Of a stretch of DNA of 64,000 nucleotides, positions 1 through 64,000 are shown piece after piece (the stretch's first letter is position 1; each line of letters starts with the position of its first letter). The notes beneath the pieces were generated by a model. The model was not told where the DNA came from, made no database searches, and saw only the letters and a program-made list of their open reading frames with translations. The translations under genes were made by a program, and so were the position numbers. Origin of the DNA: a virus; the IMG/VR virus record IMGVR_UViG_3300010430_000003, positions 146,327 through 210,326 of that record. The stretch is one strand, 5' to 3'.

Positions 1-47
1 TAGGAATACAAATGCACCGATTCCATGAGAGATATCCAATACCATGA
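1..47 (+). CDS. MNIN-family small protein, C-terminal fragment (runs in from the left)
   Basis: Only the last 14 codons are inside the window. Read in the frame ending TGA at 45-47, they give a tail with an R-x-F-x-x-x-YP-I pattern. That matches the C-termini of the next two complete family members (RAFAKIYP, RRFASSYP). The stop overlaps the next start as ATGA. The match is short, so membership is inferred. Confidence 0.5.
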   Translation, partial: GIQMHRFHERYPIP

Positions 48-247
48 ATAACAATAGATTGAATATCAATATGGTGATTGCAATCAATATCTGCGCATCA
101 GCAGACATTATGTATTTGAGAGAAAGAAAAGAAAAAGAAGTAAAGCTTAAAGGAAGACTTACAGTGATCAAAGCCCGCATTGCTTCTTTATTGTTATGGA
201 ATCGCTGTCGCTATTTCCATAGGCAATTCCCAGTTGATCATGAATAA
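44..247 (+). CDS. MNIN-family small protein (67 aa)
   Basis: Function unknown. The N-terminus MNNNRLNINMVIAINI carries the family motif (MN, then N-x-x-I-A with an aromatic or aliphatic run). The middle is basic. It ends in HE, encoded by CATGAATAA, and the same bases supply the ATGAATAA start of the following gene. It overlaps neighbours on both sides, so translation is probably coupled. Confidence 0.7.
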   Translation: MNNNRLNINMVIAINICASADIMYLRERKEKEVKLKGRLTVIKARIASLLLWNRCRYFHRQFPVDHE

Positions 248-467
248 CAATTCAATCAACATGTTCATTGCCGCTCATATCATTTCAAGCATTGATATAT
301 ATTACATTAAGCAGATAGGAGAGTTTATATACCCCAGAGGACATATCAACTCACAGAGATTCATATATTATAGAGAATATATACATCAAACTTGTCGAGC
401 CTTCGCCAAAATATATCCAATGGACTCAGAAAGGTCTAACATGTTCGACGAAGTAACAGTGCAATGA
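240..467 (+). CDS. MNIN-family small protein (75 aa)
   Basis: Function unknown. N-terminus MNNNSINMFIAAHIIS. It is a close paralog of the next gene: both contain GEFIYPR near residues 27-33, then RF-x-x-Y-x-EY and R-x-FA-x-x-YP. The start at 240 was chosen over an upstream in-frame ATG because it matches the family motif and overlaps the previous stop. Rich in Tyr, Ile and Phe; no membrane segment. Confidence 0.8.
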   Translation: MNNNSINMFIAAHIISSIDIYYIKQIGEFIYPRGHINSQRFIYYREYIHQTCRAFAKIYPMDSERSNMFDEVTVQ

Positions 468-661
468 ATGATTCAAATATCAATATGTTCATCGGTTTTC
501 ATGTCTTTTCAGACACAAATATATATCACGTTGTTCGGATGGGGGAGTTTATCTATCCTAGAAGAAAAGCATACTCATATAGATTCTCATTTTATAAAGA
601 ATATGTATGGCAAGCAACGCGACGCTTCGCATCATCATATCCAATACAATGCCATGAATAA
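464..661 (+). CDS. MNIN-family small protein (65 aa)
   Basis: Function unknown. MNDSNINMFIGFHVFS start, GEFIYPRR in the centre, RRFASSYP near the end. It looks like a tandem duplicate of the preceding gene. It starts with an ATGA overlap on the previous stop and ends in CHE, with the CATGAATAA junction reused as the next start. Confidence 0.8.
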   Translation: MNDSNINMFIGFHVFSDTNIYHVVRMGEFIYPRRKAYSYRFSFYKEYVWQATRRFASSYPIQCHE

Positions 662-950
662 TTCAGAAATCAATATTGAAATATGCAACAACTTCGTTTC
701 AAGAGCAAGCAATGGTTCTATAAGATTCTATATGCATAGAAGTTCAATGTATTATAGATTATATGGGTATCAGGTAAGAACGAACAAAATAACTATCTAT
801 ACAAGAATATTCTTTCAACCAATAATGAAGTATATGATGGAAGAGCATCCAACGGTTATTAAGCAGGATGCGGAATCACAGTATATACGGTGGAAGATGT
901 GGAAACTGACAGAGCGAGCAGAGAGGATTCTAAGAAAGTCATTCATTTAG
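654..950 (+). CDS. MNIN-family small protein (98 aa)
   Basis: Function unknown. MNNSEINIEICNNFVS start, then a Tyr- and Arg-rich centre. The C-terminal tail is longer and more charged than in its neighbours (ERAERILRKSFI). The start overlaps the previous stop. It is the last gene of the first sub-array and is followed by about 135 bases without an obvious gene. Confidence 0.75.
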   Translation: MNNSEINIEICNNFVSRASNGSIRFYMHRSSMYYRLYGYQVRTNKITIYTRIFFQPIMKYMMEEHPTVIKQDAESQYIRWKMWKLTERAERILRKSFI

Positions 951-1085
951 ATAAGGGTTTATCTATAAGGTAGTGTGGAATGGATTGTGTGGGTGTGTGC
1001 TTGGTTAGAAGGGAACGACCGGAGGGAGTGTAGTAGTTGATTCTAGCACTGTAACTCAGGAACAAAGTAACTAGGAATAACAGAG

Positions 1086-1283
1086 ATGAAAAGAGACATA
1101 ATTAATCAAATAATAGCACAAACATTATTCGTAACCCACATTCAAGAAGTGTGGAAATATAGACTAACTTATCATAGAGGAACATATAAATATTATGAAG
1201 GGTTAGGTGATATCCTTCCTTTACCAAGAATAGCAGAAACAGTGTTAATTGATAAAGCCTCACACCTCAGAAGAAAACCATGA
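1086..1283 (+). CDS. MNIN-family small protein (65 aa)
   Basis: Function unknown. The N-terminus MKRDIINQIIAQTLFV keeps the I-N-x-x-IA-x-x-F core, although the first residues differ. It opens the second sub-array after a short gap and overlaps the next gene by four bases (ATGA). Confidence 0.75.
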   Translation: MKRDIINQIIAQTLFVTHIQEVWKYRLTYHRGTYKYYEGLGDILPLPRIAETVLIDKASHLRRKP

Positions 1284-1450
1284 TTGATACAATTGTAAAC
1301 TGTCATATTGGGGCATTGATATCATATCAGTTTTCGAGATCGCACATATTGCATGGCGATCTCCCCAGACCCAGATTAACACTATCCAGTTATTTTAATG
1401 TTAAGAGCAGAAGAAGCATGGGGTATCAATGGTTAGTGAGAGAATTATGA
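1280..1450 (+). CDS. MNIN-family small protein (56 aa)
   Basis: Function unknown and short enough to be missed by length cut-offs. N-terminus MIDTIVNCHIGALISYQF. It fits exactly between ATGA overlaps on both sides, which is the main evidence that it is real. The C-terminus GYQWLVREL has the aromatic and basic character of the family. Confidence 0.65.
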   Translation: MIDTIVNCHIGALISYQFSRSHILHGDLPRPRLTLSSYFNVKSRRSMGYQWLVREL

Positions 1451-1611
1451 ACATTAATATCCAGATAATGAGTTTTATGGTTAGAGAGTTCTTCTTCTAT
1501 CCAAACACTGTGGTCTTTGAAAGATATGTATATTATGACTATGCAGATGTATTGGCATTCTATCAAATAGATATTAAAGATACTTTGATTAAGTATAGGA
1601 AATTAATGTGA
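1447..1611 (+). CDS. MNIN-family small protein (54 aa)
   Basis: Function unknown. N-terminus MNINIQIMSFMVREFF is close to the family consensus. An upstream in-frame ATG (1429) lies inside the previous gene. The start at 1447 was preferred because it gives both the motif and an ATGA overlap. About one residue in four is aromatic. Confidence 0.75.
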   Translation: MNINIQIMSFMVREFFFYPNTVVFERYVYYDYADVLAFYQIDIKDTLIKYRKLM

Positions 1612-1781
1612 ATGTTGAGATAGCAATACGGTTTCTTGAACCACTAACAGATGCTACCATGTTTTTGAATAGTGCTAGCACACGATATTCATTATCAGAG
1701 CCTTGCCACTCAATAAGATCAGAGGAGGTGAGATTTTTTAAGAAAAGCTTGAAATATTACTATGAAGTGCAACAACAATGA
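1608..1781 (+). CDS. MNIN-family small protein, GTG start (57 aa)
   Basis: Function unknown. It starts with GTG overlapping the previous stop; the nearby ATG at 1612 is closed by a TAG within three codons. The N-terminus VNVEIAIRFLEPL and the C-terminal RFFKKSLKYYYEV fit the family. The stop overlaps the next ATG (ATGA). Confidence 0.7.
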   Translation: MNVEIAIRFLEPLTDATMFLNSASTRYSLSEPCHSIRSEEVRFFKKSLKYYYEVQQQ

Positions 1782-1954
1782 ATATTAACATTATGATAGC
1801 AAACTGTTGGTTGGGGCCATTCACATATTCCAGTATGTATTTGAACAATTGTTATAAGAAATATAGCATTATTCGTTATGGATCTGCCATCGCTGGACGC
1901 TTCTTAAGAGAGGTTAGATATCATTTAAATAACCTTTTGATAGCTGATAAATGA
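1778..1954 (+). CDS. MNIN-family small protein (58 aa)
   Basis: Function unknown. N-terminus MNINIMIANCWLGPF is one of the clearest examples of the motif. The C-terminal half has RFLREVRYHLNN, resembling the R-F-x-x-Y helix of the other array members. ATGA overlaps at both ends. Confidence 0.75.
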   Translation: MNINIMIANCWLGPFTYSSMYLNNCYKKYSIIRYGSAIAGRFLREVRYHLNNLLIADK

Positions 1955-2136
1955 ATATCAATCAAATGGTGGCATATGCATATATTCGATCTTATTGGTG
2001 GAGAAACATCAGACCTATCACTGATAGGTCGAGTTTACAATGGCAAATAGAATGGATAAATATAACTGACTACATCGAGGAAGTTGAGTACCATATTTCC
2101 TCATTACCTGATACCACTTACCCAGTACCCAGGTAG
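1951..2136 (+). CDS. MNIN-family small protein (61 aa)
   Basis: Function unknown. N-terminus MNINQMVAYAYIRSYWW; Trp- and Tyr-rich. Last gene of the contiguous ATGA-linked array. It is followed by a short CA-rich tract (2137-2200) before the next, longer relative. Confidence 0.75.
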   Translation: MNINQMVAYAYIRSYWWRNIRPITDRSSLQWQIEWINITDYIEEVEYHISSLPDTTYPVPR

Positions 2137-2200
2137 GGCTCGCCCACATGCGCACACGCATAACACACACACATACGCACATATGTGCAATAGGTGAACA

Positions 2201-2557
2201 ATGAAAAAGATATTAAAGAGCAAACAGAAAGGCGTTCATTATTCCAATCATAAGAGCACATATGAAGAAATCATAACATTAGTGGCCATTGATGTAAGCC
2301 ATGCAAACATTAATCTATTGATAACAGAGAAGTTCTTTAAATCAATGATCAATAATGGATCACTGTTTACTTCAAAGTTATTTCGTCCGCCCTATCCAAG
2401 ATATAATCCAGCTGCTATCATGAGACATCATAGTTATGCTTGGGCTTGGCAAACAATTATTAATGAGAATGTGCTACTTAATGTGCATTCCTGCGCCAGA
2501 ACAAATATTAACTATTTGCATAGGTTAGGAATTAATCAGAATTTATCTCATTGTTAA
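2201..2557 (+). CDS. MNIN-family protein with N-terminal extension (118 aa)
   Basis: Function unknown. The family core appears internally, at about residues 33-47 (HANINLLITEKFFKS). It is preceded by a Lys-rich extension of about 30 residues, and no start codon for a family-like N-terminus exists in frame. The centre contains a Pro- and Tyr-rich stretch (FRPPYPRYNP). It marks the end of the + strand array; base composition changes sharply just after it. Confidence 0.65.
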   Translation: MKKILKSKQKGVHYSNHKSTYEEIITLVAIDVSHANINLLITEKFFKSMINNGSLFTSKLFRPPYPRYNPAAIMRHHSYAWAWQTIINENVLLNVHSCARTNINYLHRLGINQNLSHC

Positions 2558-2605
2558 AAATCCATAGTTCCAAATGATATTGATATTCATTATCAAAATG
2601 TTTTT

Positions 2606-2840
2606 TCAGAAACCTCGAATCCTTTTTGAATTCCGCGCATCTTGCGCGCTCCTTAGATCACCCGAATCAAAACTGTGGCATTGATACCACGCAAATAAAA
2701 TGAGAATGACCGAAACCTTTTTGAGTTTCGAGACTCTTAACCTTGAAGCCGCGAAACACCGCACAAACACTGACCGAAACGGAGTGCAGAAAAAACGGAG
2801 AAAGTTAGAAACCTTTTCGAGTTTCGAGCACCTTAACACT
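2606..2840. repeat. Intergenic repeat region with small inverted repeats
   Basis: The 356 bases between the array and the GC-rich gene hold no convincing gene. Two imperfect direct copies of a block (2710-2745 and 2804-2838) read roughly GAAACCTTTTYGAGTTTCGA and then CTTAAC. Each is itself an inverted repeat, GAAAC paired with GTTTC around a short loop. A diverged third copy lies near 2608-2635, followed by a GCGC-ATCTT-GCGC hairpin. The block could be a set of protein-binding sites, a processing signal or the edge of an insertion. Confidence 0.55.
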
Positions 2841-2913
2841 GAGACCGAGGGAACACGTTCCGAGGCTCAACAACCGCACAGGCTGCCAAGCCTACCAAAC
2901 AACGAGGTAAATC

Positions 2914-3561
2914 ATGGGAAAGAAGAACGAAGAGACGACCGAAGAGACGCCGAGCAACATGGAGCGCATTTCTTCTGCGCTGGCCCTGCTGGAGAACGTA
3001 CAGCCTCCTGCGACGTCAGACGAAGTCAAGTCGATCAAGGCCGAGTCCGATAAGCTGAGCAAGGCGCGTGAGGCGCTGAGCGCTGCTGGTCTCGACACTG
3101 ACGCGGTCGATGCGAAGATCGCGGAACTCGGCGAAGCGGAAGCGAAAGCGGACGCGGGTCGCTCGGAACTGGTTGTTGCGCTTGCTCATGTTGAGCGCTT
3201 CACCAAGATTCTGGGTCAACGGTGCTCCGGTGCTAGGGTGGAGAGTGTCCGGGAGAAGTTCGCCGGAATCATCGAGGCCGGAATTCCTGAGTTTCCGGGA
3301 CCGTGTGAAATGAAGACCCTCGCAAGCGGTAAGAAGCGGGCTGTCCACGGTGGACGGGCAACGCAGATCGTTACCGCTCTCCTCTCGATGTCGGAGAATG
3401 GTCGGCTGCGCGTCAGCATCGAAGCCATGGCGGAAGCCCTGCTGGACGTCGACGATACTTTCGGCGACCTCGAAGGTGCTGCCCAGCAGTGTCGCACGGT
3501 ACTTCAGAACTATGCCGACGTGTGGACGTCTGATAGTTCCTTCGTGTTCTCGCAGAATTAG
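2914..3561 (+). CDS. GC-rich hypothetical protein (215 aa)
   Basis: I do not recognise this protein. It starts at ATG 2914 after a plausible ribosome-binding site (CGAGGT). The N-terminus is Glu/Thr-rich, residues about 25-110 are Ala/Glu/Lys-rich and probably helical (repeated AEAKAD-like segments), and the C-terminal half is mixed with several Cys. Codon third positions are strongly G/C, unlike every neighbour. This suggests recent acquisition or a gene under a different expression constraint. No paralog was seen in the window. Long antisense ORFs over it are best explained by its composition. Confidence 0.7.
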   Translation: MGKKNEETTEETPSNMERISSALALLENVQPPATSDEVKSIKAESDKLSKAREALSAAGLDTDAVDAKIAELGEAEAKADAGRSELVVALAHVERFTKILGQRCSGARVESVREKFAGIIEAGIPEFPGPCEMKTLASGKKRAVHGGRATQIVTALLSMSENGRLRVSIEAMAEALLDVDDTFGDLEGAAQQCRTVLQNYADVWTSDSSFVFSQN

Positions 3562-3775
3562 CGAGGACATACCCACCACGGGCATAGGGTATCGGGAGTT
3601 AATCAAATCTCCCGGCCCTTTGCCAAACATTCCAAACAAAACAAAAAGATCCATTAACAGGGGGGAGGGGTATCCCCCGGAATGTAAGTCGCCGTTATCC
3701 AAAATCGGCTTGTTCCTCCAACTAAGACCATTCAAAAAACTGCGCACATTATTTCTCAAAATAAGGGGGGAGGGG
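3562..3775. repeat. Convergent intergenic spacer with duplicated G-run motif
   Basis: The spacer lies between the rightward GC-rich gene and the leftward sigma-like gene. It holds a GGGAG/CTCCC hairpin near 3595-3620, without a T-run. Two identical copies of GGGGGGAGGGGT sit at 3660-3671 and 3765-3776. The first can fold with the following CCCCC. These may end transcription from both sides or form G-rich structures; neither is shown. Confidence 0.45.
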
Positions 3776-4513
3776 TTAATTGAGAGGTTTGAACAATAGG
3801 GGTTTGAGCTTCTTTAAACTCCTGCGAATTTGTTTCGTGGAGAGTCCTGTAATGTCACGGAGGTTTGCAAGCATTTCCTTTTTATGAGAAAAATCGCATT
3901 CAATGGGGTCATTGAGCCATGATATCAATGTTTTAAGGACTTTTACATGATTTCTCTTATAAGAGGTTATTAACAACGGAGACGACAGCAGGCGAGCTGC
4001 ATTCTGCTTGATGAGCTTCCCCACCTCGGCATTATATACTTGAGTGTGTTGAATGGGCTCTGTTTCAAAGGTATCCACGGATTGATATACAAGACGCTTG
4101 CCCTCCTTAAGCAGCTTTCTGTTCGCTGCCCAAAAGAAATAAATTGCGGATTGTTCAAAATACCGATACATCCTCTTATTCATTTTAATGGTTTGAAATG
4201 CCATAAATAGTTGGGATTTGCAATCTTGCCGATATTCGAATAATTCATTTGATGACGGCTTTATATTCCATCGCACATGTTCTTTTAACACTTGATCAAT
4301 GATTATATCAAAATATTCTTCCAATTGGAAATATAGTTTATTGCGCTTTGAATTTGATGATCTCAAAAATTCAATCACCAATTCATTAAAATTTTGATGA
4401 TCAAGAAACATAACAACTCGTGGACCACCAGTTACTTTAAGAACTGTGTGTTCTGTAAACAATCTTTCTGCTTCATCTGATGAAATAATGCAAAATTTAT
4501 CTTTTGATGGCAT
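3776..4513 (-). CDS. T4 gp55-like late sigma factor, divergent paralog
   Basis: Probable RNA polymerase sigma-type subunit for phage promoters. The C-terminus, LRDITGLSTKQIRRSLKKL, matches LRELTGLNTKQITRSIKKL of the gene at 62846 almost residue for residue. That segment looks like the DNA-binding helix-turn-helix of sigma region 4. The centre (about residues 75-130) resembles sigma region 2. It is longer (245 aa) and more diverged than the other copy. As the last gene of the leftward block, it may be a diverged regulator rather than the main late sigma. Confidence 0.6.
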   Translation of the reverse strand: MPSKDKFCIISSDEAERLFTEHTVLKVTGGPRVVMFLDHQNFNELVIEFLRSSNSKRNKLYFQLEEYFDIIIDQVLKEHVRWNIKPSSNELFEYRQDCKSQLFMAFQTIKMNKRMYRYFEQSAIYFFWAANRKLLKEGKRLVYQSVDTFETEPIQHTQVYNAEVGKLIKQNAARLLSSPLLITSYKRNHVKVLKTLISWLNDPIECDFSHKKEMLANLRDITGLSTKQIRRSLKKLKPLLFKPLN

Positions 4514-4522
4514 TACATCTCC

Positions 4523-4831
4523 TTAAATTGCTGCAATGGATTTAATTGCAATATCCCATTCAACATGGGCGTCTTTAACTTGACCGTTTTCAATTATGAA
4601 AACACGAATATCGAATGATTCGGTCTCCCAAGCAGAAAGTTTATCTCCGAAACAATTGCGGACATCATTCGTATCCCCAAATCCATAATCACTTCCATGA
4701 CCCCAATAACAAAAAATGAAATAAGGTTTGGTTGCAAGATTTAATTCCCAATCTGCAACCACTTGTTTTAAGTTGGCTTCGTCTTCAACGTCGATAAAGT
4801 TGTTAATCAGTTGATCAAAGATTGATTTCAT
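4523..4831 (-). CDS. Hypothetical protein (102 aa)
   Basis: No recognised family. An in-frame start at 5026 would give 167 aa, but that segment is covered by a clear MNIN-family gene in another frame (4815-5030). The internal ATG at 4831 is therefore preferred, with a 17-base overlap. The protein is acidic, with a central FCYWGHGSDYGFGDT segment. Confidence 0.55.
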   Translation of the reverse strand: MKSIFDQLINNFIDVEDEANLKQVVADWELNLATKPYFIFCYWGHGSDYGFGDTNDVRNCFGDKLSAWETESFDIRVFIIENGQVKDAHVEWDIAIKSIAAI

Positions 4832-5030
4832 AAATGAACCTCCATCTCCGCAAGCTTGACAAATAAGATTCAATCCAAATGCGTTGAATCGACTCATGTC
4901 GATGCATTGGATTCCATATTTCATTGCGTCCCAAACTAGTCTTGGTTTGAAAATGAAAAGATTGACGGCTTTCATTCCGCACCAAGCTTCTGACAAAAGC
5001 ATAATAAACAATCGGGGTGAGATCATTCAT
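4815..5030 (-). CDS. MNIN-family small protein (71 aa)
   Basis: Function unknown. MNDLTPIVYYAFVRSLV start and a C-terminal WIESYLSSLRRW segment. It is a close paralog of the adjacent upstream gene (shared YAFVRSL/YSFVRSL and WI-x-SYL-x-S-x-R-x-W). ATGA overlap with that gene fixes the start at 5030 rather than 5042. Confidence 0.75.
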   Translation of the reverse strand: MNDLTPIVYYAFVRSLVRNESRQSFHFQTKTSLGRNEIWNPMHRHESIQRIWIESYLSSLRRWRFIYEINL

Positions 5031-5233
5031 AACTGATACCATGTTCGGACGCTTTTCAAATAGCTATTGATCCAAGTGTGTTGAATATGACTTGAATAAA
5101 TAAGCGGATTAAATCTATCATTGCCAGGAACAAGAGTTCTTTTTTGAGAAATAATGAAAGTTCGATGAGCGGGATACCTCAACAAACTTCTCACGAAGGA
5201 ATAATAAATGAGCGTGTTGAGATTACCAGTCAA
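5027..5233 (-). CDS. MNIN-family small protein (68 aa)
   Basis: Function unknown. N-terminal NLNTLIYYSFVRSLL and C-terminal HTWINSYLKSVRTW. This pair of genes defines a WI-x-SYL C-terminal sub-motif also seen at 8930 and 5764. It overlaps the following hypothetical gene by 11 bases. Confidence 0.75.
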   Translation of the reverse strand: MTGNLNTLIYYSFVRSLLRYPAHRTFIISQKRTLVPGNDRFNPLIYSSHIQHTWINSYLKSVRTWYQL

Positions 5234-5579
5234 TGACGGAAGCCTTCAAATACGGCGAATCAAGATTTGAATCCGCCCAATCCGTATTATCCTCCCACCA
5301 TTTCAAGCCCCTAAATGTCCCCGTGTTCATATGGGGATCTCCAGCTTGTCTAAGAATGACTTCCATGATTGCTTCATCAACCTCCGTCATATCTTTGTGA
5401 TTGAGGATATACTGAAAATGCAAGGCCATCTCTCTGAACTCCTCATAAGATTGCACATCCCAGTCGGGGAAGGTTTTTGAAGAATGATGGGTTATTTCAT
5501 CATAAATGTTTTCGGGATCAAATGCGCGGTATGGGAATGCGATCGTTTTGACTCGCTTCGCGAGATCATCATAATTCAT
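5223..5579 (-). CDS. Hypothetical protein (118 aa)
   Basis: No recognised family; soluble and acidic. It is linked by ATGA to the upstream MNIN-family gene and overlaps the downstream one, so it sits inside an array as part of the same transcript. Confidence 0.6.
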   Translation of the reverse strand: MNYDDLAKRVKTIAFPYRAFDPENIYDEITHHSSKTFPDWDVQSYEEFREMALHFQYILNHKDMTEVDEAIMEVILRQAGDPHMNTGTFRGLKWWEDNTDWADSNLDSPYLKASVIDW

Positions 5580-5764
5580 TGCTGCTCCAATCTTCGTTGT
5601 TCTCTTAACAATGTCTTAAGAGAATGAATATTATTGGTATTGAAAAGCCTCATATTTATGTGGTAATATGAATGTGGAAAAATAAAATTATCAACCCAGA
5701 AAGGGTTGAGGAAAAATCCAAGCCTTCGCAACATTGCACAATGTATTTTTTGATTGATATTCAT
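5576..5764 (-). CDS. MNIN-family small protein (62 aa)
   Basis: Function unknown. MNINQKIHCAMLRRLGFF start, aromatic centre and a basic C-terminus (LLREQRRLEQQ). The start shares its first base with the last base of the upstream stop; ATGA overlap downstream. Confidence 0.75.
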   Translation of the reverse strand: MNINQKIHCAMLRRLGFFLNPFWVDNFIFPHSYYHINMRLFNTNNIHSLKTLLREQRRLEQQ

Positions 5765-6006
5765 TAGTAAGGGTAACGTGAAAAGGTTCTATAATTATCA
5801 AAATCAATCTTTTCTTCCATATTCCGCCACCGGGCATCATTCTCATTTCTCATTAATGTTAAATATGAATCCATCCAACCATTTGTGTATCTTGCATTCG
5901 GTTTAATATCATAATATGGTTTTATATAATATAAAGAATCAAAGTGACAACAAATCTGTGCCATCTTTTGTATCATTGCATATTTTATTATAAGATTGAT
6001 ATTCAT
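5764..6006 (-). CDS. MNIN-family small protein (80 aa)
   Basis: Function unknown. MNINLIIKYAMIQKMAQI start; central Tyr-rich segment; GWMDSYLTLMRNEND matches the W-[ILM]-x-[SP]YL C-terminal sub-motif. The extra C-terminal tail is acidic. Confidence 0.75.
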   Translation of the reverse strand: MNINLIIKYAMIQKMAQICCHFDSLYYIKPYYDIKPNARYTNGWMDSYLTLMRNENDARWRNMEEKIDFDNYRTFSRYPY

Positions 6007-6012
6007 GTTGGG

Positions 6013-6312
6013 TTATTCATCTGGAATCTGATAACGCGAGAACTGCAATTCTGATGGGGAATCTTCAAAAGGGTAAGCATCATGGATAACCTTCACATGC
6101 CACCCTGCTTTCGTAAAGTCCTCAACAAGTCGATCAATATATAAGGTTAACTTGTATACATTAAAGGTCGAACATCCGCTCATGAGCCGTTGATTGACTT
6201 CCTTGACCACCTCTTCATAAGATGGTGCCAAATGTCGTTCCACTTCATCAGGAGTAACAGGTATGGGTTGGTTTTCTCGCTTTTGCGGTCGTTTTATGGG
6301 TTTGTTAAACAT
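6013..6312 (-). CDS. Hypothetical protein (99 aa)
   Basis: No recognised family. The ATG at 6312 (MFNKPIKRPQK) was chosen over 6360 because it limits the overlap with the upstream gene to 8 bases. Basic Pro-rich N-terminus, then a mixed alpha/beta-looking body. Confidence 0.55.
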   Translation of the reverse strand: MFNKPIKRPQKRENQPIPVTPDEVERHLAPSYEEVVKEVNQRLMSGCSTFNVYKLTLYIDRLVEDFTKAGWHVKVIHDAYPFEDSPSELQFSRYQIPDE

Positions 6313-6643
6313 GCTTGTTTTCCCATGGCAGAGACCATCCGTAATCATCGCCTTCTTCAAACATGCGTTCTGGATCGAGATTTAGAACTTTGCATAACTC
6401 TTCTTCAATTCTTTCGGGATCTGGATCATGAACAACGTGTTCACTGACAGCATCTGCAATCCGTTCAACCAATTTGCGTGCTTCGTCGCGTTCTTCTTTT
6501 AATTGCGTCATATTGGCTTCATATTCTTTATGAAGTTCTTCGATATGATCGGCAACAACATCACCAACCCATCCCTCAACATAATTGCCAGCAAGCTCTC
6601 TTACCCAATCCGCATTCTGTTTATGTCGCTTGTTATCGCTCAT
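6305..6643 (-). CDS. Hypothetical coiled-coil protein (112 aa)
   Basis: No recognised family. Residues about 35-70 are Glu/Lys/Arg-rich with heptad spacing (ELHKEYEANMTQLKEERDEA), suggesting a short coiled coil. Acidic C-terminus. Part of the leftward accessory operon. Confidence 0.6.
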   Translation of the reverse strand: MSDNKRHKQNADWVRELAGNYVEGWVGDVVADHIEELHKEYEANMTQLKEERDEARKLVERIADAVSEHVVHDPDPERIEEELCKVLNLDPERMFEEGDDYGWSLPWENKHV

Positions 6644-6651
6644 TGAATGTC

Positions 6652-6864
6652 CTAGACTTGCATTCCCAAAGGATTCATGATGGTTAAAATTGTGGTTGTG
6701 ATCGCAAGCATTAGAATAAAAAGAAATACTGGTTTTGCCAAATTGGGTGCTTTCTTTGTGAAAAATTCATCGAGATATGCCACTATAATAAGAATTAGGG
6801 ATAACGAACAGATCACAGTGATGACAATCACAAAATACATAAAGAACATTAAAAGATCAATCAT
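6652..6864 (-). CDS. Small membrane protein (70 aa)
   Basis: Two hydrophobic segments (about residues 3-28 and 43-62) separated by a charged loop (DEFFTKKAPNLAK) predict a two-pass inner-membrane protein. The start at 6864 overlaps the upstream stop by 8 bases; the upstream in-frame ATG lies deep inside that gene. Function unknown. Confidence 0.6.
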   Translation of the reverse strand: MIDLLMFFMYFVIVITVICSLSLILIIVAYLDEFFTKKAPNLAKPVFLFILMLAITTTILTIMNPLGMQV

Positions 6865-7210
6865 CACCACCTCTTTTTTCAAGACATCTGTGAGCACATT
6901 CAAGTTCATCTTTCAATCGATCAATCTCCATGACGCACTCTCCATACTCATTTGATAGATAGATAAATGCTTCATCAAGCAGTGCGATAGACGCAGATTG
7001 CTCCGCAATGATCTTATCTTTCTCATTGGATTCAAATAGCTTTGGATTCATTGCTTTCACACCTTCCCCGAAACAATCCAAACATAATTGAGTGGAGTAT
7101 GATGTAATCAAATATCGTGGCATCACATCTTCTCGATATTCTTTGCAGGACCTGCATGTTTTGAATTTGATTCGGTCAATCTCAAGACTCATTTTGATTC
7201 TAGAAATCAT
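6857..7210 (-). CDS. Hypothetical protein with CxxC pair (117 aa)
   Basis: CRSCKEY and CLDCFGE, about 23 residues apart near the N-terminus, form a likely zinc-binding ribbon. The C-terminal half looks helical (IALLDEAFIYLSNEYGE, then RLKDELECAHRCLEKR). The ATG at 7210 gives a TGATG junction with the upstream gene. Function unknown. Confidence 0.6.
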   Translation of the reverse strand: MISRIKMSLEIDRIKFKTCRSCKEYREDVMPRYLITSYSTQLCLDCFGEGVKAMNPKLFESNEKDKIIAEQSASIALLDEAFIYLSNEYGECVMEIDRLKDELECAHRCLEKRGGDD

Positions 7211-7521
7211 CAATAATCCGCGTTGTCGTTAAACCATTTCCAAAAGGAATCGGTTTTCAAACCATAAACTGCAAACACAAGAGCTTCAAAAGCATACTGG
7301 ACATGATCTCTGCCGGGATATCCATCATCAAGAATTGATTCATTCATCTCTTTAATGAATGATTTAAGACTCTTAACATTAACGTCTTTATCATCAACCA
7401 TTGTTGGTGGCCCATTTTCATTTCGCTTTTCTTTGAATGTGGCAATTTCCCGTAATTCTTCCGGAGTTAATTCATCTAAACTCTTTCTCAATAAAGTGTT
7501 GTATTCAAAAATGTCAGTCAT
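7210..7521 (-). CDS. Hypothetical protein (103 aa)
   Basis: No recognised family; acidic and soluble. The middle has a Lys/Asp-rich stretch. It overlaps its upstream neighbour by 8 bases and is coupled to the CxxC protein downstream. Confidence 0.55.
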   Translation of the reverse strand: MTDIFEYNTLLRKSLDELTPEELREIATFKEKRNENGPPTMVDDKDVNVKSLKSFIKEMNESILDDGYPGRDHVQYAFEALVFAVYGLKTDSFWKWFNDNADY

Positions 7522-7708
7522 CGTTTTCCTCCGGCAATAACACGCCCCAATATAGTGCGCACCATCCTTCCATTAACACCAACTCAATATCCTCACCGTA
7601 TTCATCAGCAAGCTGTTCGGCAATGTTTGCAAGCTCTTTGATGGTGATTCTATCCCACTCACTATCAGGAAGGTTTTTGTAAATTCGTTTCCATTTCGTT
7701 TTCTTCAT
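7514..7708 (-). CDS. Hypothetical protein (64 aa), first gene after a promoter
   Basis: No recognised family; acidic after a Lys-rich start (MKKTKWKRIYKN). It directly follows the promoter at 7715-7742 with a very short leader, so it is probably the first gene of an early transcript. Confidence 0.6.
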   Translation of the reverse strand: MKKTKWKRIYKNLPDSEWDRITIKELANIAEQLADEYGEDIELVLMEGWCALYWGVLLPEENDD

Positions 7709-7714
7709 ATAAAT

Positions 7715-7742
7715 ATTATATCAAAAATCTGTGCAGATTCAA
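7715..7742 (-). promoter_or_regulatory. Sigma-70-type promoter TTGAAT-N16-TATAAT
   Basis: On the - strand, TTGAAT (7742-7737) and TATAAT (7720-7715) are separated by exactly 16 bases. The same arrangement recurs at six other gene starts in the window, all leftward. It would drive the gene at 7708. Confidence 0.75.
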
Positions 7743-7763
7743 GAATAATTAAATATCGAATGT

Positions 7764-7973
7764 TTATGAGGTCGACGTTCGCCGGGCATTCGCGTCTGCA
7801 GCCCTTACACGACATGACAAAATATAGATAGTTCTTTCTAATTCTTGAAATTTAAAATTTTTAATATAATCAGTTCTATCTGCACACAACCTTTTGTGAC
7901 TTATAAAAGAACGAACCCAATTATTATCGATTGATGCAAGAAACATGTGAGTTAAAATCAAATTATGATTCAT
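7764..7973 (-). CDS. MNIN-family small protein (69 aa)
   Basis: Function unknown. MNHNLILTHMFLASID matches the motif. The start at 7973 was preferred over 7991 for motif and spacing. The C-terminus is Arg/Ala-rich. It overlaps the upstream GTG-started member by 11 bases. Confidence 0.65.
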   Translation of the reverse strand: MNHNLILTHMFLASIDNNWVRSFISHKRLCADRTDYIKNFKFQELERTIYILSCRVRAADANARRTSTS

Positions 7974-8130
7974 ATAAAATCTCGCATGCAACAGCGTTAT
8001 AATAAAGTTGAAGAGGTTGCTGTTTATGAAATCTATTATAGCTTCTTCTTAAGAGAAGATAATCTTGCGTTAATGCATATGAATCATTTATATACGCATA
8101 TGCCACAATTAAATTCACATTAGTGTTCAC
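7963..8130 (-). CDS. MNIN-family small protein, GTG start (55 aa)
   Basis: Function unknown; short enough to be skipped by length filters. N-terminus VNTNVNLIVAYAYI (GTG at 8130; a second GTG at 8118 is possible). It continues with DYLLLRRSYNRF, typical family character. Overlap with the next family gene supports it. Confidence 0.65.
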   Translation of the reverse strand: MNTNVNLIVAYAYINDSYALTQDYLLLRRSYNRFHKQQPLQLYYNAVACEILYES

Positions 8131-8187
8131 ATTCTTTCACGGTGTATGTTAAAGTTGTTTCTCGTGTTTTGGGATCATCTCATCTCC

Positions 8188-8547
8188 TTAAAAAATTTCA
8201 TCATAATGATTGATTACAGGAAATCCTGCATCTGCTATCCTTCCTCGTATTTCAGCATAGAACAATATATCTTCTTTATTCCGTGCATTGCAGCCACCGC
8301 TATGATCGAGACCATCAGAAACCATTACAGCGGAGACATCCATATCAGCTTTCATCTTCCCATAATCACCATTCCAAGTCCCTTTTATGGGTTCAAATCC
8401 CATTACATAGATTGCGTAATCAGAATCAGGTGATTTTGTGATATATAGATTTTCTGTATCGTAATCTCCTCCGGGTGAATTGATTTCAATGTTGCAATCA
8501 AAATCATCAAAGAGATCAATAACTTCTTGTGTTTTCCATCGTTTCAT
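8188..8547 (-). CDS. Hypothetical protein (119 aa)
   Basis: No recognised family; acidic and soluble, with a Gly/Asp-rich INSPGGDYDTENLYI segment. It overlaps the upstream membrane-protein gene by four bases (ATGA). Confidence 0.6.
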   Translation of the reverse strand: MKRWKTQEVIDLFDDFDCNIEINSPGGDYDTENLYITKSPDSDYAIYVMGFEPIKGTWNGDYGKMKADMDVSAVMVSDGLDHSGGCNARNKEDILFYAEIRGRIADAGFPVINHYDEIF

Positions 8548-8726
8548 TTTCTTCTCATACTTGAAATTAAAAAAGGCACCCCTGTTCCGGCCATAAGTAC
8601 AACTGTTAAAGCTGTGCGTTCACCAAAAGTGATTGCAAAGTCTGCAAAAAGAGCAATGATTGAAACCCCAATTATGCATGAAATAAGCGTTGTGAATAAA
8701 CCATCATTCTCATTTTCTTTTTTCAT
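8544..8726 (-). CDS. Small membrane protein (60 aa)
   Basis: Lys/Glu-rich N-terminus, then two hydrophobic segments (about residues 11-30 and 37-54) and a basic end (SSMRRK). Probably spans the inner membrane twice. Function unknown. Confidence 0.6.
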   Translation of the reverse strand: MKKENENDGLFTTLISCIIGVSIIALFADFAITFGERTALTVVLMAGTGVPFLISSMRRK

Positions 8727-8727
8727 C

Positions 8728-8937
8728 TCAAAGTCCCATGAAGATTTGCAATCTTGATCGTTTATTATGAAGAATCATAGAACAAAAATCACGATAAGCA
8801 TATTTTATTCTAATCTCACGATATGAATGATATTTCTGATAGAAATCCATTTCAACTTGAGTCTTCCATATTACAGGAACTCCTTGAATAACCATATTAT
8901 ACCCAACACACAAATTTATCATTGTATCTTTACACAT
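8728..8937 (-). CDS. MNIN-family-like small protein (69 aa)
   Basis: Function unknown. The motif is displaced by a few residues: MCKDTMINLCVGYNMVI. The C-terminal half, YAYRDFCSMILHNKRSR, has the aromatic/basic pattern. It overlaps the upstream member by 8 bases. Confidence 0.6.
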   Translation of the reverse strand: MCKDTMINLCVGYNMVIQGVPVIWKTQVEMDFYQKYHSYREIRIKYAYRDFCSMILHNKRSRLQIFMGL

Positions 8938-9115
8938 TTATATTTTTCAATGTTCGCAAATAAGAAGTGAGCCAATTCTCAACTTTATTGTGATAAAAGA
9001 AGCTAGAACAAAAATATTTTGGCCAATAAAAACTATCCCATGATGTGAATCCGAGCACTTCTATTGTTGTCGTTCTTCTAAGAAAACGATCACGCACAAC
9101 TTTATTAATATCCAT
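8930..9115 (-). CDS. MNIN-family small protein (61 aa)
   Basis: Function unknown. MDINKVVRDRFLRRTT start; aromatic centre; C-terminal NWLTSYLRTLKN is the WI-x-SYL sub-motif. The ATG at 9115 was chosen over 9202 because the longer form would lie across the upstream family gene. Confidence 0.7.
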   Translation of the reverse strand: MDINKVVRDRFLRRTTTIEVLGFTSWDSFYWPKYFCSSFFYHNKVENWLTSYLRTLKNINV

Positions 9116-9302
9116 ATTTTTTAAAATGCCTAAAGAAGATTTGAGGACGAAAGCAATTATATTTAAGCATGGATTGATAATTATCATATGAACAGTAAAC
9201 ATCTTTCATTGAATAACATTCCAACGGTTCAAAGGGATAGGTAGGATGCCACCAATACCATATTAATCGGTTAGCAAGAATAGTATTAATATTTGAATTC
9301 AT
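9105..9302 (-). CDS. MNIN-family small protein (65 aa)
   Basis: Function unknown. MNSNINTILANRLIWYWW start, almost identical in its first six residues to the upstream neighbour (MNSNIN), which points to tandem duplication followed by divergence. Cys/Tyr-rich centre. Confidence 0.75.
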   Translation of the reverse strand: MNSNINTILANRLIWYWWHPTYPFEPLECYSMKDVYCSYDNYQSMLKYNCFRPQIFFRHFKKYGY

Positions 9303-9534
9303 TGATTTTCAACATATAATGTTCATACCATCTTTTTAACCACCGTTCACCACAATTAATAGGATCAGTATATTCTCTAAAAAATATCAAGAAGTGACTT
9401 CTACCTTTTCTTGGGTGACTTTCATAACCGACACCGGGAAAATTTCTATCACCTAAATTAAAATTGGGATTGCTAGGTGAATATAATTCCAAATATATTC
9501 GGCAGGCTAGAAGTTGATTGATGTTGGAATTCAT
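9286..9534 (-). CDS. MNIN-family small protein (82 aa)
   Basis: Function unknown. MNSNINQLLACRIYLELY start; Pro/Gly/Asn-rich middle; C-terminus RWLKRWYEHYMLK. It overlaps the next paralog by 17 bases. Confidence 0.75.
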   Translation of the reverse strand: MNSNINQLLACRIYLELYSPSNPNFNLGDRNFPGVGYESHPRKGRSHFLIFFREYTDPINCGERWLKRWYEHYMLKINEFKY

Positions 9535-9540
9535 CGAATT

Positions 9541-9762
9541 TCAATTAGGGGAATGAAAAACAAAACAATAGTTAGGAATTGACCATATTGGTCCATCTTC
9601 ATAAACCCACGCATATGTTTCATTCCCTTCCATTATAAAGGAATCATATTGATATGTGATTTTAAAATCATGCCATGAAAACCATGTAGTTAAAAACTTT
9701 GCGGCAATGGCATAATTAATTTCTTGCGAGGTTGGATTATACTTTGGAAAGATGTTATACAT
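9541..9762 (-). CDS. MNIN-family-like protein (73 aa)
   Basis: Function unknown. The motif core is shifted inward by about 12 residues (QEINYAIAAKFLTTWF). The rest is Trp/Tyr-rich. It overlaps the tiny upstream gene by 8 bases. Confidence 0.6.
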   Translation of the reverse strand: MYNIFPKYNPTSQEINYAIAAKFLTTWFSWHDFKITYQYDSFIMEGNETYAWVYEDGPIWSIPNYCFVFHSPN

Positions 9763-9838
9763 CTGAACAAATCAGAATGATATAACAATTCCACAATTCT
9801 TTAACCCACTCATGTTCTTGAGGTGTTAAATCTTTCAT
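9755..9838 (-). CDS. Mini-protein (27 aa), C-terminal duplicate of a neighbour
   Basis: This is a 27-codon ORF beginning MKDLTPQEHEWVKELWNC. Its start shares a base with the preceding stop (TAATG) and its stop overlaps the next start. Residues 8-16 (EHEWVKELW) resemble EREWVEDLW near the end of the protein at 10392-10787, so it looks like a detached copy of that tail. Without that resemblance it would be too short to call. Confidence 0.5.
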   Translation of the reverse strand: MKDLTPQEHEWVKELWNCYIILICSDV

Positions 9839-10209
9839 TATACTTCCGTAAGATTGCACATAATATCTTCTGCGAATCGCTTGTTGGAAATTACACTACA
9901 AATTTCAGTAATCTCATCACAAAAAACATCAAAAGCCTCTTCTCCTTCTTCCCAAAGATTGAGGAGAAGTTGGCTTGCTTCATTCCCAACAGATCGTGTG
10001 GGCCAAGCAATATCGTATGCTTCTAGGTGATCATGACCTTCATTCGCCGCATCAACAATAATTCGAGCAATGAGTTTAACATCGTCGAGCGATTTAATTC
10101 CAAATTCAAACGCTTCTACAGAACTTTTGTCTTGAATAGAATACGTTCCAAACTCCATATAAATGGGGAAAATATAATCAAGATATTCTTGTGTAGTTTT
10201 GATTTTCAC
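9838..10209 (-). CDS. Hypothetical protein (123 aa)
   Basis: No recognised family; acidic and probably all-helical in its C-terminal half. It overlaps the upstream MNIN-family gene by 32 bases. Confidence 0.6.
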   Translation of the reverse strand: MKIKTTQEYLDYIFPIYMEFGTYSIQDKSSVEAFEFGIKSLDDVKLIARIIVDAANEGHDHLEAYDIAWPTRSVGNEASQLLLNLWEEGEEAFDVFCDEITEICSVISNKRFAEDIMCNLTEV

Positions 10210-10390
10210 TTATTATTCCTCGCAGTTTCGTTTTGAGAAAATTAATCCAATTTGAATGCCAATTAATAGTTTCTATTGCTTGATAATATTCCCATGCGCA
10301 ATAACGCCGAGATTTCAGGTCAATATCATAATACTCTCCATCTCTAAAAAGCATAATAGCAATATATTGATTAATCATGGTGTCATTCAT
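10178..10390 (-). CDS. MNIN-family small protein (70 aa)
   Basis: Function unknown. MNDTMINQYIAIMLFRDG start (core I-N-x-x-IA-x-x-x-F). The Tyr/Trp-rich centre contains NWINFLKTKLRG, a version of the C-terminal W-I motif. Confidence 0.7.
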   Translation of the reverse strand: MNDTMINQYIAIMLFRDGEYYDIDLKSRRYCAWEYYQAIETINWHSNWINFLKTKLRGIISENQNYTRIS

Positions 10391-10391
10391 G

Positions 10392-10787
10392 CTAACTTGC
10401 TGATTCTAATGCCCAATAAACACACCGCCATAAATCTTCAACCCATTCTCGCTCATCTGCAGAAATGGCTTCATTGTCAGGATCAATTGCCATTCGGAAC
10501 CATTCGGGTTCAATATCTCCCCAACCTCTTTCTTCGAGCGTTTCATAAAAGGTTTGCAAGAAGATGTTTGTCTTTTCATTCATGTCAGGCTTAGGAACAT
10601 ACATCACCCATCGCTCTTTGGCAAAGAAAGCGAGTTTATCATTATCATTTCTTTTGCAATTAAAACCATTGGTTTCATGAACTTTTGTAAATTCAATTAA
10701 CATTGAACCTGATTCACCTTCATCAAGGGCAATAGAGAAAACATCACCAACTTCGAGATTTTCAAACTTTACTTTTTCCATTATCAT
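10392..10787 (-). CDS. Hypothetical protein (131 aa)
   Basis: No recognised family. The N-terminal half looks like a small beta-barrel (FENLEVGDVFSIALDEGE). The C-terminal half is helical and acidic, ending REWVEDLWRCVYWALES. That tail recurs in the 27-residue gene at 9755-9838. It is the last gene before the RNA cluster. Confidence 0.6.
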   Translation of the reverse strand: MIMEKVKFENLEVGDVFSIALDEGESGSMLIEFTKVHETNGFNCKRNDNDKLAFFAKERWVMYVPKPDMNEKTNIFLQTFYETLEERGWGDIEPEWFRMAIDPDNEAISADEREWVEDLWRCVYWALESAS

Positions 10788-10849
10788 CCTTTTTCATAAG
10801 ATTTAAAATTACTTCTTCTTTTTTCATTTTAAAGCTCGCAAAGATTGGA

Positions 10850-10919
10850 TATCAACTGAGGGTTTCGAACCTTCATCCTCCCCATCACAGGGCACTTTAC
10901 CACTTAAGTTAAGTTGATA
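10850..10919 (-). tRNA. tRNA-like gene in normal order, anticodon unclear (possibly His GTG)
   Basis: Acceptor strands TATCAAC (10919-10913) and GTTGATA (10856-10850) pair perfectly. A D-arm with GTGGTA and a T-arm GAAGG-TTCGAAA-CCCTC are present. The anticodon arm is poor: CTGTGAT would give GTG, but the stem has two mismatches. It may be a degenerate or unusual tRNA. 70 bases, no encoded CCA. Confidence 0.5.
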
Positions 10920-10922
10920 GAC

Positions 10923-10956
10923 GGCAGGCAATCTTGTATCCTAGACAACGCCTGCC
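10923..10956 (-). other. Stable hairpin between RNA elements
   Basis: GGCAGGC and GCCTGCC form a 7-bp stem, with TTGT/ACAA pairing again inside. It has no following T-run in either direction, so it is more likely an RNA processing or structural element than an intrinsic terminator. Confidence 0.5.
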
Positions 10957-10989
10957 TAAGTTTAGTGTCTTTCAGCACTTCGCCACGTT

Positions 10990-11105
10990 TAAGTTGCATC
11001 ATTAGATTAAAATCGTGCGTCCTTCCTTTAGACGACAGGAACATAAGAAAGAAAGTTCCCGGTGGGATTCGAACCCACATACATTGATTATTTTGATGAA
11101 ACATT
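10990..11105 (-). ncRNA. Permuted tRNA-like element, unit 2
   Basis: Read leftward, the parts occur in reversed order. A T-arm comes first (GTGGG-TTCGAAT-CCCAC, 11078-11062), then 3' acceptor strand CGGGAAC (11061-11055) and a 12-base loop. Next come 5' acceptor strand GTTCCTG (11042-11036), TC, and a D-arm GTC-TAAAGGAAG-GAC (11033-11019). The acceptor strands form 7 pairs with one G-U. Bases outside the arms can pair partly (TGATG with CATCA). No partner in normal order exists for either half. No CCA is encoded. Confidence 0.55.
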
Positions 11106-11148
11106 TGATGCGAAGATAACACTTGGTTGCTCAATTTTGGAGTAAGAA

Positions 11149-11262
11149 TTTCATGTTAATAAAGAACTGACTGCTGCCTCTACCAATTGGGCTACCCGCC
11201 CCCAATTTATGGGCGGAGATGGATTCGAACCACCACTGACACAATCTTTAGTTGACAAGAAA
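11149..11262 (-). ncRNA. Permuted tRNA-like element, unit 1
   Basis: Same reversed layout as unit 2. The T-arm is GGTGG-TTCGAAT-CCATC (11234-11218), the 3' acceptor strand TCCGCCC (11217-11211), then a 9-base loop. The 5' acceptor strand is GGGCGGG (11201-11195), followed by TA and a D-arm with GCC/GGC and AATTGGTAGA (11192-11176). The acceptor forms 7 pairs with one G-U. Outside the arms, 11149-11165 and 11245-11262 pair over about 15 of 18 positions, making a long helix where an anticodon stem would be. The acceptor lacks the G3-U70 pair typical of tmRNA. Confidence 0.55.
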
Positions 11263-11275
11263 CTTGAGCTTGCTA

Positions 11276-11311
11276 TGTGCCTGCACCGATCTTTCGGTGG
11301 TCTTAGGCACA
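11276..11311 (-). other. Nested hairpin just after the DUF7873 gene
   Basis: TGTGCCT (11311-11305) pairs with AGGCACA (11282-11276), and inside it CACCG pairs with CGGTG. It lies a few bases after the stop codon at 11318 and immediately before the permuted RNA units, without a T-run. It could be a processing site or the first domain of the RNA. Confidence 0.55.
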
Positions 11312-11317
11312 CTCCAT

Positions 11318-12058
11318 TTATTGTCCGAAGACAAAGTTGAAAAGTTTATCACCAATCTTCTTGGTTTCCACTTCTGTTTCATTTGCATTGCAGCGAGCTT
11401 CTTTAACTGCAATTCGCAGTTTTGCAATCTTTTCAGTCCATGCTCGCTTTTGATTTTGTGTAATCCCTCCATGTTGCTGAATGGCAGTCCATACACCTTG
11501 GATCACATCTTCAGTGATAAGTTGTGTTTGCGCCGGATGTTCGGGAGTTGCATCGTAAAGGACAATTGCTCTCTGTACCTTTTTGGTGGAGTTTCGATGT
11601 TCCGGGTTGGAAACAAAGATCTTTTCATTGCTTGAGGATGGTGTCCATTCTCGATCTGTTCCCAACACAGGTGCGTGTCGAACAAATGTTTCAAGGTCTT
11701 CAAATTGCTTCTCAAGGAATAGCAATAGAGATACAGGACAATCGTGTACCAACGTCTCGCCTTCTACAACGATATCAGAAGAAGCCTTTACGTTACCATA
11801 GTCCTTAGACGCTGTGAGGTCAATAAGGCGCACTGTTGCCTCTTGAAAGTCTTCTACGGCGTCTTGCACCGTCATTTGAACCCTTGCTACTTCATCTGGC
11901 AATTGTTCGCCTTCTTCGTCCTTTGGTTCATATTTCCGAACCATGCCAGTGAACAGGGCTTCCTTTTGGAGTTTCTTATACAGTTCAGTCCTTGTCCTTT
12001 CAAGGCGTTTCTTTTCTGAACTTTCGACGGCTACAATTTGATGCAGTTTGCTTGACAT
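11318..12058 (-). CDS. DUF7873-like protein (246 aa)
   Basis: It resembles, from memory, an uncharacterised bacterial and phage family (DUF7873). The family is marked by an N-terminal SKLHQIVAVE, then a YEPKDEEGEQLP segment, a V-x-DCPVSLLLFLEKQ-x-DL segment and a C-terminal NANETEVE. All are present at about residues 3-12, 43-54, 105-123 and 223-230. Length matches the family. Its function is unknown to me. G+C is somewhat higher than in neighbours, consistent with transfer. It follows the promoter at 12111-12138 and RBS GAGAGG; its transcript would continue into the RNA cluster. Confidence 0.75.
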   Translation of the reverse strand: MSSKLHQIVAVESSEKKRLERTRTELYKKLQKEALFTGMVRKYEPKDEEGEQLPDEVARVQMTVQDAVEDFQEATVRLIDLTASKDYGNVKASSDIVVEGETLVHDCPVSLLLFLEKQFEDLETFVRHAPVLGTDREWTPSSSNEKIFVSNPEHRNSTKKVQRAIVLYDATPEHPAQTQLITEDVIQGVWTAIQQHGGITQNQKRAWTEKIAKLRIAVKEARCNANETEVETKKIGDKLFNFVFGQ

Positions 12059-12110
12059 TTCAAACCTCTCTTGTTTTGATAAGTTTCAGTTTCATAATCT
12101 TGATAATAAA

Positions 12111-12138
12111 ATTATATTATTTTTTGAGCAAATTTCAA
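12111..12138 (-). promoter_or_regulatory. Sigma-70-type promoter TTGAAA-N16-TATAAT
   Basis: TTGAAA (12138-12133) and TATAAT (12116-12111) with a 16-base spacer, upstream of the DUF7873-like gene and, beyond it, the RNA cluster. Confidence 0.75.
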
Positions 12139-12148
12139 TGACAATATA

Positions 12149-12409
12149 TTAATATCTTCTATTGGCATTGGCAATAATGATAGGACATGAGATCATTTCT
12201 GAATATGAAGAGGACTTGAAAAAAATTAGGTGATAATACCAGAAAATATCTCTTTTTTGAAATTTAGCCCAACCAGTTAAATTTCTTAATAAGAAGAAGT
12301 CATGATTTAAAGGTCGCAAACAAAAAATACTATAAATACTATATGATGATAAAACGGTGTTTTGCAATACACAATGAGCAATATATTTATTCACATAATG
12401 GTTATTCAT
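12149..12409 (-). CDS. MNIN-family small protein (86 aa)
   Basis: Function unknown. MNNHYVNKYIAHCVLQNT start (N-x-x-IA core). Phe/Tyr/Ser-rich body. Its C-terminal end is close to the promoter of the next transcript. It overlaps the upstream family gene by 8 bases. Confidence 0.65.
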   Translation of the reverse strand: MNNHYVNKYIAHCVLQNTVLSSYSIYSIFCLRPLNHDFFLLRNLTGWAKFQKRDIFWYYHLIFFKSSSYSEMISCPIIIANANRRY

Positions 12410-12629
12410 AATTAACAGTTTTTATTTCACCATCCTTTGTGTCAAGCCAGTCCCACAGTCGATCATCACCACGCATTATTACCAAATACGGATCAATCCA
12501 ACCACATGTTAATTCTCCATATGTTCTAGCAACACAATAAGAATGAGTGTATTCCATGATTTTAAAAGTAAACATGGAACGAATCATTCTTGTAAGAAAC
12601 ATTTTATATATTTCTTTATTTAAGTTCAT
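12402..12629 (-). CDS. MNIN-family small protein (75 aa)
   Basis: Function unknown. MNLNKEIYKMFLTRMIRS start; GWIDPYLVIMRGDD matches GWMDSYLTLMRNEN of the gene at 5764, showing a conserved C-terminal W-[IM]-D-x-YL-x-x-MR motif. First gene after the promoter at 12649-12676. Confidence 0.75.
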   Translation of the reverse strand: MNLNKEIYKMFLTRMIRSMFTFKIMEYTHSYCVARTYGELTCGWIDPYLVIMRGDDRLWDWLDTKDGEIKTVNYE

Positions 12630-12648
12630 GTCTTCATCTCTTAAATAA

Positions 12649-12676
12649 ATTATACTGTTTTCTGTACAGAATTCAA
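12649..12676 (-). promoter_or_regulatory. Sigma-70-type promoter TTGAAT-N16-TATAAT
   Basis: TTGAAT (12676-12671) and TATAAT (12654-12649), 16-base spacer. It overlaps the 3' end of the upstream family gene and drives the gene starting at 12629. Confidence 0.75.
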
Positions 12677-12891
12677 GAACAGTATTTTATCAAACGGTGT
12701 AATGTATCGTCTTTAATAATTCTCGCCCACTCGTTTTGGTCTTTAATGTGAATTGAGGCGAACTTAAATCTTGTGTAAGGTCTTACCTTATCACTTTCGA
12801 GATGGGAGAAAATTCCGTAGAACTGGAAGACTTCGGAATAATAAAAATCTGCAAGAATATATCCTCTTGCTATTTGATTGACATTCATCAT
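12673..12891 (-). CDS. MNIN-family small protein (72 aa)
   Basis: Function unknown. MMNVNQIARGYILADFYY start; ends LHRLIKYCS. Coupled to the upstream gene by an ATGATGA overlap. Confidence 0.7.
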   Translation of the reverse strand: MMNVNQIARGYILADFYYSEVFQFYGIFSHLESDKVRPYTRFKFASIHIKDQNEWARIIKDDTLHRLIKYCS

Positions 12892-13094
12892 CTTCTCTTT
12901 ACAATGGTGAGGTCTTTCGAATCAAAGAAAGGTATGGTTCCATATAATCTTTTAATCATTTCTTCATAATCTACACTGCGAACTGAAAAGGAAATTCTAT
13001 CACAGTTTAGATGATTTGTAAAACTATATAAAATTTGAGGTTCTGCCATAAGAATAAATCTGGCGATTTGCACGTTAATTTTAACAGCATTCAT
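12888..13094 (-). CDS. MNIN-family small protein (68 aa)
   Basis: Function unknown. MNAVKINVQIARFILMAE start, with the motif pushed in by four residues; basic C-terminus (IVKRR). ATGA overlap with the upstream membrane protein. Confidence 0.7.
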   Translation of the reverse strand: MNAVKINVQIARFILMAEPQILYSFTNHLNCDRISFSVRSVDYEEMIKRLYGTIPFFDSKDLTIVKRR

Positions 13095-13528
13095 ACTTTA
13101 ATCTTTTCTGCTGCTCTATGAATTCTCTCCTCAAGATGATCATGGTCTTCATCTAAATCAAGAATAATTCCTTCTAATTCCTTCTTCTTTGTTCTCAACC
13201 TCTTTATTTCTTTTGCCCTTCGATCAAGAAGAATTGTGCGATACCACATATCCCTTTTTGGAACATAAACTTCTTTTTCTTCACCATCAATGAATCTTAT
13301 TGTATGGGTATGAGGAATGACTTCTTCGATTTTTTCCCATTTGTAATAATTACATGTTTTTTGTTTCTTTGTTTGCTGAATATCCCAAACAGGCGAATCA
13401 TGATCAAGATCAGCTATAGCAACTTCCATATCTTTTTGCCAAAGATATTCAATTATGGAGTAATTGAATAAAATAGATAATCCAAGCGCAGCGGCGAAAA
13501 CTGCAATTATGGCTATAATGAATAACAT
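13091..13528 (-). CDS. Membrane-anchored coiled-coil protein (145 aa)
   Basis: One N-terminal hydrophobic segment (about residues 2-22) is followed by a soluble domain. A Lys/Glu/Arg-rich stretch from about residue 105 to the end has heptad character. Predicted single-pass anchor with a cytoplasmic coiled coil, similar in layout to phage spanin- or lysis-associated proteins, but no lysis cassette is visible nearby. Function unknown. Confidence 0.6.
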   Translation of the reverse strand: MLFIIAIIAVFAAALGLSILFNYSIIEYLWQKDMEVAIADLDHDSPVWDIQQTKKQKTCNYYKWEKIEEVIPHTHTIRFIDGEEKEVYVPKRDMWYRTILLDRRAKEIKRLRTKKKELEGIILDLDEDHDHLEERIHRAAEKIKV

Positions 13529-13536
13529 TTATACCC

Positions 13537-13956
13537 TTAATGGTTTGGGAAATCATTTAAATTGAAATCTTTAAAATCAACTAAATCTAAAGAAGAAATA
13601 GACACTTTTTTATTCAATGGTTTTCTCATTCGATTTCCACGTTTATCATATAAAACACGAACTTCCACAATTTGTTCTTTATCATTTGTACAGGTATACC
13701 ACCAATGCTGATTTTGTCTTACATAAGCTTCCCCAAACCATCTTGCTTTATGGTTACTTCTAACCTCTTGACCCCACACTAAAGGTTTGTGTGGAATCCT
13801 TTTCAGAGAGGAAACAGCATAACTTAATTCAGATTCTATATCATGTGATATGAGAGTGTATTGGAATTCGCATGACCGATTATTTGAAACCCACCTTTCT
13901 CCAAGAAATCCTCTTTCATACATTAAAAATGTATACGCAACCTTTTTATTAATCAT
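13537..13956 (-). CDS. MNIN-family-like longer protein (139 aa)
   Basis: Function unknown. The N-terminus MINKKVAYTFLMYERGF follows the motif. The body is twice the usual length, with an extra basic domain (VLYDKRGNRMRKPLNKK). It may be a family member fused to a second domain. ATGA overlap downstream. Confidence 0.55.
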   Translation of the reverse strand: MINKKVAYTFLMYERGFLGERWVSNNRSCEFQYTLISHDIESELSYAVSSLKRIPHKPLVWGQEVRSNHKARWFGEAYVRQNQHWWYTCTNDKEQIVEVRVLYDKRGNRMRKPLNKKVSISSLDLVDFKDFNLNDFPNH

Positions 13957-14147
13957 TTAAATTTAATCAATTTTGAAGAACTGTGTGTTAAAAATGTATG
14001 TACATTTTTATACATAATGTCAGACATATACTTACGAGTAAGAGTTGTATGACTAATTGTCAATCTACCGGGACTTGGAGTTGACGACCAAATATATTCC
14101 CACTCTGATGAGATCATCATGAAAGCCACTTGAAAATTAATTTTCAT
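13953..14147 (-). CDS. MNIN-family small protein (64 aa)
   Basis: Function unknown. MKINFQVAFMMISSEWEY start; Ser/Thr-rich centre; ends in a basic SSSKLIKFK. It overlaps genes on both sides. Confidence 0.7.
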   Translation of the reverse strand: MKINFQVAFMMISSEWEYIWSSTPSPGRLTISHTTLTRKYMSDIMYKNVHTFLTHSSSKLIKFK

Positions 14148-14346
14148 TTTGAGTCAATCTCAAATTATTTGTATATTCTTGCATAAAATGCATCATATAT
14201 ATCTCGAAAAAGGTAGAGGAATGATTAGTGTAGAGAAAAGAAATAGAGTGCTCCAAAAAGAGCTTTGAACCAGCCATCGCTACATTATGATGATTCGAAT
14301 GAAATGTTATAGAATACATTACTTTTATTCGAATTATCTTATTCAT
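14137..14346 (-). CDS. MNIN-family-like small protein (69 aa)
   Basis: Function unknown. N-terminus MNKIIRIKVMYSITFH is a diverged form of the motif; His/Ser/Phe-rich body. It overlaps the next member by 11 bases. Confidence 0.6.
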   Translation of the reverse strand: MNKIIRIKVMYSITFHSNHHNVAMAGSKLFLEHSISFLYTNHSSTFFEIYMMHFMQEYTNNLRLTQNEN

Positions 14347-14352
14347 CTGAAT

Positions 14353-15420
14353 TCACACCCACGCAGAGGTATATAGAGAACTTGCATAGCCTCTTCGTGT
14401 GAAGGTAACCTTTACACCCTCTTCAGAAAGATAGGTATATGTGTATTTGTCATCATTGATATCAGAAAGATTGGAAGGATATAGAATGACTGACTCACTG
14501 TGACCCCAATAACCTTCTCGAACATCTTCAGCTTTTTCATTCCATTGAAGAAAGATATCTATCTCTCCATTAAAAATATCTCCGTAATGTGATGTCTCAC
14601 GGTAAACTCGCCCGTCTTTCTCAGCAAGAATTTTGTAACTATATTCTTGATTGCCAAAGGAAACGTTCAACATGTCCAAAACTTCTTTGGCAGTTTCATT
14701 ATATCGGTTCATTTCTTCAACCATTGCTTGAAGCATATCAAAGTTGAATTTCCCGTTAATTTTTGCAAGGCGAAGAATTGATTTAATTTCATTCTTATCA
14801 TTAAGGCGTTCATTGCAATATTCGAGAATCGCATCTTCTTCCAAACCTTTATAGTCAAGGTTATAAAACAAGCGACCGGGGCGATTATTCATATTTTTAT
14901 CAATGCCCCATTTATCATTGGCAGTCAAAAGAAACAGTCTTTTTCCTGTGAAAACTCCATCAAGAAGAGTTAGCATTGCTTCCTGTTCTTCCTTGTTATA
15001 AACCTTTTCAAATTCATCAAATAGAACAACAGCAGGTTCATCAATTGACGCAATGAAAGAGTTAAAGATCTCTCCGTGAAGAGCACCATTAACAACAATT
15101 GTTGATACCCCTTCTTGAGCCAATGCCACACTAATTTTCTTGGCAAGGAGGCTTTTGCCAGATCCCTTTTCACCAACCATTAATACTCCTGTACTTTCTG
15201 TACGAGAGTTAAATGTATTGATAATTCTGTCAGAGCGATCACAAATATTGCCATAAAACTTTTCAGGGAGTATGAAATCACTCATCTCTTCCAGATAGTA
15301 TTCACCTGAAATTGGATTAAACTTAACTAGATAGTTCCCGACGGGCAGCTTCTTGCGGATATCAATTGCACTATCAGGAGTTACTATAAAAGTGTTACCA
15401 TTCTTGATGTAATTTGTCAT
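14353..15420 (-). CDS. AAA+ ATPase (355 aa)
   Basis: ATP-dependent remodelling enzyme of the AAA+ class, substrate unknown. Walker A GEKGSGKS at about residues 83-90 and Walker B VVLFDEFEK at about 131-139. A sensor-like LLTAND and a KNMNNRPGRLFY segment follow, as in FtsH/Vps4-type cores. An N-terminal 75 residues and a C-terminal beta-rich domain are not recognised. The start at 15420 (MTNYIKNG) was chosen because upstream Met codons lie inside the preceding gene. It may act on host or virion complexes. Neighbours give no clue. Confidence 0.8.
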   Translation of the reverse strand: MTNYIKNGNTFIVTPDSAIDIRKKLPVGNYLVKFNPISGEYYLEEMSDFILPEKFYGNICDRSDRIINTFNSRTESTGVLMVGEKGSGKSLLAKKISVALAQEGVSTIVVNGALHGEIFNSFIASIDEPAVVLFDEFEKVYNKEEQEAMLTLLDGVFTGKRLFLLTANDKWGIDKNMNNRPGRLFYNLDYKGLEEDAILEYCNERLNDKNEIKSILRLAKINGKFNFDMLQAMVEEMNRYNETAKEVLDMLNVSFGNQEYSYKILAEKDGRVYRETSHYGDIFNGEIDIFLQWNEKAEDVREGYWGHSESVILYPSNLSDINDDKYTYTYLSEEGVKVTFTRRGYASSLYTSAWV

Positions 15421-15433
15421 TGTTTGTCCTTTT

Positions 15434-15826
15434 TTATAAACAATATACTTGTGATTCTTGGTTAGAAGCTGTTGAGTCAAAAATGAATGTCTCGCCATTA
15501 TCCCAACGAGTATCTCTCAAATACCGATCCACTTCTTCATCAATAAGCAAATCGTTAGGCACAACAGAGAGGTATTTTGCGATATCCACAACCTCTTTAT
15601 TCTTTAAGGCTCCTTCCTCAATTTTCTCTAATCCATTATAGGACCAATGATTTTGATGTAAAAGATAGTGTGTTGGAATCATCGCGTTGATTAATTCACA
15701 AAGCTTAACTTTATTGCTTGTTAGGGCACTATTGCCATTATTAGAAGCATATTGAATGCTCCGAAGAATTCCATTCCAAGTATAATAAAAATCATTGTCG
15801 CCGGTTACGATTGCAAGCTTTTTCAT
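15434..15826 (-). CDS. Hypothetical protein (130 aa), first gene after a promoter
   Basis: No recognised family. Starts MKKLAIVTGDNDFYYTW, which resembles the first strand of a nucleotide- or metal-binding alpha/beta fold. RBS AGGAG precedes the start, and the promoter lies at 15847-15874. Likely co-transcribed with the AAA+ gene. Confidence 0.6.
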   Translation of the reverse strand: MKKLAIVTGDNDFYYTWNGILRSIQYASNNGNSALTSNKVKLCELINAMIPTHYLLHQNHWSYNGLEKIEEGALKNKEVVDIAKYLSVVPNDLLIDEEVDRYLRDTRWDNGETFIFDSTASNQESQVYCL

Positions 15827-15846
15827 ATATCTCCTTTGTTGGAAAT

Positions 15847-15874
15847 ATTATATTAAAATTTGAACGAAAAACAA
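15847..15874 (-). promoter_or_regulatory. Sigma-70-type promoter TTGTTT-N16-TATAAT
   Basis: TTGTTT (15874-15869) and TATAAT (15852-15847) separated by 16 bases; weaker -35 than its relatives. Drives the gene at 15826 and the AAA+ ATPase. Confidence 0.65.
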
Positions 15875-15884
15875 CAAAACAATA

Positions 15885-16115
15885 TTAATGAAAAGCTTTA
15901 TAAGAAAGCTCGCAGAAAAGACCTTTATGAGTACAATGATACATGGTGGGTTTTTTAAGTTTATTCATCATCTTTATTCTTGAAGATCTGTCACATAGAT
16001 ACTTGGAATGAATTTCAAATGAATGATGTTTGATCAATCCGAAGTGCGTGAAATGGTTCCAATCAAAATCGTCATGCATGAAAAACCCTGCAATCATTAA
16101 ATTAATGTAATTCAT
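15885..16115 (-). CDS. MNIN-family small protein (76 aa)
   Basis: Function unknown. MNYINLMIAGFFMHDDFDW start. It shares NLMI-x-x-x-F and a following DFDW-x-HF with the gene at 16302, so the two are recent paralogs. The second of two Met codons was chosen by motif. Confidence 0.75.
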   Translation of the reverse strand: MNYINLMIAGFFMHDDFDWNHFTHFGLIKHHSFEIHSKYLCDRSSRIKMMNKLKKPTMYHCTHKGLFCELSYKAFH

Positions 16116-16305
16116 TATCAAACTGTCTCATTGCATGGATGCAAACTCTAATTGAACTGTGCAAATATCCCTCATACCATTCAATAAATGTTGTATATCG
16201 ATGATCTGATATACAAGAACCTTCTCTAGCAGAGTTGTTCTTAATATCAGGAAGTTCGTAATCTAATACAAAACAATTGGAGACCAACAAGTTAATGTGA
16301 TTCAT
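16102..16305 (-). CDS. MNIN-family small protein (67 aa)
   Basis: Function unknown. MNHINLLVSNCFVLDYE start; WYEGYLHSSIRV in the C-terminal half is a variant of the W-x-x-YL motif. Overlaps both neighbours. Confidence 0.75.
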   Translation of the reverse strand: MNHINLLVSNCFVLDYELPDIKNNSAREGSCISDHRYTTFIEWYEGYLHSSIRVCIHAMRQFDNELH

Positions 16306-16508
16306 AACCCTTTAAATAAAACTTCATGTTTTGGATATTTATCTTTTATAAAGGAATACATTGAGAACTTTTCAGGCATTAGATACAAGCTTTCTCTTTG
16401 AGAAAAAGGTATAACCTCCTTATTGACACGGAAGTGAATCCAATCAAAATCATAATTTATAAAATATATACTTATCATTAAATTGATATTATCAATCTTG
16501 GCTTTCAT
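16302..16508 (-). CDS. MNIN-family small protein (68 aa)
   Basis: Function unknown. MKAKIDNINLMISIYFIN start, then YDFDWIHF shared with the gene at 15885. The start at 16508 was chosen over 16595, which would run deep into the upstream gene. Confidence 0.7.
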   Translation of the reverse strand: MKAKIDNINLMISIYFINYDFDWIHFRVNKEVIPFSQRESLYLMPEKFSMYSFIKDKYPKHEVLFKGL

Positions 16509-16815
16509 TGTCCCTCCATGGCAAAGGGTCAAATGTAGCCCAAGGTCTTTCCGCTTTAAGCAGCTCGTGAAGTTCTTCAGTATTTTGTTCAGCAATTTCC
16601 CTTGCCACCTTTAAGTCTTTTTCCAAGACCTTGATTCTGATTCCAGAAGATTGTTTATATTTGTTGTAATCATTTTCAATTTCATTGTGAACTCGAATCA
16701 TTTCATGCCAATTAACGACGGCAGCAACAAAATGCCCTCTCAATTCATCCTCAGACATATTATTAGCATCATTTTGAGTTTCTTTTAATAACTTGTCATA
16801 TTCTTCATCAGTCAT
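16492..16815 (-). CDS. Hypothetical coiled-coil protein (107 aa)
   Basis: No recognised family. Strongly helical and charged, with heptad-like spacing from residue about 40 to 85 (KVLEKDLKVAREIAEQN). It probably oligomerises. It starts with an ATGA overlap on the tiny gene upstream. Confidence 0.6.
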   Translation of the reverse strand: MTDEEYDKLLKETQNDANNMSEDELRGHFVAAVVNWHEMIRVHNEIENDYNKYKQSSGIRIKVLEKDLKVAREIAEQNTEELHELLKAERPWATFDPLPWRDNESQD

Positions 16816-16973
16816 GCTTTTCTCTTAGTAAAATTCTTACTTTCATATACACAATTGCCATATTTAGAATAATCAAATGCCATTCTAAACCACCTCAAAT
16901 AACCGCAATTTGTTCGAATTGTTCTCTCATTTAAAAAATGAAAGCGACGGCCTCTCCCCAACAAAAAATTCAC
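16812..16973 (-). CDS. MNIN-family-like small protein, GTG start (53 aa)
   Basis: Function unknown. From GTG 16973 the product begins VNFLLGRGRRFHFLNE and has YLRWFRMAFDYSKYGN in its second half, family-like in composition. The ATGA overlap with the next gene supports the frame. The region before the GTG still reads like a family N-terminus (HTLLLSVNFLL) but offers only non-standard start codons. The start is therefore uncertain and the gene may be damaged. Confidence 0.5.
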   Translation of the reverse strand: MNFLLGRGRRFHFLNERTIRTNCGYLRWFRMAFDYSKYGNCVYESKNFTKRKA

Positions 16974-17074
16974 GGAAAGCAGTAATGTATGTACTATACA
17001 AATATATTCTTATAAATTCAAGATTATGGTCAAGGCCGAACTCCTCAACTGTATTGCTAATTTTTGTTATGATT

Positions 17075-17102
17075 ATTATATTAAAAAGTGCGGGATATTC
17101 AA
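17075..17102 (-). promoter_or_regulatory. Sigma-70-type promoter TTGAAT-N16-TATAAT
   Basis: TTGAAT (17102-17097) and TATAAT (17080-17075) with a 16-base spacer, at the end of the upstream family gene. It leaves about 90 bases of leader, with a GAGGAG site near 17045, before the gene ending at 16812. Confidence 0.75.
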
Positions 17103-17326
17103 TAAAGAATAAAAGGTCGGGTGTTAAGCGTTTCGTTCGAAACACCTGTAAGCATGACATCAATATTATTCCGTGGATATAAATCAATCCAACTAAATCT
17201 TATTTCTTTGTAAATTCGTTCGAAGGTGTAGAATATATTAACAGAATCATGAAGCAAATAGGCATAGTTATGTCCTCTCAAGGCGCTTCTATGAAAAAAG
17301 AAAGAAATCTGTTTATTTATATTCAT
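17099..17326 (-). CDS. MNIN-family small protein (75 aa)
   Basis: Function unknown. MNINKQISFFFHRSALRG start; SWIDLYPRNNIDVML carries the W-I-D-x-Y motif. ATGA overlap with the lipoprotein gene upstream. Confidence 0.75.
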   Translation of the reverse strand: MNINKQISFFFHRSALRGHNYAYLLHDSVNIFYTFERIYKEIRFSWIDLYPRNNIDVMLTGVSNETLNTRPFILY

Positions 17327-17844
17327 TTGATAAGTTGCTTATAATTTGCGGCGACCAAGTCGGAATTTTCTCCGCAAAGCCAAACTTCAGCCGTTGCTTG
17401 AATTGTTTCTTCACCAGCAGGTTTCCAACCCTTAACTCGAATTTTAGCTTCAAAGCTCAGTCTACCATTTTCATGACTTACAATAACATCCGATAAATCA
17501 AGTCTTGGGGAAGTCGTCCAGTGACCTTCATCATATGATGCAATTGTTAAATCACCAATTATAAGCCAAGCTTTTGAGACCCAGTCTAAATTCCATGTAA
17601 GTGAAGCTAAATGTATGCTGCCATCAAACTCATCCCAATGCTCAGGTGCATCTGTCCACATCTTTGTCTCAAATCTATTTTCAATAGGGAGTTTTATTGG
17701 AGTTTGTTGTGTGGTTGTTGTTAGAGTTTCAACAATAAGATCACAATATTCAAAATCGGGAGGATCGGGAGGATATTCAATAAAAGTAGAACCACAACTT
17801 GTTAGAAACAGTATTAATACAAATAACAATAATTTCCGAAACAA
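17323..17844 (-). CDS. Predicted lipoprotein (173 aa)
   Basis: N-terminal MFRKLLLFVLILFLTSCGS is a type II signal peptide with lipobox LTSC (Cys at residue 17). The mature protein would be anchored to a membrane on the periplasmic side. A Pro/Asp-rich linker (YPPDPPDFEYCD) precedes a beta-rich domain. Phage lipoproteins often change the host envelope, for example superinfection exclusion, but nothing here proves that role. Confidence 0.7.
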   Translation of the reverse strand: MFRKLLLFVLILFLTSCGSTFIEYPPDPPDFEYCDLIVETLTTTTQQTPIKLPIENRFETKMWTDAPEHWDEFDGSIHLASLTWNLDWVSKAWLIIGDLTIASYDEGHWTTSPRLDLSDVIVSHENGRLSFEAKIRVKGWKPAGEETIQATAEVWLCGENSDLVAANYKQLIK

Positions 17845-17925
17845 ATGGTAAGCCTCTTATATATCCTTTTTAAATAGGATTTTTAAAAGACTTATATCGA
17901 ATATTTGTTTTACAATACCTTTAAA

Positions 17926-18171
17926 TCAACATGTATTGCAACCCTTTTTCATAAAATCGAGAACTTCGATTAAATAGGTATCAAAATGATTAAAATATCT
18001 ATCTCTTACCAAGTCTAAAGTTATACAAGATTCATGATGGCTATAATTATCAAGAAAAACAGCGTATGGGAAAGAATAGTATGCATTCATATGAACGTTC
18101 CATGATTCGCGAAATAATCTACCCTTAGTTCCACCTAAAAATCTCTTGCAAATTAAAAAATTTATATTCAT
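17926..18171 (-). CDS. MNIN-family small protein (81 aa)
   Basis: Function unknown. MNINFLICKRFLGGTKGR start; Tyr/His-rich middle; ends MKKGCNTC. ATGA overlap with the upstream gene. About 80 AT-rich bases separate it from the lipoprotein start. Confidence 0.75.
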   Translation of the reverse strand: MNINFLICKRFLGGTKGRLFRESWNVHMNAYYSFPYAVFLDNYSHHESCITLDLVRDRYFNHFDTYLIEVLDFMKKGCNTC

Positions 18172-18512
18172 TTATAACCTTTAAACCATCTTTCAAACCA
18201 TGTTGGTTGACGATCATGCCAACGAACCTCTATTTTAGAGATCTCATTAGGTTCCCACAATGTTTTATATATTTCTTTATAAGTCAAATTAACAGAATCA
18301 ACTCTCCACACAGGAATCTTAAGATAAGCCCCAAGAATTTCAAACATCTCTTCTTTGGAAAAGATTAGAATAGATTTCTGTTTAACCAAATAATATTTCT
18401 GTGGCAACTGAGAAGTCGGTCTGGGATCAAGAAATTTGAGTTTCTCGTGAGGGCCAAACATTGTTTTAAAATCACTTGTGCTTAGATATTCTTTTTGTAA
18501 AGTAACCATCAT
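18168..18512 (-). CDS. Hypothetical protein (114 aa)
   Basis: No recognised family; basic, with a C-terminal RQPTWFERWFKGYK tail. It sits directly after the small basic gene upstream. Confidence 0.55.
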   Translation of the reverse strand: MMVTLQKEYLSTSDFKTMFGPHEKLKFLDPRPTSQLPQKYYLVKQKSILIFSKEEMFEILGAYLKIPVWRVDSVNLTYKEIYKTLWEPNEISKIEVRWHDRQPTWFERWFKGYK

Positions 18513-18668
18513 TCACCGATATTCAGAATCATGCCAGAACAGTTCAATATATTCCTCGTATTTATCTTTGTGAAGATATTTGCGAAGATTGGCTTTTCCT
18601 TTAGCCCTATCCCTCTTCACCCTTCCCCGCTTGTAACATTTTATGGATTTGCGTGTATGAGGACTCAC
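18513..18668 (-). CDS. Small very basic protein, GTG start (51 aa)
   Basis: The GTG at 18668 overlaps the TAG stop of the upstream gene. The product has a run rich in Arg and Lys (CYKRGRVKRDRAKGK) and an acidic aromatic tail, so it may bind nucleic acid. A longer reading from 18728 would lie within the upstream membrane-protein gene and is less likely. Confidence 0.5.
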   Translation of the reverse strand: MSPHTRKSIKCYKRGRVKRDRAKGKANLRKYLHKDKYEEYIELFWHDSEYR

Positions 18669-18946
18669 TAATCGCTGCCCCCACCACCTACAAAGAACAG
18701 TAAGAGTGATAAAATTCCAAACCACCAAGACAATTCAATATTAAAGAAAACGATTGGTTCTCCATATAACCACATAATCATCCATCCAATGGCAAATCCG
18801 ATGGCAAATCTAATGGCGTACATTACAGCGGCAAAAAGGAGAACCGTAAGAAAAGCACCAACCCCGAAAAGTACTGCAAGAACAGGTGTGAAGTAAGGCT
18901 TCAGAAAATCATAACTGCGTTGATACCAAGTTCTAATGTGGTGCAT
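18668..18946 (-). CDS. Membrane protein (92 aa)
   Basis: Two to three hydrophobic segments (about residues 17-42, 45-60 and 70-87), with a Gly-rich end (FFVGGGGSD). Predicted inner-membrane protein of unknown function. The ATG at 18946 (MHHIRTWYQ) was chosen over upstream Met codons inside the family gene. Confidence 0.6.
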   Translation of the reverse strand: MHHIRTWYQRSYDFLKPYFTPVLAVLFGVGAFLTVLLFAAVMYAIRFAIGFAIGWMIMWLYGEPIVFFNIELSWWFGILSLLLFFVGGGGSD

Positions 18947-19157
18947 AATTGTTATTCCTTTGAAAGAAGAATATAAGGTTTTCATAGTAAGTATTTCCAC
19001 TCGCCGTAAAGTTTTTAACTATTGTTTCATAATAAATTGCAGAGTTTCTAAACTTATCATTTGATACGAACATTTTATCTGCTGTCAGGCGATGCCAGTT
19101 GCAAATGTAAAGGACATAGGTTCGTGCTATGATGATATTAATATCGTTTGATTCCAT
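18933..19157 (-). CDS. MNIN-family small protein (74 aa)
   Basis: Function unknown. MESNDINIIIARTYVLYI start (N-x-x-IA-x-x-Y core); Asn/Tyr/Phe-rich C-terminus. Overlaps neighbours on both sides. Confidence 0.7.
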   Translation of the reverse strand: MESNDINIIIARTYVLYICNWHRLTADKMFVSNDKFRNSAIYYETIVKNFTASGNTYYENLIFFFQRNNNYAPH

Positions 19158-19353
19158 TTAATTTAGCCAGCAGTGATTTGTTTTTATTTCTCAATAACAG
19201 TGAAATATTGTGCTTTATATATTGAGGATATCTTTGGAGTTTCTTCAAAGCGGGACATGTCTTTCTTGAAAAGCCATGGGAACCATTTTTGTAAATCTTA
19301 TGACAACCGCTATATAGAAAAATATGAGCAACAAAAATATTAATATTATTCAT
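19138..19353 (-). CDS. MNIN-family small protein (71 aa)
   Basis: Function unknown. MNNINIFVAHIFLYSGCH start; Lys-rich body, the most basic member of this block. Overlaps the next paralog by 20 bases. Confidence 0.75.
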   Translation of the reverse strand: MNNINIFVAHIFLYSGCHKIYKNGSHGFSRKTCPALKKLQRYPQYIKHNISLLLRNKNKSLLAKLNGIKRY

Positions 19354-19597
19354 AATATAATCTAAAATCTAAACAATTTGTTGAAATCAATTCAATTTCA
19401 AATTTAGGAATATAAGAAATGAATTGTTCTTGTCGCAATTCAATTAATTCTTTTTCAACAATTGTTCGCAATTCATAAATACCTTTAGTATTTGCTTGAA
19501 GCGCAGTACCATTTTTCCTCTTAAAGAGGAGATATTTGTTTAAAATTTGAACGAGTTGTGCATAAAGCTGTTTATAAGTTAAGAATGGACTTTTCAT
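19346..19597 (-). CDS. Hypothetical protein (83 aa)
   Basis: No recognised family. The start at 19597 (MKSPFLTYKQLYAQL) lies just after the upstream stop. The product is mainly helical and basic in its first half. Confidence 0.55.
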   Translation of the reverse strand: MKSPFLTYKQLYAQLVQILNKYLLFKRKNGTALQANTKGIYELRTIVEKELIELRQEQFISYIPKFEIELISTNCLDFRLYYE

Positions 19598-19598
19598 C

Positions 19599-19811
19599 CT
19601 AAAAAGAACCCGAAAAATCAAATATATTTGAGACCCACTCTTTACTATAATATATCAGTTGTTGATTTTCAAACAGTTGTTGATTATAACTTCCATTTTT
19701 ATCAAGCCACCACACCACACAATTTCCCGCATTATCAACTTCTTTGACATACATACAAATATCACGGTATTCTCTAAGACATACTTTATCTTTTTTATGA
19801 AAAATAATCAC
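19599..19811 (-). CDS. Hypothetical protein (70 aa)
   Basis: No recognised family; the short alternating hydrophobic pattern suggests a small beta-barrel (VCLREYRDICMYVKEV). ATGA overlap with the cREC gene. Confidence 0.55.
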   Translation of the reverse strand: MIIFHKKDKVCLREYRDICMYVKEVDNAGNCVVWWLDKNGSYNQQLFENQQLIYYSKEWVSNIFDFSGSF

Positions 19812-20128
19812 TCTTCGTTCTTCTTTTCAAAATATTTACTTAAGTATTTTCTAATATTTGTAGCCCCAACAGGATTAGCAGAATGAACACACCAAGTCAA
19901 ATCAGTTATGTCCAACTTTTTATCCATATCCTGTTTTACAAGCCATTTAGCGCAATCATAACCAGTTTTAGAATAACGACCAGTACCACCCAAATCATGA
20001 TCAAAGGAAATTCCAAGAGGAACACCATGTTCAGTGATGTAATCACAAAATTCCTCATATGAACGCACTGTCACCCAGTGTTCATATGGAGATTCTCTAA
20101 TATCATCAAGAAATAAATGGTAAGACAT
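19808..20128 (-). CDS. Cyclic-phosphate processing receiver-like (cREC) protein (106 aa)
   Basis: It resembles the cREC domain family: LFLDDIRESP at residues 5-14, WVTVRSYEEF, GISFDHDLGG at about 39-48, then TGYDCAKWLV and a C-terminal H-x-AN-x-x-G. Conserved acidic residues (LDD, FDHD) would bind metal. Such domains have been linked by comparative genomics to RNA repair and cyclic-phosphate handling. The biochemical role here is not proven; an RNA-end processing function is a reasonable inference. Confidence 0.75.
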   Translation of the reverse strand: MSYHLFLDDIRESPYEHWVTVRSYEEFCDYITEHGVPLGISFDHDLGGTGRYSKTGYDCAKWLVKQDMDKKLDITDLTWCVHSANPVGATNIRKYLSKYFEKKNEE

Positions 20129-20383
20129 TTAAACCAAACCTCTAAGTCTTGAATTATCTTGACCCATTTCATTAACCAGTGATTCAAGAAGAATAGACCA
20201 CTCTTTAAGATTAGATTTTGCAGGGAAACATGAGCGGAGAGCACCAACCCTCATAATTTGAGGGTGAATACTATTATTTAGCCTCTTAAGAAGGAAATCA
20301 ACTCTCTCCCACCTTTTGAGCCGACATTCAAAATGAAGAATTGTAAAAAGAGTTTCCATCCGCTTTTGAAGGTTGGGGTCCAT
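20129..20383 (-). CDS. Hypothetical protein (84 aa)
   Basis: No recognised family; all-helical and basic in the first half (RLKRWERVDFLLKRLNN). It shares one base with the upstream stop. Confidence 0.55.
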   Translation of the reverse strand: MDPNLQKRMETLFTILHFECRLKRWERVDFLLKRLNNSIHPQIMRVGALRSCFPAKSNLKEWSILLESLVNEMGQDNSRLRGLV

Positions 20384-20700
20384 TATTCCTCCAGCGCTTT
20401 AATTACTTCAGCTTCAAACTCTAGAGATAGGGAGTCCAGTTCTCCCTTGAATGAGTCTTGCTGTTTGAGGTTCTTATCAAGACGCTCCAAGAGTAATTTA
20501 ATGTTGAATTTAGGTTGTTTCTTTTCGAACACCCAAACAGTCACAGCACTTTTTGTACTCTGTCCAGAGGCATTCACATAAATTTCAGACTGGAACGAAT
20601 TTTTGAATTCACATCTCTTTGTGAGTTCGCTAGATGGTGGCTCAAATTGTTTTGTGGTGATTGTAAGGAAACGATCATTCTCTCTAACATAGATAGCCAA
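20383..20700 (-). CDS. Hypothetical protein, TTG start (105 aa)
   Basis: No recognised family. The TTG start at 20700 has a strong AGGAG site 8 bases upstream and lies behind the promoter at 20727-20754. N-terminal half beta-like, C-terminal half helical and acidic. Confidence 0.55.
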   Translation of the reverse strand: MAIYVRENDRFLTITTKQFEPPSSELTKRCEFKNSFQSEIYVNASGQSTKSAVTVWVFEKKQPKFNIKLLLERLDKNLKQQDSFKGELDSLSLEFEAEVIKALEE

Positions 20701-20726
20701 AATGCACTCCTGATATGTACAGTTTT

Positions 20727-20754
20727 ATTGTAGTTTTTCTTGGAAAAATCTCAA
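20727..20754 (-). promoter_or_regulatory. Sigma-70-type promoter TTGAGA-N16-TACAAT
   Basis: TTGAGA (20754-20749) and TACAAT (20732-20727), 16-base spacer. Rightmost promoter of the 3.8-21.4 kb leftward block. Confidence 0.65.
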
Positions 20755-20831
20755 TACTAAAATATTACGAAGAATTGGGAGGAATTCGAAAAAAGACGTG
20801 AGTGCGAGAAACTCTAAATGACAAAAATGCA

Positions 20832-21440
20832 TTATGTCCTCAAGAAGATACCATGGTTGGTAGTAGAAAAGTCAAGTGAATAGTTTTTAATGTCAACTAA
20901 TCGACAGTAATCATCTATTTCTTCAAGAGTGAGACTTGTAAACCCACGTTTAACAGAACCAACCTGATTATCACATGGTAAGTGGATACACATTTTACCA
21001 GTTTCATTAAGAACTCTTTGAGTCTCTTCCATATAGGAGAGAATGATTCCTTTGTCGGCTCTCATTAAGGAATCAAGGCTAAATACAAAATCAACAGAAT
21101 TGTCTTCAATACCTTTAAGTTCGTCACCTTCTGTAAGATAGGTTTTGATTGGAGCGTCCGGCCATCTTTCAAGTAACCTTGAAAAACCCCCTTCATGGAG
21201 GTCAACACATATAATCTCTTTTGCTTCTAAACAGAATTGCGTCCACTTACCGTCTAAGGAGCCAATTTCAAGAACAACATTATTGTTGATGTTCGGAGTG
21301 ATAAACTCATTTTTGATTTTAAGATAATTCCCAAGCGGATCGTCTTCTCTGTTGGGGTCACCCCAACTATACCCATAGATGTCCTCTACAGGCATCTTAT
21401 TCATTTCATTGATCCAGCGCTGTGTAAACTCTTTACTCAC
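20832..21440 (-). CDS. SAM-dependent methyltransferase (202 aa)
   Basis: Class I methyltransferase fold. Motif I VVLEIGSLDGKWTQF at about residues 59-73 binds SAM, followed by an acidic strand end (IICVDLH) and motif IV region VDFVFSLDSL. The acceptor substrate is unknown. The GTG start at 21440 was preferred because GGAG lies 8 bases upstream; an in-frame TTG at 21503 would add 21 residues. It resembles FkbM/UbiE-type enzymes more than DNA methylases, since no NPPY or PC motif is present. Confidence 0.75.
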   Translation of the reverse strand: MSKEFTQRWINEMNKMPVEDIYGYSWGDPNREDDPLGNYLKIKNEFITPNINNNVVLEIGSLDGKWTQFCLEAKEIICVDLHEGGFSRLLERWPDAPIKTYLTEGDELKGIEDNSVDFVFSLDSLMRADKGIILSYMEETQRVLNETGKMCIHLPCDNQVGSVKRGFTSLTLEEIDDYCRLVDIKNYSLDFSTTNHGIFLRT

Positions 21441-21580
21441 AGTAAAATCTCCAACGACACATATTGTTCTGACAGCCAGAATAATAGGTAGAGCCCTCCT
21501 CAAATCAAGATTATTATTATATTTCTTTTTAATGATACTAGCTAATAATTACATTGACAGTTTATAAGAGTTAATAAAGC

Positions 21581-21850
21581 ATGAAAATTACCAATAAGAG
21601 AATGATGGAAATTATCAAAGAAGAAACTGATCGATTTCTACGAGAAGTGGAACTTGGAGATTCAAACGAAACTCGACAAAAACTTGACTTGTTTGTTAAT
21701 TCTCTTGAAGAGCAAATTGAACTAATTGGTGATGCAATACTCATGGCAGCACAAGAAAACCCCGATGAATCAGAAAAACTAACAAGAATTATAACTGTTC
21801 ACAATGCTTATATTAAATCCCTTAAAGAGTTATCAACTATTTTAAGATGA
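21581..21850 (+). CDS. Small helical protein of the virion-type operon (89 aa)
   Basis: Starts MKITNKRMMEIIKEETDRF, close to the K-I-T-K-x-x-L-x-x-IIKEE opening found on many virion-associated proteins of large marine phages (from memory). The rest is helical and acidic. First gene after the strand switch; ATGA overlap with the metalloprotease-like gene. Function unknown. Confidence 0.6.
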   Translation: MKITNKRMMEIIKEETDRFLREVELGDSNETRQKLDLFVNSLEEQIELIGDAILMAAQENPDESEKLTRIITVHNAYIKSLKELSTILR

Positions 21851-23100
21851 AGTTATTTAAAATTAAAAATGAAACAAGTCTTGACACTTCTGACTTTGAA
21901 GAGTTGGCAAATGTCTTTATTCCATACCATCAACAAGAGTTGCAGTGGAGAAAACCTGTTAATATTAATCTGATTTCAGATGAGGAGAACAGTTCTAATC
22001 CTCTCGGTAAAACTGCTTATTATGATCCCAATGAACAACTAATTGTCTTATATCTTGATAATCGTCACGTAAAAGACATTCTTCGTTCGTTAAGCCATGA
22101 GCTTGTTCATCACTTTCAAAATGGCAAGGGGATGTTAACACCAATACAAGGTGAAGATCCTAAATACGCCCAGAATGATGATAACCTTCGTAAATGTGAA
22201 GAAGAAGCTTATTTGGTTGGAAACATGCTTTTCCGTGATTGGGAAGATGATTATAAAAATTCAGAAAAGTTAAATGAGGGATTTGATTCTCCACGAATTG
22301 ATGATTATCGATTTCTTATAACATGGAATCATCCAAACGGAGATGAACTCATTGTTGTTGATTATCCCTCACATGCAGAGATTCCAGATGAGAATAACTT
22401 TCGATCAGGTGCTAAAGTATATCTGCGAAAATGGCTCCGTCGATTTCCTCATCGGGGTTCTTTAACTTTCTGGGAACTTGACAAAAGTGTGGACGACATC
22501 ACTGATATTTATCAACCTGGTGATGTTATTCCTGCTGCCGCGATTGATTTTTCTGTCGCTGGTGATTATAAGGTCCGTGCGACACAGGATACCATTTCCC
22601 AAAAAGATATGTTTAAAATTGTACAAGAAAGTGTAATGTCCTTTAAGGAAATGATGCCCGATAAATTAGAAACTGAAATAATTGGAAGTATTAATCTAAA
22701 TAAAACAACAACAAACCGAAAATGGATCGGAACGGTTATATATGGCAAGAATGAAATTACTGTTTCGTATTTTTGGACAACTTTGGGAACTAAGTTCTTT
22801 GTTGTTTCGAATTCGTCCTTATATGGCCCAGAAGTAATTGATTCTACTTTTGAAAATAAAAAGCAAGCACGTTCTTTTGCTCTTTTGAATATGAAAGAAA
22901 CTTCATATGAAACAGACGTTTTTCAAATGAGAACATATAAAGATTACAACAAAGAAAAACGAGATGACAAAGGATATACTAAAAAGCTTAAAAGTTATCA
23001 ATATGAATCAATTTCTACTCGGAAAGAAGAGCATAGAATTAAATTGGAAGAAAGGCTGTATAAACGATTCAATATTCATCATAAAATTGGAGAAGAATAA
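21847..23100 (+). CDS. HExxH metalloprotease-like protein (417 aa)
   Basis: SLSHELVHHFQNG at about residues 79-91 is a classic zinc-metallopeptidase helix (HELVH). EEEAYLVGN about 35 residues later could supply the third ligand. The C-terminal half (from about residue 140) is beta-rich and not recognised. Its place at the head of the virion-type operon suggests a protein packaged or assembled with the particle, perhaps a maturation or cell-entry protease. Confidence 0.7.
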   Translation: MKLFKIKNETSLDTSDFEELANVFIPYHQQELQWRKPVNINLISDEENSSNPLGKTAYYDPNEQLIVLYLDNRHVKDILRSLSHELVHHFQNGKGMLTPIQGEDPKYAQNDDNLRKCEEEAYLVGNMLFRDWEDDYKNSEKLNEGFDSPRIDDYRFLITWNHPNGDELIVVDYPSHAEIPDENNFRSGAKVYLRKWLRRFPHRGSLTFWELDKSVDDITDIYQPGDVIPAAAIDFSVAGDYKVRATQDTISQKDMFKIVQESVMSFKEMMPDKLETEIIGSINLNKTTTNRKWIGTVIYGKNEITVSYFWTTLGTKFFVVSNSSLYGPEVIDSTFENKKQARSFALLNMKETSYETDVFQMRTYKDYNKEKRDDKGYTKKLKSYQYESISTRKEEHRIKLEERLYKRFNIHHKIGEE

Positions 23101-23280
23101 ATGTCACGATTAAGAGTTAAACGAAGAAATATGGCCATTGAAGAGGCCGCTAAAAGCCCTGTAGTTGAAGATGAGGTTGTTGATGACACTCCCACTGCAG
23201 AAACTGTTGAAGAGGTTGAGGAGGCTCCTGCGTCTGTTGAGGAAGCCCCTAAGAAGAAGACAATCAAAAATAAGAAGTAA
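23101..23280 (+). CDS. Small charged protein (59 aa)
   Basis: Starts directly after the previous stop. Basic ends (MSRLRVKRRN and KKKTIKNKK) flank an acidic Val/Glu/Pro-rich middle. Probably disordered. Its fixed position between two large virion-type genes argues that it is real. Function unknown. Confidence 0.6.
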   Translation: MSRLRVKRRNMAIEEAAKSPVVEDEVVDDTPTAETVEEVEEAPASVEEAPKKKTIKNKK

Positions 23281-23286
23281 TAAAAT

Positions 23287-26200
23287 ATGGGTGGTCTCGC
23301 TGGTCGTATCAAATATCTTTATGAAGGTGATTTAACCTTCAAAGAACTTAAAACTATTCTTGAAAATATTTCATTAAGTCACCTTCCTCTTTATGAAAAA
23401 GTGGATGGATTTAATTGCTATTTTTCTTGCAGAAGAGGTATGCCTGTAATGGCTCGAAATCTGACCGAAGCACGGTCAGGTGGTTTATCCATCATTGAAC
23501 TATCAAATCGAGAATTTAAAGGTGGCAAGAAAGTAAAGAAGGTTTTTATTGAAGCCCTCAAAAATTTCTCCAAAGATTTCAGACTCTTAGATAAGAAAAT
23601 TTTTGAAAGCGATGGGAATCAAGTTTTTTATAATTTTGAAATCGTTGACAAAAATACGAATCGTTTGTTTGAATATGATAGTAACGGTCTTGTCTTGCAC
23701 AACTCTGGTCATTTCTGCATTGTTGAAAATAATAAACATTTTGTCAATGGCGATGGTTTTAGAACAGGAACTATCGGAACCAAATATATTAAGCATAATT
23801 TCAAAACCTCTCTTAGAGAAAATTCATATTTTGATGGAAGTTCATTCATACAAAGAATTGATGAAGTAATGCAATCAGTTGGATTGTCTGAACTCAATTC
23901 AATTTCAGAATTGAAAGAGCAAGAGAGACTCAAAAAGATTCTTAATGAGTTTTCTAATAATTTAATAAACTCTCTTAAAAGTAATTTTGTTGACAGTCAA
24001 GAAGAAAAAGTAACTCAATTCAAAGATCGAGTCAAAGAAGCTGTTGATTGTCTCCTTGAATATTCAGGTCCAAATCGAGCACAGGTCGTTGAAAAAACTA
24101 TTCATTATTTAAATCAATTCCCTGCCATTGACTCAATCAACTCATGCATTGAAGGGGTTGTTTTTGAACATAATGGCGAAATGTATAAAATGACTGGTTA
24201 TTATAGACCAATAAATCAACTTTATGGCTTTTATCAAAAGACGCTAAAGGAATTCGATTCAGGTCGAATGTATCCCATTGAGCCAAGCTCTTATAATGTT
24301 GACGGTGTTTTGACACATCCTCAAGAAAAAACCATTGCAATCTTTCCTGGAAGTTTTAAACCGCCTCATGCGGGACATTATCGAATCATTGAGGAATTGA
24401 AAAAACTCAAAACTCCTGATGGTTTTCATATTTGTAATAAGATAATCATTTTAATTTCTAATAAGGCTAGAATGGCTCAATCTGATTCGAAAACGACATA
24501 TGTCACCGCTGAGATTGCTAAGGAGCTTTGGGATCTCTATGTGTCAAATGAAGATGCTCAAACTCGAATTGAAGTCCGAGTTGCAGATCACGACACTCCA
24601 ATTAAGTGTGTTTATGATATCATGCTTAATGAAATGTCTCCCGGCGAAACTTTGATGTTGGTCAAATCAGATAAAGACGCAAATTCAGATCGATTTAATG
24701 CTTTTTCAGATTTCTCGGATGAATATGACCTCGGTGTTAAGGTTATTGCAAAAGAAATGAATATCTTCTCTGCGGGAATTTCAGCTTCAAATATGCGAAA
24801 CTGGATTGCTGATGGAGATGAGGATAGGTTCAAGGGCTTCCTCCCAGATCACTTATCGTCAGAAGACCGCGCTCGTGGTTGGGAAATTGTTACCGGCGAA
24901 CAAGACGTTTCGTTATCGGAAGACGACTCTTTTTTTTTAAGTGAAGGGTATGACGCTCTTCTTGAAGGAGAAGGTGATAAACGTCTAAAGAGTGCCCTCC
25001 GGAAGAACCCAGATTATAAAGAACAAATTGAAGCTCTTGCTGCAGCTGATCCTTCCGGCAAAGGAAGGAAGCTTTTGCCTTGGATGGTTCGTGAGCTTGT
25101 GAAGTTTGATGGCGGGCGAACAAATGATATTATTGCTGTGATATCATTGTTTTGGCAATATCGGCAACGCTTTAAAGCAGCTTCCTATTCAACCGATGTT
25201 TTTTCATATTCCTTTGAAGAAATGTTGACTCTCCTTAAGAAATTAAGACTCACTCCTCGTTTTGATAAAATTAAGTCTCCTCTTCGAACATCCAATTATC
25301 CCGGTTCTTCTGTTGTGTATGAGGAAGAAGACTTTGCTGTGATCCGACCATATACCTTTGAAGCTTCATGCTATTTTGGAGAAGAGGGAAATTGGTGCAT
25401 CTCCACTGATGAGGGTCATTGGAATGACTATGTCGGAAATGAATCTGTTCATTATATCTTAATTAATGATTCAATTAAATTTGAAGAAGATGCTGATTCA
25501 AAAATTGATTTTGTTGTAAGACATGGTACAGTCATGGAGCTGTGGGATAAAGAAAATACTTCTCTTGATGAAGATTATGTGGAAGAGCTTCTTGGAGAAG
25601 AACTCTATAACAAAATTGAACAAGCAATTTTAACAGATTATGAACGTGATCCTGATAATGAAGAAACAGGTAATCGCAAAGAGTGGATTGAACTTCAATC
25701 TGAAATCGAAGCTGATTGGGATGATCGAAAATATATCACATGTGAGATATATGAATATGATTCGAATCAATTCCAGCTTCAAGCTTGGATTAATATTGAC
25801 TTCGATGAAACGAATATAAAATTAAAACCGCAAGAACGCTCTTGGCAAGCGTCTCAAAAATTTTCTCATGCAATTGAAGCAATTATTGATTATACAATCG
25901 AAGATGTTGAAGTTGATGGGAATACAATTCGTGGTAGAATATACCTTGATGATGTATTTACCCCTGATGACGCACAATATAGTTGGGAGCAATTAACAGA
26001 AAAAGATGATTATCTTCAAGGTGATGATCCCGATGACAACATTCGAGCCGTTGTTTATTCACTGTGGGAATATGATTTAATTGAAGGTGAAACAGAAAGT
26101 AAAATAGAAATCATCAAAAAGATTGATGAGCATGAGTTCAGATATCTTTTCGCCGATTTTGATGAAGATGAAGGGTTATCGGTTCAATTTACTCTCCACG

Positions 26201-29118
26201 ATTTAATGCTTCCCATTTTTCCAGAACAATATGTTGTTTACGAAGATAAAGGGGTGGATTCAATGCGTCCAAATCTTAGTACACAAAGTTTTCAAAATAG
26301 AGCAATTCGAAGGCAAACTTTCGAAGGTGCAGACATTAAAATGCACACTCAAGATTTCTTTAAAAAGTTTGGAATTCCCACTTCTCTTGTAACAGCATCA
26401 GAACATGAAGTTATTCTTGGAGAAAAAGCTTATGGAATTGTTAATAAGAATTTAGAAATGGAAACGTTTGCTATTAGAGATAATTCTGGTGTTGAAAACT
26501 ATAGAGATGTCGATGAAAAAGTAAGTTCTGTTGTTAAACAGGCCGGGAAGGATCCTGATTTCTTAGATGGTGGAATAATTGTTGAATATTTCTCGAAGGA
26601 TGGGAAACTTGTAAATTCTGTTCATTGCTTGATTAAATTCTATCTTTGGATTGGAATAGCAGATCTTTTATATATTGATGATGATGACATGGCTGGCTTA
26701 TTGGAAAAGCTTATTGAATTAGATTCAAGCGGTAAAATTGAAGATTTCCGAAACCAAATTAAAGATCTCATGCTCGGTAAAAGAAAGTCAATTATGCAAA
26801 ACGATCTCGGAAAGATTAAAGATAATATAGGCAGGAAGTTTATCAATAAATATTATCTATCTAACTTTTCCGTAACAGAATCCTTTACTGATCAAATTCT
26901 CGAAAAATGTGGTCCTGATAAAACTGTGATTGTTTGGAATTCTCCTAGATCCCAAAACACAGATCGATATTTCCTTGAGGCAAAGCTTGAAGCTATGAAT
27001 AGGGGGATTGATACGTCTGGACTATATTACGCTCCAGTTAATGAACTGTTCATGACCGAACATGGATTGATAGAAGAAGAGATTAACGGTGGCTCTTCTG
27101 ATCAGTTTGCTGTTGTTCCAAAGATGAATACAAAGGCTCATTGGTATTTTAATAATTTAAAATCAGAAAATCAATTGGCTTCTCATTCATTGGGACAGTT
27201 TCATCTGTTAATGGAAAATCGGGTTGATTTCTTGCAAAAGACATATCGTGAGAAAATCTTCAATAAACTGATCAATAGTCTTTCAACACTCTATATGGCA
27301 GAAATAGACCACTTAAATTGGAAGTGGCTTGGACCTCACATTGTTGCCGCTTATAATAAGGTAATGGAAGACCCAGCCGTCGGGAAAGAATTCCTTTCAA
27401 GTATTGAAGAAGACGACATTGAAAGACTTAAAGACCAAGCATTTGAATTCTTTATTGAAACTGATCCTTCTAAAAAGAAAAAGTTTAGCCAATGGTTGAT
27501 CTTTAAGTTCATTAAAGATGACGAACGCATTGAAGATATCTGGAGTTCGGCGGGTGATCTTGAGCTTTTCGAACAGCTTGTTGAACGAAGAATTATTATA
27601 GGTGTTGATATCAACAAACTTTCATTAAAAGAACTTAAGGAAATTGTTGATGAACATGAAGGTCAGTTATCTGCTCGACAGAAGGCTGGTAAAGGAAATG
27701 AAAAAGAGCAAATCATCAAGAATGAAATGGACGTTCTCTTTCAAGAGGGTGAATATGTGATGGCTCTCCCAAAAACACAAAGAGCTTCATGTCTTCTTGG
27801 TACAGAAACACATTGGTGCACCGCTTCTCGTGGTGATCGCAACATGTTCGACATGTATTACGAAGACGGCCCGTTGATTGTGTTTATTACTCCTGCCGGA
27901 AAGTGGCAGCTTCACATTGAATCAAAACAATTTATGGATAAGAATGATTCTCCTATTGATTTATTACCTTGGATTGATTCCAATGAAATTTTCAAGGAAC
28001 CATTTTTGAAATTCTTGCTCGATAATGAATGGGATAAAAAGCTCGATCAAACCGATATATATAGCCAATATTTTTCAAATTCGGGAATGTTGAGAGATCT
28101 CTCCATTTTTATATTCCAAGAAACATTAACAGAAGAAAAAGCATTGGATATCATTGAGAAAGGCTCCCGACCAAAGAATGCTACTCACGTTGATTTTGGA
28201 ACCAAAAACTCATTTGGTGGGGAAATCAAGAATAAAATGTTATTCGATATCTTATGGAATTCAGAACATAAGAAGTGGTGGAAGCTTAAGAGACGTTGGG
28301 TTAGAAAACTTGTAGAAGCTTATGAAAATGGGGTCGTTCCCGTGGGTCAAATAAGAAAAGATATGGTGAATAACTTTATCAATCTAATGCCTCCCAACGA
28401 TTTCAAAGAAATCTTCATGCCAACTTTTATAAGTGAAAATTATCCAACATCCAGAGAGATGTTTTTGAAAACAATTGCTATTGATGCGCTCGGTTTGAAA
28501 ATTGGATTCAATACAGAGAAAGGAGCACAGAATTTTCTAACAATCCTCGAAAGAATAATTAAAAATGAGGGTGAGTCTAATCTTGCATGGAAATCATATC
28601 AAAATTCCATCGAACCAAAAGGTTGGGTGTTAGAGATGCTTAAAAGACCAAATCTTAAAGAATGGTATTCTCAAAAATTTGAAGAATTAGATTATGCTCA
28701 AAGAACCGCCGTAGCCTTCGATATGCTTAAAACAGGTAAGAAAAACAATGATCAAATGTCAGGCTCCTCAAATGTTGAATTCGTTGACGATAACTCCCCA
28801 ATTACCAAGTTCTTCATTCCAAGACTCAAAAAAGGAATTTCGGGATCAAAAAAATATAATGACTTCCCAAAATTGGGAGGTTATTTATCGCAATGGGAAG
28901 AGATTAACAAACTTGATCCAGAGATTACCGATATTTGGGTTGATACATTCTTAAATGCAGTGGAAAATGGAAAGGATAGTGATTCAAAAGAAAGGCAAAT
29001 GTCATGGATGTACGGTAACATTACTGATAAACATGGGAATCCTATTAGATATGGACCACCTCAATTCAAACAGTTGATTGAACCATTGAAAAAAGCACTT
29101 GGGCGAGATCATGATTGA
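23287..29118 (+). CDS. Giant multidomain nucleotidyltransferase protein (1943 aa)
   Basis: Residues about 1-330 resemble the ATP/NAD-dependent ligase nucleotidyltransferase fold: a KVDG lysine motif at 38-41 and an EGVVFEHNGEMYK segment near 288. Residues about 348-545 form a cytidylyltransferase-like HIGH-superfamily domain, GSFKPPHAGH near 355-364 and ISASNMR near 497. Two later copies of an unrecognised domain share ASC-x-x-G-x-x-x-x-WC-[IT]-[SA] (near 692 and 1500). The C-terminus is helical. Size and operon position suggest a virion or injected protein. Which nucleotide chemistry it performs, and whether both domains are active, is unknown. Confidence 0.75.
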   Translation: MGGLAGRIKYLYEGDLTFKELKTILENISLSHLPLYEKVDGFNCYFSCRRGMPVMARNLTEARSGGLSIIELSNREFKGGKKVKKVFIEALKNFSKDFRLLDKKIFESDGNQVFYNFEIVDKNTNRLFEYDSNGLVLHNSGHFCIVENNKHFVNGDGFRTGTIGTKYIKHNFKTSLRENSYFDGSSFIQRIDEVMQSVGLSELNSISELKEQERLKKILNEFSNNLINSLKSNFVDSQEEKVTQFKDRVKEAVDCLLEYSGPNRAQVVEKTIHYLNQFPAIDSINSCIEGVVFEHNGEMYKMTGYYRPINQLYGFYQKTLKEFDSGRMYPIEPSSYNVDGVLTHPQEKTIAIFPGSFKPPHAGHYRIIEELKKLKTPDGFHICNKIIILISNKARMAQSDSKTTYVTAEIAKELWDLYVSNEDAQTRIEVRVADHDTPIKCVYDIMLNEMSPGETLMLVKSDKDANSDRFNAFSDFSDEYDLGVKVIAKEMNIFSAGISASNMRNWIADGDEDRFKGFLPDHLSSEDRARGWEIVTGEQDVSLSEDDSFFLSEGYDALLEGEGDKRLKSALRKNPDYKEQIEALAAADPSGKGRKLLPWMVRELVKFDGGRTNDIIAVISLFWQYRQRFKAASYSTDVFSYSFEEMLTLLKKLRLTPRFDKIKSPLRTSNYPGSSVVYEEEDFAVIRPYTFEASCYFGEEGNWCISTDEGHWNDYVGNESVHYILINDSIKFEEDADSKIDFVVRHGTVMELWDKENTSLDEDYVEELLGEELYNKIEQAILTDYERDPDNEETGNRKEWIELQSEIEADWDDRKYITCEIYEYDSNQFQLQAWINIDFDETNIKLKPQERSWQASQKFSHAIEAIIDYTIEDVEVDGNTIRGRIYLDDVFTPDDAQYSWEQLTEKDDYLQGDDPDDNIRAVVYSLWEYDLIEGETESKIEIIKKIDEHEFRYLFADFDEDEGLSVQFTLHDLMLPIFPEQYVVYEDKGVDSMRPNLSTQSFQNRAIRRQTFEGADIKMHTQDFFKKFGIPTSLVTASEHEVILGEKAYGIVNKNLEMETFAIRDNSGVENYRDVDEKVSSVVKQAGKDPDFLDGGIIVEYFSKDGKLVNSVHCLIKFYLWIGIADLLYIDDDDMAGLLEKLIELDSSGKIEDFRNQIKDLMLGKRKSIMQNDLGKIKDNIGRKFINKYYLSNFSVTESFTDQILEKCGPDKTVIVWNSPRSQNTDRYFLEAKLEAMNRGIDTSGLYYAPVNELFMTEHGLIEEEINGGSSDQFAVVPKMNTKAHWYFNNLKSENQLASHSLGQFHLLMENRVDFLQKTYREKIFNKLINSLSTLYMAEIDHLNWKWLGPHIVAAYNKVMEDPAVGKEFLSSIEEDDIERLKDQAFEFFIETDPSKKKKFSQWLIFKFIKDDERIEDIWSSAGDLELFEQLVERRIIIGVDINKLSLKELKEIVDEHEGQLSARQKAGKGNEKEQIIKNEMDVLFQEGEYVMALPKTQRASCLLGTETHWCTASRGDRNMFDMYYEDGPLIVFITPAGKWQLHIESKQFMDKNDSPIDLLPWIDSNEIFKEPFLKFLLDNEWDKKLDQTDIYSQYFSNSGMLRDLSIFIFQETLTEEKALDIIEKGSRPKNATHVDFGTKNSFGGEIKNKMLFDILWNSEHKKWWKLKRRWVRKLVEAYENGVVPVGQIRKDMVNNFINLMPPNDFKEIFMPTFISENYPTSREMFLKTIAIDALGLKIGFNTEKGAQNFLTILERIIKNEGESNLAWKSYQNSIEPKGWVLEMLKRPNLKEWYSQKFEELDYAQRTAVAFDMLKTGKKNNDQMSGSSNVEFVDDNSPITKFFIPRLKKGISGSKKYNDFPKLGGYLSQWEEINKLDPEITDIWVDTFLNAVENGKDSDSKERQMSWMYGNITDKHGNPIRYGPPQFKQLIEPLKKALGRDHD

Positions 29119-31576
29119 TTTAAAAGAAATAGAGCTAGCGCTCGAAAAGTATTATGATAAAGAAACAACTTTAGAGAACAATCTCTCTTCTTTTTATGAA
29201 AATTTGAGAGAAAATCCGAAGTTTTATTCTTATTCTGTCGCGAGAGAACAAAAAAGAGACCAATTATGCCCTGTGCGTGATCAAAATGACTGGCTTAGAG
29301 AGGAATTCACTCACAGTTCCCCCAATAGCTATTCAGAAGCCATAGAAACCACTGTAAGGTCATTAAAAGAGATTTTGGAGGCACTCTTCCTTGCCTCGCA
29401 AGAAGACTTTAGAGTGGATTCTGTTCGGTCTGACATAATGCGTAATCTTTCGATAATTTTAAAGACAGTTTTGCGGTCAGCGAAGCTCCAAAATACTGCA
29501 AATGACCCTGATATCGTAAATATTGCGAAAAAGCTGCTCAAAATGTCTGATGAACGTATCGGCACCCTTGAGTCTTATGAGCCAGAGATGCCAGAACTTT
29601 TTTATGACACCGCAAAACTCGTATATCAAACAATATATGTGTTAACTGCAGAGATAATCAATAACCCAACTGATTCTAATGTTTTTGATTCTCGAAACTT
29701 ATCAAAGATGCTTGATAAACTTGCAACGGCTGTTCGCCATGGATTTTATGAAGAGGCCTTCAGTGAATTCAGTGAAGGAAGGAATATTCTTAATCCCCAA
29801 CCAGAAATCTCTCCAACTTTGATTGACAAAGCAATTAAATACGAGAAAGACCGTTCGCGAACCACAGATATGGAAGGTCTTTATAATATTGTGCTTGCAA
29901 ACCTTGAAGAAGACCCCGATCATTATAATTTTCTTTTGAAGGGCAATCTTGATGAAATGTCTTCAATGGGAGGTGGTGCAGTTGCCGGCGCCATGGGTGT
30001 GGGTTTCGATCCCGATCCAAAAAAAAAGAAAAGATATGAAAAGTCTTTAATTGGTGAAAATAAAAAGAAGCTTGGGCAATTTTCTGATTGGTTGAAGACT
30101 CCTTTTTTTGGGGGCACTATTTTTTCTGATAATCTCCTTCGACGGCCCGAGGAGTGGGTTGCTGTTCATCCTGATGGGGATCATTTTGTTGATTATCAAG
30201 ATAACGAAGTTAAAATAACAGATGAAAAGTTAAGCATAGTTAGACCTTGGATGTTAGATCCTTCAAAATCCCGAGAAAATTGGGATCCTCATGGTGTTTG
30301 GTCAGAATGGCTATCTGATTATGAAATTATTTATAATGATAAAATTAATAAATTTGAGATTATTGAAAATCTTAAAAATATAAAAGCAAATATTGAAAAC
30401 TTAAGAGCAATTTTTTTCATTAATGAGGAAGACTACAATTTATATTCTAATATACTCAAACCGAATGAATCTCTTCCAAAAGAAGTTTGGGACTCATGTT
30501 TGATTGAACCATACGCTATGAATTATTCAGGTTATCTTGAACGAGATTTTATGCTTGATGGGATTGGGAAAGAAAGTAATGATATCTATTCTTCAAAAAA
30601 GTATTCGGTGGAGCCATGGGCAGAAAAGCATGGTTTGGGCTCTGTTGCTCAATCACATATGTTAACACAAGTTTATTGTAAAGGAGAAATGACAGACTTA
30701 AAAAGAGAGTTATGTAAAAAACTTATTAATTTAAAACAAACTCTAAATAAAAATTTATCAGAACAACAAGAACATGATTTGAAAATCTTTGAAGATTATG
30801 AAGACTATTTTCGAAATATCCATAAAGAGATTTCAGGAGAAGGAAAGGCTCCCGCAAAATTCTGGAAAGACCCGTTTTGGGTGGGGGCGGTGTTCAGCAA
30901 TTCAAATGGCGATGAATTTATGCTCGAACCAGAATTTGATTTCATCAACATAAATTATGACACCATTGAAGTGCCTGATGATGAGATTTTGGAAATCAAT
31001 CCATATCTTAACATCGATAATAAATATAGCGAAATTCGGTCAGATTATGAAATCACAATGGTCAACACTTTTGTTCACTATGGAGGTTCAGGATATTCCA
31101 TCTTTCATAATGGTCAGGAAAGATACTTAAAAAGCTGGCATGGGGCATATGAGTATTTCATGAATGACAACGAAGAATATCATCATGATACCCACCCAGC
31201 CAAAATGTATTATATGACCCCCTCTTTTGATTTGAGCGAGCTTCAAGATCATGAATGGTTCAATCATGGAAAGAGTGTTTGTTTGGTTGATTTTCATCAT
31301 GAAACTGAAATTTGGTTTTATTTAACAAAAGACAAGTTCATTGATTATCTAATAGATTATAATTCAACTAATAAAAGAATCTCTTATTATGTCCCGAATG
31401 GCACAATAGTAGGTGGGTTGAGAGTGAGATATGATAAATCAGGAATTCCTGATGGAATCTTCAAAGGAAACAAAAAACATAAAGTTCCATTAAATGTCTA
31501 TGTTGAAAAACATGGACCCGTTCCGCAATATAGTGATCTCAAACAAATCGTGAACAAATACTTTTATAGAAAGTAA
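29111..31576 (+). CDS. Large virion-type protein (821 aa)
   Basis: No recognised enzyme. Residues about 1-270 are helical. A Gly-rich hinge SSMGGGAVAGAMGVG lies near residue 283, followed by a Lys-rich stretch. Two related segments then follow (FFGGTIFSDN and FWVGAVFSNS, each followed by acidic beta-rich sequence), so the C-terminal half may be an internal repeat. The ATG at 29111 overlaps the giant gene by 8 bases, and the two products probably act together. Confidence 0.65.
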   Translation: MIDLKEIELALEKYYDKETTLENNLSSFYENLRENPKFYSYSVAREQKRDQLCPVRDQNDWLREEFTHSSPNSYSEAIETTVRSLKEILEALFLASQEDFRVDSVRSDIMRNLSIILKTVLRSAKLQNTANDPDIVNIAKKLLKMSDERIGTLESYEPEMPELFYDTAKLVYQTIYVLTAEIINNPTDSNVFDSRNLSKMLDKLATAVRHGFYEEAFSEFSEGRNILNPQPEISPTLIDKAIKYEKDRSRTTDMEGLYNIVLANLEEDPDHYNFLLKGNLDEMSSMGGGAVAGAMGVGFDPDPKKKKRYEKSLIGENKKKLGQFSDWLKTPFFGGTIFSDNLLRRPEEWVAVHPDGDHFVDYQDNEVKITDEKLSIVRPWMLDPSKSRENWDPHGVWSEWLSDYEIIYNDKINKFEIIENLKNIKANIENLRAIFFINEEDYNLYSNILKPNESLPKEVWDSCLIEPYAMNYSGYLERDFMLDGIGKESNDIYSSKKYSVEPWAEKHGLGSVAQSHMLTQVYCKGEMTDLKRELCKKLINLKQTLNKNLSEQQEHDLKIFEDYEDYFRNIHKEISGEGKAPAKFWKDPFWVGAVFSNSNGDEFMLEPEFDFININYDTIEVPDDEILEINPYLNIDNKYSEIRSDYEITMVNTFVHYGGSGYSIFHNGQERYLKSWHGAYEYFMNDNEEYHHDTHPAKMYYMTPSFDLSELQDHEWFNHGKSVCLVDFHHETEIWFYLTKDKFIDYLIDYNSTNKRISYYVPNGTIVGGLRVRYDKSGIPDGIFKGNKKHKVPLNVYVEKHGPVPQYSDLKQIVNKYFYRK

Positions 31577-31604
31577 TTATAGCATAACAACTGGGTTAAA
31601 ACAA

Positions 31605-32426
31605 ATGATCGATAGAGAAAAACTTTTAACAGAAATCAAATTCAGAAAATTCGTTCGAGATCTTCTTGAAGAAAAAGATAAGAAGGAATCTTTCAAAGAA
31701 AAAATGCAAGAAGAGGTGAGGTTTCGAAACTTTGTTCGGCAAGTTTTAACAAAAGAACGAGACACCCAAAAACTCACTGAAGCGAAGACCAAAATCATTC
31801 CTTATGATTCCACTGGCATTGCCATTCTTGCAGATGTGATCAAAAAAGTTATCCCAATTATTAAAGATGATTATTTCTCTCTGACCACAGATATCAAACA
31901 AAGAAAATCATTTCGTGCACACATTGTGAATGCTGTTCGAAATTCCCTCGCTCCAATTAGGAACATCCAAGGGTATCCAGTTGATAACAGTGGTGGAGAT
32001 GGACAATTGCTATCAGCACCAGATATGGTTTCTTCGCCGCATCATCATTATGCTCAATCCGGAAATGGTGCAAATGGACCACATGATACTGGATCAGTCA
32101 ATGAACAGACCGATCTTGAAGACGTTGATCAAGATGGAATCGCTGATAAGGATGATCGGTATATCGATACCGATGATAAGCCGGCAAAAAAAGTTAAATC
32201 CTCTGATGAGGAGGATACTTTCTCTCTTCCGGGTGAAGATGGAACAGGCAGAAACCTTGCCCTCTTAACTTATCGACGAATTGAAAAGGTTATTATTGAC
32301 GGATATCAAACTCTTGATCGCAGAGAAGATCAAGAGGATTTCTACGACTATATTGTGGCAAACTTAAAGATCTATTTTGATCGGTGGGAAGAGGAACTTC
32401 AAAAGGAATTATCAGAACGGTATTAA
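31605..32426 (+). CDS. Virion-type protein with calcium-binding-like repeat (273 aa)
   Basis: The N-terminus holds two copies of a helical motif (FRKFVRDLLEEK at about 14-25 and FRNFVRQVLTKE at about 41-52). A Gly/Pro/His-rich linker follows. DVDQDGIADKDD near residue 180 matches the D-x-D-x-DG-x-x-D loops of thrombospondin type 3 and EF-hand proteins. Helical C-terminus. Last gene of the + strand virion-type operon; its stop overlaps the end of the opposite-strand gene by 4 bases. Confidence 0.65.
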   Translation: MIDREKLLTEIKFRKFVRDLLEEKDKKESFKEKMQEEVRFRNFVRQVLTKERDTQKLTEAKTKIIPYDSTGIAILADVIKKVIPIIKDDYFSLTTDIKQRKSFRAHIVNAVRNSLAPIRNIQGYPVDNSGGDGQLLSAPDMVSSPHHHYAQSGNGANGPHDTGSVNEQTDLEDVDQDGIADKDDRYIDTDDKPAKKVKSSDEEDTFSLPGEDGTGRNLALLTYRRIEKVIIDGYQTLDRREDQEDFYDYIVANLKIYFDRWEEELQKELSERY

Positions 32427-32659
32427 GACAATTTTACTGATCTGTTAAATGTTCTCCGTAATCCAAATATTAGTTCGTAATGGGTATAGTTGGCGTGGAA
32501 AAAACTACATTTCCAACTATGAACCGATATGTTCGTCGACAGTTTATCTGATTTAGCATGTATCATTATACAATTACTAATCAATAAATTGATAAATTGA
32601 TTATCATTAGGATCAATTACATATCCTCTAATTTTGGTCTTCAAATGATAATGGTACAT
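32423..32659 (-). CDS. MNIN-family protein with short N-terminal extension (78 aa)
   Basis: Function unknown. The core FINLLISNCIMIHAK begins near residue 22, after an extension MYHYHLKTKIRGYVI. The start at 32659 follows the stop of the 48-codon gene upstream; the longer reading from 32686 would overlap it. Ends tail-to-tail with the virion-type operon. Confidence 0.6.
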   Translation of the reverse strand: MYHYHLKTKIRGYVIDPNDNQFINLLISNCIMIHAKSDKLSTNISVHSWKCSFFHANYTHYELIFGLRRTFNRSVKLS

Positions 32660-32664
32660 GGTAT

Positions 32665-32811
32665 TTAACGAAGCATTGAATTCCAAAGCAGTTCAAATTC
32701 TTCAACAAGAAGATCAACAATTCGTGAAATTTCATCAGGAAGGGAAGCTCCCGGTGTGATTATCAAGTCTATATCATAGACTTCAAAAGTACGCTCATAT
32801 AAATCTTTCAT
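32665..32811 (-). CDS. Small acidic protein (48 aa)
   Basis: Short ORF starting MKDLYERTFEVYDIDLI, linked by ATGA to the upstream family gene. One predicted strand pair, then an acidic helix (IVDLLVEEFELLW). Function unknown; the gene is supported by coupling and by filling an otherwise empty gap. Confidence 0.55.
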   Translation of the reverse strand: MKDLYERTFEVYDIDLIITPGASLPDEISRIVDLLVEEFELLWNSMLR

Positions 32812-33038
32812 CCCGCTCCTCTTTTAATTTCTCTTAAATCCAAAAGACACACCCACAAAAGAAAATTCTCTATACAATATTCTCCAAAAACAATCAATTC
32901 TTCATGTTCGTAAGATTCTATCACAGATTGTTTGGGGTCTATTTCCCATATTTTGGGGTTATTAATATCAACAGTGAAGTTTTGATTATATTGAAGAACA
33001 AAACTAGCCTTCACCATTTTATTAACAAATGAATTCAT
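32808..33038 (-). CDS. MNIN-family small protein (76 aa)
   Basis: Function unknown. MNSFVNKMVKASFVLQYN start; acidic middle, basic end (LREIKRGAG). ATGA overlaps at both ends. Its N-terminus resembles the next gene upstream (KAGFVRQ/KASFVLQ). Confidence 0.75.
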   Translation of the reverse strand: MNSFVNKMVKASFVLQYNQNFTVDINNPKIWEIDPKQSVIESYEHEELIVFGEYCIENFLLWVCLLDLREIKRGAG

Positions 33039-33247
33039 TTATGTTCATTGGAGAATGATAAGTAGTAGTAGTTTACATCTTCTATACATCCAGAAATAAC
33101 ATGTTTTGAATATTCAAGTATAGATGCCATACTTGAATATAGCGCTACGGAATAGTGCTTTCCTGGTATGGACGTCCATAAGAACCGACCATGTTGACGA
33201 ACAAAGCCAGCTTTAATCAGATTATTTATTGTTGAATGTGAATTCAT
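33035..33247 (-). CDS. MNIN-family small protein (70 aa)
   Basis: Function unknown. MNSHSTINNLIKAGFVRQ start; Tyr/Ser-rich C-terminus. Its start lies immediately after the tRNA at 33249-33330, so tRNA 3' processing and translation initiation share this boundary. Confidence 0.7.
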   Translation of the reverse strand: MNSHSTINNLIKAGFVRQHGRFLWTSIPGKHYSVALYSSMASILEYSKHVISGCIEDVNYYYLSFSNEHK

Positions 33248-33248
33248 A

Positions 33249-33330
33249 GCGGGAGAGGGATTCGAACCCTCGAAGCCTTAACGGCAAAAGGTTATGAGCC
33301 TTTTCACTTTAACCACTTGTATATCCCGCA
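33249..33330 (-). tRNA. Class II tRNA with anticodon CAT (unusual)
   Basis: The acceptor is GCGGGA with TCCCGC plus a T-T mismatch at position 1:72. The D-loop contains GTGG, and the T-arm GAGGG-TTCGAAT-CCCTC is perfect. The anticodon loop CTCATAA gives CAT (Met, or Ile after C34 modification); its stem AAAAG/CCTTT has one A-C mismatch. A 15-base variable arm with GCC/GGC pairing is typical of Leu, Ser or Tyr tRNAs, not Met. The 1:72 mismatch recalls initiator tRNA, but the G-C pairs initiators carry in the anticodon stem are absent. Amino-acid identity is uncertain. Confidence 0.7.
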
Positions 33331-33686
33331 GCAAATTTATGATTAAATGCTCCGATTCTTCAACCACCACTTATGCCAATCTCCATCCTTGCGGGGAGGA
33401 GCAACCTTTAAGGTTGAGACAATCAGCTTAAGTCTTCTAACGGTACCTATCCCCAAGGTTCAGGCCGATCACTCGATCTGCACGCACCTCACTTAATCAT
33501 AAAAGCAAATCCTACCCCGAAGTCTCTCACCAATTAATAATCAACCGCACGAAAATTATTAATGACTTCGATCTCTCAACCTATGGAGTATCATAGGTCA
33601 CCAGCTTTGTATCATTCAAGAGCGAAAGGACAACGACATGAATGAATGAATTTTGTCTGATTGTTTGAACACCCGCAGCACAAGTT
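33331..33686 (-). ncRNA. Candidate structured RNA of about 350 nt with its own promoter
   Basis: No ORF fits this stretch. Nested helices are visible: a 10-bp long-range stem (33337-33346 with 33493-33502); CGAAGTC with GACTTCG (33518-33524, 33564-33570) enclosing a 9-bp ATTAATAAT stem; ACCTATG with CATAGGT (33579-33585, 33592-33598); and CAACC-TTTAA-GGTTG (33402-33416). A promoter lies just upstream. The transcript would run into the class II tRNA. The 5' end repeats TGCTGCGGG, which also precedes the tRNA. I do not recognise a known RNA class; ROOL and GOLLD RNAs are much longer. Confidence 0.6.
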
Positions 33687-33692
33687 ATTAAC

Positions 33693-33720
33693 ATTATAGT
33701 ATATGTTGCAATTTTCTCAA
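33693..33720 (-). promoter_or_regulatory. Sigma-70-type promoter TTGAGA-N16-TATAAT
   Basis: TTGAGA (33720-33715) and TATAAT (33698-33693) with a 16-base spacer. Transcription would start near 33686, with no start codon following, so its product is the structured RNA and tRNA, then the family genes beyond. Confidence 0.75.
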
Positions 33721-33727
33721 GAGAAAT

Positions 33728-33928
33728 TTATTCATCAATCCAACCTGCTTGTGAAGCACACCATGTCTTGACCATTTCTCTTTCTCGATAACCTAATCTA
33801 TCCCAAATAGCATCAAGTTCATCAAGCAACTTTTCTACTTTAGGACGATGCGTAGCTGATAGCGGTTTCTCTTTGCACAACTCTTGTGCCTGTAAGAAAC
33901 GCTCTTTGTAAATCTCAATTGTTTCCAT
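33728..33928 (-). CDS. Hypothetical protein (66 aa)
   Basis: No recognised family; helical and charged (METIEIYKERFLQAQE start). A GGAGGG site precedes the start. It ends just before the promoter of the structured RNA. Confidence 0.6.
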   Translation of the reverse strand: METIEIYKERFLQAQELCKEKPLSATHRPKVEKLLDELDAIWDRLGYREREMVKTWCASQAGWIDE

Positions 33929-33971
33929 GGATTCCCTCCGCTATGAAATCATATAAACTTTAGTCAGAAAA

Positions 33972-34259
33972 TTAAGCTAAATATAAAAAGTAGTATGCGA
34001 TATTGGCACAATGGTATATCGCAAGAATCCCATACAAGAAATTCAAAAAGAAAAGTGTTTTCTTAGCATCACGGAAATGTTTCCACAAGATTCCGCACAG
34101 GATTGCCATTACAATTAACTTGAATGGTAAAAAGATACCAATATCGTATGCGAATTTCATTAAGGGGTTTAATTCCATACCAGAACCGAACTTAGTCAGG
34201 ATCCAGTACGTAACAAATGCATCGAAAGCGTTAAGAATATATAACAGAATTATGGACAT
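33972..34259 (-). CDS. DUF5658-like membrane protein (95 aa)
   Basis: Hydrophobic helices at about residues 2-20, 40-58 and 67-92. The first is followed by D-AF-x-TYWIL and G-x-x-x-ELNPLM, the pattern I associate with DUF5658 membrane proteins. Function unknown. It faces the HTH gene across a short intergenic region. Confidence 0.65.
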   Translation of the reverse strand: MSIILLYILNAFDAFVTYWILTKFGSGMELNPLMKFAYDIGIFLPFKLIVMAILCGILWKHFRDAKKTLFFLNFLYGILAIYHCANIAYYFLYLA

Positions 34260-34365
34260 TTAAAAAAAACCTTGAAATTTTGGAGTTTTTACCCCTTAAT
34301 AATCCCCCGGAGGGAGAGTCACTGTGAACTGTGATTCAATAATAGTTAGTATAAAGGAAATAGTA

Positions 34366-34731
34366 ATGATTAAAAAGAAATTCTATAGACAGAACAAATA
34401 TAAGTACTATAATAACAGTTACATTAAACACTTAGAAGAACAGAATATTCTTACTAATGATTTAAAGAACTTAATAAGAAAACTTACTTTAGAAGACTTA
34501 ATAGTGATTAAATTAGAATTAAGTAATGAAATACTGAAAGGTAGGAATTACAGTTTACCATTATGGTCTTCCATGACATCAATTGTACAGGAATCTCTAT
34601 TGAGATATAGTTTATCTTTTGCAGCATATTCTAGAGAGGTATATTCCTTCCTTGGAATGTCCAAAAATAGATACTGGGATATGATGAGAAAATATAACCT
34701 GTTCCGTCAGGATGATGAATCAGGTATTTGA
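34366..34731 (+). CDS. Possible Fis/NtrC-type HTH regulator (121 aa)
   Basis: The last 35 residues (AAYSREVYSFLGMSKNRYWD and following) resemble the Fis-like helix-turn-helix, with LGMSKNRYWDMMRKY in the recognition-helix position. The N-terminus is basic and Tyr-rich. The ATG at 34366 with AAAGGAAA upstream was preferred over a GTG at 34324. Only rightward gene in this block; its end overlaps the protease gene by 12 bases, tail to tail. It could regulate the adjacent early genes. Confidence 0.5.
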   Translation: MIKKKFYRQNKYKYYNNSYIKHLEEQNILTNDLKNLIRKLTLEDLIVIKLELSNEILKGRNYSLPLWSSMTSIVQESLLRYSLSFAAYSREVYSFLGMSKNRYWDMMRKYNLFRQDDESGI

Positions 34732-35502
34732 AAGAAAACTTTGAAGATCTCTGAGGGAAGTACCCATGCAGAATTCTTGAAATAGTCCTAATCTCCCAGA
34801 ATTCAATGCGACAACAGAGTGAATTACTCCAACAACTTGGTATGTATTGTTTCGTTTTACAAAAACAGGAGAACCAGATGAACCGGGAGCAATTCTAGCA
34901 GAATATAAATATCCAACCGTGTTTCCTAGTCTTCCAATCTTTACACGACCGTTAAACAAACCTCTGATGATTGGAACCGTTTCGAAGTGATCGTCAAATT
35001 GTTCCCAACCAACCGGAGTGCCAATTATCCAGATTTCTTCACTGACAGCAGGCTCATTCTTTGATACCTGTGCAACAGTAAGATAAATATCTTCAATAAT
35101 AAAAGAGGCGAGATCTGTTCGAGGATCTTTCTTTAAAACCTTAACTTTAAAAGTTTCATTAGTTGGAAGCTTGACTTTATAGATTAATTTAGTATCTTTA
35201 CTAAACATGAGTTCCATGGCAACCATTGGATTTGTATCAACACAGTGAAAATTTGTTACCCCGATGGTTCCTTTTCTTGAATGCTTTGCACTAAAAGCAG
35301 AACATGAAGAAACGACTTTAGACTCTGTGGGGGAGACTAAGTGAGTTTCAAATTTTAAGAAAGTTTCTGTTGGGATTGTGGATTTGTGCAGTCTTGGTCC
35401 TTCAAATTCTTTTGGCTTAACATTGAAGTTAATTCTCGTGCAAGAACATGAAGAAAAAATTAGAATAAAGAGTAGAAGAGCAAACTTAAGTTTTGTAATC
35501 AC
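34720..35502 (-). CDS. Trypsin-like serine protease, lipoprotein, GTG start (260 aa)
   Basis: The signal peptide ends in FSSCSC (lipid-modified Cys near residue 19), so the protein is probably membrane-anchored outside the cytoplasm. Catalytic residues of the S1 fold are visible: His in TNFHCVD (about 87), Asp in RTDLASF (about 129) and Ser in APGSSGSPVF (about 211). The start is GTG with GAGG upstream. An exported phage protease could process envelope proteins or exclude other phages; the target is unknown. Confidence 0.8.
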   Translation of the reverse strand: MITKLKFALLLFILIFSSCSCTRINFNVKPKEFEGPRLHKSTIPTETFLKFETHLVSPTESKVVSSCSAFSAKHSRKGTIGVTNFHCVDTNPMVAMELMFSKDTKLIYKVKLPTNETFKVKVLKKDPRTDLASFIIEDIYLTVAQVSKNEPAVSEEIWIIGTPVGWEQFDDHFETVPIIRGLFNGRVKIGRLGNTVGYLYSARIAPGSSGSPVFVKRNNTYQVVGVIHSVVALNSGRLGLFQEFCMGTSLRDLQSFLSNT

Positions 35503-35666
35503 ATATTAGCCTCATAAATACTGGTTCATATTAAGTATGGCAAAAAAAAGTGCTTAAGAAAATTTAAAATTAAAAATGTGACATTTTGTGAAAAACGTAA
35601 GATACTTAATTTGAATGCTATATCTATTCACACCATCACTACATTCCTTTTTGAGAGGTCCATTAC

Positions 35667-36932
35667 TTGAATAATTCTAATCGAGTAGTTTTAGACACTA
35701 GTGCAATTTTATTTGATCCCGAAATCCTATTTACAGACGAATATGAAACAATTTTTATGCCATATGAAGTCATTCAAGAGCTTGATAGAATCAAGTCGAA
35801 GAGTGATTTTTTGGGAGCTAAAGCTAGGAAAGCAATTAGAATTCTTTATAACAATTTAAACGACAAGGTTGAGTTTTTAGACCCAATATCGTTATCATTA
35901 AACGATGACTCGATTATTGAGGCTGCTCGTCAAACAGATTCTTTGTTGTTGACAAATGATTTCAACATTGTGCTGAAATGCCGAGGTCTTGGAGTTAAAG
36001 CAGAAATTTTAGATTCTGAAATGACAAACGAGTTCTCTGCTTCTGGAGATTTATTCACAGGACTCCAAGACGTCATGGTGGATGATGATGTTATTGATGA
36101 TCTTTATGCCGAAGAATCTGACTATATTGATAATATTGAATTTCAAGATCATGAAATCCACATGAATCAGTTTGTTCGATTAACTTCATTGACAAATCCC
36201 AAGAAGAAGATTTTCATGATGAAAAAGGGTGAATATCTTTTCAAGATTATTGATCTGAGCAAATCAATACAGGTTTGGGGTTTAGAGGCAAGAAATATTG
36301 AACAAAGGTTAGCTCTCGAATTGCTTATGGATCCAGATATTCAGTTAGTTTCGCTTATTGGTCTTGCTGGGTCTGGGAAAAGTTTGATGGCAACTGCAGC
36401 AGGTTTGCAACAAATCTTCACAAGAAAATTGTCAAACGGTGAAAAGGCAAAGAGATTTAAGAAAATGGTTATATCTCGTCCCATTCAAGTTATGGGTAAA
36501 GATATTGGTTATTTGCCCGGTTCTATGGAGGAAAAACTTGCACCATGGATTGCACCAATTATGGATTGTTTAGATTTTTTGGAAAACAGCAATAGTGTGA
36601 AGATTGGAAAGTGGTTTGAAGACGGTAAAATTCAAATTGAAGCCCCAACCTACATCAGAGGTAGATCAATCCCGGATTCCTTTATTATCATTGATGAATG
36701 TCAGAACTTGTCCATGCACGAGATCAAAACGATCCTGACACGAGCAGGCGAGAATTCCAAAATCGTTCTAACTGGTGACGTTGAACAAATTGATAATTCT
36801 AAGTTGAATAAATTCACAAATGGACTAACATATGCTATAGAACGATTGAAGGGGTATAATATCTCTGGTCACTTAACATTGCAAAAATCAGAGCGGTCAA
36901 AGCTTGCTGAAATTTGTGCAAAAGAATTGTAG
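35667..36932 (+). CDS. phoH: PIN-PhoH protein (PhoH2 type), TTG start (421 aa)
   Basis: Two-domain RNA-processing enzyme. Residues about 1-130 form a PIN nuclease domain (VLDTSAILFDPE with the first Asp; TNDFN with a later Asp). Residues about 215-420 form a PhoH ATPase with Walker A GLAGSGKS (about 232-239), the QVMGKDIGYLPGS motif and Walker B IIIDECQN (about 341). PIN-PhoH proteins couple ATP-driven RNA unwinding to cleavage. PhoH genes are common in large phages, though their phage role is unsettled. The TTG start is supported by GAGAGG upstream and the absence of another start before the PIN motif. Confidence 0.9.
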   Translation: MNNSNRVVLDTSAILFDPEILFTDEYETIFMPYEVIQELDRIKSKSDFLGAKARKAIRILYNNLNDKVEFLDPISLSLNDDSIIEAARQTDSLLLTNDFNIVLKCRGLGVKAEILDSEMTNEFSASGDLFTGLQDVMVDDDVIDDLYAEESDYIDNIEFQDHEIHMNQFVRLTSLTNPKKKIFMMKKGEYLFKIIDLSKSIQVWGLEARNIEQRLALELLMDPDIQLVSLIGLAGSGKSLMATAAGLQQIFTRKLSNGEKAKRFKKMVISRPIQVMGKDIGYLPGSMEEKLAPWIAPIMDCLDFLENSNSVKIGKWFEDGKIQIEAPTYIRGRSIPDSFIIIDECQNLSMHEIKTILTRAGENSKIVLTGDVEQIDNSKLNKFTNGLTYAIERLKGYNISGHLTLQKSERSKLAEICAKEL

Positions 36933-36941
36933 GCAAAGTTG

Positions 36942-37565
36942 ATGAATTTTAAGACATACAAAGGTTGGTTTATTTCACAGACAGTGCCATTCACAAACAA
37001 TGAAATAGACTTATATGATGTCTTGGATAAAGTGAATGCCTCAATCCCTCGCCAATTCATTCTTGACATCGATGGAGTTTATGTTGTCAAAACAAAAGAA
37101 ATGGAGAGACGAAATATAAATGCTATTTTTGCCGACGGCATGATTTACGTATCACCAGAGCAAAGTAGCAATCAGGATTTATTGGATGATATCATTCATG
37201 AAATTGCTCACTCAATTGAGTCAAAGTATAAAGCTGATATTTATTATGATAATTGCATTGAAGATGAATTCATAACCAAGAGAACAATGTTGTCAAGATT
37301 GCTAACTAATCTTGGTTATGAAATTCCTGTTGAATTTACACACAATATTGACTATAATGAAGAATTAGATTATTTTCTTCACAATGAGGTTGGATATAAT
37401 ATTTTAGAAAAAGTAGTTAATGGCATATTTATAAATGCATATTCAGTGACATCGGTACAGGAATATTGGGCGGTAGCTTTTGAAAAATATTACCTCGGAG
37501 ATTACCGGGAGGTTAAGAGACTTTCTCCAAGAACCTTCGAAAAAATTGAGTCACTAATTTATTAG
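36942..37565 (+). CDS. HExxH metallopeptidase-like protein (207 aa)
   Basis: DDIIHEIAHSIE near residues 82-93 is a zinc-binding helix. EYWAVAFEKYY near 177-187 carries a Glu in the position used as third ligand by lethal-factor-like (ATLF, Pro-Pro endopeptidase) families. Soluble, no signal peptide seen. ATG 36942 is preferred to the TTG three bases earlier. Target unknown. Confidence 0.7.
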   Translation: MNFKTYKGWFISQTVPFTNNEIDLYDVLDKVNASIPRQFILDIDGVYVVKTKEMERRNINAIFADGMIYVSPEQSSNQDLLDDIIHEIAHSIESKYKADIYYDNCIEDEFITKRTMLSRLLTNLGYEIPVEFTHNIDYNEELDYFLHNEVGYNILEKVVNGIFINAYSVTSVQEYWAVAFEKYYLGDYREVKRLSPRTFEKIESLIY

Positions 37566-37575
37566 CGGGATAAAA

Positions 37576-37845
37576 ATGAAAATTGATAAAAATGCAAAAG
37601 GAAGTATCTTAACAGTTAAGATAACTTTGGCAAAAAATCCGAAAGGTACCCCTCCCCGAAAAATTACTACTTCTAATGTTATCAACCTCCCGCAGTTGGG
37701 AAGATATAATATATTATCAGTAATAACACAAGATGTTATTGTTTCATCTGAAGAATCAGAGGTGATTGGTGAGTGGACCTTCGAACTCAAAAGACAACCC
37801 AAACCGAAAAAAGTATCAAGAAAAGTGGCTAAGAAAGTGGAGTGA
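37576..37845 (+). CDS. Hypothetical beta-rich protein with basic tail (89 aa)
   Basis: No recognised family. Alternating hydrophobic strands, then a Lys-rich C-terminus (PKPKKVSRKVAKKVE) that may bind nucleic acid. Its 3' end overlaps the nuclease gene by about 77 bases in another frame. Confidence 0.55.
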   Translation: MKIDKNAKGSILTVKITLAKNPKGTPPRKITTSNVINLPQLGRYNILSVITQDVIVSSEESEVIGEWTFELKRQPKPKKVSRKVAKKVE

Positions 37846-38656
37846 TTATCTCTATTCCATTGATAGAAAACTAACTAAAAGAATATCTTATTCACAACTC
37901 TATAATTGGTGTAAGTGTCCGCATTTACATTGGTTAATTTCCGTATCAAAGCAGATACCGTATAGTAGCAATACTTATACGGTTTTCGGCTATGCCATTC
38001 ATGAATCCCTAGAGTACCAGCTTCTCCAAAAAGCGGTAAGGGGTAATATTGACTTCTCAAGTACAAAACAATACTACATAAAAGCTCTTAGAAAAGAGGT
38101 TGATAGGAACATCGACAATGTTGACCTTTCAATTTTGCAAGAATTAAACAAAAAGATCAACATTATTCACAATAATGTAGAAAAGTTCTTGAAAGATAAA
38201 TACGGTGATTATACAATCATATCGATTGAGGACAAGATTGAAAGAGATGTTGTCTATGAATCTGACAAGTGGGAGTATAAGTTCATTGGATATATTGATT
38301 TGGTTTTGCGGGACGATGAAGGGAAATATCATTTAATTGATTTCAAGACATCCAAGAGTGGATGGACAAAATGGGACCGCCGAGATAAATCAAAGTATTA
38401 TCAACTTATTTTGTATAAATATTTTTGGTTGATGGATAAGAACATTCCAATCAAGGATGTTAAGGTTTCTTATGTCTTTCTGAAGAGAAACGGAAAAGTA
38501 TCATCATTCGATCCAACTTCTGGCAAGAAAAGAATGCAAAATTCCTTCGAGCTTTTGAAGAAGATGATCTGGAATGCTTATGAACGAGAATTTTACATTA
38601 AGAAAAAAGGCGAATGTAAATTTTGTGACTGTAAAGAATTTTATGGAAAAGTATGA
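37769..38656 (+). CDS. PD-(D/E)XK nuclease, RecB/Cas4-like (295 aa)
   Basis: Core motifs of the PDDEXK_1 superfamily: ISYSQLYNWCKCP (about 46-58), GYAIHESLE with an active-site His, EYKFIGYIDLVL with Asp, and HLIDFKTSKSG with Asp and Lys. The C-terminal CKFCDC, with an N-terminal Cys, recalls the Fe-S cluster of Cas4/AddB nucleases. It probably processes DNA ends during replication or recombination. The start is uncertain: TTG 37766 or GTG 37769, both behind GAGGTGA. Confidence 0.8.
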   Translation: MSGPSNSKDNPNRKKYQEKWLRKWSDYLYSIDRKLTKRISYSQLYNWCKCPHLHWLISVSKQIPYSSNTYTVFGYAIHESLEYQLLQKAVRGNIDFSSTKQYYIKALRKEVDRNIDNVDLSILQELNKKINIIHNNVEKFLKDKYGDYTIISIEDKIERDVVYESDKWEYKFIGYIDLVLRDDEGKYHLIDFKTSKSGWTKWDRRDKSKYYQLILYKYFWLMDKNIPIKDVKVSYVFLKRNGKVSSFDPTSGKKRMQNSFELLKKMIWNAYEREFYIKKKGECKFCDCKEFYGKV

Positions 38657-39951
38657 AAAAAATAACTAAGAAGAAACAGAACAAGACTGACAAGAAGATT
38701 AAAATTCTTACTTTAGGTGATTCACCCCTCTTGCCATCTGGTGTGGGAATCCAATCGAAATATATTTTTCAAGCACTCTTGGAATCTGGAAAATATCAAA
38801 TTTATTCTTTGGCTGGCGCTAGAGAACATAAGGATTACAATCCCGTTAAAACGGAGGAGTTTGGTGACGACTGGATTATCCATCCTGTTAAGGAATATGG
38901 AAACGCCGCTATCATGAGAGGGCTCTTAGCAGGATTCAAACCTGATGTAATCTGGTTCATGACAGATCCTCGTTTTTATGAATGGCTTTGGGATATTGAA
39001 GATGAAATTCGTGCAAATGTTCCTATGGTTTATTATCATGTTTGGGATAACTTTCCAGTCCCAGTGTTCAATAAAGGATATTATGAATCTACTGATGTCA
39101 TTCACAGTATTTCAAAAGTGACGAGAGATGTCGTCAATGAAATAATGGGTGAAGAATATGATCACAAACATGTCCCGCATTGCATCGACCAAGAGGTCTT
39201 CAGGAAATATCCCGCAGCAGATGTGGAAAAATTTCAGGAAGAGTTTATTACATCAAAATTAGGAGACCCTGATCGATTGGTTTATTTTTGGAACAACCGA
39301 AATGGTCGAAGAAAACAACCAGGTTCATTAATTTTCTGGTTTAAAGAATACCTTGACAAAGTGGGACATGATAAAGCAACGTTGATTATGCACACTGAAC
39401 CAAAAGATCAGTATGGGCAGGATTTATATAAGATTGTTGATCACCTTGGTTTGTCAAATGGGCAGGTTGTATTTTCAACTAACAAATATGAATCAAGAGT
39501 TCTTGCGTTAATTTATAACGCTGTTGATTGTACAATTAATATTTCTGACGCTGAGGGATTTGGTCTTTCTGTTTCTGAAAGCTTGAATTGTGGAACGCCT
39601 GTCATTGTAAATCTTACTGGTGGAATGACTGAACAAGTTTTTGATGGCGAAGAGTATTGTGGAATTGGAATCGAACCATCTTCGAAGGCAGTAATCGGAA
39701 GTCAAATTTGCCCTTGGATTTATGAAGACCGAATTTCAAAAGAAGATTTTGTTGATGCATTATTGAAATTCCATAATATGAGTCCTGAAGAAAGACAAGA
39801 ACTTGGTGAACGTGGAATTCGTCATATGGATAAGAATTTCAATTTCAAAGAGTTTAAGAAATTTTGGCCTAAAGAAATGCAAAGAATTCATAATAAATAT
39901 GGTTCGTGGCCGAATAAGAAATATAAGTCATGGGAGCTTAGAGAAGTATGA
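38653..39951 (+). CDS. GT4-type glycosyltransferase (432 aa)
   Basis: GT-B fold enzyme transferring a sugar from an activated donor. The N-terminal domain has KILTLGDSPLLPSGVGIQ. The C-terminal domain carries ISDAEGFGLSVSESLNCGTP near residues 297-316, the E-x7-E signature of retaining GT4 enzymes. Begins the glycan cluster. ATGA overlap with the next, related enzyme. Confidence 0.85.
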   Translation: MKKITKKKQNKTDKKIKILTLGDSPLLPSGVGIQSKYIFQALLESGKYQIYSLAGAREHKDYNPVKTEEFGDDWIIHPVKEYGNAAIMRGLLAGFKPDVIWFMTDPRFYEWLWDIEDEIRANVPMVYYHVWDNFPVPVFNKGYYESTDVIHSISKVTRDVVNEIMGEEYDHKHVPHCIDQEVFRKYPAADVEKFQEEFITSKLGDPDRLVYFWNNRNGRRKQPGSLIFWFKEYLDKVGHDKATLIMHTEPKDQYGQDLYKIVDHLGLSNGQVVFSTNKYESRVLALIYNAVDCTINISDAEGFGLSVSESLNCGTPVIVNLTGGMTEQVFDGEEYCGIGIEPSSKAVIGSQICPWIYEDRISKEDFVDALLKFHNMSPEERQELGERGIRHMDKNFNFKEFKKFWPKEMQRIHNKYGSWPNKKYKSWELREV

Positions 39952-41180
39952 AGAAACGAGTTCTAATAAGAGGGCCTCTGCTCTCTCAATCAGGTTATGG
40001 AGAGCAGGCAAGATATTTATATGATGCTTTAAAAGAATTTGATGATGTTGATTTGTTTGTTGAGAATACCAACTGGGGTTCGACTTCTTGGATTTCCGAT
40101 CAGCAGATTGAAGCATATATCAAGAAAACACAACATTATACAAACACCGGTGGCACATTTGATTTATTTGTGCAAGTTTCTATTCCAAATGAGATTGTAA
40201 AAAAGGCACCAATTAATATTCTATATACTGCCGGAATCGAAACTACAAAGATTGCTCCTGAGTGGCTTGAGAAAGTTAATGAAATTGACAAAGTTATTGT
40301 CGTGTCTGAGCATGCCAAATGGGGTTTTGATAACACAGAATATAAGATGCTTGAAAAAGAAAGCAATCGAGAGCTTGGAATGCTTCAATGCAATGTCCCT
40401 GTTGAAGTTCAAAACTATCCATGGCCCGGTCCAATTAAGTCAAAAAAGGTTGATTTGAAACTTGATTATGATTTCAATTTTCTATGTGTTGGGCAATGGA
40501 GTCCGAGAAAGAATCTTGGTGCGCTCATTTCATGGTTTATGGATGAGTTCAATGATGAAGAGGTTGGTCTTGTTTTAAAGACAAGCACACGGAAGCAATG
40601 TATTCTTGATAGAAATTATACCGAAAAGAAACTTCATAACTTGATTAAGAAGCATACAAACGATGAAACAAAATGTAAGGTTTATCTTCTTCATGGAAAT
40701 ATGACTCGTGCAGAAATGTATGGTTTATATAAACATAAAAAGATCAAAGCTCTTGTTTCAACTGCTCATGGTGAAGGTGCCGGATTGCCAATTTTCGAAG
40801 CAGCGCAAGCACAACTCCCAGTTATCGCCCCTGCATGGTCTGGTTATCTTGACTTCATGACTCATGAAGAGGAGGTTTTCTTTAAAGAGGTTGAATACGA
40901 GGTGAATTATGTGCAGCCTGAAGCCGTCTGGAAGGGCATCATTTTGCAAGATGCCATGTGGTGCTACCCTGATGAAGAGTCAACCAAGAAAGCCATGAGA
41001 GAGCTTTACAGTGACTCTAGTGAAGCTGAGGGAAAGGCAAAAGAATTAAAGAAAATTCTTCGAACAAAATTTGCCAAGAAGAAAATGTATCAGGAATTCT
41101 ATGATAAGACTGTTGGGATTCTTGAAGTTTCTAATGATGAGATTGAAGAGTGGTTGAATGATATTCAACTCTATGATTAA
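39948..41180 (+). CDS. GT4-type glycosyltransferase (410 aa)
   Basis: GT-B enzyme. N-terminal IRGPLLSQSGYGEQARYLYD binds the acceptor side, as in many phage GT4 proteins. VGQWSPRKNLGALI and TAHGEGAGLPIFEAAQAQLP (near residue 270) form the donor-binding half. Paired with the previous gene, so the two may add successive sugars. Substrate unknown. Confidence 0.85.
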   Translation: MKKRVLIRGPLLSQSGYGEQARYLYDALKEFDDVDLFVENTNWGSTSWISDQQIEAYIKKTQHYTNTGGTFDLFVQVSIPNEIVKKAPINILYTAGIETTKIAPEWLEKVNEIDKVIVVSEHAKWGFDNTEYKMLEKESNRELGMLQCNVPVEVQNYPWPGPIKSKKVDLKLDYDFNFLCVGQWSPRKNLGALISWFMDEFNDEEVGLVLKTSTRKQCILDRNYTEKKLHNLIKKHTNDETKCKVYLLHGNMTRAEMYGLYKHKKIKALVSTAHGEGAGLPIFEAAQAQLPVIAPAWSGYLDFMTHEEEVFFKEVEYEVNYVQPEAVWKGIILQDAMWCYPDEESTKKAMRELYSDSSEAEGKAKELKKILRTKFAKKKMYQEFYDKTVGILEVSNDEIEEWLNDIQLYD

Positions 41181-41191
41181 GGAGATTTATA

Positions 41192-41485
41192 ATGAGTGAC
41201 GGAGATTGCATACACACATCCTCTTATGGTTATTGCCAACATAAAGATTGTACACATTATGGAATTCAGTGGTCAACAGGAACAACTTCAAACAATTGGC
41301 CTTTGACAATGGATAGTTCATATCTATATCCGTTTTATAATCCATATTATACGACCTTTAACTATAATGGAGTTCCAAATGAAATTGCAGATATGATTCA
41401 AAGAGTGGGAACAGAAAAAGTTAAACACTTTCTTGAGAAAGAACTTGAGAAGATTCAAAAAGAAATAGAGGAAGAAGATGAGTGA
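41192..41485 (+). CDS. Cys/His-rich hypothetical protein (97 aa)
   Basis: No recognised family. The N-terminus CIHTSSYGYCQHKDCTHYG has Cys/His spacing that could bind a metal. Tyr-rich middle, then an acidic helix. RBS AAGGAG upstream. Overlaps the next gene by 8 bases. Confidence 0.6.
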   Translation: MSDGDCIHTSSYGYCQHKDCTHYGIQWSTGTTSNNWPLTMDSSYLYPFYNPYYTTFNYNGVPNEIADMIQRVGTEKVKHFLEKELEKIQKEIEEEDE

Positions 41486-41882
41486 GCATGCTATAAATAA
41501 CGTATTACAGATTTTCACGACAAATCAGGAAGGTGTTGTTGCAATGACAACTTTTGATGGTGGAGAAACTTCTGAAGAATTCATGAAGAATTATGATTAT
41601 TCTCTCAAGAAACTTATTACGGTTGGAGAATTTGAAGTTTTAAAAGAAAACAAAGAAACATATTTACCACACGCAGTTTTTGGTCGAAGCAAAACTCCTG
41701 AAGTTTGGGAACCTTTTGTTGAGAAGGATTTGGAGCATTACAGCAATACAAAGATTGATCGTACTTATGTGATTGTGAGATGTTTCGAGAAGACTGACGA
41801 AGAAAAGTATCTTCCCATTCATGTTGACGTTGAAGATCATATTAAAATGCCTCAAATGGTTAAACATATTGAAGACTCATGA
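41478..41882 (+). CDS. Hypothetical protein (134 aa)
   Basis: No recognised family; acidic and soluble. ATGA-coupled to the glycosyltransferase downstream, so it is expressed with the glycan enzymes. Confidence 0.6.
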   Translation: MSEHAINNVLQIFTTNQEGVVAMTTFDGGETSEEFMKNYDYSLKKLITVGEFEVLKENKETYLPHAVFGRSKTPEVWEPFVEKDLEHYSNTKIDRTYVIVRCFEKTDEEKYLPIHVDVEDHIKMPQMVKHIEDS

Positions 41883-42724
41883 AACTTTTATATATAGCTG
41901 ACTTCTTTTATCCTGAATCATTGGGGGGTGCCGAACAGTCTGATTTTGAACTTTTGAACATTCTTGCTGATGAAGGTTTTTTGATCAATAAAATTCGTTC
42001 AACAGATTTATCAGAAGAACAAGTTGAAAAGCACAAAGACGAACTTTGGTTTATCTCGAATTTTATGGGTTTGAGAAAGGTGGTAAAAGATTCAATTGTT
42101 GAATTGGTCAAGGATTATGTTATTGTCGAACATGACCACAAGTATCTCTATCACCGAGATCCCTCACCCCATCCAGATTATACTGCTCCCAAGCATGAAT
42201 TAGTTAATGTTGAATTATATCAGGGTGCAAAATATATTATAGTTCAGTCGAACCTTCATGACGAGATCATTCACAAAAATCTTGACAATATAACAACATA
42301 TAAGGTTGGTGGAAATCTTTGGACAGATGAATTACTGGAAAAAATAAAATCTCTGCCACCACCCCCCGATAATGGTGTAGCTTCCATTATGGTATCTGGC
42401 ATTGATCACAAGAATACCAAAGGCGCAGTTAGATATTGTCAGCACAAAGATATCGATTATGAATTGATAAGTCCTTGTGCTCCTGAATTGTTTTTTGAGA
42501 TGATTTCCAAAAATGAATATTTCTTGTTTTTGCCACAATGTGTTGAGACTCTTTCAAGGATTGTTGTCGAGGCAAAGATGCTTGGAGTTAAGGTTATAAC
42601 CAACAATAAGATTGGAGCGGCCTCTGAATCTTGGTTTAAAGAACTTCGCGGTGATGATTTGATTGACTATATGATGAATGATAAAAAGGAGGAGATTCGT
42701 GAATTCATCAGAGAGTTATATTAA
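41879..42724 (+). CDS. GT4-type glycosyltransferase (281 aa)
   Basis: Shorter GT-B enzyme. N-terminal LLYIADFFYPESLGGAEQSD is the typical first strand and loop of GT4 proteins. The donor-site segment PQCVETLSRIVVEAKMLG near residue 219 has the E-x7-E pattern. At 281 residues it is compact for the class. An MNIN-family gene starts inside its 3' end. Confidence 0.8.
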   Translation: MKLLYIADFFYPESLGGAEQSDFELLNILADEGFLINKIRSTDLSEEQVEKHKDELWFISNFMGLRKVVKDSIVELVKDYVIVEHDHKYLYHRDPSPHPDYTAPKHELVNVELYQGAKYIIVQSNLHDEIIHKNLDNITTYKVGGNLWTDELLEKIKSLPPPPDNGVASIMVSGIDHKNTKGAVRYCQHKDIDYELISPCAPELFFEMISKNEYFLFLPQCVETLSRIVVEAKMLGVKVITNNKIGAASESWFKELRGDDLIDYMMNDKKEEIREFIRELY

Positions 42725-42965
42725 TCTTTTTTTAATGAATAAGCTTTATAGTTGTTTTTCACGGAGTACAACATATGAACAAGTTCATTTCATAAGTATG
42801 AATGGCTGTCCCCATCTACTTGGGGTTCTCCCGAATCTTTACGCACGCCTTAGAGATTACGGAGTGAAGATAAAATCCTCTTTTGCTCTTTTAAATATGA
42901 AAGGAAGTAATCTTCCACGGCATATTCAAAAATTCAAGGAAGAAATGAGGAGTTTATGTGATTAA
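42699..42965 (+). CDS. MNIN-family small protein, GTG start (88 aa)
   Basis: Function unknown. GTG at 42699 behind a strong AAGGAGGAG site. N-terminus VNSSESYINLFLMNKLYS. It overlaps the preceding glycosyltransferase by 26 bases. One of two family genes placed between glycosyltransferases here. Confidence 0.7.
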   Translation: MNSSESYINLFLMNKLYSCFSRSTTYEQVHFISMNGCPHLLGVLPNLYARLRDYGVKIKSSFALLNMKGSNLPRHIQKFKEEMRSLCD

Positions 42966-43203
42966 CAATCTCGTTCGGAAAAAGATTTATTGGGAATTTA
43001 AATATGAAATGGCTCTTTTCCCAAGATTATCGGGGCCAATCCTTACAATACAAAATCAAACAGTTAAATATAGATTTCAAACGTATAATATGAAAAAATC
43101 CCTTCCTTGGCCTGTGGTAAAGTTTCGATATTTATGTTTAAGTAAAGAGTTTTTAAATGAAAATAATTATAGTAGCTCCAAAATTCTACGCAAGAAATAT
43201 TGA
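42958..43203 (+). CDS. MNIN-family small protein, GTG start (81 aa)
   Basis: Function unknown. GTG at 42958 overlaps the previous stop. N-terminus VINNLVRKKIYWEFKYE; basic overall. Its 3' end overlaps the next glycosyltransferase by 47 bases. Confidence 0.65.
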   Translation: MINNLVRKKIYWEFKYEMALFPRLSGPILTIQNQTVKYRFQTYNMKKSLPWPVVKFRYLCLSKEFLNENNYSSSKILRKKY

Positions 43204-44059
43204 TATTTCTTATTGGAACTTTTACTTCCCATTAAAAGATTTAGGGCATGATGTGTTGTTCTATGACACCTCTGTATATGGCAAAGAAGAAAGGTTTGAT
43301 AAGGTTTTCGAATCATTCAAACCTGATTTGATTTTCTGCTTACCAACTGGTGACAACAATATCTGCTCGTATGAACCATTTGAAGAAATCAGGAAAATTA
43401 CTGAAAGTGGTGTGTGCAATACTCTTGCATGGTTTTCCGATGATGTTTGGAGACATGAATGGTCAACAGAACTTTGTCATAACTTCAAGTGGTGCTCAAC
43501 AACAGAGCCACGAATGATTCAATCATATAAGGACGCGGGTTATGAGAACATTGTAGGCTGTCAGTGGCATTCAAATCCCGATTTCTATTCAGTGTATAAC
43601 GATGTTGCAAAGCTTTTTGATGTTACATTTGTTGGGTCAATTTATGGTGATAGAGAAGAGTCATTAAAATTTCTCCATGATAATGGAGTTACAGTCCAAA
43701 TGTTCACTGGTTTAACTTTTGAAGAGATGGTTAAGACCATGGCAGCCTCAAGAATATGTATTTCATTTATGAGAAACCCAAATGCTGATAATGGAATCCA
43801 AATGAAGGCTCGTCCCTTTGAAATTATTGCAACAAATACATGCTTGTTATGTGAAGAAAATGATGATATGGAAAACTACCTTGTGAAAAATAAGGAATAC
43901 ATTTCTTTTGAAAATAAAGAGCATCTCCTAATTCTGATTCAGAAAATTCTTGAAAAGCCGCAGTACATCATTAAAATAGCGGACAGTGCGACGAAGAGGT
44001 ATCAAGAAGAGCACACAAGCCAACTGCGCTTGAAGAAGTTACTTGAGGATATATTTTGA
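43157..44059 (+). CDS. CgeB-like glycosyltransferase (300 aa)
   Basis: Resembles the CgeB/Glyco_trans_1_2 group. N-terminal KIIIVAPKFYARNIDISYW, central DVTFVGSIYGDREESLKFL (about 148-166), and C-terminal RPFEIIATNTCLLCEENDDM (about 218-237) with the E of the donor site. Sugar and acceptor unknown. Confidence 0.75.
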   Translation: MKIIIVAPKFYARNIDISYWNFYFPLKDLGHDVLFYDTSVYGKEERFDKVFESFKPDLIFCLPTGDNNICSYEPFEEIRKITESGVCNTLAWFSDDVWRHEWSTELCHNFKWCSTTEPRMIQSYKDAGYENIVGCQWHSNPDFYSVYNDVAKLFDVTFVGSIYGDREESLKFLHDNGVTVQMFTGLTFEEMVKTMAASRICISFMRNPNADNGIQMKARPFEIIATNTCLLCEENDDMENYLVKNKEYISFENKEHLLILIQKILEKPQYIIKIADSATKRYQEEHTSQLRLKKLLEDIF

Positions 44060-44262
44060 ACGATAGTTTTGCGTTCTCAAAACTGTATCAAATAAAATTT
44101 TGTATGGAAACATTTGAGTTTATTTTGGGAACAAGAACAAGTATTTCTGTTTTCCCAATCTATCAAAGAAGAAGGTCGGTTTCTGAGAAACCTTCCCTGT
44201 CTGAGATCATGCTCTTTAAAAGGGCGCTAGAAAATGTGGAGTTTGTTTGTGACGAAGATTAA
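44056..44262 (+). CDS. MNIN-family-like small protein, TTG start (68 aa)
   Basis: Function unknown. TTG at 44056 overlaps the previous stop (TTGA). N-terminus LNDSFAFSKLYQIKFCME is a loose version of the motif. Basic middle (YQRRRSVSEK). Confidence 0.55.
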   Translation: MNDSFAFSKLYQIKFCMETFEFILGTRTSISVFPIYQRRRSVSEKPSLSEIMLFKRALENVEFVCDED

Positions 44263-44680
44263 GGGAATCATTATAGAATGTAGGTTTGAATATGAAAATG
44301 ATTATGAATCTTATTATTCACACCCAAATGGAATTTCTTCTCTGAAAGAAATCATTGAATTCAATACTTTGGATGAATTTGAAAAGGTAGAGTTCGCTCT
44401 TCGTAATCATGGTCCCAAAGAAGATGGTTGGCCAAAATATAAGTTACTTAAGGTTGTTGATTCAACTGAAGAATCAATGAAGGATATTATTAATAAGGCA
44501 GTTGCCAAATATGAAAAGCAAAAGAAAACAGACGCCGCCCGCAAAAAGAAAGCGGCTGCCAATCGCAAGAAGAAAGCAGAAGAAAAGAAAAAGAAAGAAA
44601 TGCTGAAAAAGGCTATGGAAAGTCTCTCCCCTGAAGAGATCGAAAAGATGCTGAAAGACACGCCAATGGCAAAAGGATAA
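44234..44680 (+). CDS. Protein with Lys/Ala-rich helical region (148 aa)
   Basis: No recognised family for the N-terminal 90 residues. Residues about 95-130 are an alanine/lysine helix (RKKKAAANRKKKAEEKKKKE) likely to bind nucleic acid or acidic surfaces. The C-terminal LSPEEIEKMLKDTP resembles a short interaction motif. Confidence 0.6.
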   Translation: MWSLFVTKIKGIIIECRFEYENDYESYYSHPNGISSLKEIIEFNTLDEFEKVEFALRNHGPKEDGWPKYKLLKVVDSTEESMKDIINKAVAKYEKQKKTDAARKKKAAANRKKKAEEKKKKEMLKKAMESLSPEEIEKMLKDTPMAKG

Positions 44681-44683
44681 TTA

Positions 44684-45772
44684 ATGATTAATGCAATTGT
44701 AGGCTTGCAGTATGGTGATGAGGGTAAGGCAAAAATCTTTCACTCTCTACTGGAAGATTCTAAGCATAAAGAAAAATACGCCATCCGGTGGAATGGCGGT
44801 CCAAATGCAGGCCATACCGTATGGAAAGATGGCAAAAAATGCGTTTTCCACCAAGTCCCAAGTGGAGTTATTGTAAATGACTGTATCTCTATTATTGCTC
44901 GCGGGTGCGCTTTTGATCCTGACCAATATGAACGAGAAATGAATGAATTTGGTGGTGAGTGTTTAATTGATAAAAAATGCCCTGTGATTTTGCCAATGTT
45001 TGTTGAGAGGGATAAGCAATTTTATCAAAAAGGAATTGGAACCACCGCAAAAGGAATTGGACCAACTTTTTCATCATTCATTGCACGCGATGCTTTGCTT
45101 GTTGAAGATTTGTTGGATCATGAAAAGACATTGGGAAAACTTAAGAGATTAAGTTATCTCTTGCACTCATCACCTGATGAGGATTTAGAAACTCTTGCTA
45201 CAAAACTCCATCTTTTTGCTGTACGCAATGCTGATAGATTTATTGATGCAAAAACTTTAATCCATAATTTGATCAAAAGACATGAGGACAAATATATTTC
45301 TTTTGAAGGCTCGCAAGGATATTCCTTGGATCCATTCCTTGGAGATTATCCATTTGTGACCTCATCCGGCACCAACGTGTCATATCTTATGTGGTCCCTC
45401 GGACTGTCCAGAAAAACCCCAATGGAAGTCATTGGAGTAATGAAGCCATATGTAACGTATGTTGGAACTCGCAACTGGCCTGATGAATATGATCGTGAAA
45501 GGAGTGAAAAGATTCGAGAACTTGGTTCTGAATATGGTGCAACTACAGGAAGACCTCGCCGAATTGGCATGGTCAATTATGATGAGTTGAACGAAGCATT
45601 AACTGCGAATGGTGTGGATAAGATTGCTCTTACAAAAACCGATTTAATGGAAGAGGCAGTCGGGGAGAAGTTAATTGATTTTGAGGATGACATCTTTGAA
45701 AGAACAGGTGTGAACGTGACCATTGTATCAAATGGACCCGGAAGTGAAGATTGGTTTCAATATTTTAATTAA
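44684..45772 (+). CDS. purA: Adenylosuccinate synthetase, compact phage form (362 aa)
   Basis: Predicted to join IMP and aspartate using GTP, the first step from IMP to AMP. The P-loop-like GLQYGDEGKAK is at residues 7-17, with the catalytic Asp retained. NGGPNAGHTV, GIGTTAKGIGPTF, FEGSQGYSLD, TGRPRRIGM and LTKTDL follow in the order known for PurA. It is about 70 residues shorter than bacterial PurA. The retained Asp argues against PurZ, the diaminopurine enzyme, where Ser replaces it. No other diaminopurine genes are seen nearby. Confidence 0.85.
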   Translation: MINAIVGLQYGDEGKAKIFHSLLEDSKHKEKYAIRWNGGPNAGHTVWKDGKKCVFHQVPSGVIVNDCISIIARGCAFDPDQYEREMNEFGGECLIDKKCPVILPMFVERDKQFYQKGIGTTAKGIGPTFSSFIARDALLVEDLLDHEKTLGKLKRLSYLLHSSPDEDLETLATKLHLFAVRNADRFIDAKTLIHNLIKRHEDKYISFEGSQGYSLDPFLGDYPFVTSSGTNVSYLMWSLGLSRKTPMEVIGVMKPYVTYVGTRNWPDEYDRERSEKIRELGSEYGATTGRPRRIGMVNYDELNEALTANGVDKIALTKTDLMEEAVGEKLIDFEDDIFERTGVNVTIVSNGPGSEDWFQYFN

Positions 45773-46036
45773 ATGCAGCTAAAGCCAATTAATATGTGGA
45801 GTTTTTTTAATACTGCTCAAGACACAAGACTGACAGGAATTTTAATGTCAGGACATTCAGTTATTACAACTGATATTTCTTTTATATGGGGTCGATTTGT
45901 GCAGACAAGGAATTCTGTATATTTTTTGGAAGAAGTGGACCCAACATATTTATCAATTCTAGATTTACCTAAAAATTGTGAAGACATAAGGGTAATCTGC
46001 GCCGCCATTACTAACCCCAAATTTGAAATCTTATGA
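45773..46036 (+). CDS. MNIN-family-like protein (87 aa)
   Basis: Function unknown. Starts right after the purA stop; N-terminus MQLKPINMWSFFNTAQ is only loosely like the motif. ATGA overlap with a clear family member downstream supports assignment to the same system. Confidence 0.5.
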   Translation: MQLKPINMWSFFNTAQDTRLTGILMSGHSVITTDISFIWGRFVQTRNSVYFLEEVDPTYLSILDLPKNCEDIRVICAAITNPKFEIL

Positions 46037-46263
46037 ATTCATCCCTTATAAACGAAAATATTGCCCTTTGTTTGATTGATTCTAATTTTCAAGATATTAA
46101 GGATCCAGCTTACCGTTACCCTAACATACATTACGTTCGAAATGTTCCTCGCAGCTCAAAAGCTAATCCTTCTTGGATGCGAGCAAGAGGTGTTTTGTCG
46201 ACATGGGCTAGATGGTATTTGAATGAAGATGATAGTTCTCTTCTTAAAAGAGGAAAGATATGA
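46033..46263 (+). CDS. MNIN-family small protein (76 aa)
   Basis: Function unknown. MNSSLINENIALCLIDSN start (I-N-x-x-IA core); Tyr/Arg/Trp-rich body with WARWYLNEDD. ATGA overlaps on both sides link it to the next glycosyltransferase. Confidence 0.7.
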   Translation: MNSSLINENIALCLIDSNFQDIKDPAYRYPNIHYVRNVPRSSKANPSWMRARGVLSTWARWYLNEDDSSLLKRGKI

Positions 46264-47192
46264 GAAAGATTCTGGTAAGAGATTATGGTACGCTTGTCAA
46301 TGGCGCCGGCCATCATATTTATAATGGATACGCGAATGCGTGGGAGAAATTGGGATATGAAGTGGAGCGTTGGACAAATCTAGCTAACCATAAATTGGAA
46401 GAGTATGATGTTATGATGGCGTCCGGTGATATACAGAATGTATCGGATGTTGATAGGCTTTTAACTTTTCTTGAAAGACCACGAAAAATCTATATGTTTG
46501 TATCTCCAAACTATTTCCCGCTCCCATGGGGGAAGCATTTGAATTATGTTGATAATGTTTCCAAAAATAGAAAATTGGTTAAAAAACTAAATGAATTGGA
46601 TAATATTGTTTTCTGGTCATTTTGTGATACATCTTCAAGACCGGAATTTTGGGAAGATTGGCGAGAAGTTCACTATGTGCCATTAGCATTTGATAACATT
46701 GCTTATCAATCAGAAGATTGCGAAGATTCCAACTATGAATTTGATGTTGCTTATGTTGGGGGTTGGGCAAACAATGGTTTTGATACCAAAAAGAAAATTA
46801 TGATGGAGCATTTTGCTGCTTTCAAAGACTCTGGTTTGAAATGTGGTTTTTTTATTAACAAGAACTTAACACATGAACAAGAATTAAAGATTTTAGCAAA
46901 CTCAAAGATTTGCATTAATGTTCACGATGATTATCAAAGAATCATGAAGTTGGATACCAACGAAAGAACTTGGAAGGCATTGGGATTAAATGGAATACTT
47001 ATTAGCGATAATGTGGGCTCTGTTATTCCTGATCAACCTAATATTTATCAGGTTGAATCACCGGAAGAAATGGTCAAAACGGCGCAATGGGTGATCAATG
47101 GCATGGAAGGCTTTAATCGCAATACAACGAAAGAATTTGTTCTTGAGTATGAAACTTATGTGGAAAGATGCAAACAATTAGAGAGCATTTAG
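46260..47192 (+). CDS. CgeB-like glycosyltransferase (310 aa)
   Basis: GT-B type. N-terminal KILVRDYGTLVNGAGHHIYN; central FDVAYVGGWANNGFDTKK (about 160-177); C-terminal NERTWKALGLNGILISDNVG (about 236-255) as in CgeB-like proteins. Paralog in layout of the gene at 43157. Confidence 0.75.
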   Translation: MRKILVRDYGTLVNGAGHHIYNGYANAWEKLGYEVERWTNLANHKLEEYDVMMASGDIQNVSDVDRLLTFLERPRKIYMFVSPNYFPLPWGKHLNYVDNVSKNRKLVKKLNELDNIVFWSFCDTSSRPEFWEDWREVHYVPLAFDNIAYQSEDCEDSNYEFDVAYVGGWANNGFDTKKKIMMEHFAAFKDSGLKCGFFINKNLTHEQELKILANSKICINVHDDYQRIMKLDTNERTWKALGLNGILISDNVGSVIPDQPNIYQVESPEEMVKTAQWVINGMEGFNRNTTKEFVLEYETYVERCKQLESI

Positions 47193-47479
47193 TTAAAAAA
47201 CTTAAATATTACTGTAGGTATCATTATACCAATCATACCAATCCTGGATTAATAGACAGAATTTATCTAAAAATAATGTTTAAGATTCTCTCTAAAGAAA
47301 TTGAAAGAATGATAGATGACGGAGAGAGAGTTCCTGAATCTTTTTGGAAAAGATTATATTTCTATAACGAGAAGAGCAGAAACTGTAGAATAGGTCTAGT
47401 TTTAGGATTCGCCGGCGGAATAGGTTTAGCATATTTCTGGTTTTTGTATCAAACTTATAAATTATGGACACAAACCTGA
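47168..47479 (+). CDS. Small membrane-anchored protein (103 aa)
   Basis: Basic N-terminal helix region, then one hydrophobic segment near the end (about residues 75-95, GLVLGFAGGIGLAYFWFLY), so a C-terminal tail anchor is likely. Function unknown. Overlaps the glycosyltransferase upstream by 25 bases. Confidence 0.6.
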   Translation: MQTIREHLVKKLKYYCRYHYTNHTNPGLIDRIYLKIMFKILSKEIERMIDDGERVPESFWKRLYFYNEKSRNCRIGLVLGFAGGIGLAYFWFLYQTYKLWTQT

Positions 47480-47709
47480 TGAAGAATGTAAATCAAATCA
47501 TTAGGATTTGCTTATTAGATGCAATGCCATGGCCGACGAGATCACCGCTGAATATTGATGGAGCGCTTCCATTAGTTACTGAGTGTACAAAGACTGCGAG
47601 TTTTATTTCTGGCAGTGGTTTGGATATAGTGTTGTATACGAGATATGTGCCGATTATAACGGAATATAAAAGATACTTGAAAGTGTGGTGGACACAAGGA
47701 AAACAATGA
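47479..47709 (+). CDS. MNIN-family small protein (76 aa)
   Basis: Function unknown. MKNVNQIIRICLLDAMPW start, with TGATG coupling to the upstream gene. C-terminus YKRYLKVWW. Stop overlaps the next glycosyltransferase start (ATGA). Confidence 0.7.
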   Translation: MKNVNQIIRICLLDAMPWPTRSPLNIDGALPLVTECTKTASFISGSGLDIVLYTRYVPIITEYKRYLKVWWTQGKQ

Positions 47710-48473
47710 GCAGTTTAAAGGTCAGCATTATTGTACCAATTTATAACAATAAAGATTATTATAAGAGAGCAGTCGAGTCTGCTCTTTCACAAGACTATAT
47801 GGGATTAATTGAGGTGATTGCAATTGATAATGAATCAACTGATATAGATTTTAAGTCATTGCAGCAACAATTAAAGTTTGTTGAAGAAAGACTCTGCAAA
47901 AATTCGAAAGCGCCGCGCGCCCTTGTAACAGGTCAAGTGCCAAACGTTTATAAATATTCATGGCATGAACCAACCTTTGCTGGCATGGAAACAATGAAAG
48001 GTGATATTTTCCTGTTCCTCGGATCGGATGATTATCTTTCGCAGAATTATGTTTCAAACTGTGTTCGAATATTTAACATGAATGAGAGAATCGAAGCAAT
48101 TCAAAGTCATGTGCAAAATGTTGGTGCCCGTGCTGGGGTGGAAGGATATCATTATTCAAATGTTGAAGAGTTCAAGAAAATGTGCCTTGAGAGGTGCCCT
48201 GTTAAAACACCCTCTGTCGTCTATCGTAGGCGCTTGTATGACGATGGATTGATGGAGACCCATCCTGATAAGTATTTTGGAGCAGATGATTACTGGCGCG
48301 TCTGTAACCTCGCTGACAAAGGTGTGTTGATTGTGCCAGTGCCAAAATGGCTTGGGTATAACTATAATTGGCATGATGGGATGGCTACTGTTGCTATGCA
48401 TCGTGATATGGATGCACCCAACACTATTGATAAAATGATTCAAGAAGAGTGGCGAGAAAAATGGGATCTTTGA
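47706..48473 (+). CDS. GT2-type glycosyltransferase (255 aa)
   Basis: GT-A fold inverting enzyme. VSIIVPIYNNKDYYKRAVES at about residues 5-24, EVIAIDNEST, and FLFLGSDDYLS (metal-binding D-x-D equivalent, near 100) are typical of family 2. The start at 47706 gives an ATGA overlap. Donor unknown. Confidence 0.85.
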   Translation: MSSLKVSIIVPIYNNKDYYKRAVESALSQDYMGLIEVIAIDNESTDIDFKSLQQQLKFVEERLCKNSKAPRALVTGQVPNVYKYSWHEPTFAGMETMKGDIFLFLGSDDYLSQNYVSNCVRIFNMNERIEAIQSHVQNVGARAGVEGYHYSNVEEFKKMCLERCPVKTPSVVYRRRLYDDGLMETHPDKYFGADDYWRVCNLADKGVLIVPVPKWLGYNYNWHDGMATVAMHRDMDAPNTIDKMIQEEWREKWDL

Positions 48474-48907
48474 ATTTAAAGATTTTGTTGCTATTCTTGG
48501 TAGTGCCATTTTTAAGTTGTGAATATGTAGGTCTGCCAAATTATACAGTTAGGGATCACATCAAAATCTATTGCCTTGATAACGACGAATGTCCTGATCA
48601 AAGTGAAGTAGAACAGTTTTTTGATATTGAAGAAGATATTTGGCAAGAAGAATGTAATGTGTCCATGGAAAGTGGTACTCAAAGATATAATAGACTTAAG
48701 ATTTCATTTTGGAGTCTGAGTGAATATCATCCAAATGTTCTTGGGCGTTATTTTCCTTCATGTAATTGTATTGATGTAGATTACCCAAATGAACTGTGGG
48801 TTGATGTACTTCGCCATGAGGTTGGTTTATCAGTAGCACATGCAGAGTTAGGAAACATTGGTGAAGCAGCAAAGGTTGAATGGTATCAGTGTCATCCGTT
48901 GCTATGA
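48461..48907 (+). CDS. Predicted lipoprotein with metalloprotease-like motif (148 aa)
   Basis: The signal peptide LLLFLVVPFLSC ends in a lipobox Cys near residue 21. DVLRHEVGLSVAH near 118-130 resembles an HExxH-type helix, but the second His is displaced (HEVGLSVAH), so catalytic activity is doubtful. Several Cys suggest disulfides in the periplasm. Overlaps the glycosyltransferase by 13 bases. Confidence 0.55.
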   Translation: MGSLNLKILLLFLVVPFLSCEYVGLPNYTVRDHIKIYCLDNDECPDQSEVEQFFDIEEDIWQEECNVSMESGTQRYNRLKISFWSLSEYHPNVLGRYFPSCNCIDVDYPNELWVDVLRHEVGLSVAHAELGNIGEAAKVEWYQCHPLL

Positions 48908-48913
48908 GATAAG

Positions 48914-49654
48914 ATGGAAACAAATATACTTAAAACTTTTTTAGATATCGCTTTGAAAAAGAAGGCAGGCCATTTAGGATCATCCTTATCTGCAATGCCA
49001 ATTATGAATGCTCTTTATAAGAGGTATAATTTCAAAGATGATATTTTTGTATTGTCCAAGGGTCACGCGGCTCTTGGATTTTATACTATTCTGAGAGAGT
49101 ATGATTATATCTCTCAAGAGGAGCTTGATTCTGTATATCAGAACAACTCTAGATTTTATGGCCATGTAAGCAGAAATCCCGAGAAAGGGATTCAAGTCAC
49201 AGCAGGGTCATTGGGTCACGCTGCCTCGGTAGCTGTTGGTTTAGCTATGGCCAATAGAAATAAAAAGGTTTTTTGTTTATTGGGAGATGGTGAGTGTGAT
49301 GAAGGATCTGTGTGGGAAGCTTTCGCGTTTGCGGCAAGACATAAGATTAAAAATATATTTTTTGTTATTGATTATAATGGTTATCAAGGATATGATAAGC
49401 TCATTGAAAAAGAACTCCCAAGAAAAGTAGATTCTTTTGGTTTGCATGTTGAAAGTTGTTTAAATTACCAAAAATTTGAAGAGAAGTTGGATGGCCGCAG
49501 AATAGTAGAATTCAAACCTACCTGTTATTTGGTTTATTCTGATAAAACTGGTGGGTTTAGTTGTCTTGAAGGCTTGAGTTCTCATTATCGAAAAATGGAT
49601 GAAGATCTTTATTTGCAAATTCTAAAGGAGTTAGAAGGTGGTAACAGTATTTAG
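48914..49654 (+). CDS. Transketolase, N-terminal (ThDP-binding) subunit (246 aa)
   Basis: Matches the first domain of split transketolases. KKAGHLGSSLSAMPIMNALY near residues 16-35, LSKGHAALGFY, and GDGECDEGSVWEAFAFAARH near 122-141 (the ThDP/Mg motif). It should pair with the product at 49892 to move two-carb­on units between sugars. In a glycan cluster this may serve a sugar-branching or precursor reaction rather than central metabolism. Confidence 0.8.
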   Translation: METNILKTFLDIALKKKAGHLGSSLSAMPIMNALYKRYNFKDDIFVLSKGHAALGFYTILREYDYISQEELDSVYQNNSRFYGHVSRNPEKGIQVTAGSLGHAASVAVGLAMANRNKKVFCLLGDGECDEGSVWEAFAFAARHKIKNIFFVIDYNGYQGYDKLIEKELPRKVDSFGLHVESCLNYQKFEEKLDGRRIVEFKPTCYLVYSDKTGGFSCLEGLSSHYRKMDEDLYLQILKELEGGNSI

Positions 49655-49892
49655 ATTTCTCTGTGTTTGGGAAGAAATGTCTCGTGAAGAAAAGGATTAT
49701 CTTATAGAAAATTTTCAATATTCAAAATATGGTCCGATAGTTGAGAAGACTAATAAAATTGAAGATTCCTTGATTTCAAAAGGAGTGATTGAAGCAGATT
49801 TTTATTATCGTAAGGAGGAATATCAGATTTCAATCTCTGATGGTTTTGTATGGATTTTTGAAGGGTTGAGGATTACCTCAAGAATTGGTTGA
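49638..49892 (+). CDS. Hypothetical protein between the transketolase halves, GTG start (84 aa)
   Basis: No recognised family. GTG at 49638 behind GGAGTTAGAAG overlaps the upstream gene by 17 bases, and its stop overlaps the next start (TGATG). The tight packing suggests co-translation with both halves; it may assist the complex, but nothing shows that directly. Confidence 0.55.
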   Translation: MVTVFRFLCVWEEMSREEKDYLIENFQYSKYGPIVEKTNKIEDSLISKGVIEADFYYRKEEYQISISDGFVWIFEGLRITSRIG

Positions 49893-50794
49893 TGAGAAAA
49901 GCAATTTCTAAACATATTGATCAAGTAATGCAAGAAGACGAAGATATTATTGTTCTTCTTGGAGATCTTGGTTTTGGGATTTTTGACACCCTTCGCCTTA
50001 AATACCCCGAGCGCATTATCAACTGCGGAATTGCAGAGCAAAATATGATCGGGGTTGCGTCAGGGTTAGCTTTAGGTGGAAAGAAACCTGTTGTTTATTC
50101 CATTGCCCCTTTTGTAACATCAAGGGTATTGGAACAAATCAAAATAGACCTTTGTCAACAGAATGTTAATGTAACAATTATTGGTACTGGTGCTGGTTTC
50201 GCATATGGTAATCTTGGACCAACTCACCACTGCCTTGAAGATTTTGCATCACTTACATGTCTTCCTAATTTGCACTTTTTGCAACCTTTTGATCAGAATA
50301 GTTCTGTTGAGTGTTTAAAAAAAGCATTGCGAAATGATGGTCCATCTTATATTCGATTGACGGCTGATGGGGTAGACTTGTCAAGCTTTATTTCTGAAAG
50401 AAGGGAAATTACAAAAGATGTGCTTATTTTAGCAACTGGTGGAATTGCGAAAGATTGTGTTGATGTCGCTAGAAAGATTAAAGCAGAAGTTAGATTTATA
50501 ACAGAATTGAATTATATTCATTGTGAAGAAGCTGCCAAACAAAAGACAGATTTTATAGGGCAATTTCATCAAGTATTCACGATTGAAGAAAGCTATTTAA
50601 GGGGAGGTTTTGGCTCTTCAATTGCTGAGCTTATTTCTGACCATGGCTTAAAGGTTAAATTAACTAGAATAGGAGTTAAATCTAAATTTCCCCGGTACGG
50701 AGGCACTTCCGATGAAATTAGAGAGCAAATGGGAATTGGAAAGAATAATATTGAATATTCCATTCTAGATACTTTAGGATTTCTAGAGGAATAA
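49892..50794 (+). CDS. Transketolase, C-terminal (pyrimidine-binding) subunit (300 aa)
   Basis: Second half of a split transketolase. RIINCGIAEQNMIGVASGLA near residues 41-60 holds the Glu that activates ThDP; GTGAGFAYGNLGPTHH follows near 107-122. The C-terminal domain is present (FTIEESYLRGGFGSSIAEL). Works with the gene at 48914. Confidence 0.8.
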   Translation: MRKAISKHIDQVMQEDEDIIVLLGDLGFGIFDTLRLKYPERIINCGIAEQNMIGVASGLALGGKKPVVYSIAPFVTSRVLEQIKIDLCQQNVNVTIIGTGAGFAYGNLGPTHHCLEDFASLTCLPNLHFLQPFDQNSSVECLKKALRNDGPSYIRLTADGVDLSSFISERREITKDVLILATGGIAKDCVDVARKIKAEVRFITELNYIHCEEAAKQKTDFIGQFHQVFTIEESYLRGGFGSSIAELISDHGLKVKLTRIGVKSKFPRYGGTSDEIREQMGIGKNNIEYSILDTLGFLEE

Positions 50795-50798
50795 ATGA

Positions 50799-51026
50799 TT
50801 GAAAGGAAAGGCAAGTAGTACAGTATGGAAAGAATGCCCACAATGCAAAGGAAGAGGGGAGATTCCTTTATTTAGATTTTATTGTGAGTGTCCAAAGTGT
50901 AAAGGGAGAGGTGAGATTCGAGTTCTTGAAATTATTAAAGAAAAAGAGAAAGAAACTGTTCACTCTGATCCCAACGATGAATATGGTTGGGTGATGTTTC
51001 CAACTTACAAGGTTGATGATGATTAA
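50799..51026 (+). CDS. Small DnaJ-type zinc-finger protein, TTG start (75 aa)
   Basis: Two C-x-x-C-x-G-x-G repeats (CPQCKGRGE and CPKCKGRGE), the zinc-binding unit of DnaJ central domains, without a J-domain. TTG at 50799 is the only start before the first Cys pair. May act as a small chaperone-like or RNA-binding zinc protein. Confidence 0.6.
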   Translation: MKGKASSTVWKECPQCKGRGEIPLFRFYCECPKCKGRGEIRVLEIIKEKEKETVHSDPNDEYGWVMFPTYKVDDD

Positions 51027-51864
51027 ATATAATGTTGTAATAACAGGCGGCTCTGGTTTTATAGGAAGTTCTATTAAAAAAATGTTGCCTCCCAAATTAG
51101 GTGAAGAGTGGATATTGCATTTTCCAACTTCCTCTGAGATGAATTTATTGGAGGAAAAATCTGTTAAAGAATATTTCAACTCTTTGAATACGCCCCCCGT
51201 TCTTACAATTCATTGTGCTGGGGTTACTCCGCAGAATTGGGCGGAACAAGAACCCGGAACAATGTTTAAAAATGTCTTAATGTTTGAGCATATCATGAAA
51301 TACAGCATGTTTGTTATCAACTTTAGTTCTGGTGCTGTGTTTGATCGGGGAAAGAGTATTAGTAGAGAGGAGCATCCTTGGTTGCCGATCCCAAAAGACG
51401 AATATGGTCTTTCAAAATTGATTATGGAGCGATGTGAGGAAGATGTTATTCATTTAAGGGCGTGGGGCATCTTTGGCCCTGATGAAAAAGAATCAAGAAT
51501 GATTAAGAGAAATATTTTGCGTTACAAAGAACGTGAGAAAATTGAGATTTATAAAGATGCAAAAATTGATTATTTCTCTGTATATGATTTAGTTGAGTTA
51601 TTGACATTTCTTATAGAAGAAAGTCATTATGAGGTATTTCCAAGTTTGGTTGATCTCAAGTATGTGAAGTATACAACTCTATCAGAACTTTCAAGAGTCA
51701 TTAATGGGTTATCAACTTACAAGGTTCCAGTTAAAGTGTTGGAGAATGGGTGGGGAAAATCATACTATGGCGATGATAGTGTGGAAACTTTAGTGGATAT
51801 TGATTTTTTAGGACTTGAAAAATCCATTCAAAAAATGTATAAGGAAATGAATGAACAAGCTTGA
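51016..51864 (+). CDS. NAD-dependent sugar epimerase/dehydratase (282 aa)
   Basis: Extended SDR enzyme. NAD-binding VVITGGSGFIGSSIKK at residues 6-21 and active-site YGLSK near 133-137. RmlD-like in size, acting on an NDP-sugar. Located before the RfbH-like aminotransferase-fold enzyme, so the two may handle the same intermediate. Confidence 0.75.
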   Translation: MMIKYNVVITGGSGFIGSSIKKMLPPKLGEEWILHFPTSSEMNLLEEKSVKEYFNSLNTPPVLTIHCAGVTPQNWAEQEPGTMFKNVLMFEHIMKYSMFVINFSSGAVFDRGKSISREEHPWLPIPKDEYGLSKLIMERCEEDVIHLRAWGIFGPDEKESRMIKRNILRYKEREKIEIYKDAKIDYFSVYDLVELLTFLIEESHYEVFPSLVDLKYVKYTTLSELSRVINGLSTYKVPVKVLENGWGKSYYGDDSVETLVDIDFLGLEKSIQKMYKEMNEQA

Positions 51865-53251
51865 AGAAATTAAAAGATTAGTGACTGAGTACATTCAGGA
51901 AAAGCGTGCAAGTGAAAAATTTATCCCTGGTGAATCTTTAGTTAATTATAGTGGTCCGTATTTTGACGAGAAAGAGTACAATGCAGCAATTGAAGTTCTT
52001 TTATCAGAATGGAATGTTCATGCAGATAAATGCAAGCAAGCAGAGAGAAACTTCCCAGCATTATTGGATAAGAAGTTTGGAGTATTAACAAATTCAGGGT
52101 CATCTGCAAATCTTTTGATGTTCGCAGCTTTGTCTTCCGAAGGGAACTTCGGTTCAAAATTTAAACTCCCAAAAGGGTCTAAGGTTTTAACTCCTGTTAC
52201 TTGTTTTCCTACAACAATTAGTCCTGCATTAGCATTGGGATTTGAGCCTGTATTTTGTGATGTTGAATTGCCATCCTTGAATCCAAATCTTGATGAAGTG
52301 GAAGAGATTCTAAAAGCCAATTATCATAAAGGCAGCATGGATAGAATTAGAATTTTCATTTATGCCCATGTGATGGGTAACCCTGTTGATATGGATAGAG
52401 TGAAATATTTGATGGATAAATATGATTGCATTTTTCTAGAGGATACTTGCGATGCCTTGGGTGGTTATTATGATGGGAAAAGGTTGGGTTCATATGGTTT
52501 GATGAGTAGTGTATCACTATATGTGGCTCATCACATTAGTGCAATTGAAGGTGGTGTAGTAGCAACTGATAACCCACAATTACTTCGCGTGCTTGATTCA
52601 CAGCGCTCTTGGGGGCGAGGATGTCATTGCTCCTGTCCAATTACAAATAACAATTTTGACGCAAGCAAAGGGGAAACAGCTTGTGCTAATAGGTTTGGAA
52701 AGTGGTTGGTTGGTGATGGAAAAGATATTACATATGATCATCGTTATGTACATGATGAAATGGCTTTCAACATCAAACCACTAGAGATGCAGGGTGCCAT
52801 TCTTCTTGAGCAAATGAAGAAACTCCCAGAAATGGAGCAGGCTCGCCGGGATAACTTCAAAGCTCTTGAAGAGATTTTTGTTAAACATGAGAAATATTTC
52901 CATCTTCCGAAGGCAACAGAGAAGTCTGATCCCTGTTGGTTTGGTTATTTAATGACAGTAAAAGAAGATGCTCCTTTTTCAAGAGATGAAATTACTGCAT
53001 TTTTGGAAAAAGAGAAAATTCAAACAAGAACTTACTTTACAGGAAATATCCTTTATCACAAAGGGTATTCTCATCTTGCTAAAGGATATGGTTCTATAAA
53101 AGATAGATTTAATGTGGCAGATTTTGTTACTAGAAATTCATTCTTCTTGGGCACCTACATTGGTTTAACTGATGAAAAGATTAAATATATTGGTGAGAAG
53201 GTGGATGAATTTTTTGAGAATTTAAATAGAAAAGATAAGGATAATAAATAA
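51851..53251 (+). CDS. RfbH-like CDP-4-keto-6-deoxyglucose 3-dehydrase (466 aa)
   Basis: DegT/DnrJ fold. The usual PLP-binding Lys is replaced by His in YVAHHISAIEGG (near residue 226), the hallmark of E1/RfbH and ColD dehydrases that remove a 3-hydroxyl group. A C-x-C-x-C cluster (GCHCSCP near 257-263) plus a later Cys recalls the [2Fe-2S] site of E1. Length fits RfbH. It would give a 3-deoxy sugar precursor. No CDP-glucose 4,6-dehydratase or E3 reductase is certain nearby, so the pathway is incomplete or uses host enzymes. Confidence 0.8.
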   Translation: MNKLEEIKRLVTEYIQEKRASEKFIPGESLVNYSGPYFDEKEYNAAIEVLLSEWNVHADKCKQAERNFPALLDKKFGVLTNSGSSANLLMFAALSSEGNFGSKFKLPKGSKVLTPVTCFPTTISPALALGFEPVFCDVELPSLNPNLDEVEEILKANYHKGSMDRIRIFIYAHVMGNPVDMDRVKYLMDKYDCIFLEDTCDALGGYYDGKRLGSYGLMSSVSLYVAHHISAIEGGVVATDNPQLLRVLDSQRSWGRGCHCSCPITNNNFDASKGETACANRFGKWLVGDGKDITYDHRYVHDEMAFNIKPLEMQGAILLEQMKKLPEMEQARRDNFKALEEIFVKHEKYFHLPKATEKSDPCWFGYLMTVKEDAPFSRDEITAFLEKEKIQTRTYFTGNILYHKGYSHLAKGYGSIKDRFNVADFVTRNSFFLGTYIGLTDEKIKYIGEKVDEFFENLNRKDKDNK

Positions 53252-53252
53252 A

Positions 53253-53564
53253 ATGGAAAAGATTACATTAGAAGAATTTGAAGAAAAGGTCACTACAACA
53301 TCACATGAAAGTGTTATCGTTTTTAGTGCTGATTGGTGTGGCCCATGTAAACAACTCTCTAAAATGATTGGGACACTAGACCCACAAAATCAACTTAGAG
53401 TATATAAGATTGATGTAGATACTGAAGGAAAGTTGGCTGAGATGTTCAATGTTCGTTCAATTCCGTCTGTCTTTAAAGTTAAGGAAGGGGTCACAGTTGA
53501 TAGTTTCATTGGCCTTCCACAACCTCAAACTTTAAAAGAATTTTTAGGAGTCGAAGGGGAGTAA
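53253..53564 (+). CDS. Thioredoxin (103 aa)
   Basis: FSADWCGPCKQLSKMI near residues 24-39 has the canonical WCGPC redox site; the cis-Pro motif SIPSVFKV lies near 72. Full-length single-domain thioredoxin. It could reduce a phage or host reductase, or maintain the Fe-S/Cys-rich dehydrase just upstream. Confidence 0.9.
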   Translation: MEKITLEEFEEKVTTTSHESVIVFSADWCGPCKQLSKMIGTLDPQNQLRVYKIDVDTEGKLAEMFNVRSIPSVFKVKEGVTVDSFIGLPQPQTLKEFLGVEGE

Positions 53565-54536
53565 ATGAAAGAATATGGTAATACTAAAATTGCGGTAGTA
53601 ACTGGTTGTTTAGGTTTTCTCGGAAAGCACTTAACTCATTATCTTTTGAACCGAGGGTGGAAAGTTCACGGCATTGATAAAATCTCATATTGTTCTGACA
53701 TGTCTGTTTTGGATCCGTTTTCACAATATGATTTTCAATTTCATCATGTTGATTTGAATGATATGAACTATTTGCCTGACGCAGATGTTGTCTTCAATAC
53801 GGCTGCAAGTACTCATGTCAGCAACTCTATAATTGATTCAAAACCTTTTATTAAAGATAATGTTGATGGGTTAAGAAATTTATTGGAGCTTATTAAAAAC
53901 AAACCTGATGGCCGTCAGAGTCATCTAGTTCATGTTAGTACAGATGAAGTATACGGAGATATTGAAGAGGGTGTGTTCACTGAATCATCTGGAATGAATC
54001 CATCAAATCCCTATTCTGCTTCAAAGGTGTCTGGTGATATGTTGATTAAAGCTTGGGCTAGAACTTACGGGATTACTTATAATTTGGTTCGTCCGGCGAA
54101 TTTTTATAGTGGGTTTATCGGTTTTGGACAATTTCCAGAAAAGTTGATTCCTCTTTCTGTCAAGAACCTTGATAGGGGGAAGAAGATTCAAATGCATGAC
54201 ATGGGCGAACCAGTTAGAACTTGGCTATGTGTATACGATGCGGTTAACGCTCTTGTCACCATTTTTGAGAAAGGTGAAAAGAATGAAGTATATAACATTT
54301 CAGGCGGCACAGAAAAGAAAAACAAAGAAGTCATTCAACTTCTTTTGAATGCATATTTTGATCGAGAAGTTGATATGAATGATTATGTAGATTTTTCATA
54401 CTCAAGAGAAGGTCAGGATGTGAGATACGGAATGGATGATTCAAAAATTCGTGAATTGGGTTGGGAACCATCTGCTAACTTTGAGAGTGAGATTGTAGAT
54501 ATTGTCAACTTCTTAAAGGGTAATAGTCACTGGTGA
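53565..54536 (+). CDS. NDP-sugar 4,6-dehydratase/epimerase (323 aa)
   Basis: RmlB-like extended SDR. VVTGCLGFLGKHLTHYLL near residues 11-28 binds NAD; HVSTDEVYGD near 125-134 and YSASK near 151-155 carry the active-site residues. Begins on the base after the thioredoxin stop. Substrate could be dTDP-, UDP- or CDP-glucose. Confidence 0.8.
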   Translation: MKEYGNTKIAVVTGCLGFLGKHLTHYLLNRGWKVHGIDKISYCSDMSVLDPFSQYDFQFHHVDLNDMNYLPDADVVFNTAASTHVSNSIIDSKPFIKDNVDGLRNLLELIKNKPDGRQSHLVHVSTDEVYGDIEEGVFTESSGMNPSNPYSASKVSGDMLIKAWARTYGITYNLVRPANFYSGFIGFGQFPEKLIPLSVKNLDRGKKIQMHDMGEPVRTWLCVYDAVNALVTIFEKGEKNEVYNISGGTEKKNKEVIQLLLNAYFDREVDMNDYVDFSYSREGQDVRYGMDDSKIRELGWEPSANFESEIVDIVNFLKGNSHW

Positions 54537-55399
54537 ATAGATTCAAAGCAAAGACAATTAAGAATCAAAGAAACACTCATATTTTATTTGATTATCATGC
54601 CAATTATGCGGATCGAGTTATTGAAGAGAGATCTCCATATATGGTAGAAAACTGGAAGTCCTCTTCGCATTCGCCAGAAGCCCATATTTATGCAATTAAG
54701 AAGATCTTTAAAAAAGATATTAGATTTAAAAAATATGAATTGGATCCTGAGTTAAAGAAATTTATCAAAGGAAAACGCATTGCTTTTGTCGGTCCTTCTT
54801 CATCAATTAAAGAACTGGGTCTTGGCACAAAAATTGATTCCTATGATCTTGTTTTTCGAGCTAATCAACATTATGAATTGCCGGAAGAAGAAACAGAGGA
54901 TTATGGGCAAAAAACTGATGCAATCATTACTTGTTTAAATCAAACAACCTTTACTGAATTAAATTCTAATCTTGATTTTATTGATAAAATTAAATATATT
55001 ATTGGTGGAAATCTTCTACTGTGGGATCGCGAATCAGTCGAAGAGAATTTAGAATCTGTTGATACTAATAGTCATCTACCCACAGATGGAGAGATTCTAG
55101 CAATTGACAAAGAAGTCGGTACAATTTGTAATACTGGCTTTATGGGTATAATTTTGTTATTACGCTATCCGATTAAAGAATTATTCATTGCAGGAGTCGA
55201 CTTTTATGATTTTGGCGAAGCTGTTGGAAAGGAAAATGTATACAGTTCTTCGTATGAAGAATCGTCTAATCGATACCATGGAGATTTACGTCTTGACATT
55301 CATGATCAAGAAAGCCAAATGAACTATTTCTCTAGAGTGTTAGAAAAGTATGATAATATCTCTCTGGACCCGATTTTAGATGAGTATTTCAATGACTAA
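54533..55399 (+). CDS. Sialyltransferase-like glycosyltransferase, GTG start (288 aa)
   Basis: KRIAFVGPSSSIKELGLG and DSYDLVFRAN near residues 80-113 resemble the L-sialylmotif region of GT29/GT42 sialyltransferases (VG-x-S, D-x-Y-D-x-V-x-R-x-N). CNTGFMGIILLL near 200 resembles the second motif. It would use a CMP-sugar donor, consistent with the CMP-sugar synthetase two genes downstream. Paralog-like in layout to 58207. Confidence 0.65.
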   Translation: MNRFKAKTIKNQRNTHILFDYHANYADRVIEERSPYMVENWKSSSHSPEAHIYAIKKIFKKDIRFKKYELDPELKKFIKGKRIAFVGPSSSIKELGLGTKIDSYDLVFRANQHYELPEEETEDYGQKTDAIITCLNQTTFTELNSNLDFIDKIKYIIGGNLLLWDRESVEENLESVDTNSHLPTDGEILAIDKEVGTICNTGFMGIILLLRYPIKELFIAGVDFYDFGEAVGKENVYSSSYEESSNRYHGDLRLDIHDQESQMNYFSRVLEKYDNISLDPILDEYFND

Positions 55400-55535
55400 A
55401 AGAAACTTTAGTACAATAATGCTAGGAATTTCTTTAATCATGATTACTGTAATCGAGCTCTCGCCACCCTTAAAGGTGGCATTTGTCTTAATTGCCATCT
55501 CAATTTGGTTTTTTCAAGCAGCAATGTCAGAATAA
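55392..55535 (+). CDS. Small membrane protein (47 aa)
   Basis: Short ORF starting MTKRNFSTIMLGISLIMITV with an 8-base overlap on the previous gene. Two hydrophobic segments flank SPPLK. Predicted two-pass membrane peptide of unknown function. Confidence 0.5.
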   Translation: MTKRNFSTIMLGISLIMITVIELSPPLKVAFVLIAISIWFFQAAMSE

Positions 55536-55545
55536 TGAGGCTTAA

Positions 55546-56763
55546 GTGAAGAAGATACATGATTTGAATACAATACGTGGATGGCATTATGAGGGTAAGA
55601 AAAGACTTTCCCGCAAGAAGCGTAAAATCATTGCCATGATTCCTGCCCGTTTAGGCTCACAGAGAATCCCAAAAAAGAATGTTAGATATCTTCACAACAA
55701 ACCATTAGTACAGTGGATTATTGATGCTGCTAAAGAATCTGGTATTTTTGATGAAATCTGGCTTAACACTGAAGATGATGGGTTGTTAGCTAAGATTGCC
55801 AAAGAATCAGACATCAAATTCTATTTGCGGGATATCAGCCTAGCAACTGATGGCGCAACCAACGATCAATTCTTAATGGACTTTGTTAAATCACGAAAAC
55901 TAAGAGATGAAGATTATATTGTTCAACTGCTTCCAACCTCACCTTTTATTAAGCCTGAAACTATTTCTGATTTCACAGAAGAATTGTTGGCAGTTGATAC
56001 GTTGATTTCTGTTGTCGAACACAAAATTGAATGTCTTAATTCTAAAATGGAGCCATTGAATTTCGATGTTCTTGATGACACTCTCCCTTCTCAGGATCTG
56101 AGACCTGTTTATTCATATGCGTGTGGGCTAATGGGGTGGAATGTTCTTTCATTAAAAGAAATTTATAATGAGGGTTGTTCTCCATATCACTCATATCATT
56201 CAAGAAAGGAAGTCTTCATTCTTGGGAATGAAGAGGCAATTGATGTTGACACTGAATCAGATTTTCAATTTGCGGAAAGTGTTGCTATGTCAATGCATTA
56301 TGATGAAATTAAGCCTCGATATTATGGAGAATATTCATCTGTTGAATATGATGTGAAACCTCTTCTTGAAAAAGACGGCATTAAAAGAACAGAAGCTTGG
56401 ACAACATCACCGTCAGTATTAAAACGGGTTAATGTGACAAGGATGGTGGAAGCGATGCCTGATTCATACGCTAAAACTCTTGTGAACTCTCCGTTCAATA
56501 GTGCAACTCTGATCCGGCAGAATGACGGGGAAGGAAATAGAAAACACTCACATAGTAACTGGGCTGAATGGTGGTTGATTCAGGAAGGTAAATGTGTGTT
56601 TGAATATTGGGAAAAAGAGAATAGAAGCTCACGAGCAATGGTATTGATTACTGGCGACCTGCTATACATCCCAGCAGGCATAGAACATAAGATCACCGCG
56701 AAGGGTGGGCCATGCACAAGATTGGCTGTATCTCGTTATGATGTGGCACATTTTTATAAATGA
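55546..56763 (+). CDS. CMP-sugar synthetase (NeuA-like) fused to a cupin domain, GTG start (405 aa)
   Basis: Residues about 27-250 form a cytidylyltransferase: IIAMIPARLGSQRIPKKN near 28-45 and IVQLLPTSPFIKPETI near 125-140, as in CMP-NeuAc and CMP-Kdo synthetases. Residues about 300-405 form a cupin (HSHSNWAEWWLIQEG near 334, YIPAGIEHKI near 375), perhaps an isomerase or a sugar-sensing domain. The fusion is unusual. It should supply a CMP-activated acidic sugar to the sialyltransferase-like proteins on either side. Confidence 0.75.
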   Translation: MKKIHDLNTIRGWHYEGKKRLSRKKRKIIAMIPARLGSQRIPKKNVRYLHNKPLVQWIIDAAKESGIFDEIWLNTEDDGLLAKIAKESDIKFYLRDISLATDGATNDQFLMDFVKSRKLRDEDYIVQLLPTSPFIKPETISDFTEELLAVDTLISVVEHKIECLNSKMEPLNFDVLDDTLPSQDLRPVYSYACGLMGWNVLSLKEIYNEGCSPYHSYHSRKEVFILGNEEAIDVDTESDFQFAESVAMSMHYDEIKPRYYGEYSSVEYDVKPLLEKDGIKRTEAWTTSPSVLKRVNVTRMVEAMPDSYAKTLVNSPFNSATLIRQNDGEGNRKHSHSNWAEWWLIQEGKCVFEYWEKENRSSRAMVLITGDLLYIPAGIEHKITAKGGPCTRLAVSRYDVAHFYK

Positions 56764-56957
56764 CTGGTTTGATTAATTTAATAGTTAGACAAAAATTCGT
56801 TTATTCTATTAACGTGAGAGAAAATGGGTGGCCTCTCTCTCGTCATAATTGGGATTATCGAGAGTTTGACGATTATGAAGTATATTATGATATCTCTAAT
56901 GTTAAAATGTGGAAAGTGATCATTAAACAGAAGATTCATTCATATGAATTATCATGA
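56760..56957 (+). CDS. MNIN-family small protein (65 aa)
   Basis: Function unknown. MTGLINLIVRQKFVYSIN start (I-N-L-I core); Tyr/Trp-rich. ATGA overlaps on both sides, inserted between the CMP-sugar synthetase and the aminotransferase. Confidence 0.7.
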   Translation: MTGLINLIVRQKFVYSINVRENGWPLSRHNWDYREFDDYEVYYDISNVKMWKVIIKQKIHSYELS

Positions 56958-57133
56958 ATATCAACCTTTCCATAGCTGAAAAGATTCTATATACCTACTC
57001 ACCATGGCCCTCTCACTACTATTATTTTTGTTATGATGCTGATGATTTTTCAAGAATAGGAACATTTGATAGTTTTCGACATAGTAGAGTTAGAGTCTAT
57101 AATCACCTACAATTAATGAAACGTTATGTATAA
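56954..57133 (+). CDS. MNIN-family small protein (59 aa)
   Basis: Function unknown; just below common length limits. MNINLSIAEKILYTYSPW is a textbook family start. Tyr/Asp/Arg-rich body. Overlaps the previous family gene (ATGA) and the aminotransferase gene (8 bases). Confidence 0.75.
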   Translation: MNINLSIAEKILYTYSPWPSHYYYFCYDADDFSRIGTFDSFRHSRVRVYNHLQLMKRYV

Positions 57134-58235
57134 TAAATTTTCTAAAAATCATATTAAGGTTGACTTCAATCGAAGTCATGGTAATTGGGTTTATGATTTA
57201 AATACTGAAGAATTGTATCTTGATTTGCACAATTCATATTCATCAATGCCATTGGGATATTGCAAATTAGAGTCATCAGACATCTTAATGAAGAATTTAT
57301 CGATTTGTGAATATTCTTCATTATTGCATGATGAATTGTTTAAAGATTTTGAACAAAAAATGTTGACGGATAAATATGATTCATATCATCTTGCTCCAAG
57401 CGGCGGCATCGCCGTTGAGATGGCTTTGAAAGTTGCGTTGCAGTCAACGGGCAGAGAATTGTTTTTAACACTCCACGGTTCGTTTCACGGAGTCACAGGT
57501 ATGTCTGCGATGGTTACATCTTCTCATTTTGGCAAGAGGGTTCAATATGCAGATCGCACGAAAACTGTGGAAATTCCTGTAAATATTCCCAAACAATTGA
57601 TGAAAGACAGATTATATGAAGATATCCCATATGCAGCATGTATTGTTGTTGAACCAATCCAATGTTCATATGGTGATCGCTACCTTGATTGGGAATTCTT
57701 AAAAACATTGAGGGAATATGCCAAAGAGCTTCAAATACCTTTCATTGTTGATGAAATTCAAACTGGTTTTTATGCTACCGGAAAGAAATTTTATACAGAA
57801 GAATTAGAACCTGACATTATTATTTTTGGGAAAAAGACACAAATGAACGGCATTCTCGTTCATAAAGATTTATCACCAACACTTCACGAAATTTATGATT
57901 TAATTAGCATTACTCATGACGCTGACCTTGCTGACCTTGCTAGGTTTAAGATTGTAAGTGATTTTATTGAACAGAATGAAATTGAAGACTTCTCAAAAAG
58001 ATTCTGCAATATTAAATGCAATAAATTTAAAGATGTCCGAGGTGTTGGACACTTATGGGCAATTGAATTTCATACTGAGAAAGCATGCACAGAATTTTGT
58101 GAATTCTTATTTAAGAATGCTATTATTGTTAATAGAACTGGAAATAAAGTTGTTAGAATGAGACCTTCCTTTGTCTTCAAAGAAGAAGATATGCGGTATT
58201 TGAAAAATGTCATTAAAGATTATAATAATAGCTAA
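57126..58235 (+). CDS. Class III aminotransferase (369 aa)
   Basis: PLP-dependent enzyme. LAPSGGIAVEMALKVAL near residues 89-105, LHGSFHGVTG near 117-126, FIVDEIQTGFYATGK near 204-218 with the PLP-stacking Asp, and FGKKTQMNG near 236-244 with the probable Schiff-base Lys. Resembles acetylornithine and lysine transaminases. In this cluster it may aminate a keto-sugar or its precursor, but the substrate is unknown. Confidence 0.75.
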   Translation: MYNKFSKNHIKVDFNRSHGNWVYDLNTEELYLDLHNSYSSMPLGYCKLESSDILMKNLSICEYSSLLHDELFKDFEQKMLTDKYDSYHLAPSGGIAVEMALKVALQSTGRELFLTLHGSFHGVTGMSAMVTSSHFGKRVQYADRTKTVEIPVNIPKQLMKDRLYEDIPYAACIVVEPIQCSYGDRYLDWEFLKTLREYAKELQIPFIVDEIQTGFYATGKKFYTEELEPDIIIFGKKTQMNGILVHKDLSPTLHEIYDLISITHDADLADLARFKIVSDFIEQNEIEDFSKRFCNIKCNKFKDVRGVGHLWAIEFHTEKACTEFCEFLFKNAIIVNRTGNKVVRMRPSFVFKEEDMRYLKNVIKDYNNS

Positions 58236-58911
58236 TGGTCCAAATGCCTTGGATTTTAAAGCAGGGAAGTTAATTGACTCATTTGATATAGTAATAAGAA
58301 TGAATTGCTATCAAATAGAAGGGTATGAAGAACACATTGGAAGCAAGACGGACGTGTGGGTAACTACGAACGATTTTGATCGTTTTATATCTGAATATGA
58401 TAATCTCTTAGAAAAAAGAAAGGTTAATTCTTTTTTAGAAAATTGGACAACCGACACAAAGGATGTCGAAACTTTTGTAGAAAAACATAAAATTAAATGT
58501 GATGAAATTCATTTCATAAATATGTGGATTGCCTTTACAATTGGGCATGTATTTAAGGATAATGTTTTATATGAAAATAATGTCTGTTTAGAAACCTTTG
58601 ATTCAGGGGTTATGCGTTCACTGCCAAGAGGGTGCAAAATAAACATTAATGGTGCTCGCCGCACTATAAGACTTGGTGACGGGAGAAATTTATCAACAGG
58701 AATGCATACATTGGTTTATGCCATTTATAGATGGATTGGAGAAGATATTTACATTCATGGTTTTGACTTTTTCAAAAGCGGGAAAGAATATTTCTCAACA
58801 CCAGAAAATGTTTGGGAAATGAGACATGCCGCTGAAACAGAAGAAATTATTGTTAATAAGTGGGTTGAAGCAGGAATTATAAAGTTCTTTACTGGAGAAA
58901 AAAATGAGTAA
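58207..58911 (+). CDS. Sialyltransferase-like protein (234 aa)
   Basis: KIIIIANGPNALDFKAG and DSFDIVIRMNCY near residues 4-40 match the same L-motif-like pattern as 54533. NLSTGMHTLVYAIY near 158-171 and IYIHGFDFF near 178 follow, as in GT29/GT42-like phage proteins. Shorter than its partner. Confidence 0.6.
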   Translation: MSLKIIIIANGPNALDFKAGKLIDSFDIVIRMNCYQIEGYEEHIGSKTDVWVTTNDFDRFISEYDNLLEKRKVNSFLENWTTDTKDVETFVEKHKIKCDEIHFINMWIAFTIGHVFKDNVLYENNVCLETFDSGVMRSLPRGCKININGARRTIRLGDGRNLSTGMHTLVYAIYRWIGEDIYIHGFDFFKSGKEYFSTPENVWEMRHAAETEEIIVNKWVEAGIIKFFTGEKNE

Positions 58912-59482
58912 GTTAGATTTAGATAACATGGAACAAAAATTTCATGACTGTCTTGAGACAGAAGATTGGGCGCGTTTTGTTGAGATGTTTAAAGCCGCTA
59001 CAGAAATTTATATTATTGGAAATGGTGGACAAGCATCCACAGCGCAACATGCAGCCTCAGACACAACTCGTTTAGTTGATAACAAGATTATTCGCTCTTT
59101 TGATAACATGAGTTATCTTACGTCTGTTGCTAATGATTATGGATATGAAACAGTCTTCCAACGTTGGATTGAGAAAGAAATCGGAAACACTTCTAGAGAT
59201 AAAGTGATGGTTATTGGTTTATCTTGTTCTGGCAACTCTCCTAACATTGTTGATGTTTTGGAATGGGCTGATCATCAGGGAATTAAAAGCGCCCTAATTT
59301 CAGGCACAAAATCGGTCAAGCTATCTCCACACATTAATGAAGTATGTATGTATACAAAGTACTTTCATTCATCAGAGCTTATTTCAATGCTTTTGATTTA
59401 TGAAGCTATTGGTGAGTGCGGTGGTCGATGCCCAACATTAGTTGAAGAAAATATTCGCAAGGGTTTTGATACGGATGAATAG
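58904..59482 (+). CDS. SIS-domain sugar-phosphate isomerase, GmhA-like (192 aa)
   Basis: IYIIGNGGQASTAQHAASD near residues 36-54 and GLSCSGNSPNIVDVLEWA near 105-122 are the two phosphosugar-binding loops of SIS proteins. Length matches sedoheptulose-7-phosphate isomerase GmhA. With the split transketolase, which makes sedoheptulose-7-phosphate, it could feed a heptose pathway, though no kinase/adenylyltransferase is seen here. Confidence 0.8.
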   Translation: MSKLDLDNMEQKFHDCLETEDWARFVEMFKAATEIYIIGNGGQASTAQHAASDTTRLVDNKIIRSFDNMSYLTSVANDYGYETVFQRWIEKEIGNTSRDKVMVIGLSCSGNSPNIVDVLEWADHQGIKSALISGTKSVKLSPHINEVCMYTKYFHSSELISMLLIYEAIGECGGRCPTLVEENIRKGFDTDE

Positions 59483-59690
59483 AATTCTTAGTGTTGATAA
59501 GAATCTTATTCTTGCTGACCGTTTTTTAGCAAATATTATTGAGGAAGATGATTTATTCTTCTCTATGATAATGCAGAAAGGCAGGGGCAGTGTTGCAGAA
59601 TATGATTTCTGGAATGACACAAAACAGTTTCATCATTTTTTGAAGATTGAGAGTGAATATAAAAGGAGATATCTCGATGTCTATTTATAA
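59475..59690 (+). CDS. MNIN-family small protein (71 aa)
   Basis: Function unknown. MNRILSVDKNLILADRFLAN start (N-L-I-L-A-x-x-F core displaced by 8 residues). The start at 59475 overlaps the isomerase stop; its end overlaps the next enzyme by 14 bases. Confidence 0.65.
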   Translation: MNRILSVDKNLILADRFLANIIEEDDLFFSMIMQKGRGSVAEYDFWNDTKQFHHFLKIESEYKRRYLDVYL

Positions 59691-60672
59691 TAATGTTTTA
59701 GTTTTGGGCGGCACTGGCTTTCTTGGCAAAAATTTGCAAAAAGTACGCCCTGATTGGATTTATGTCGGTAGGACTTCTTTTGTAGAAAATGGCATTGAAT
59801 GTTCTCTGGAGGACTTAAAAACTGCTTATGTTGGTAATGAAACTGATTATACCGATATTCATACTGTGGGTAATTTAATTGGTGTGTTTAATCCCGATGC
59901 AGTGATTAATCTTGCCGGTGATGTTGGAGGTATTGCTTACAACAATGTTAATCAACTCTCAATTTTTGAGAACAACATCATGATGAATACAAATATCATC
60001 AAGGTATGTCGAGAGTTGGAGATTGAAAGGGTCTTAAGTTGTCTGAGTACGTGTGCTTTTCCAGATTGTACACCAGCTTGTCCTATGAGTGAAGATGATT
60101 TATTTTGGGCTAGTGATCAATGGCAAGATACTCAAAACGCGCATCCATATAAAGGACACACAGGTTATGGTTGGGCTAAGAGAATGCTTCATATTCACAC
60201 AGAATTGGCAAGGGAAGCAGAATATAACTATTCAACATTCGCCCCGTCTAATTTATATGGTCCGCACGATCATATGGGAGAAATTGCTTCTCATTTTGTG
60301 GCAGCGTTAATTCACAAAGTTCACAAAGCGAAAGACGAGTTAAGATTGTATGGTGATGGAAAAGCACTGCGCCAGTTTCTATATGCCCCAGACCTCGCTG
60401 GTCTAATTCCCACCTTACTGGAAAAACATAATAGTGGTTCTCCATTGATTGTTGCACCCGAAGAAAACCTTTCAATTGATGAAATGGCAAGAATTGCTCT
60501 TAAAGTTGTTGAAAAAGATGTGAAGATTAAATATAGTGGAGAACATGCTGGACAGCATCGAAAAGACTGTTCAAACTCCCGACTTAAAAAGTTACTAAAT
60601 GATGATGTAATCTTCACTTCATTTGAAGAGGGATTCCGCGAAACATATAATTGGTATTTGGAGAATAAATGA
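59677..60672 (+). CDS. fcl: GDP-L-fucose-synthase-like epimerase/reductase (331 aa)
   Basis: Extended SDR. VLVLGGTGFLGKNL near residues 7-20, a substrate-loop segment NLAGDVGGIAYNN near 80-92, and YGWAKR near 164-169. Resembles WcaG/Fcl, which converts the 4-keto-6-deoxy product of GDP-mannose dehydratase to GDP-fucose. The partner dehydratase is the next gene. Start at 59677 chosen for the AAAAGGAG site upstream. Confidence 0.75.
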   Translation: MSIYNNVLVLGGTGFLGKNLQKVRPDWIYVGRTSFVENGIECSLEDLKTAYVGNETDYTDIHTVGNLIGVFNPDAVINLAGDVGGIAYNNVNQLSIFENNIMMNTNIIKVCRELEIERVLSCLSTCAFPDCTPACPMSEDDLFWASDQWQDTQNAHPYKGHTGYGWAKRMLHIHTELAREAEYNYSTFAPSNLYGPHDHMGEIASHFVAALIHKVHKAKDELRLYGDGKALRQFLYAPDLAGLIPTLLEKHNSGSPLIVAPEENLSIDEMARIALKVVEKDVKIKYSGEHAGQHRKDCSNSRLKKLLNDDVIFTSFEEGFRETYNWYLENK

Positions 60673-61730
60673 CATATAGAACACAGAAGGTTGCTGTAGT
60701 TTCCGGAGCAACTGGACAAACAGGAAGTTATTTGATTGACCTTCTTCTTGAAAGAGGTTATTATGTTATCGGTCTGAAAAGGCGAACATCGTTGATTTCA
60801 ACTGATCGAATCGATCATCAAATGAATAATAAAAATTTTAAGATGGTATATTATTCTTCTTTTGATCCCACAGTTACATATAGAATTATTCAAGAGTATC
60901 AACCTGATGAAGTATATAATATGGCATGTCAAAGTCATGTCAAAGTCAGTTTCGAAACTCCACAAGAAACCATGGATTCAATTATTCATGGTTGTTTATA
61001 TTGGCTTGAAGCAATTCGTATCTTAAATCCAAGAACAAAATTTTATCAAGCTAGTTCATCAGAAATGTTTGGCAGAAACACAGAGGTTCCTCTTAACGAG
61101 AAATCTGTTATGTTGCCCGCTTCACCTTATGCCTGTGCAAAATTGGCAGCGCATCACTTGGTTCAGAATTATAGAGAATCATATAATTTGTTTGCTGTGT
61201 CTGGGATTTTATTCAATCATGAAGGCCCCCGAAGAGGAGAAACCTTTGTCACAAGGAAAGTGACAAAGGCTGCCGCCAAAATTAAACTCAACCTTCAAAA
61301 ACAATTGGTGCTCGGTAATTTGGACGCTAAACGAGATTGGGGCTTCGCAGGTGACTATGCGGACGTGATTTGGAGAATGCTCCAGATTTCAAATGCTCAA
61401 GATTATGTTGTTGCAACTGGTGAGACACACACTGTTAGAGAGTGGGTTGAAGAAGTGTTTAAACATGCTGGTATGGAGATTGAGTGGCGAGGAATTGGTC
61501 TTGAGGAAAAAGGTTATATTAATGATGTGGAAACTATAGTGATAAGTGAGATGTATTACAGACCACAAGAAGTGCCCGTTCTCCTCGGAGACCCAAATAA
61601 GGCTTATAGAGATTTACAGTGGGATCCGAAAGTGAAGTTTTCAGATTTAGCGCAAATGATGTATAAAGCAGATTATGGTGAAGTTTTAGAGGAGAATGGA
61701 GGTTGGATTGAAGCATCCTTCTTTGATTAA
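60669..61730 (+). CDS. gmd: GDP-mannose 4,6-dehydratase (353 aa)
   Basis: VVSGATGQTGSYLIDLLLER near residues 10-29 is the NAD(P) site; ASSSEMFGR near 126-134 and YACAKLAAHHL near 154-164 carry the catalytic Ser/Glu/Tyr/Lys; FNHEGPRRGETFVTRKV near 183-199 is the GMD-specific stretch. Converts GDP-mannose to GDP-4-keto-6-deoxymannose. ATGA overlap with fcl indicates one pathway. Confidence 0.9.
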   Translation: MTYRTQKVAVVSGATGQTGSYLIDLLLERGYYVIGLKRRTSLISTDRIDHQMNNKNFKMVYYSSFDPTVTYRIIQEYQPDEVYNMACQSHVKVSFETPQETMDSIIHGCLYWLEAIRILNPRTKFYQASSSEMFGRNTEVPLNEKSVMLPASPYACAKLAAHHLVQNYRESYNLFAVSGILFNHEGPRRGETFVTRKVTKAAAKIKLNLQKQLVLGNLDAKRDWGFAGDYADVIWRMLQISNAQDYVVATGETHTVREWVEEVFKHAGMEIEWRGIGLEEKGYINDVETIVISEMYYRPQEVPVLLGDPNKAYRDLQWDPKVKFSDLAQMMYKADYGEVLEENGGWIEASFFD

Positions 61731-61920
61731 TTTATGTATTAAAACTCATTTTTGTTATGCGGTATCAATAAGATTCTATAGTTCGTTTAAATATCGACTT
61801 TCCAATGTTAATAGTAAAATTATCACAAGACATACTTTTCAAAGAAACTATCACTTTTATGCTCATGAAGAAGAAATGATGAATTCCGTGCTTTCGCTAA
61901 TGAAAAAACATAAAACATAA
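61708..61920 (+). CDS. MNIN-family small protein, probable TTG start (70 aa)
   Basis: Function unknown. TTG at 61708 lies just after GGAGG; an in-frame ATG at 61696 is possible. N-terminus LKHPSLINLCIKTHFCYA. Basic and Phe/Tyr-rich. Overlaps gmd by 23 bases. Confidence 0.6.
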   Translation: MKHPSLINLCIKTHFCYAVSIRFYSSFKYRLSNVNSKIITRHTFQRNYHFYAHEEEMMNSVLSLMKKHKT

Positions 61921-61931
61921 AGCTTTTACAA

Positions 61932-62120
61932 ATGAAACAGAACTCTTTGATTAATATGAAACTAAGAAATATCATTTATAAATGGTTTTTATTTGAAGAT
62001 TTATTTGAATCACACCCAACACTTTATTGTAGAGATTCTTATACAAACAAAACAAATGGACGATATTTATTTATATCTGACTGTACAATCAAAATTAAAA
62101 AAATGATGAGGAAAATATGA
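61932..62120 (+). CDS. MNIN-family small protein (62 aa)
   Basis: Function unknown. MKQNSLINMKLRNIIYKWF start; resembles its neighbour upstream (SLINL/SLINM). Lys-rich C-terminus. ATGA overlap downstream. Confidence 0.65.
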   Translation: MKQNSLINMKLRNIIYKWFLFEDLFESHPTLYCRDSYTNKTNGRYLFISDCTIKIKKMMRKI

Positions 62121-62302
62121 AATTATCAGAACAAGCTACAATGACTATCGCAGTAATTCTTATGAAGTCATTAACAGAAGAAGCAAACGTGCAAGACTTA
62201 CTTGAAGAGCTTGACTTTGTTGAAGAGGAGGATGGGCAATTATATTGCACCAATCCACCAGTATCAATCAAGATGGGTGATGAAGAAAATGCCGACTTAT
62301 GA
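62117..62302 (+). CDS. Small acidic protein (61 aa)
   Basis: No recognised family; a helix followed by an acidic beta-like tail. Coupled by overlap to the zinc-ribbon gene downstream. Confidence 0.55.
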   Translation: MKLSEQATMTIAVILMKSLTEEANVQDLLEELDFVEEEDGQLYCTNPPVSIKMGDEENADL

Positions 62303-62528
62303 TTATTTTTGTGAATCCTGTCAAAAAAAATTTACTCTTAGACATTCTGTAAAAGAGGAAGTTAATGAGTGTAAGATTTGTCATGGAGAAATTAATAAGA
62401 TTGTTAACTTCTCTAACATTACAATATCTAAGAAGAATGAGAATCCTTCTAGTGAAAGTTTGAAAGAAGCTGAAAGAGACTTAAAAGAACTTAAAAAAGA
62501 AATTAAGAGAAAAAATAATGAGTTATGA
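62289..62528 (+). CDS. FmdB-type zinc-ribbon protein (79 aa)
   Basis: MPTYDYFCESCQKKFTLRHS followed by NECKICHGEINK gives the two C-x-x-C pairs of the FmdB/CxxC zinc-ribbon. The C-terminus is a charged helix (KEAERDLKELKKEIKRK). Start at 62289 fixed by the conserved MPTYDY opening. Small proteins of this type are often regulatory or DNA/RNA-binding. Confidence 0.75.
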   Translation: MPTYDYFCESCQKKFTLRHSVKEEVNECKICHGEINKIVNFSNITISKKNENPSSESLKEAERDLKELKKEIKRKNNEL

Positions 62529-62862
62529 ATTGATGTTTGGAGCGGTAATTGTTTCTGTAATATTGCTGTTTTTGTTTTTGTGTGTTGTCTTAATAATTTG
62601 CTTTATAGCAATTGGCGTTTTATTTAAGCGCTATGATTCACTTTATAAAGAGTATGAACAGTTTGTATCTGATACAGATGTATACGAAGATATTGAATCT
62701 GTTAGGGAGTCTGCTGGTGAACTTCATGAACATTGTGAAGTTATGCGAGGTGCGATTGAACACAGTGAAGAGATCTTATATCTAAATTTCAAGAATCATC
62801 TTGAAAGATTTTTATTCCAACTTCAAGTTATAAGAAATATTGGAGATGACGAAGTTGGTTAA
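62518..62862 (+). CDS. Membrane-anchored helical protein (114 aa)
   Basis: One long hydrophobic segment (about residues 7-36) is followed by an acidic helical domain, suggesting a single-pass anchor with a cytoplasmic coiled coil. Overlaps the sigma gene by 17 bases. Function unknown. Confidence 0.6.
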   Translation: MSYELMFGAVIVSVILLFLFLCVVLIICFIAIGVLFKRYDSLYKEYEQFVSDTDVYEDIESVRESAGELHEHCEVMRGAIEHSEEILYLNFKNHLERFLFQLQVIRNIGDDEVG

Positions 62863-63556
62863 AAAGAAAAAGAAAAAGAATTATTACTTTACACAAGATC
62901 ATGAAGATGCAATTGTAGAGTATGCACAGATTGAAGATGTAAAACGTCGAACTGAACTTTATATTGATTTTATTGAACCTGTATTTGAAGAATTAATTAA
63001 TAATATAATCTATACATTTAAATTTCAAGACTTACCAAACGTTGATTCTCTAAAAAATGAATGCAAAATCTGGGTTACAACAATCTTAGATAAGTTTGAC
63101 CCCGAAAAGGGCTCTGCAGCATTTGCCTTTTTTACTGTGGTTATAAAGAATTGGTTTATTGCACAGGTGAAGACGCGCAAGAAGAAGCTCCAGACCGAGA
63201 CCTCTTATGAAGATATTCAGGAGTTATTAGAACATCAATTAATTGTTGAAAATGAATATGAAACTTCAAGAGAGCATCGTGAATACATAACTTTTTTGAA
63301 GCAAGAAATAGACAGTTGGGATAAAGGTTGTCGAAAGAATGTTCTAGGGCATAATGATATAAAAGTCATTCATGCCCTTCAAGACTTATTTGATAGGGCA
63401 GACAGTATTGAAATCTTTAACAAGAAAGCGATATATCTCCACATTAGAGAATTAACAGGACTTAACACAAAACAAATTACACGATCAATTAAGAAATTGC
63501 ACCCAAGGTATGAAAAATTTAAGAAAGGATGGATTAGTGGTGAATTTGAATCTTAA
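62846..63556 (+). CDS. T4 gp55-like late sigma factor (236 aa)
   Basis: FDPEKGSAAFAFFTVVIKNW near residues 84-103 is the sigma region 2 segment typical of phage late sigma factors, which direct host RNA polymerase to TATAAATA-type promoters. The C-terminal LRELTGLNTKQITRSIKKLH resembles a region 4 helix-turn-helix and matches the gene at 3776. The N-terminus is Lys-rich. Start: ATG 62846 or 62840. It probably controls virion genes. Confidence 0.75.
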   Translation: MTKLVKKKKKKNYYFTQDHEDAIVEYAQIEDVKRRTELYIDFIEPVFEELINNIIYTFKFQDLPNVDSLKNECKIWVTTILDKFDPEKGSAAFAFFTVVIKNWFIAQVKTRKKKLQTETSYEDIQELLEHQLIVENEYETSREHREYITFLKQEIDSWDKGCRKNVLGHNDIKVIHALQDLFDRADSIEIFNKKAIYLHIRELTGLNTKQITRSIKKLHPRYEKFKKGWISGEFES

Positions 63557-63803
63557 AATAAAAGACTCATATTTCATATCTATTTCTGTTCCTCAAACTG
63601 GTGGCTATGGTTTTACTCCAAAAATATATTCATATGAATATGAAGAGAGGGTGAGCGCTCAACATAATCAAGGCTTCCCTTTAATATATTATGGTTTAAG
63701 AACTAATCCTTGGCTTTTAAATGTTGGTGAATATGATTTATGGTCGTTAACTTCTACATCGCAAATATATGAGAATATACTATGGCTCAACAAGAATCAA
63801 TAG
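63540..63803 (+). CDS. MNIN-family protein, GTG start (87 aa)
   Basis: Function unknown. GTG at 63540 (a second GTG directly before it). N-terminus VNLNLKIKDSYFISISVP; Tyr-rich with a W-x-x-N-x-x-x-YD-x-W segment. Overlaps the sigma gene by 17 bases. Confidence 0.65.
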   Translation: MNLNLKIKDSYFISISVPQTGGYGFTPKIYSYEYEERVSAQHNQGFPLIYYGLRTNPWLLNVGEYDLWSLTSTSQIYENILWLNKNQ

Positions 63804-64000
63804 AAATTTTAAAAGAAGCTCTTAAGAATTTAAGAAAAGATAGAAAAGAGATTTATAATAGAATTAATGTTCTTACCAAAGAAAGTAAAACATATAGTCA
63901 ACCACAAAAAGAACTGTCAATCGCAAAATCAGTAGCAAAACTATTTGAAGTGTTGCAAAAAATCAATTCCGAAATAATTAAGATAAGCACGCAGATCGAA
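63782..64000 (+). CDS. Helical protein, N-terminal part (runs out of the window)
   Basis: 73 codons are visible from ATG 63782, overlapping the previous gene by 22 bases. The sequence is rich in Lys, Glu, Ile and Leu (ILKEALKNLRKDRKEIYNRI), suggesting a coiled coil. No family recognised from this fragment. Confidence 0.6.
   Translation, partial: MAQQESIEILKEALKNLRKDRKEIYNRINVLTKESKTYSQPQKELSIAKSVAKLFEVLQKINSEIIKISTQIE

Follow-up and report, generated by a model that had tools for sequence, protein, structure and literature searches.

The window analyzed here is a stretch of 64,000 nucleotides (positions 146327-210326 of a viral record of 210326 bases), and it opens inside an array of 26 short open reading frames (ORFs), homologous genes lying head to tail on a single strand. 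The array occupies genome positions 143339-148462 (5.1 kb); it begins 2987 bp 5' of the window start, and window positions 1-2136 form its last part. A T4-type terminase, portal, tail sheath, and late sigma factor mark the source as a T4-like phage. The array members within the window, together with the related ORFs found farther along it, are listed in Table 1.

Table 1. Family ORFs in the window, with window positions, strands, and relations to neighboring genes.
Feature	Position	Strand	Remarks
Upstream family ORF, 3' end	1..47	+	Starts 135 bp 5' of the window, MNSSNINIIIALLIF...ERYPIP; 4-nt overlap with next
Family ORF MNNNRLNINMVIAI...	44..247	+	C-terminal ...VDHE*; 8-nt overlap with next
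Family ORF MNNNSINMFIAAHI...	240..467	+	Closest pair with the ORF at 464 (46% aa identity); 4-nt overlap with next
Family ORF MNDSNINMFIGFHV...	464..661	+	C-terminal ...QCHE*; 8-nt overlap with next
Family ORF MNNSEINIEICNNF...	654..950	+	98 aa, the array's longest
Gap, 135 bp	951..1085	.	Separates runs of 4 and 6 ORFs
Family ORF MKRDIINQIIAQTL...	1086..1283	+	4-nt overlap with next
Family ORF MIDTIVNCHIGALI...	1280..1450	+	4-nt overlap with next
Family ORF MNINIQIMSFMVRE...	1447..1611	+	Alternative in-frame ATG start at 1429; 4-nt overlap with next
Family ORF, GTG start, MNVEIAIRFLEPLT...	1608..1781	+	4-nt overlap with next
Family ORF MNINIMIANCWLGP...	1778..1954	+	4-nt overlap with next
Family ORF MNINQMVAYAYIRS...	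1951..2136	+	Array's last member
Two family-like ORFs (MNINQKIHC..., MNINLIIKYAMI...)	5576..6006	-	
Cluster of four family ORFs	8728..9534	-	Overlaps 8, 11, 17 nt
Cluster of three family ORFs	15885..16508	-	Overlaps 14, 4 nt
Further family ORFs, 17926-18171, 18933-19157, 19138-19353	17926..19353	-	
Two family ORFs, cytidylyltransferase gene to gene starting 57126	56760..57133	+	Overlaps 4, 4, 8 nt
Two family-like ORFs	61696..62120	+	At the site where the flanking genes overlap by 4 nt in relative G006

What unites these genes is a constant protein start, (M)N-I-N-x-x-[IV]-A, or in fuller form (M)N-I-N-[LI]-x-[IV]-A-x-x-hydrophobic. Counting ATG-started ORFs of 45-110 aa, we found the strict motif in 48 ORFs across the genome, compared with a single one when the genome was reversed and 0-1 in each of five shuffled versions; looser criteria and the admission of GTG and TTG starts bring the family to roughly 55-58 members, about 5% of the genome. 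The members are small proteins of about 50-100 aa (median 66 aa), most of them basic (median pI 9.3). The codons for the key residues of the motif hardly differ at positions 1 and 2 but vary freely at position 3, which indicates that a protein, and not a DNA repeat, is under selection. A non-coding DNA repeat was ruled out on the same grounds, and the repeats are in any case short and diverged.

Over the length of the array, the 25 junctions between ORFs comprise 14 overlaps of 4 nt, four of 8 nt, three of 11 nt, three longer ones (25, 53, and 56 nt), and one gap; for one array ORF, starting at window position -1359, the start is uncertain. Within the window, the overlap is exactly 4 nt (ATGA or GTGA) at junctions 44, 464, 1280, 1447, 1608, 1778, and 1951, and 8 nt (ATGAATAA) at 240 and 654. 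The initial annotation had described at least ten consecutive overlapping ORFs here, with the upstream protein ending in HE at junctions 44, 240, and 654. Ten family ORFs do lie at these places, but the 135-bp gap at 951-1085 parts them into runs of four and six, and the HE ending holds at 240 and 654 but not at 44: there, the TGA within ATGA terminates the preceding ORF (window -135..47) as YPIP*. When ORFs of at least 50 aa were chained through overlaps of 1-11 nt, the longest chain within window positions 1-2200 contained 6 ORFs; over the whole array it contained 11, more than anywhere else in the genome. Shuffled sequence never gave a chain of more than 2.

Such short overlaps could simply reflect the dense packing usual in phage genomes, with nothing to explain beyond the presence of a paralog family. 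Overlaps of 4 nt are widespread in prokaryotes (PMC6728339, PMC10666635), and they are also the commonest class among this genome's other close gene pairs, at 21 of 101. The array nevertheless stands above that background, with 14 of 25 junctions (Fisher p = 0.0009, a conservative test, since for the 101 comparison pairs the start nearest to a 4-nt overlap was chosen), and its chain of 11 is unmatched elsewhere in the genome. Ordinary compaction as the whole account is thus a possibility that we rate as somewhat doubtful, and it amounts to a lesser claim rather than a competing mechanism.

The reason that stops and starts share bases can be read from the coding of the start motif, which is usually ATGAAY ATY AAY. 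Because ATGAAY contains TGA in one of the other frames, and the second frame often reaches a stop within 8-11 nt, an upstream ORF in either frame runs into bases that the next gene also uses. Of 29 starts, 27 have the TGA-phase stop ending at nt 4, and 17 have a stop within 11 nt in the other phase, supplied by the codons for N-I-N or N-N. Use of ATC in place of ATT for Ile can let the upstream ORF extend farther, and the 56-nt overlap at window position -2260 is one such case. The overlapping junctions divide 15:9 between the two phases. The overlaps of 4, 8, and 11 nt are stops built into the start motif, for which no special junction sequence is needed. A copy placed behind another ORF would end that ORF at the copy's own start.

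We consider next how the array grew. The initial annotation had proposed that the array can grow by unequal crossing over, and growth by tandem duplication is supported: adjacent array members resemble each other more than distant ones even with the motif excluded (permutation p = 0.0002, from a run in which 1 of the 26 entries was incomplete; the corrected set gave the same top pairs). Neighbor similarity in the smaller clusters outside the array was not significant (p = 0.22). The copies at 240 and 464 are about 69% identical over 182 nt, the maximum for DNA identity of any copy pair in the array, and their homology begins exactly at the ATG; upstream of it, only 1-7 of 15 positions match, which is no similarity. 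Ratios of dN/dS among close copies are about 0.3-0.9, a range that is indicative of weak constraint after duplication. Given the low identity of even the closest pair and these ratios, the array is old, and recent changes in copy number are not visible. With its mixed overlap lengths and phases, the array does not consist of exact unit copies.

Outside the array, dispersed members overlap by 4 nt behind genes as unrelated as those for DNA polymerase III alpha, IMPDH, a sulfotransferase-like protein, and a cytidylyltransferase. Another family ORF start (genome 141569) has a tRNA-Leu (taa) gene (L011:6493-6569) ending directly 5' of it. The family would have spread by tandem duplication in the array and as single copies or small groups at gene junctions elsewhere. 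Comparison with four relatives (G006, G001, G002, and G004), collinear with this genome over long stretches, allows such junctions to be viewed in their bare state: at three loci, all outside the array, the genes flanking family members here are direct neighbors in the collinear relatives. These relatives are distant; terminase identity to the nearest ones found is 42-43%. In G006, the IMPDH gene and the next gene share a 4-nt ATGA overlap; here, an ORF at 106931-107119 lies between them, with overlaps of 4 and 8 nt. The genes at genome 206995 and 208443 likewise overlap by 4 nt in G006 and are separated here by two family-like ORFs (window 61696-62120). The distance from the major-capsid-type gene to the next conserved gene is a 136-nt gap in G001 versus 2.8 kb here, where sulfotransferase-like and guanylate-kinase-like genes sit among several family ORFs (genome 61561-62985; L015:1561-2985).

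Neither pattern nor profile searches found family members in any of the four relatives. Because the family is absent from all of the collinear relatives examined, its gain in the lineage of the source phage is the simpler reading of these alignments, bearing in mind how distant the relatives are. Relatives of identical gene count and order, which the initial annotation had set against its proposal of growth, are not what the comparison reveals: members stand at junctions that are bare in distant relatives, with the array itself lying outside the comparison. A near relative was sought among reference phages and none was found, and a search with the sigma-factor gene just upstream of the array returned no relatives; the only identical contig (L038) comes from another region than the array.

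We note in passing several other features of the window. Shortly beyond the array, a 215-aa ORF (2914-3561) forms an island of about 56-60% GC in a genome of 35.5% GC, suggesting recent acquisition, and just 5' of it lies a short, diverged direct repeat at 2712-2750 and 2808-2850 (GAAACCTTTTTGAGTTTCGAG...CTTAAC and GAAACCTTTTCGAGTTTCGAG...CTTAAC). An adenylosuccinate-synthetase-like protein is encoded at 44684-45772; its best PHROG is the 2-amino-adenylosuccinate synthetase group (E 3e-61), and it could be linked to modified adenine in DNA. A 1943-aa protein at 23287-29118 contains a cytidyltransferase-like stretch, with the rest of its sequence unrecognized.

Searches for the family beyond this genome were uniformly negative. 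Array members had no match in viral contigs, reference phages, or bacterial genomes, and a profile search of 12 related viral records gave no family member; the phage's own genome, run as positive control, yielded 29 matches. A search of viral contigs for DNA patterns of the start motif, whether single or paired, picked out 13 stretches, none of which held the family. There was no recurring match in Pfam or PHROGs for 22 members, and no match among PDB sequences; PADLOC returned three single weak matches (E 0.015-0.033), none common to the members, and these do not amount to a described anti-phage defense model. The limited set of literature searched contained no description of such a family. 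Among the collections searched, the family is to all appearances private to the source phage.

AlphaFold models of two members show helix, hairpin, and helix at low confidence (pLDDT 69 and 72), and a fold search with them found no match. The constant N-terminal helix may bind one common partner while the remainder diverges fast. From their small size, private distribution, and fast divergence, we infer that the family proteins are likely to be rapidly diverging, host-directed effectors; none of the results pointed to a particular host target.

The small proteins known as internal proteins of T4 also have a short constant N-terminus followed by variable sequence. If the proteins encoded here were packaged into the virion in the same way, the constant N-terminus would be a capsid-targeting signal and the variable parts would be injected into the host. 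The invariant extreme N-terminus, the variable remainder, the small size and basic charge (median pI 9.3), and the T4-like nature of the phage are all consistent with such a role. However, the 22 members examined have no recurring PHROG or Pfam match, neither the alignment nor the position table contains a conserved cleavage-like residue after the motif (although the phage's own protease may cut differently), and several members are positioned inside or behind replication and nucleotide genes. The likeness to T4 internal proteins lies in the layout of the protein; no sequence relation was found, and the copies are far more numerous. We regard virion packaging as unlikely.

Doubtful to a similar extent, and ranked after it, is the proposal that the spread was selfish or nearly neutral, with units persisting because they are harmless behind any ORF and serve the phage little. 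The high dN/dS-type ratios among close copies would fit, as would the placement behind many unrelated genes and the two-frame stops in the start motif; but some 55 intact ORFs with a strictly kept protein motif and free third positions need selection, and about 5% of a headful genome is a costly load.

Least probable of the alternatives is the initial annotation's suggestion that the junction word CATGAATAA serves as a recombination site, with unequal crossing over there adding units to the array or removing them: the word is present at 44, 240, and 654, an extended form (ATATCCAATA...CATGAATA) is common to junctions -135, 44, and 654, the 240/464 homology does begin at the ATG, and recombination at homologies of 2-10 bp is known in T4 (PMC9391042), but the word follows directly when MN(N) is encoded behind an ORF, it occurs at only 3 of the 25 array junctions, with the other five genome copies elsewhere, and copies at most about 69% identical give no visible recent exchange. 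We accordingly discarded CATGAATAA as a special site, its eight genome copies (three in the array) being accounted for by coding, and the breakpoint claim is not supported; a second record covering the array, sought with array members in viral contigs, was not found.

Returning to the array as a set of genes whose overlaps arise from the coding of their starts, we examined how it might be translated. Shine-Dalgarno signals at family starts do not exceed background either inside or outside the array: the proportion of starts below -5 kcal/mol is 13-25% for the family, 20% for random positions, and 49% for large genes. The initial annotation had held that the array could grow with no new ribosome-binding sites. 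Array starts do lack the signal, but so do members outside the array, so that the lack is not special to array junctions and is no specific sign of coupling. A scan of the array for promoters and terminators gave about the shuffled expectation. A stop/start overlap of at most 4 nt, as expected of genes coupled by termination-reinitiation, occurs at 14 of the 25 array junctions. Translation along the array would pass from gene to gene by termination-reinitiation, which is the likeliest mode by inference.

A private, expanded small-gene family whose array grew by duplication has good support, so that the initial annotation was largely right in what it described and half right on mechanism. The data show the family and its array, the geometry of the overlaps, local duplication in the array, the family's absence from the relatives examined, and the bare junctions there, whereas coupling, the direction of gain, and the role of the proteins are presumed. 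As a whole, we think it probable, though well short of certain, that a lineage-specific family of about 55 small, mostly basic proteins has its largest cluster in the array and has spread by tandem duplication and by dispersal to gene junctions, with overlaps that follow from start coding, and with reinitiation and a host-directed role as its presumed mode of expression and function. A further step can be offered tentatively: the start-codon region may also terminate translation in both other frames. Each gene would then be a plug-in unit that fits behind any ORF whatever its frame, and the phage would have used such units, in tandem and dispersed, to build its private set of about 55 host-directed proteins that diverge fast. 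If so, there would be a simple rule for adding a small new gene to a packed phage operon with its neighbors' frames unspoiled. Short phage genes of obscure function are abundant and their origin is rarely visible; here, one genome allows a private family to be traced from its duplication in tandem to its dispersal behind core genes, at sites that are bare in relatives, and its roughly 55 proteins form a defined set for testing action on the host.

In its co-directional run of four-nucleotide stop/start overlaps, the array resembles the gene pairs for which termination-reinitiation at ATGA has been described (PMC6728339, PMC10666635). It differs from described ATGA-coupled pairs in being a long run of one family without a Shine-Dalgarno motif, whereas overlapping pairs keep such motifs in most bacterial groups (PMC6728339), and its coupling is putative. 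As to growth, T4-like phages form head-to-tail gene copies by recombination at short homologies (PMC9391042; PMC13096335), and the array is similar in arrangement to the products of dmd-tifA amplification in T4 and of SegB-driven amplification in T6. Those amplifications are recent, near-identical repeats obtained under laboratory selection, whereas the units here are old, single-gene copies that are at most about 69% identical.

What the first reader, a model, noticed from the sequence alone, without database searches (positions are those of the whole stretch)
10990..11262. Two tandem tRNA-like elements in circularly permuted order
In both units a T-arm and 3' acceptor strand are followed by a 9-12 base loop and then the matching 5' acceptor strand and D-arm. 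Each acceptor forms 7 pairs, and no normal-order partners exist. Permuted tRNA genes are known in some algae and archaea, and permuted tmRNA in several bacterial groups. I know of no established phage example. Unit 1 also has a long helix joining the outer ends, as in tmRNA.
Basis: partly seen in the sequence, partly recalled or inferred. Interest (0 to 1): 0.85.

Follow-up and report, generated by a model that had tools for sequence, protein, structure and literature searches.

The report
Twin tRNA-mimic RNA beside DUF7873
The phage carries a structured RNA of about 390 bases with two back-to-front tRNA look-alikes, next to a protein of unknown function, and the same RNA-protein pair recurs unannotated in many other phages and in at least seven bacterial phyla, so it is a conserved system and not a pair of broken tRNAs.

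Summary
On the minus strand two units run T-arm, 3' acceptor, loop, 5' acceptor, D-arm. Each acceptor has 7 pairs and there are no normal-order partners. Each unit has the layout of YrlA, the tRNA-mimicking bacterial Y RNA, whose outer ends close a stem instead of an anticodon arm.

The two units belong to one RNA, window about 11312-10923, immediately 3' of a gene for a protein of unknown function, DUF7873 (Pfam PF25283). I found the same RNA, unannotated, in named phages of Rhodococcus, Arthrobacter, Gordonia and Klebsiella and in bacterial chromosomes and replicons. Of 45 records picked by the RNA alone, 44 hold DUF7873. All 14 intact DUF7873 genes picked by protein alone have at least one permuted unit beside them, and 11 have two. 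Acceptors covary at every pair. Covariance models built without the window recover its units at E about 1e-24 and 5e-16. Only 15 of 33 records hold a Ro60 (TROVE) gene, and this record has none.

Most likely this is a dedicated ribonucleoprotein: DUF7873 bound to a double Y-RNA-like scaffold whose tRNA mimics recruit tRNA-recognising enzymes. The pairing is shown; binding and function are inferred. I found no description of it in Rfam or in the papers I could search.

The parts
11318..12058 (-). DUF7873 (PF25283) gene, 246 aa, partner gene immediately 5' of the RNA
   Evidence: ORF; Pfam 278.7 bits, E 6e-83; 44 of 45 RNA-selected records hold this family
10923..11312 (-). Whole RNA element as inferred from conservation; ends not mapped experimentally
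   Evidence: conserved segments upstream, between and downstream of the units in 55-59 homologues
11275..11312 (-). 5' hairpin (GTGTGCC..GGCACAT, with inner CACCGAAAGATCGGTG)
   Evidence: minimum-energy fold; most homologues also begin with G+C-rich hairpins
11129..11269 (-). Module 1: closing stem (GCTCAAG.. / ..TTGAGC) around tRNA-like unit 1
   Evidence: minimum-energy fold of the segment; counterpart of the conserved AAGCTGA../..CTCAGC stem
11218..11234 (-). Unit 1 T-arm GGTGG TTCGAAT CCATC
11195..11217 (-). Unit 1 acceptor: 3' strand TCCGCCC, 9-nt loop, 5' strand GGGCGGG (7 pairs)
   Evidence: covariation
11176..11192 (-). Unit 1 D-arm GCC CAATTGGTAGA GGC
10996..11111 (-). Module 2: closing stem GCATCA/TGATGC around tRNA-like unit 2
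   Evidence: this stem covaries in homologues
11062..11078 (-). Unit 2 T-arm GTGGG TTCGAAT CCCAC
11036..11061 (-). Unit 2 acceptor: 3' strand CGGGAAC, 12-nt loop, 5' strand GTTCCTG (7 pairs)
   Evidence: covariation
11019..11033 (-). Unit 2 D-arm GTCT AAAGGAA GGAC
10986..10993 (-). Conserved CTTAAACG motif
   Evidence: nearly invariant CTTAAACG in homologues
10923..10956 (-). 3' hairpin with GGATA loop; homologues have a GGnTA loop on a G+C-rich stem here
   Evidence: fold -16.8 kcal/mol; conserved

Best explanation
The locus encodes a two-component ribonucleoprotein: the protein DUF7873 and a dedicated trans-acting RNA of about 390 nt. The RNA is two YrlA-like (bacterial Y RNA-like) modules in tandem. 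In each, an irregular closing stem takes the place of the anticodon arm and presents a circularly permuted tRNA mimic: T-arm, 7-bp acceptor, D-arm and T-loop/D-loop elbow, with no anticodon and usually no CCA end. Most likely DUF7873 binds the conserved closing stems, as Ro60 binds the Y RNA stem, and the two mimics dock enzymes that recognise the tRNA elbow and acceptor. That would make the RNA a scaffold or gate for RNA decay, repair or tRNA maintenance, carried by phages among their tRNA genes. Shown: the architecture, the covariation and the near-constant pairing with DUF7873. Inferred: binding of DUF7873, recruitment of tRNA-recognising enzymes, and role (confidence in that last step about 0.35; the figure below is for the identity as a DUF7873-partnered, Y-RNA-like RNP).
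For: Architecture and covariation. Independent covariance models recover the window units. RNA to protein: 44/45 records selected by the RNA alone carry a DUF7873 gene, normally with unit 1 61-225 nt past its stop codon. Protein to RNA: of 14 intact DUF7873 genes found by protein alone in 348 actinobacterial and planctomycete-phylum genomes, 11 have two modules beside them and 3 have one. Divergent DUF7873 proteins (about 30-33% identity) in Klebsiella, Vibrio and Rhizobium phages also have a permuted unit just downstream. In L262 the RNA lies 5' of the gene, so it is not just a 3' UTR. YrlA likeness: Rfam YrlA is the only full-length match, and my model R1 finds genuine YrlA-type loci from genomes with Ro60 (L056, L267) at E about 1e-17. 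Context hints: RlaP (RNA repair) directly 5' in a cyanobacterial MAG, and Ro60 plus YrlA within a few kb in a planctomycete MAG; phage copies sit among tRNA genes.
Against: No transcript, binding or phenotype data. DUF7873 is slightly acidic overall (median pI 6.3), unusual for an RNA binder, though K16, K117, K160, K219 and R222 are always basic and R41, K159 and R163 nearly so. Its confident AlphaFold model (pLDDT 93.9) has no significant fold match, so nothing structural shows RNA binding. The RNA-repair neighbours were each seen once among the loci examined. Three of the 14 unbiased genes show only one module.
Confidence: 0.7

Rival explanations
1. It is an ordinary member of the Ro60/YrlA system: a double Y RNA that uses a Ro60 of the host or one outside the assembled contig, with DUF7873 an accessory.
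For: Same permuted topology; sub-threshold YrlA matches to both units; 15 of 33 records do contain a TROVE gene; one planctomycete contig carries both systems.
Against: No TROVE in this 210-kb record or in NiceHouse and Racecar. TROVE is absent from 18 of 33 records and usually lies on another contig, while DUF7873 is present in 44 of 45. Classical YrlA loci found by the same pattern do come from genomes with TROVE, in two cases beside it.
Confidence: 0.12
2. The phage uses the RNA as a decoy that titrates host enzymes or defence toxins that recognise tRNA elbow or acceptor.
For: Many copies are in phages among tRNA genes; the mimics keep elbow and acceptor; a competitive-inhibitor role has been proposed for YrlA (PMC7790460).
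Against: Found in bacterial chromosomes of many phyla, interleaved with viral copies in the protein tree. No anticodon, so not a decoy for anticodon nucleases. No match of DUF7873 to PADLOC.
Confidence: 0.12
3. Two circularly permuted tRNA genes: precursors are circularised and cut to give functional tRNAs, as in some algae and archaea.
For: Order of parts; a short intervening loop; some loci have NCCA after the 3' acceptor (19/59 and 16/59).
Against: No conserved anticodon stem. Closing stems are long, irregular and partly conserved in sequence. CCA absent in most loci. Nearly always linked to DUF7873.
Confidence: 0.03
4. Permuted (two-piece) tmRNA or a relative.
For: Same order of T-arm and acceptor parts, and a closing helix.
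Against: ARAGORN finds no tmRNA; Rfam gives no tmRNA match in the region at E 10; full D-stems are present; two units.
Confidence: 0.01
5. Remnants of ordinary tandem tRNAs broken by rearrangement.
For: The locus lies beside a tRNA gene, and unit 2 shares 22 identical bases with another tRNA of the same phage.
Against: Conserved and covarying across phyla.
Confidence: 0.01

Closest known systems
YrlA (bacterial Y RNA, Rfam RF02553; structure PDB 6CU1)
   Same: Closing stem formed by the outer ends plus a tRNA-like domain with T-arm, acceptor and D-arm (PMC8394870) whose match to tRNA is circularly permuted (PMC13355120).
   Different: Two modules in one RNA of about 390 nt with conserved 5' hairpin, CTTAAACG motif and 3' GGnTA hairpin; partner gene DUF7873 instead of Ro60/Rsr; scores 24-33 bits against a 69-bit cut-off.
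Ro60/Rsr-Y RNA-PNPase machine (RYPER)
   Same: Proposed logic: a stem-binding protein plus a tRNA mimic that docks an RNA enzyme.
   Different: No TROVE protein in this record; DUF7873 is not a TROVE family member by sequence and its model gives no significant fold match; enzyme partner unknown.
Permuted tRNA genes of algae and archaea
   Same: 3' half encoded before 5' half, short intervening loop.
   Different: No anticodon arm, mostly no CCA, near-constant partner protein.
Permuted tmRNA
   Same: Order of acceptor parts, helix joining outer ends.
   Different: Two units, normal D-arms, no tmRNA match.
DUF7873 (PF25283)
   Same: The neighbouring protein is a full-length member.
   Different: Family of unknown function with no paper held; its RNA partner is not marked in any annotated record I opened.

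Membership tests
YrlA / bacterial Y RNA (RF02553) | tRNA-like domain with T-arm, acceptor, D-arm in permuted order | tested here: met
YrlA / bacterial Y RNA (RF02553) | Stem formed by the outer ends | tested here: met
YrlA / bacterial Y RNA (RF02553) | Reaches Rfam gathering score (69 bits) | tested here: not met
   24.2 bits in the window, 24-33 in homologues; YrlA-type loci from Ro60-bearing genomes score 32-57 here, also below
YrlA / bacterial Y RNA (RF02553) | Encoded with or near a Ro60/Rsr (TROVE) gene | tested here: not met
   none in this record; 15 of 33 records, mostly on other contigs; positive controls
YrlA / bacterial Y RNA (RF02553) | Bound by Ro60 in vivo | not testable with these tools
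   needs pull-down
Circularly permuted tRNA gene | 5' half downstream of 3' half with pairing acceptor | tested here: met
Circularly permuted tRNA gene | Anticodon stem-loop formed when the halves are rejoined | tested here: not met
   best register pairs 62-64% of cells over 53 homologues
Circularly permuted tRNA gene | Mature rejoined tRNA in cells | not testable with these tools
   no RNA data
Permuted tmRNA | Recognised by tmRNA models | tested here: not met
   ARAGORN and Rfam negative
DUF7873 (PF25283) | Full-length profile match above cut-off | tested here: met
   278.7 bits against cut-off 27, profile 2-242 of 244

The most novel reading that the evidence does not exclude
A previously undescribed class of ribonucleoprotein, independent of Ro60, spread through many bacterial phyla and their phages: DUF7873 with an RNA that carries two permuted tRNA mimics, acting as a bivalent scaffold on tRNA-handling enzymes.
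Probability: 0.6. Interest if true: 0.88.

Novelty: new variant of a known kind. Interest (0 to 1): 0.8.

Why it matters
Two unknowns appear to explain each other: a Pfam family without function and an RNA that tRNA finders miss or mis-annotate. A tRNA-mimicking RNP that does without Ro60 would show that permuted tRNA mimicry is a general scaffold and not a Ro60 peculiarity. It would give large phages with tRNA arrays an unsuspected RNA machine and make a concrete binding test possible in laboratory phages.

Tried and rejected
Normal-order pairing of unit 1 with unit 2: chance level. Permuted tRNA: no anticodon stem. tmRNA: no match. Ro60 dependence: TROVE not linked. Other Rfam families: nothing else credible at E 1-10. 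An alternating Arg/Lys-Leu reading of the upstream repeats as a coding tag: frames and stops differ between homologues, so it was dropped in favour of the closing-stem reading (by eye). Fold search of DUF7873 in PDB and viral structures: no significant match. NCBIfam, PHROGs, PADLOC and PDB sequence: nothing. DUF7873 in papers: none. Pfam on the 1943-aa ORF for an RNA ligase: only a weak cytidylyltransferase match. Consensus promoter and terminator scan: no better than shuffles. L075 has two permuted units but no DUF7873 in its 30-kb record and a short linker; left out as uncertain.

Full report
WHAT IS THERE. The window is bases 146327-210326 of a 210-kb virus record. Read on the minus strand, 11262-10990 holds two units in the order T-arm, 3' acceptor strand, short loop, 5' acceptor strand, D-arm. 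ARAGORN reports neither tRNA nor tmRNA here. The only credible full-length Rfam match is YrlA, the tRNA-mimicking bacterial Y RNA: 11261-11147, 24.2 bits, E 0.0099, below the curated cut-off of 69.

ONE CONSERVED RNA, NOT TWO ACCIDENTS. A script that looks for permuted units found tandem pairs about 140-165 nt apart in phage contigs and in named phages. The same pattern scan brought pairs out of genomes of Lentzea, Actinomadura, Catenulispora, Planotetraspora, Streptomyces, a deltaproteobacterium, a planctomycete and an armatimonadote. Conservation extends well beyond the units: 5' hairpins, an AAGCTGA.. / ..CTCGCTCCAG..CTCAGC closing stem around unit 1, a covarying closing stem around unit 2, a near-invariant CTTAAACG and a 3' hairpin with a GGnTA loop. 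The window has counterparts of all of these, which gives an RNA of about 390 nt, 11312 to 10923. Its true ends are unmapped.

COVARIATION. In 47 homologues of unit 1, without the window, all 7 acceptor pairs change on both sides. 99.4% of cells are paired against 78.8% in shuffles, and sliding the partner by up to three columns gives at most 53%. For unit 2, RNAalifold predicts T-arm, acceptor and D-arm unprompted, with both-side changes in 14 of 16 pairs. My finder required 6 of 7 acceptor pairs, which biases the counts upward. The unbiased check is the pattern search that ignored the acceptors: 53 of 57 hits with DUF7873 upstream have 7/7 pairs, while hits without it, mostly ordinary neighbouring tRNAs, scatter around 4 (several of the exceptions do have DUF7873 by tblastn). 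Covariance models built without the window find unit 1 at 76.8 bits (E 1e-24) and unit 2 at 57.7 bits (E 5e-16) (E-values rough).

THE PARTNER PROTEIN. Directly 5' on the same strand, 11318-12058, lies a 246-aa gene of Pfam family DUF7873, function unknown. Of 45 records chosen for the RNA alone, 44 have a DUF7873 gene. In the other direction, 199 genomes of the Actinomadura phylum and 149 of a planctomycete phylum were searched for the protein alone: 15 genomes had it. Of 14 intact loci, 11 have two modules beside the gene and 3 have one. DUF7873 occurs in 73 phage records, labelled hypothetical where seen: phages of Gordonia, Arthrobacter, Rhodococcus, Vibrio, Rhizobium, Klebsiella/Serratia and cyanobacteria. 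Of the phage and plasmid loci I fetched, all but one (Microcoleus phage, L326) have a permuted unit downstream, even at about 30-33% protein identity. In one deltaproteobacterial locus the RNA precedes the gene, which argues for a separate trans-acting RNA. In the protein tree viral and cellular copies are interleaved; strongly supported branches force at least 4 changes. Cellular hosts seen include Actinomycetota, Planctomycetota, Myxococcota and other deltaproteobacteria, Cyanobacteriota, Chloroflexota, Deinococcota and Armatimonadota.

IS IT A Y RNA? By topology it works like one: YrlA has a basal stem and a tRNA-like domain (PMC8394870) whose match to tRNA is circularly permuted (PMC13355120). 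Model R1 also finds genuine YrlA-type loci. By membership it is not one as defined. The defining partner Ro60 (TROVE) is absent from this record and from the NiceHouse and Racecar genomes. It is present in only 15 of 33 records, usually on other contigs, whereas the control YrlA loci come from genomes that have it. The low Rfam score alone does not decide, because those control loci also score only 32-57 bits.

IS IT A PERMUTED tRNA? No conserved anticodon stem can be formed from the outer ends, and a CCA follows the 3' acceptor in a minority of loci.

HOW IT PROBABLY WORKS (inferred). By analogy with Ro60/YrlA/PNPase (PMC8394870), DUF7873 would hold the closing stems while the two mimics dock enzymes that read the tRNA elbow and acceptor. 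Hints, each seen once among the loci examined: RlaP of RNA-repair pathways directly 5' of DUF7873 in a cyanobacterial MAG (L254), and Ro60 plus YrlA on the same contig in a planctomycete MAG (L207). Phage copies lie among tRNA genes. Against: DUF7873 is slightly acidic, and its confident AlphaFold model resembles nothing known, so RNA binding is not shown.

LIMITS. No expression or binding data. The paper library holds only open-licence papers; the key Y RNA survey (Chen et al. 2014) could not be read, so I cannot exclude that a DUF7873-linked RNA was listed there. None of the annotated records I opened marks this RNA as such; in a Klebsiella jumbo phage part of it is annotated as tRNA-Sup-TTA.

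Noticed in passing
window 10918-10850 (-): A tRNA gene just 3' of the RNA, found by Rfam (41.4 bits) but missed by ARAGORN; its anticodon stem looks shortened to 3 pairs (69 nt in all).
   Followed up: no
window 11079-11058 and G000:C1:141541-141562 (L005 1453-1525): 22 bases of unit 2 (T-arm and start of acceptor) are identical to another tRNA gene of the same phage, suggesting origin from or exchange with a tRNA.
   Followed up: partly
L329 2518-2597 (Klebsiella phage vB_KpM_FBKp24): Annotated 'tRNA-Sup-TTA' overlaps the DUF7873-linked RNA and is probably a mis-annotation of its second permuted unit.
   Followed up: partly
L207 2222-3293 and 4885-7008 (-): One planctomycete contig carries DUF7873 with its RNA and, a few kb away, Ro60 (TROVE plus vWA) with a classical YrlA-type RNA.
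   Followed up: partly
L254 2-436 (+): RlaP (RNA repair pathway polymerase-beta family) fragment directly 5' of DUF7873 in an Oscillatoriales MAG.
   Followed up: partly
window about 5700-16200 (-): Many short ORFs with similar starts (MNxNIN.., MNVNQIA.., MNLNKEI..) look like an expanded family of small phage proteins.
   Followed up: no
window 23287-29118 (+): A 1943-aa ORF with a KVDG motif near its start, as in nucleotidyltransferase ligases, and a weak cytidylyltransferase match.
   Followed up: partly
window 38600-61700 (+): A long block that looks by sequence like glycosyltransferase, sugar-nucleotide, transketolase-like and adenylosuccinate-synthetase-like genes.
   Followed up: no
L267 1483-1597 and 3109-3223 (+): Two YrlA-like Y RNAs about 1.6 kb apart in one bacterial locus whose genome has a Ro60 gene.
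   Followed up: no

Follow-up and report, generated by a model that had tools for sequence, protein, structure and literature searches.

A class promoter, a 356-nt non-coding leader and tRNA(CAU) form one transcription unit in a deep-branching T4-like phage and possibly yield a stable orphan RNA

In the tRNA cluster of phage T4, short stable RNAs that are not tRNAs (RNA C and RNA D) are made together with the phage tRNAs and split off by processing, and YrlA, a bacterial Y RNA, carries a tRNA-mimicking domain. Two further classes, GOLLD and ROOL, are found near tRNA islands in phages and have no known function; both have strongly conserved, elaborate folds, GOLLD is often >800 nt long, and the known GOLLD/ROOL classes form a homo-oligomeric cage in cryo-EM (PMC12286853). 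We investigated a window of 64,000 nt (bases 146327-210326 of the 210,326-bp IMG/VR virus record IMGVR_UViG_3300010430_000003) in which ~356 nt of non-coding sequence adjoin a tRNA gene (Table 1). The RNA that would be read from this stretch resembles GOLLD and ROOL in being phage-encoded, in lying beside a tRNA gene and in encoding no protein, but it is shorter than GOLLD often is, and it is a single sequence whereas their folds are conserved.

The proteins of the record make up a large T4-like myovirus set (PhoH, glycosyltransferases, exonuclease), and the phage is a member of a deep-branching, little-explored T4-like lineage. Identity to IMG/VR relatives is at most 44% for PhoH and at most 43% for terminase, except that 33 aa at one end of the terminase recur unchanged in a single short fragment; among isolates, Flavobacterium phages come closest in terminase (36.5%). 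ORFs cover ~89% of the record, and the remaining 11% is non-coding. Elsewhere in the window (23287-29118, plus strand) a 1943-aa protein carries a stretch resembling cytidyltransferases and a KVDG motif near its N-terminus, and is possibly a fused nucleotidyltransferase/ligase; peptide patterns taken from it matched no viral contigs.

The stretch at 33331-33686 is non-coding. Each of its six frames contains 5-10 stops, the longest ORF is 49 aa, the codon log-likelihood is at the level of the wrong frames of real genes (noise), and its small ORFs have no match in Pfam. No ORF-free gap in the 210-kb record is longer than the one that touches the stretch, whose G+C content is 42.4% vs 34.0% for the phage's non-coding DNA, an equally high G+C being reached by ~10% of genome windows.

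Table 1 Coordinates of the features discussed, in window positions (5′ and 3′ refer to the minus-strand RNA)
Feature	Position	Strand	Basis or remark
Sigma-70-type promoter TTGAGA-16-TATAAT	33693..33720	-	Ends 7 nt before 33686; 16-nt spacing class enriched
Non-coding RNA, ~356 nt	33331..33686	-	Start (33686) from promoter position, 3′ end (RNase P site) from tRNA 5′ end; both predicted
Hairpin ACCUAUG..CAUAGGU (RNA 88-109)	33578..33599	-	Predicted
Two-segment hairpin UCGAAGUC-AUUAAUAAUU / GAUUAUUAAU-GACUUCGG (RNA 116-170)	33517..33571	-	z = -2.9 alone, selected segment
Long-range helix, 5′ arm UUUAUGAUUAAGUG	33490..33503	-	Helix search
Long-range helix, 3′ arm CAUUUAAUCAUAAA	33336..33349	-	Helix search
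3′ domain (RNA 181-356), closed by long-range helix, ends one base before tRNA	33331..33506	-	z = -1.83
tRNA, anticodon CAU, no encoded CCA	33247..33330	-	ARAGORN, Rfam
70-aa ORF, ATG overlapping last base of tRNA, no SD	33035..33247	-	Codon usage at noise level
Y-RNA-like unit A	about 11261-11147	-	Permuted-tRNA scan, YrlA match
Y-RNA-like unit B	T-arm 11078-11062, D-arm 11035-11019	-	Permuted-tRNA scan

A local scan for consensus promoters returned 10 sites vs 10.6 expected, so that a single consensus match carries little weight. We rely on the class to which the promoter ahead of the RNA belongs. When TTGA...TATAAT was counted across the whole record at every spacing from 12 to 21, spacing 16 accounted for eight sites in the phage's non-coding DNA (0.3 expected), the site ahead of the RNA included, and the other spacings for few. 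The spacing-16 arrangement is thus well supported as a statistically real promoter class in this phage; examples of its sites are 60690 (+), 120241 (+), 154054 (-), 158450 (-) and 180032 (-) of the record. Several other promoters of the class sit just ahead of a reading frame. At several class sites an ATG stands at, or a few bases from, the predicted start, which suggests that these promoters may drive leaderless genes. Downstream of the RNA's own promoter, just one frame within 700 nt is led by an SD: a GTG frame of 30 aa, at 316 nt, that continues into the tRNA. The promoter region directly upstream of the RNA has a G+C content of 22%, and no promoter was found ahead of the plus strand of the stretch.

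The first base of tRNA(CAU) directly follows the last base of the RNA. The variable arm of this tRNA, at 11 nt, is of the long-arm (class II) type; the tRNA also has a U1.U72 mismatch, and its D- and T-arms resemble those of tRNA-Ser/Tyr, not tRNA-Met. The 70-aa ORF behind it is perhaps untranslated, since its codon usage is that of noise; phage homologs sought for this and the adjacent 66-aa ORF numbered zero, and a search for a terminator-like hairpin downstream on the minus strand found none. The initial annotation had described an ORF-free stretch with a consensus promoter about 7 bases before it and a tRNA after it, and had given no strand. All three elements hold, and the strand is minus: promoter and tRNA both lie on it, and the RNA (33686 to 33331) is therefore truly upstream of the tRNA in one transcript. 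Promoter, leader and tRNA form a real transcription unit, and the broader proposal of a separate non-coding unit with its own promoter, ending in a tRNA, is supported by the promoter class, the strand and the codon evidence.

The same annotation had reported nested helices, and these are present: a long-range helix (RNA 184-197/338-351) of 14 pairs, one of them G-U and 11 of them consecutive Watson-Crick pairs, and the two hairpins of Table 1. None of 200 shuffles of the RNA sequence attained a Watson-Crick stem of 11 bp, and 20 of 590 same-genome windows of equal length (356 nt; 3.4%) contain one. The annotation's further description as a structured RNA, that is, one folding beyond chance, was not borne out by folding energy. 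An energy below that of shuffled sequence would be expected of a structured RNA, but the minus-strand MFE of the whole RNA equals that of shuffles (z = -0.02, 43 of 100 shuffles as good) and is ordinary for this genome, in which random windows give z = -0.7 +/- 1.05. Taken separately, the first 180 nt are likewise ordinary, at z = 0.28, and z for the last 176 nt is -1.83 (3.5% of shuffles as good, uncorrected for selection of the segment). The plus strand of the stretch folds somewhat better than its shuffles (z = -1.57). For the isolated RNA the MFE is -92.9 without the long helix vs -91.8 with it. The MFE structure of the full transcript (RNA plus tRNA), a single predicted fold of a single sequence, has the two local hairpins, the closed 3′ domain and intact acceptor and T arms of the tRNA as separate modules. 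We regard the modelled structure of the RNA as plausible.

A blastn search of the RNA against 50,697 INPHARED phages returned no relatives, and a whole-record search of 50 IMG/VR records that share phoH or terminase (distant kin) returned no homolog, the best short matches inspected there being coding or unrelated DNA. No homolog was obtained with four RNA patterns of 16-17 nt searched in 2.9 million viral contigs and followed by nhmmer, with one tRNA pattern, or with one 20-nt pattern searched in bacterial genome contigs. An exact 18-nt match in L112 lies inside a dUTPase gene and was rejected as chance. A covariance model of the 3′ domain, applied to 45 viral records, gave no homolog (the highest-scoring match outside the phage itself reached 10.8 bits, at E = 0.065, in a record that an RNA pattern had retrieved), and the phage's own record contains no paralog of the RNA by any search, this model included. 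Rfam, run on 33000-33960 at gathering thresholds and permissively up to E = 10, returned only tRNA-related matches, so that the RNA falls in no known Rfam class, in line with the initial annotation, which recognized none; the GOLLD and ROOL models gave no match in this range. Neither ARAGORN nor Rfam returned a tmRNA, with its tRNA-like domain and tag ORF, and the YrlA arrangement (T-arm, acceptor stem and D-arm permuted in a long stem) is not that of this RNA, 33331-33686 containing no permuted unit with a full seven-pair acceptor and a D-arm. By the tests run, the RNA lies outside GOLLD, ROOL, tmRNA and YrlA. Set aside as candidate identities for the stretch were a tmRNA, a group I intron, a Y RNA, a decayed tRNA array and a coding gene.

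Two unannotated tRNA-mimicking units lie at window 11234-11019 on the minus strand (units A and B, Table 1). The order of elements in both is T-arm, 3′ acceptor strand, a 9- or 12-nt linker, 5′ acceptor strand and D-arm, as in a circularly permuted tRNA, with seven of seven acceptor pairs in each; unconstrained folding recovers the same acceptor and T arms. A loose permuted-tRNA scan has 0.45 chance matches per shuffled genome, and the strict scan returned these two units only, across all loci scanned. Relatives of unit A, likewise unannotated, occur in actinophages: Rhodococcus phage NiceHouse and Arthrobacter phages Racecar, Mimi and Talia1610. With the sequences from Racecar and NiceHouse as queries, Gordonia phages GodonK and Phendrix were reached as well. 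The three aligned sequences show covarying acceptor pairs (TCCGCCC/GGGCGGG, TCCGCGC/GCGCGGG and CCCCGGC/GCCGGGG). In a permissive scan, Rfam matches unit A to YrlA with E = 0.009 and 24.2 bits, short of the curated 69 bits, and in the Racecar locus YrlA is matched separately (32.9 bits) ~70 nt after the unit. Given these matches, circularly permuted tRNA genes were dropped in favor of Y RNA, and the units are best read as putative phage Y-RNA-like RNAs; a Ro60-type (TROVE) protein sought in the record was not seen. Directly behind them (window 10918-10850, minus strand) is a tRNA of normal order, found by Rfam and missed by ARAGORN, with an anticodon that is apparently GTG (His). An isolated perfect T-arm ATGGGTTCAAATCCCAT, around which no tRNA was called, lies at window 8387 (+). 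Outside the window, a further stretch of non-coding RNA at record 137310-137660 (L088 17310-17660) holds a site of the TTGACA type, an odd 126-nt tRNA with a 50-nt insertion in its anticodon loop (ARAGORN) and a second tRNA-like 3′ end, CCA included. The Y-RNA-like units may serve RNA biologists more than the RNA at 33331-33686.

For the latter, our leading reading, to which we give a probability of roughly 0.45, is that the RNA forms the 5′ portion of a tRNA precursor and endures with a role of its own. Host RNA polymerase would start at about 33686 on the minus strand, a position estimated from the phage-type -35/-10 promoter, and would read ~356 non-coding nt and then tRNA(CAU). Since the first base of the tRNA follows the last base of the RNA, RNase P should cut between 33331 and 33330, at once making the tRNA 5′ end and releasing the upstream RNA. 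The freed RNA is predicted to have a loose 5′ third, the two local hairpins and a ~175-nt 3′ domain closed by the 14-pair helix beside the tRNA acceptor stem, and would most likely persist as a small accessory phage RNA, not a message, in a setting like that of the stable RNAs of the T4 tRNA cluster; it is possibly a stable orphan RNA. A lasting RNA is favored by the promoter class (8 vs 0.3), the non-coding frames, the G+C content, contact with the longest ORF-free gap, the absence of the 11-bp stem from 200 shuffles, the 3′ half (P = 0.035) and the modular fold of the full transcript; against it stand the shuffle-like energy, an equal stem in 3.4% of windows, an MFE structure without the long helix, and the lack of a terminator and of homologs in the searches above. 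It is unlikely that the RNA represents a new class, namely mid-sized phage RNAs with their own promoter, released by RNase P from a tRNA precursor, with a 3′ domain closed beside the tRNA, and so far in a single phage lineage. If stable, the RNA would add one more orphan to the few phage RNAs beside tRNAs whose jobs are unexplained, and it would do so for a T4-like branch that has just ~36% of terminase in common with its nearest isolate.

The promoter could instead serve the tRNA only, the 356 nt being a functionless spacer, a decayed gene or a decayed tRNA array that is degraded after RNase P cleavage. We hold this less probable without discounting it: ordinary folding energy, the lack of homologs or of any conserved feature, and other loosely packed non-coding DNA near tRNAs in this phage all agree with it, but the G+C content is well above that of the phage's other non-coding DNA, no protein or tRNA remnant is detectable, and 356 nt is long for a useless leader in a genome so densely covered by ORFs. 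Even if the RNA were a mere leader, a clear promoter class would be documented for this phage and a false lead removed.

It is improbable that the fold acts in cis, controlling as an attenuator or RNase site how the tRNA and the small genes behind it are transcribed or processed. On the minus strand, all that lies downstream has the stretch as its 5′ leader, and alternative pairings, e.g., AGGUUGAGA (105-113) with UCUCAACCU (268-276), compete with the local hairpins; however, the minus strand has no terminator-like hairpin, and Rfam recognizes no riboswitch or leader. Descent from a known class (GOLLD, ROOL, tmRNA, YrlA Y RNA or group I intron) has very little probability and is largely excluded: the phage setting next to a tRNA fits GOLLD/ROOL (PMC12286853), many PhoH-sharing relatives have a tmRNA within 6 kb of phoH, and YrlA-like RNAs occur in the same phage at 11 kb, but only tRNA-related Rfam families appear up to E = 10, with no ARAGORN tmRNA and no permuted unit. 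A missed coding region of frameshifted or tiny genes is scarcely credible: the 49-aa ORF, on the plus strand, speaks for it, but there are stops in every frame, wrong-frame codon usage and no Pfam match.

Returning to a lasting RNA freed from a tRNA precursor, two other described systems resemble it in setting. In many marine T4-like relatives (19 loci, among others) phoH is preceded, at a distance of a few kb, by a tmRNA gene, and none was found in this phage. The tmRNA of these related phages likewise lies within a few kb of phoH and ends in a T-arm and acceptor stem, but the tRNA at 33330-33247 has all its parts in the usual order, there is no tag ORF, and the strand is opposite to that of phoH. 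With RNA C and RNA D of T4 the likeness is one of setting, a non-tRNA RNA made with a phage tRNA; compared with those two, the RNA described here is longer, precedes just one tRNA and is served by a promoter of its own.
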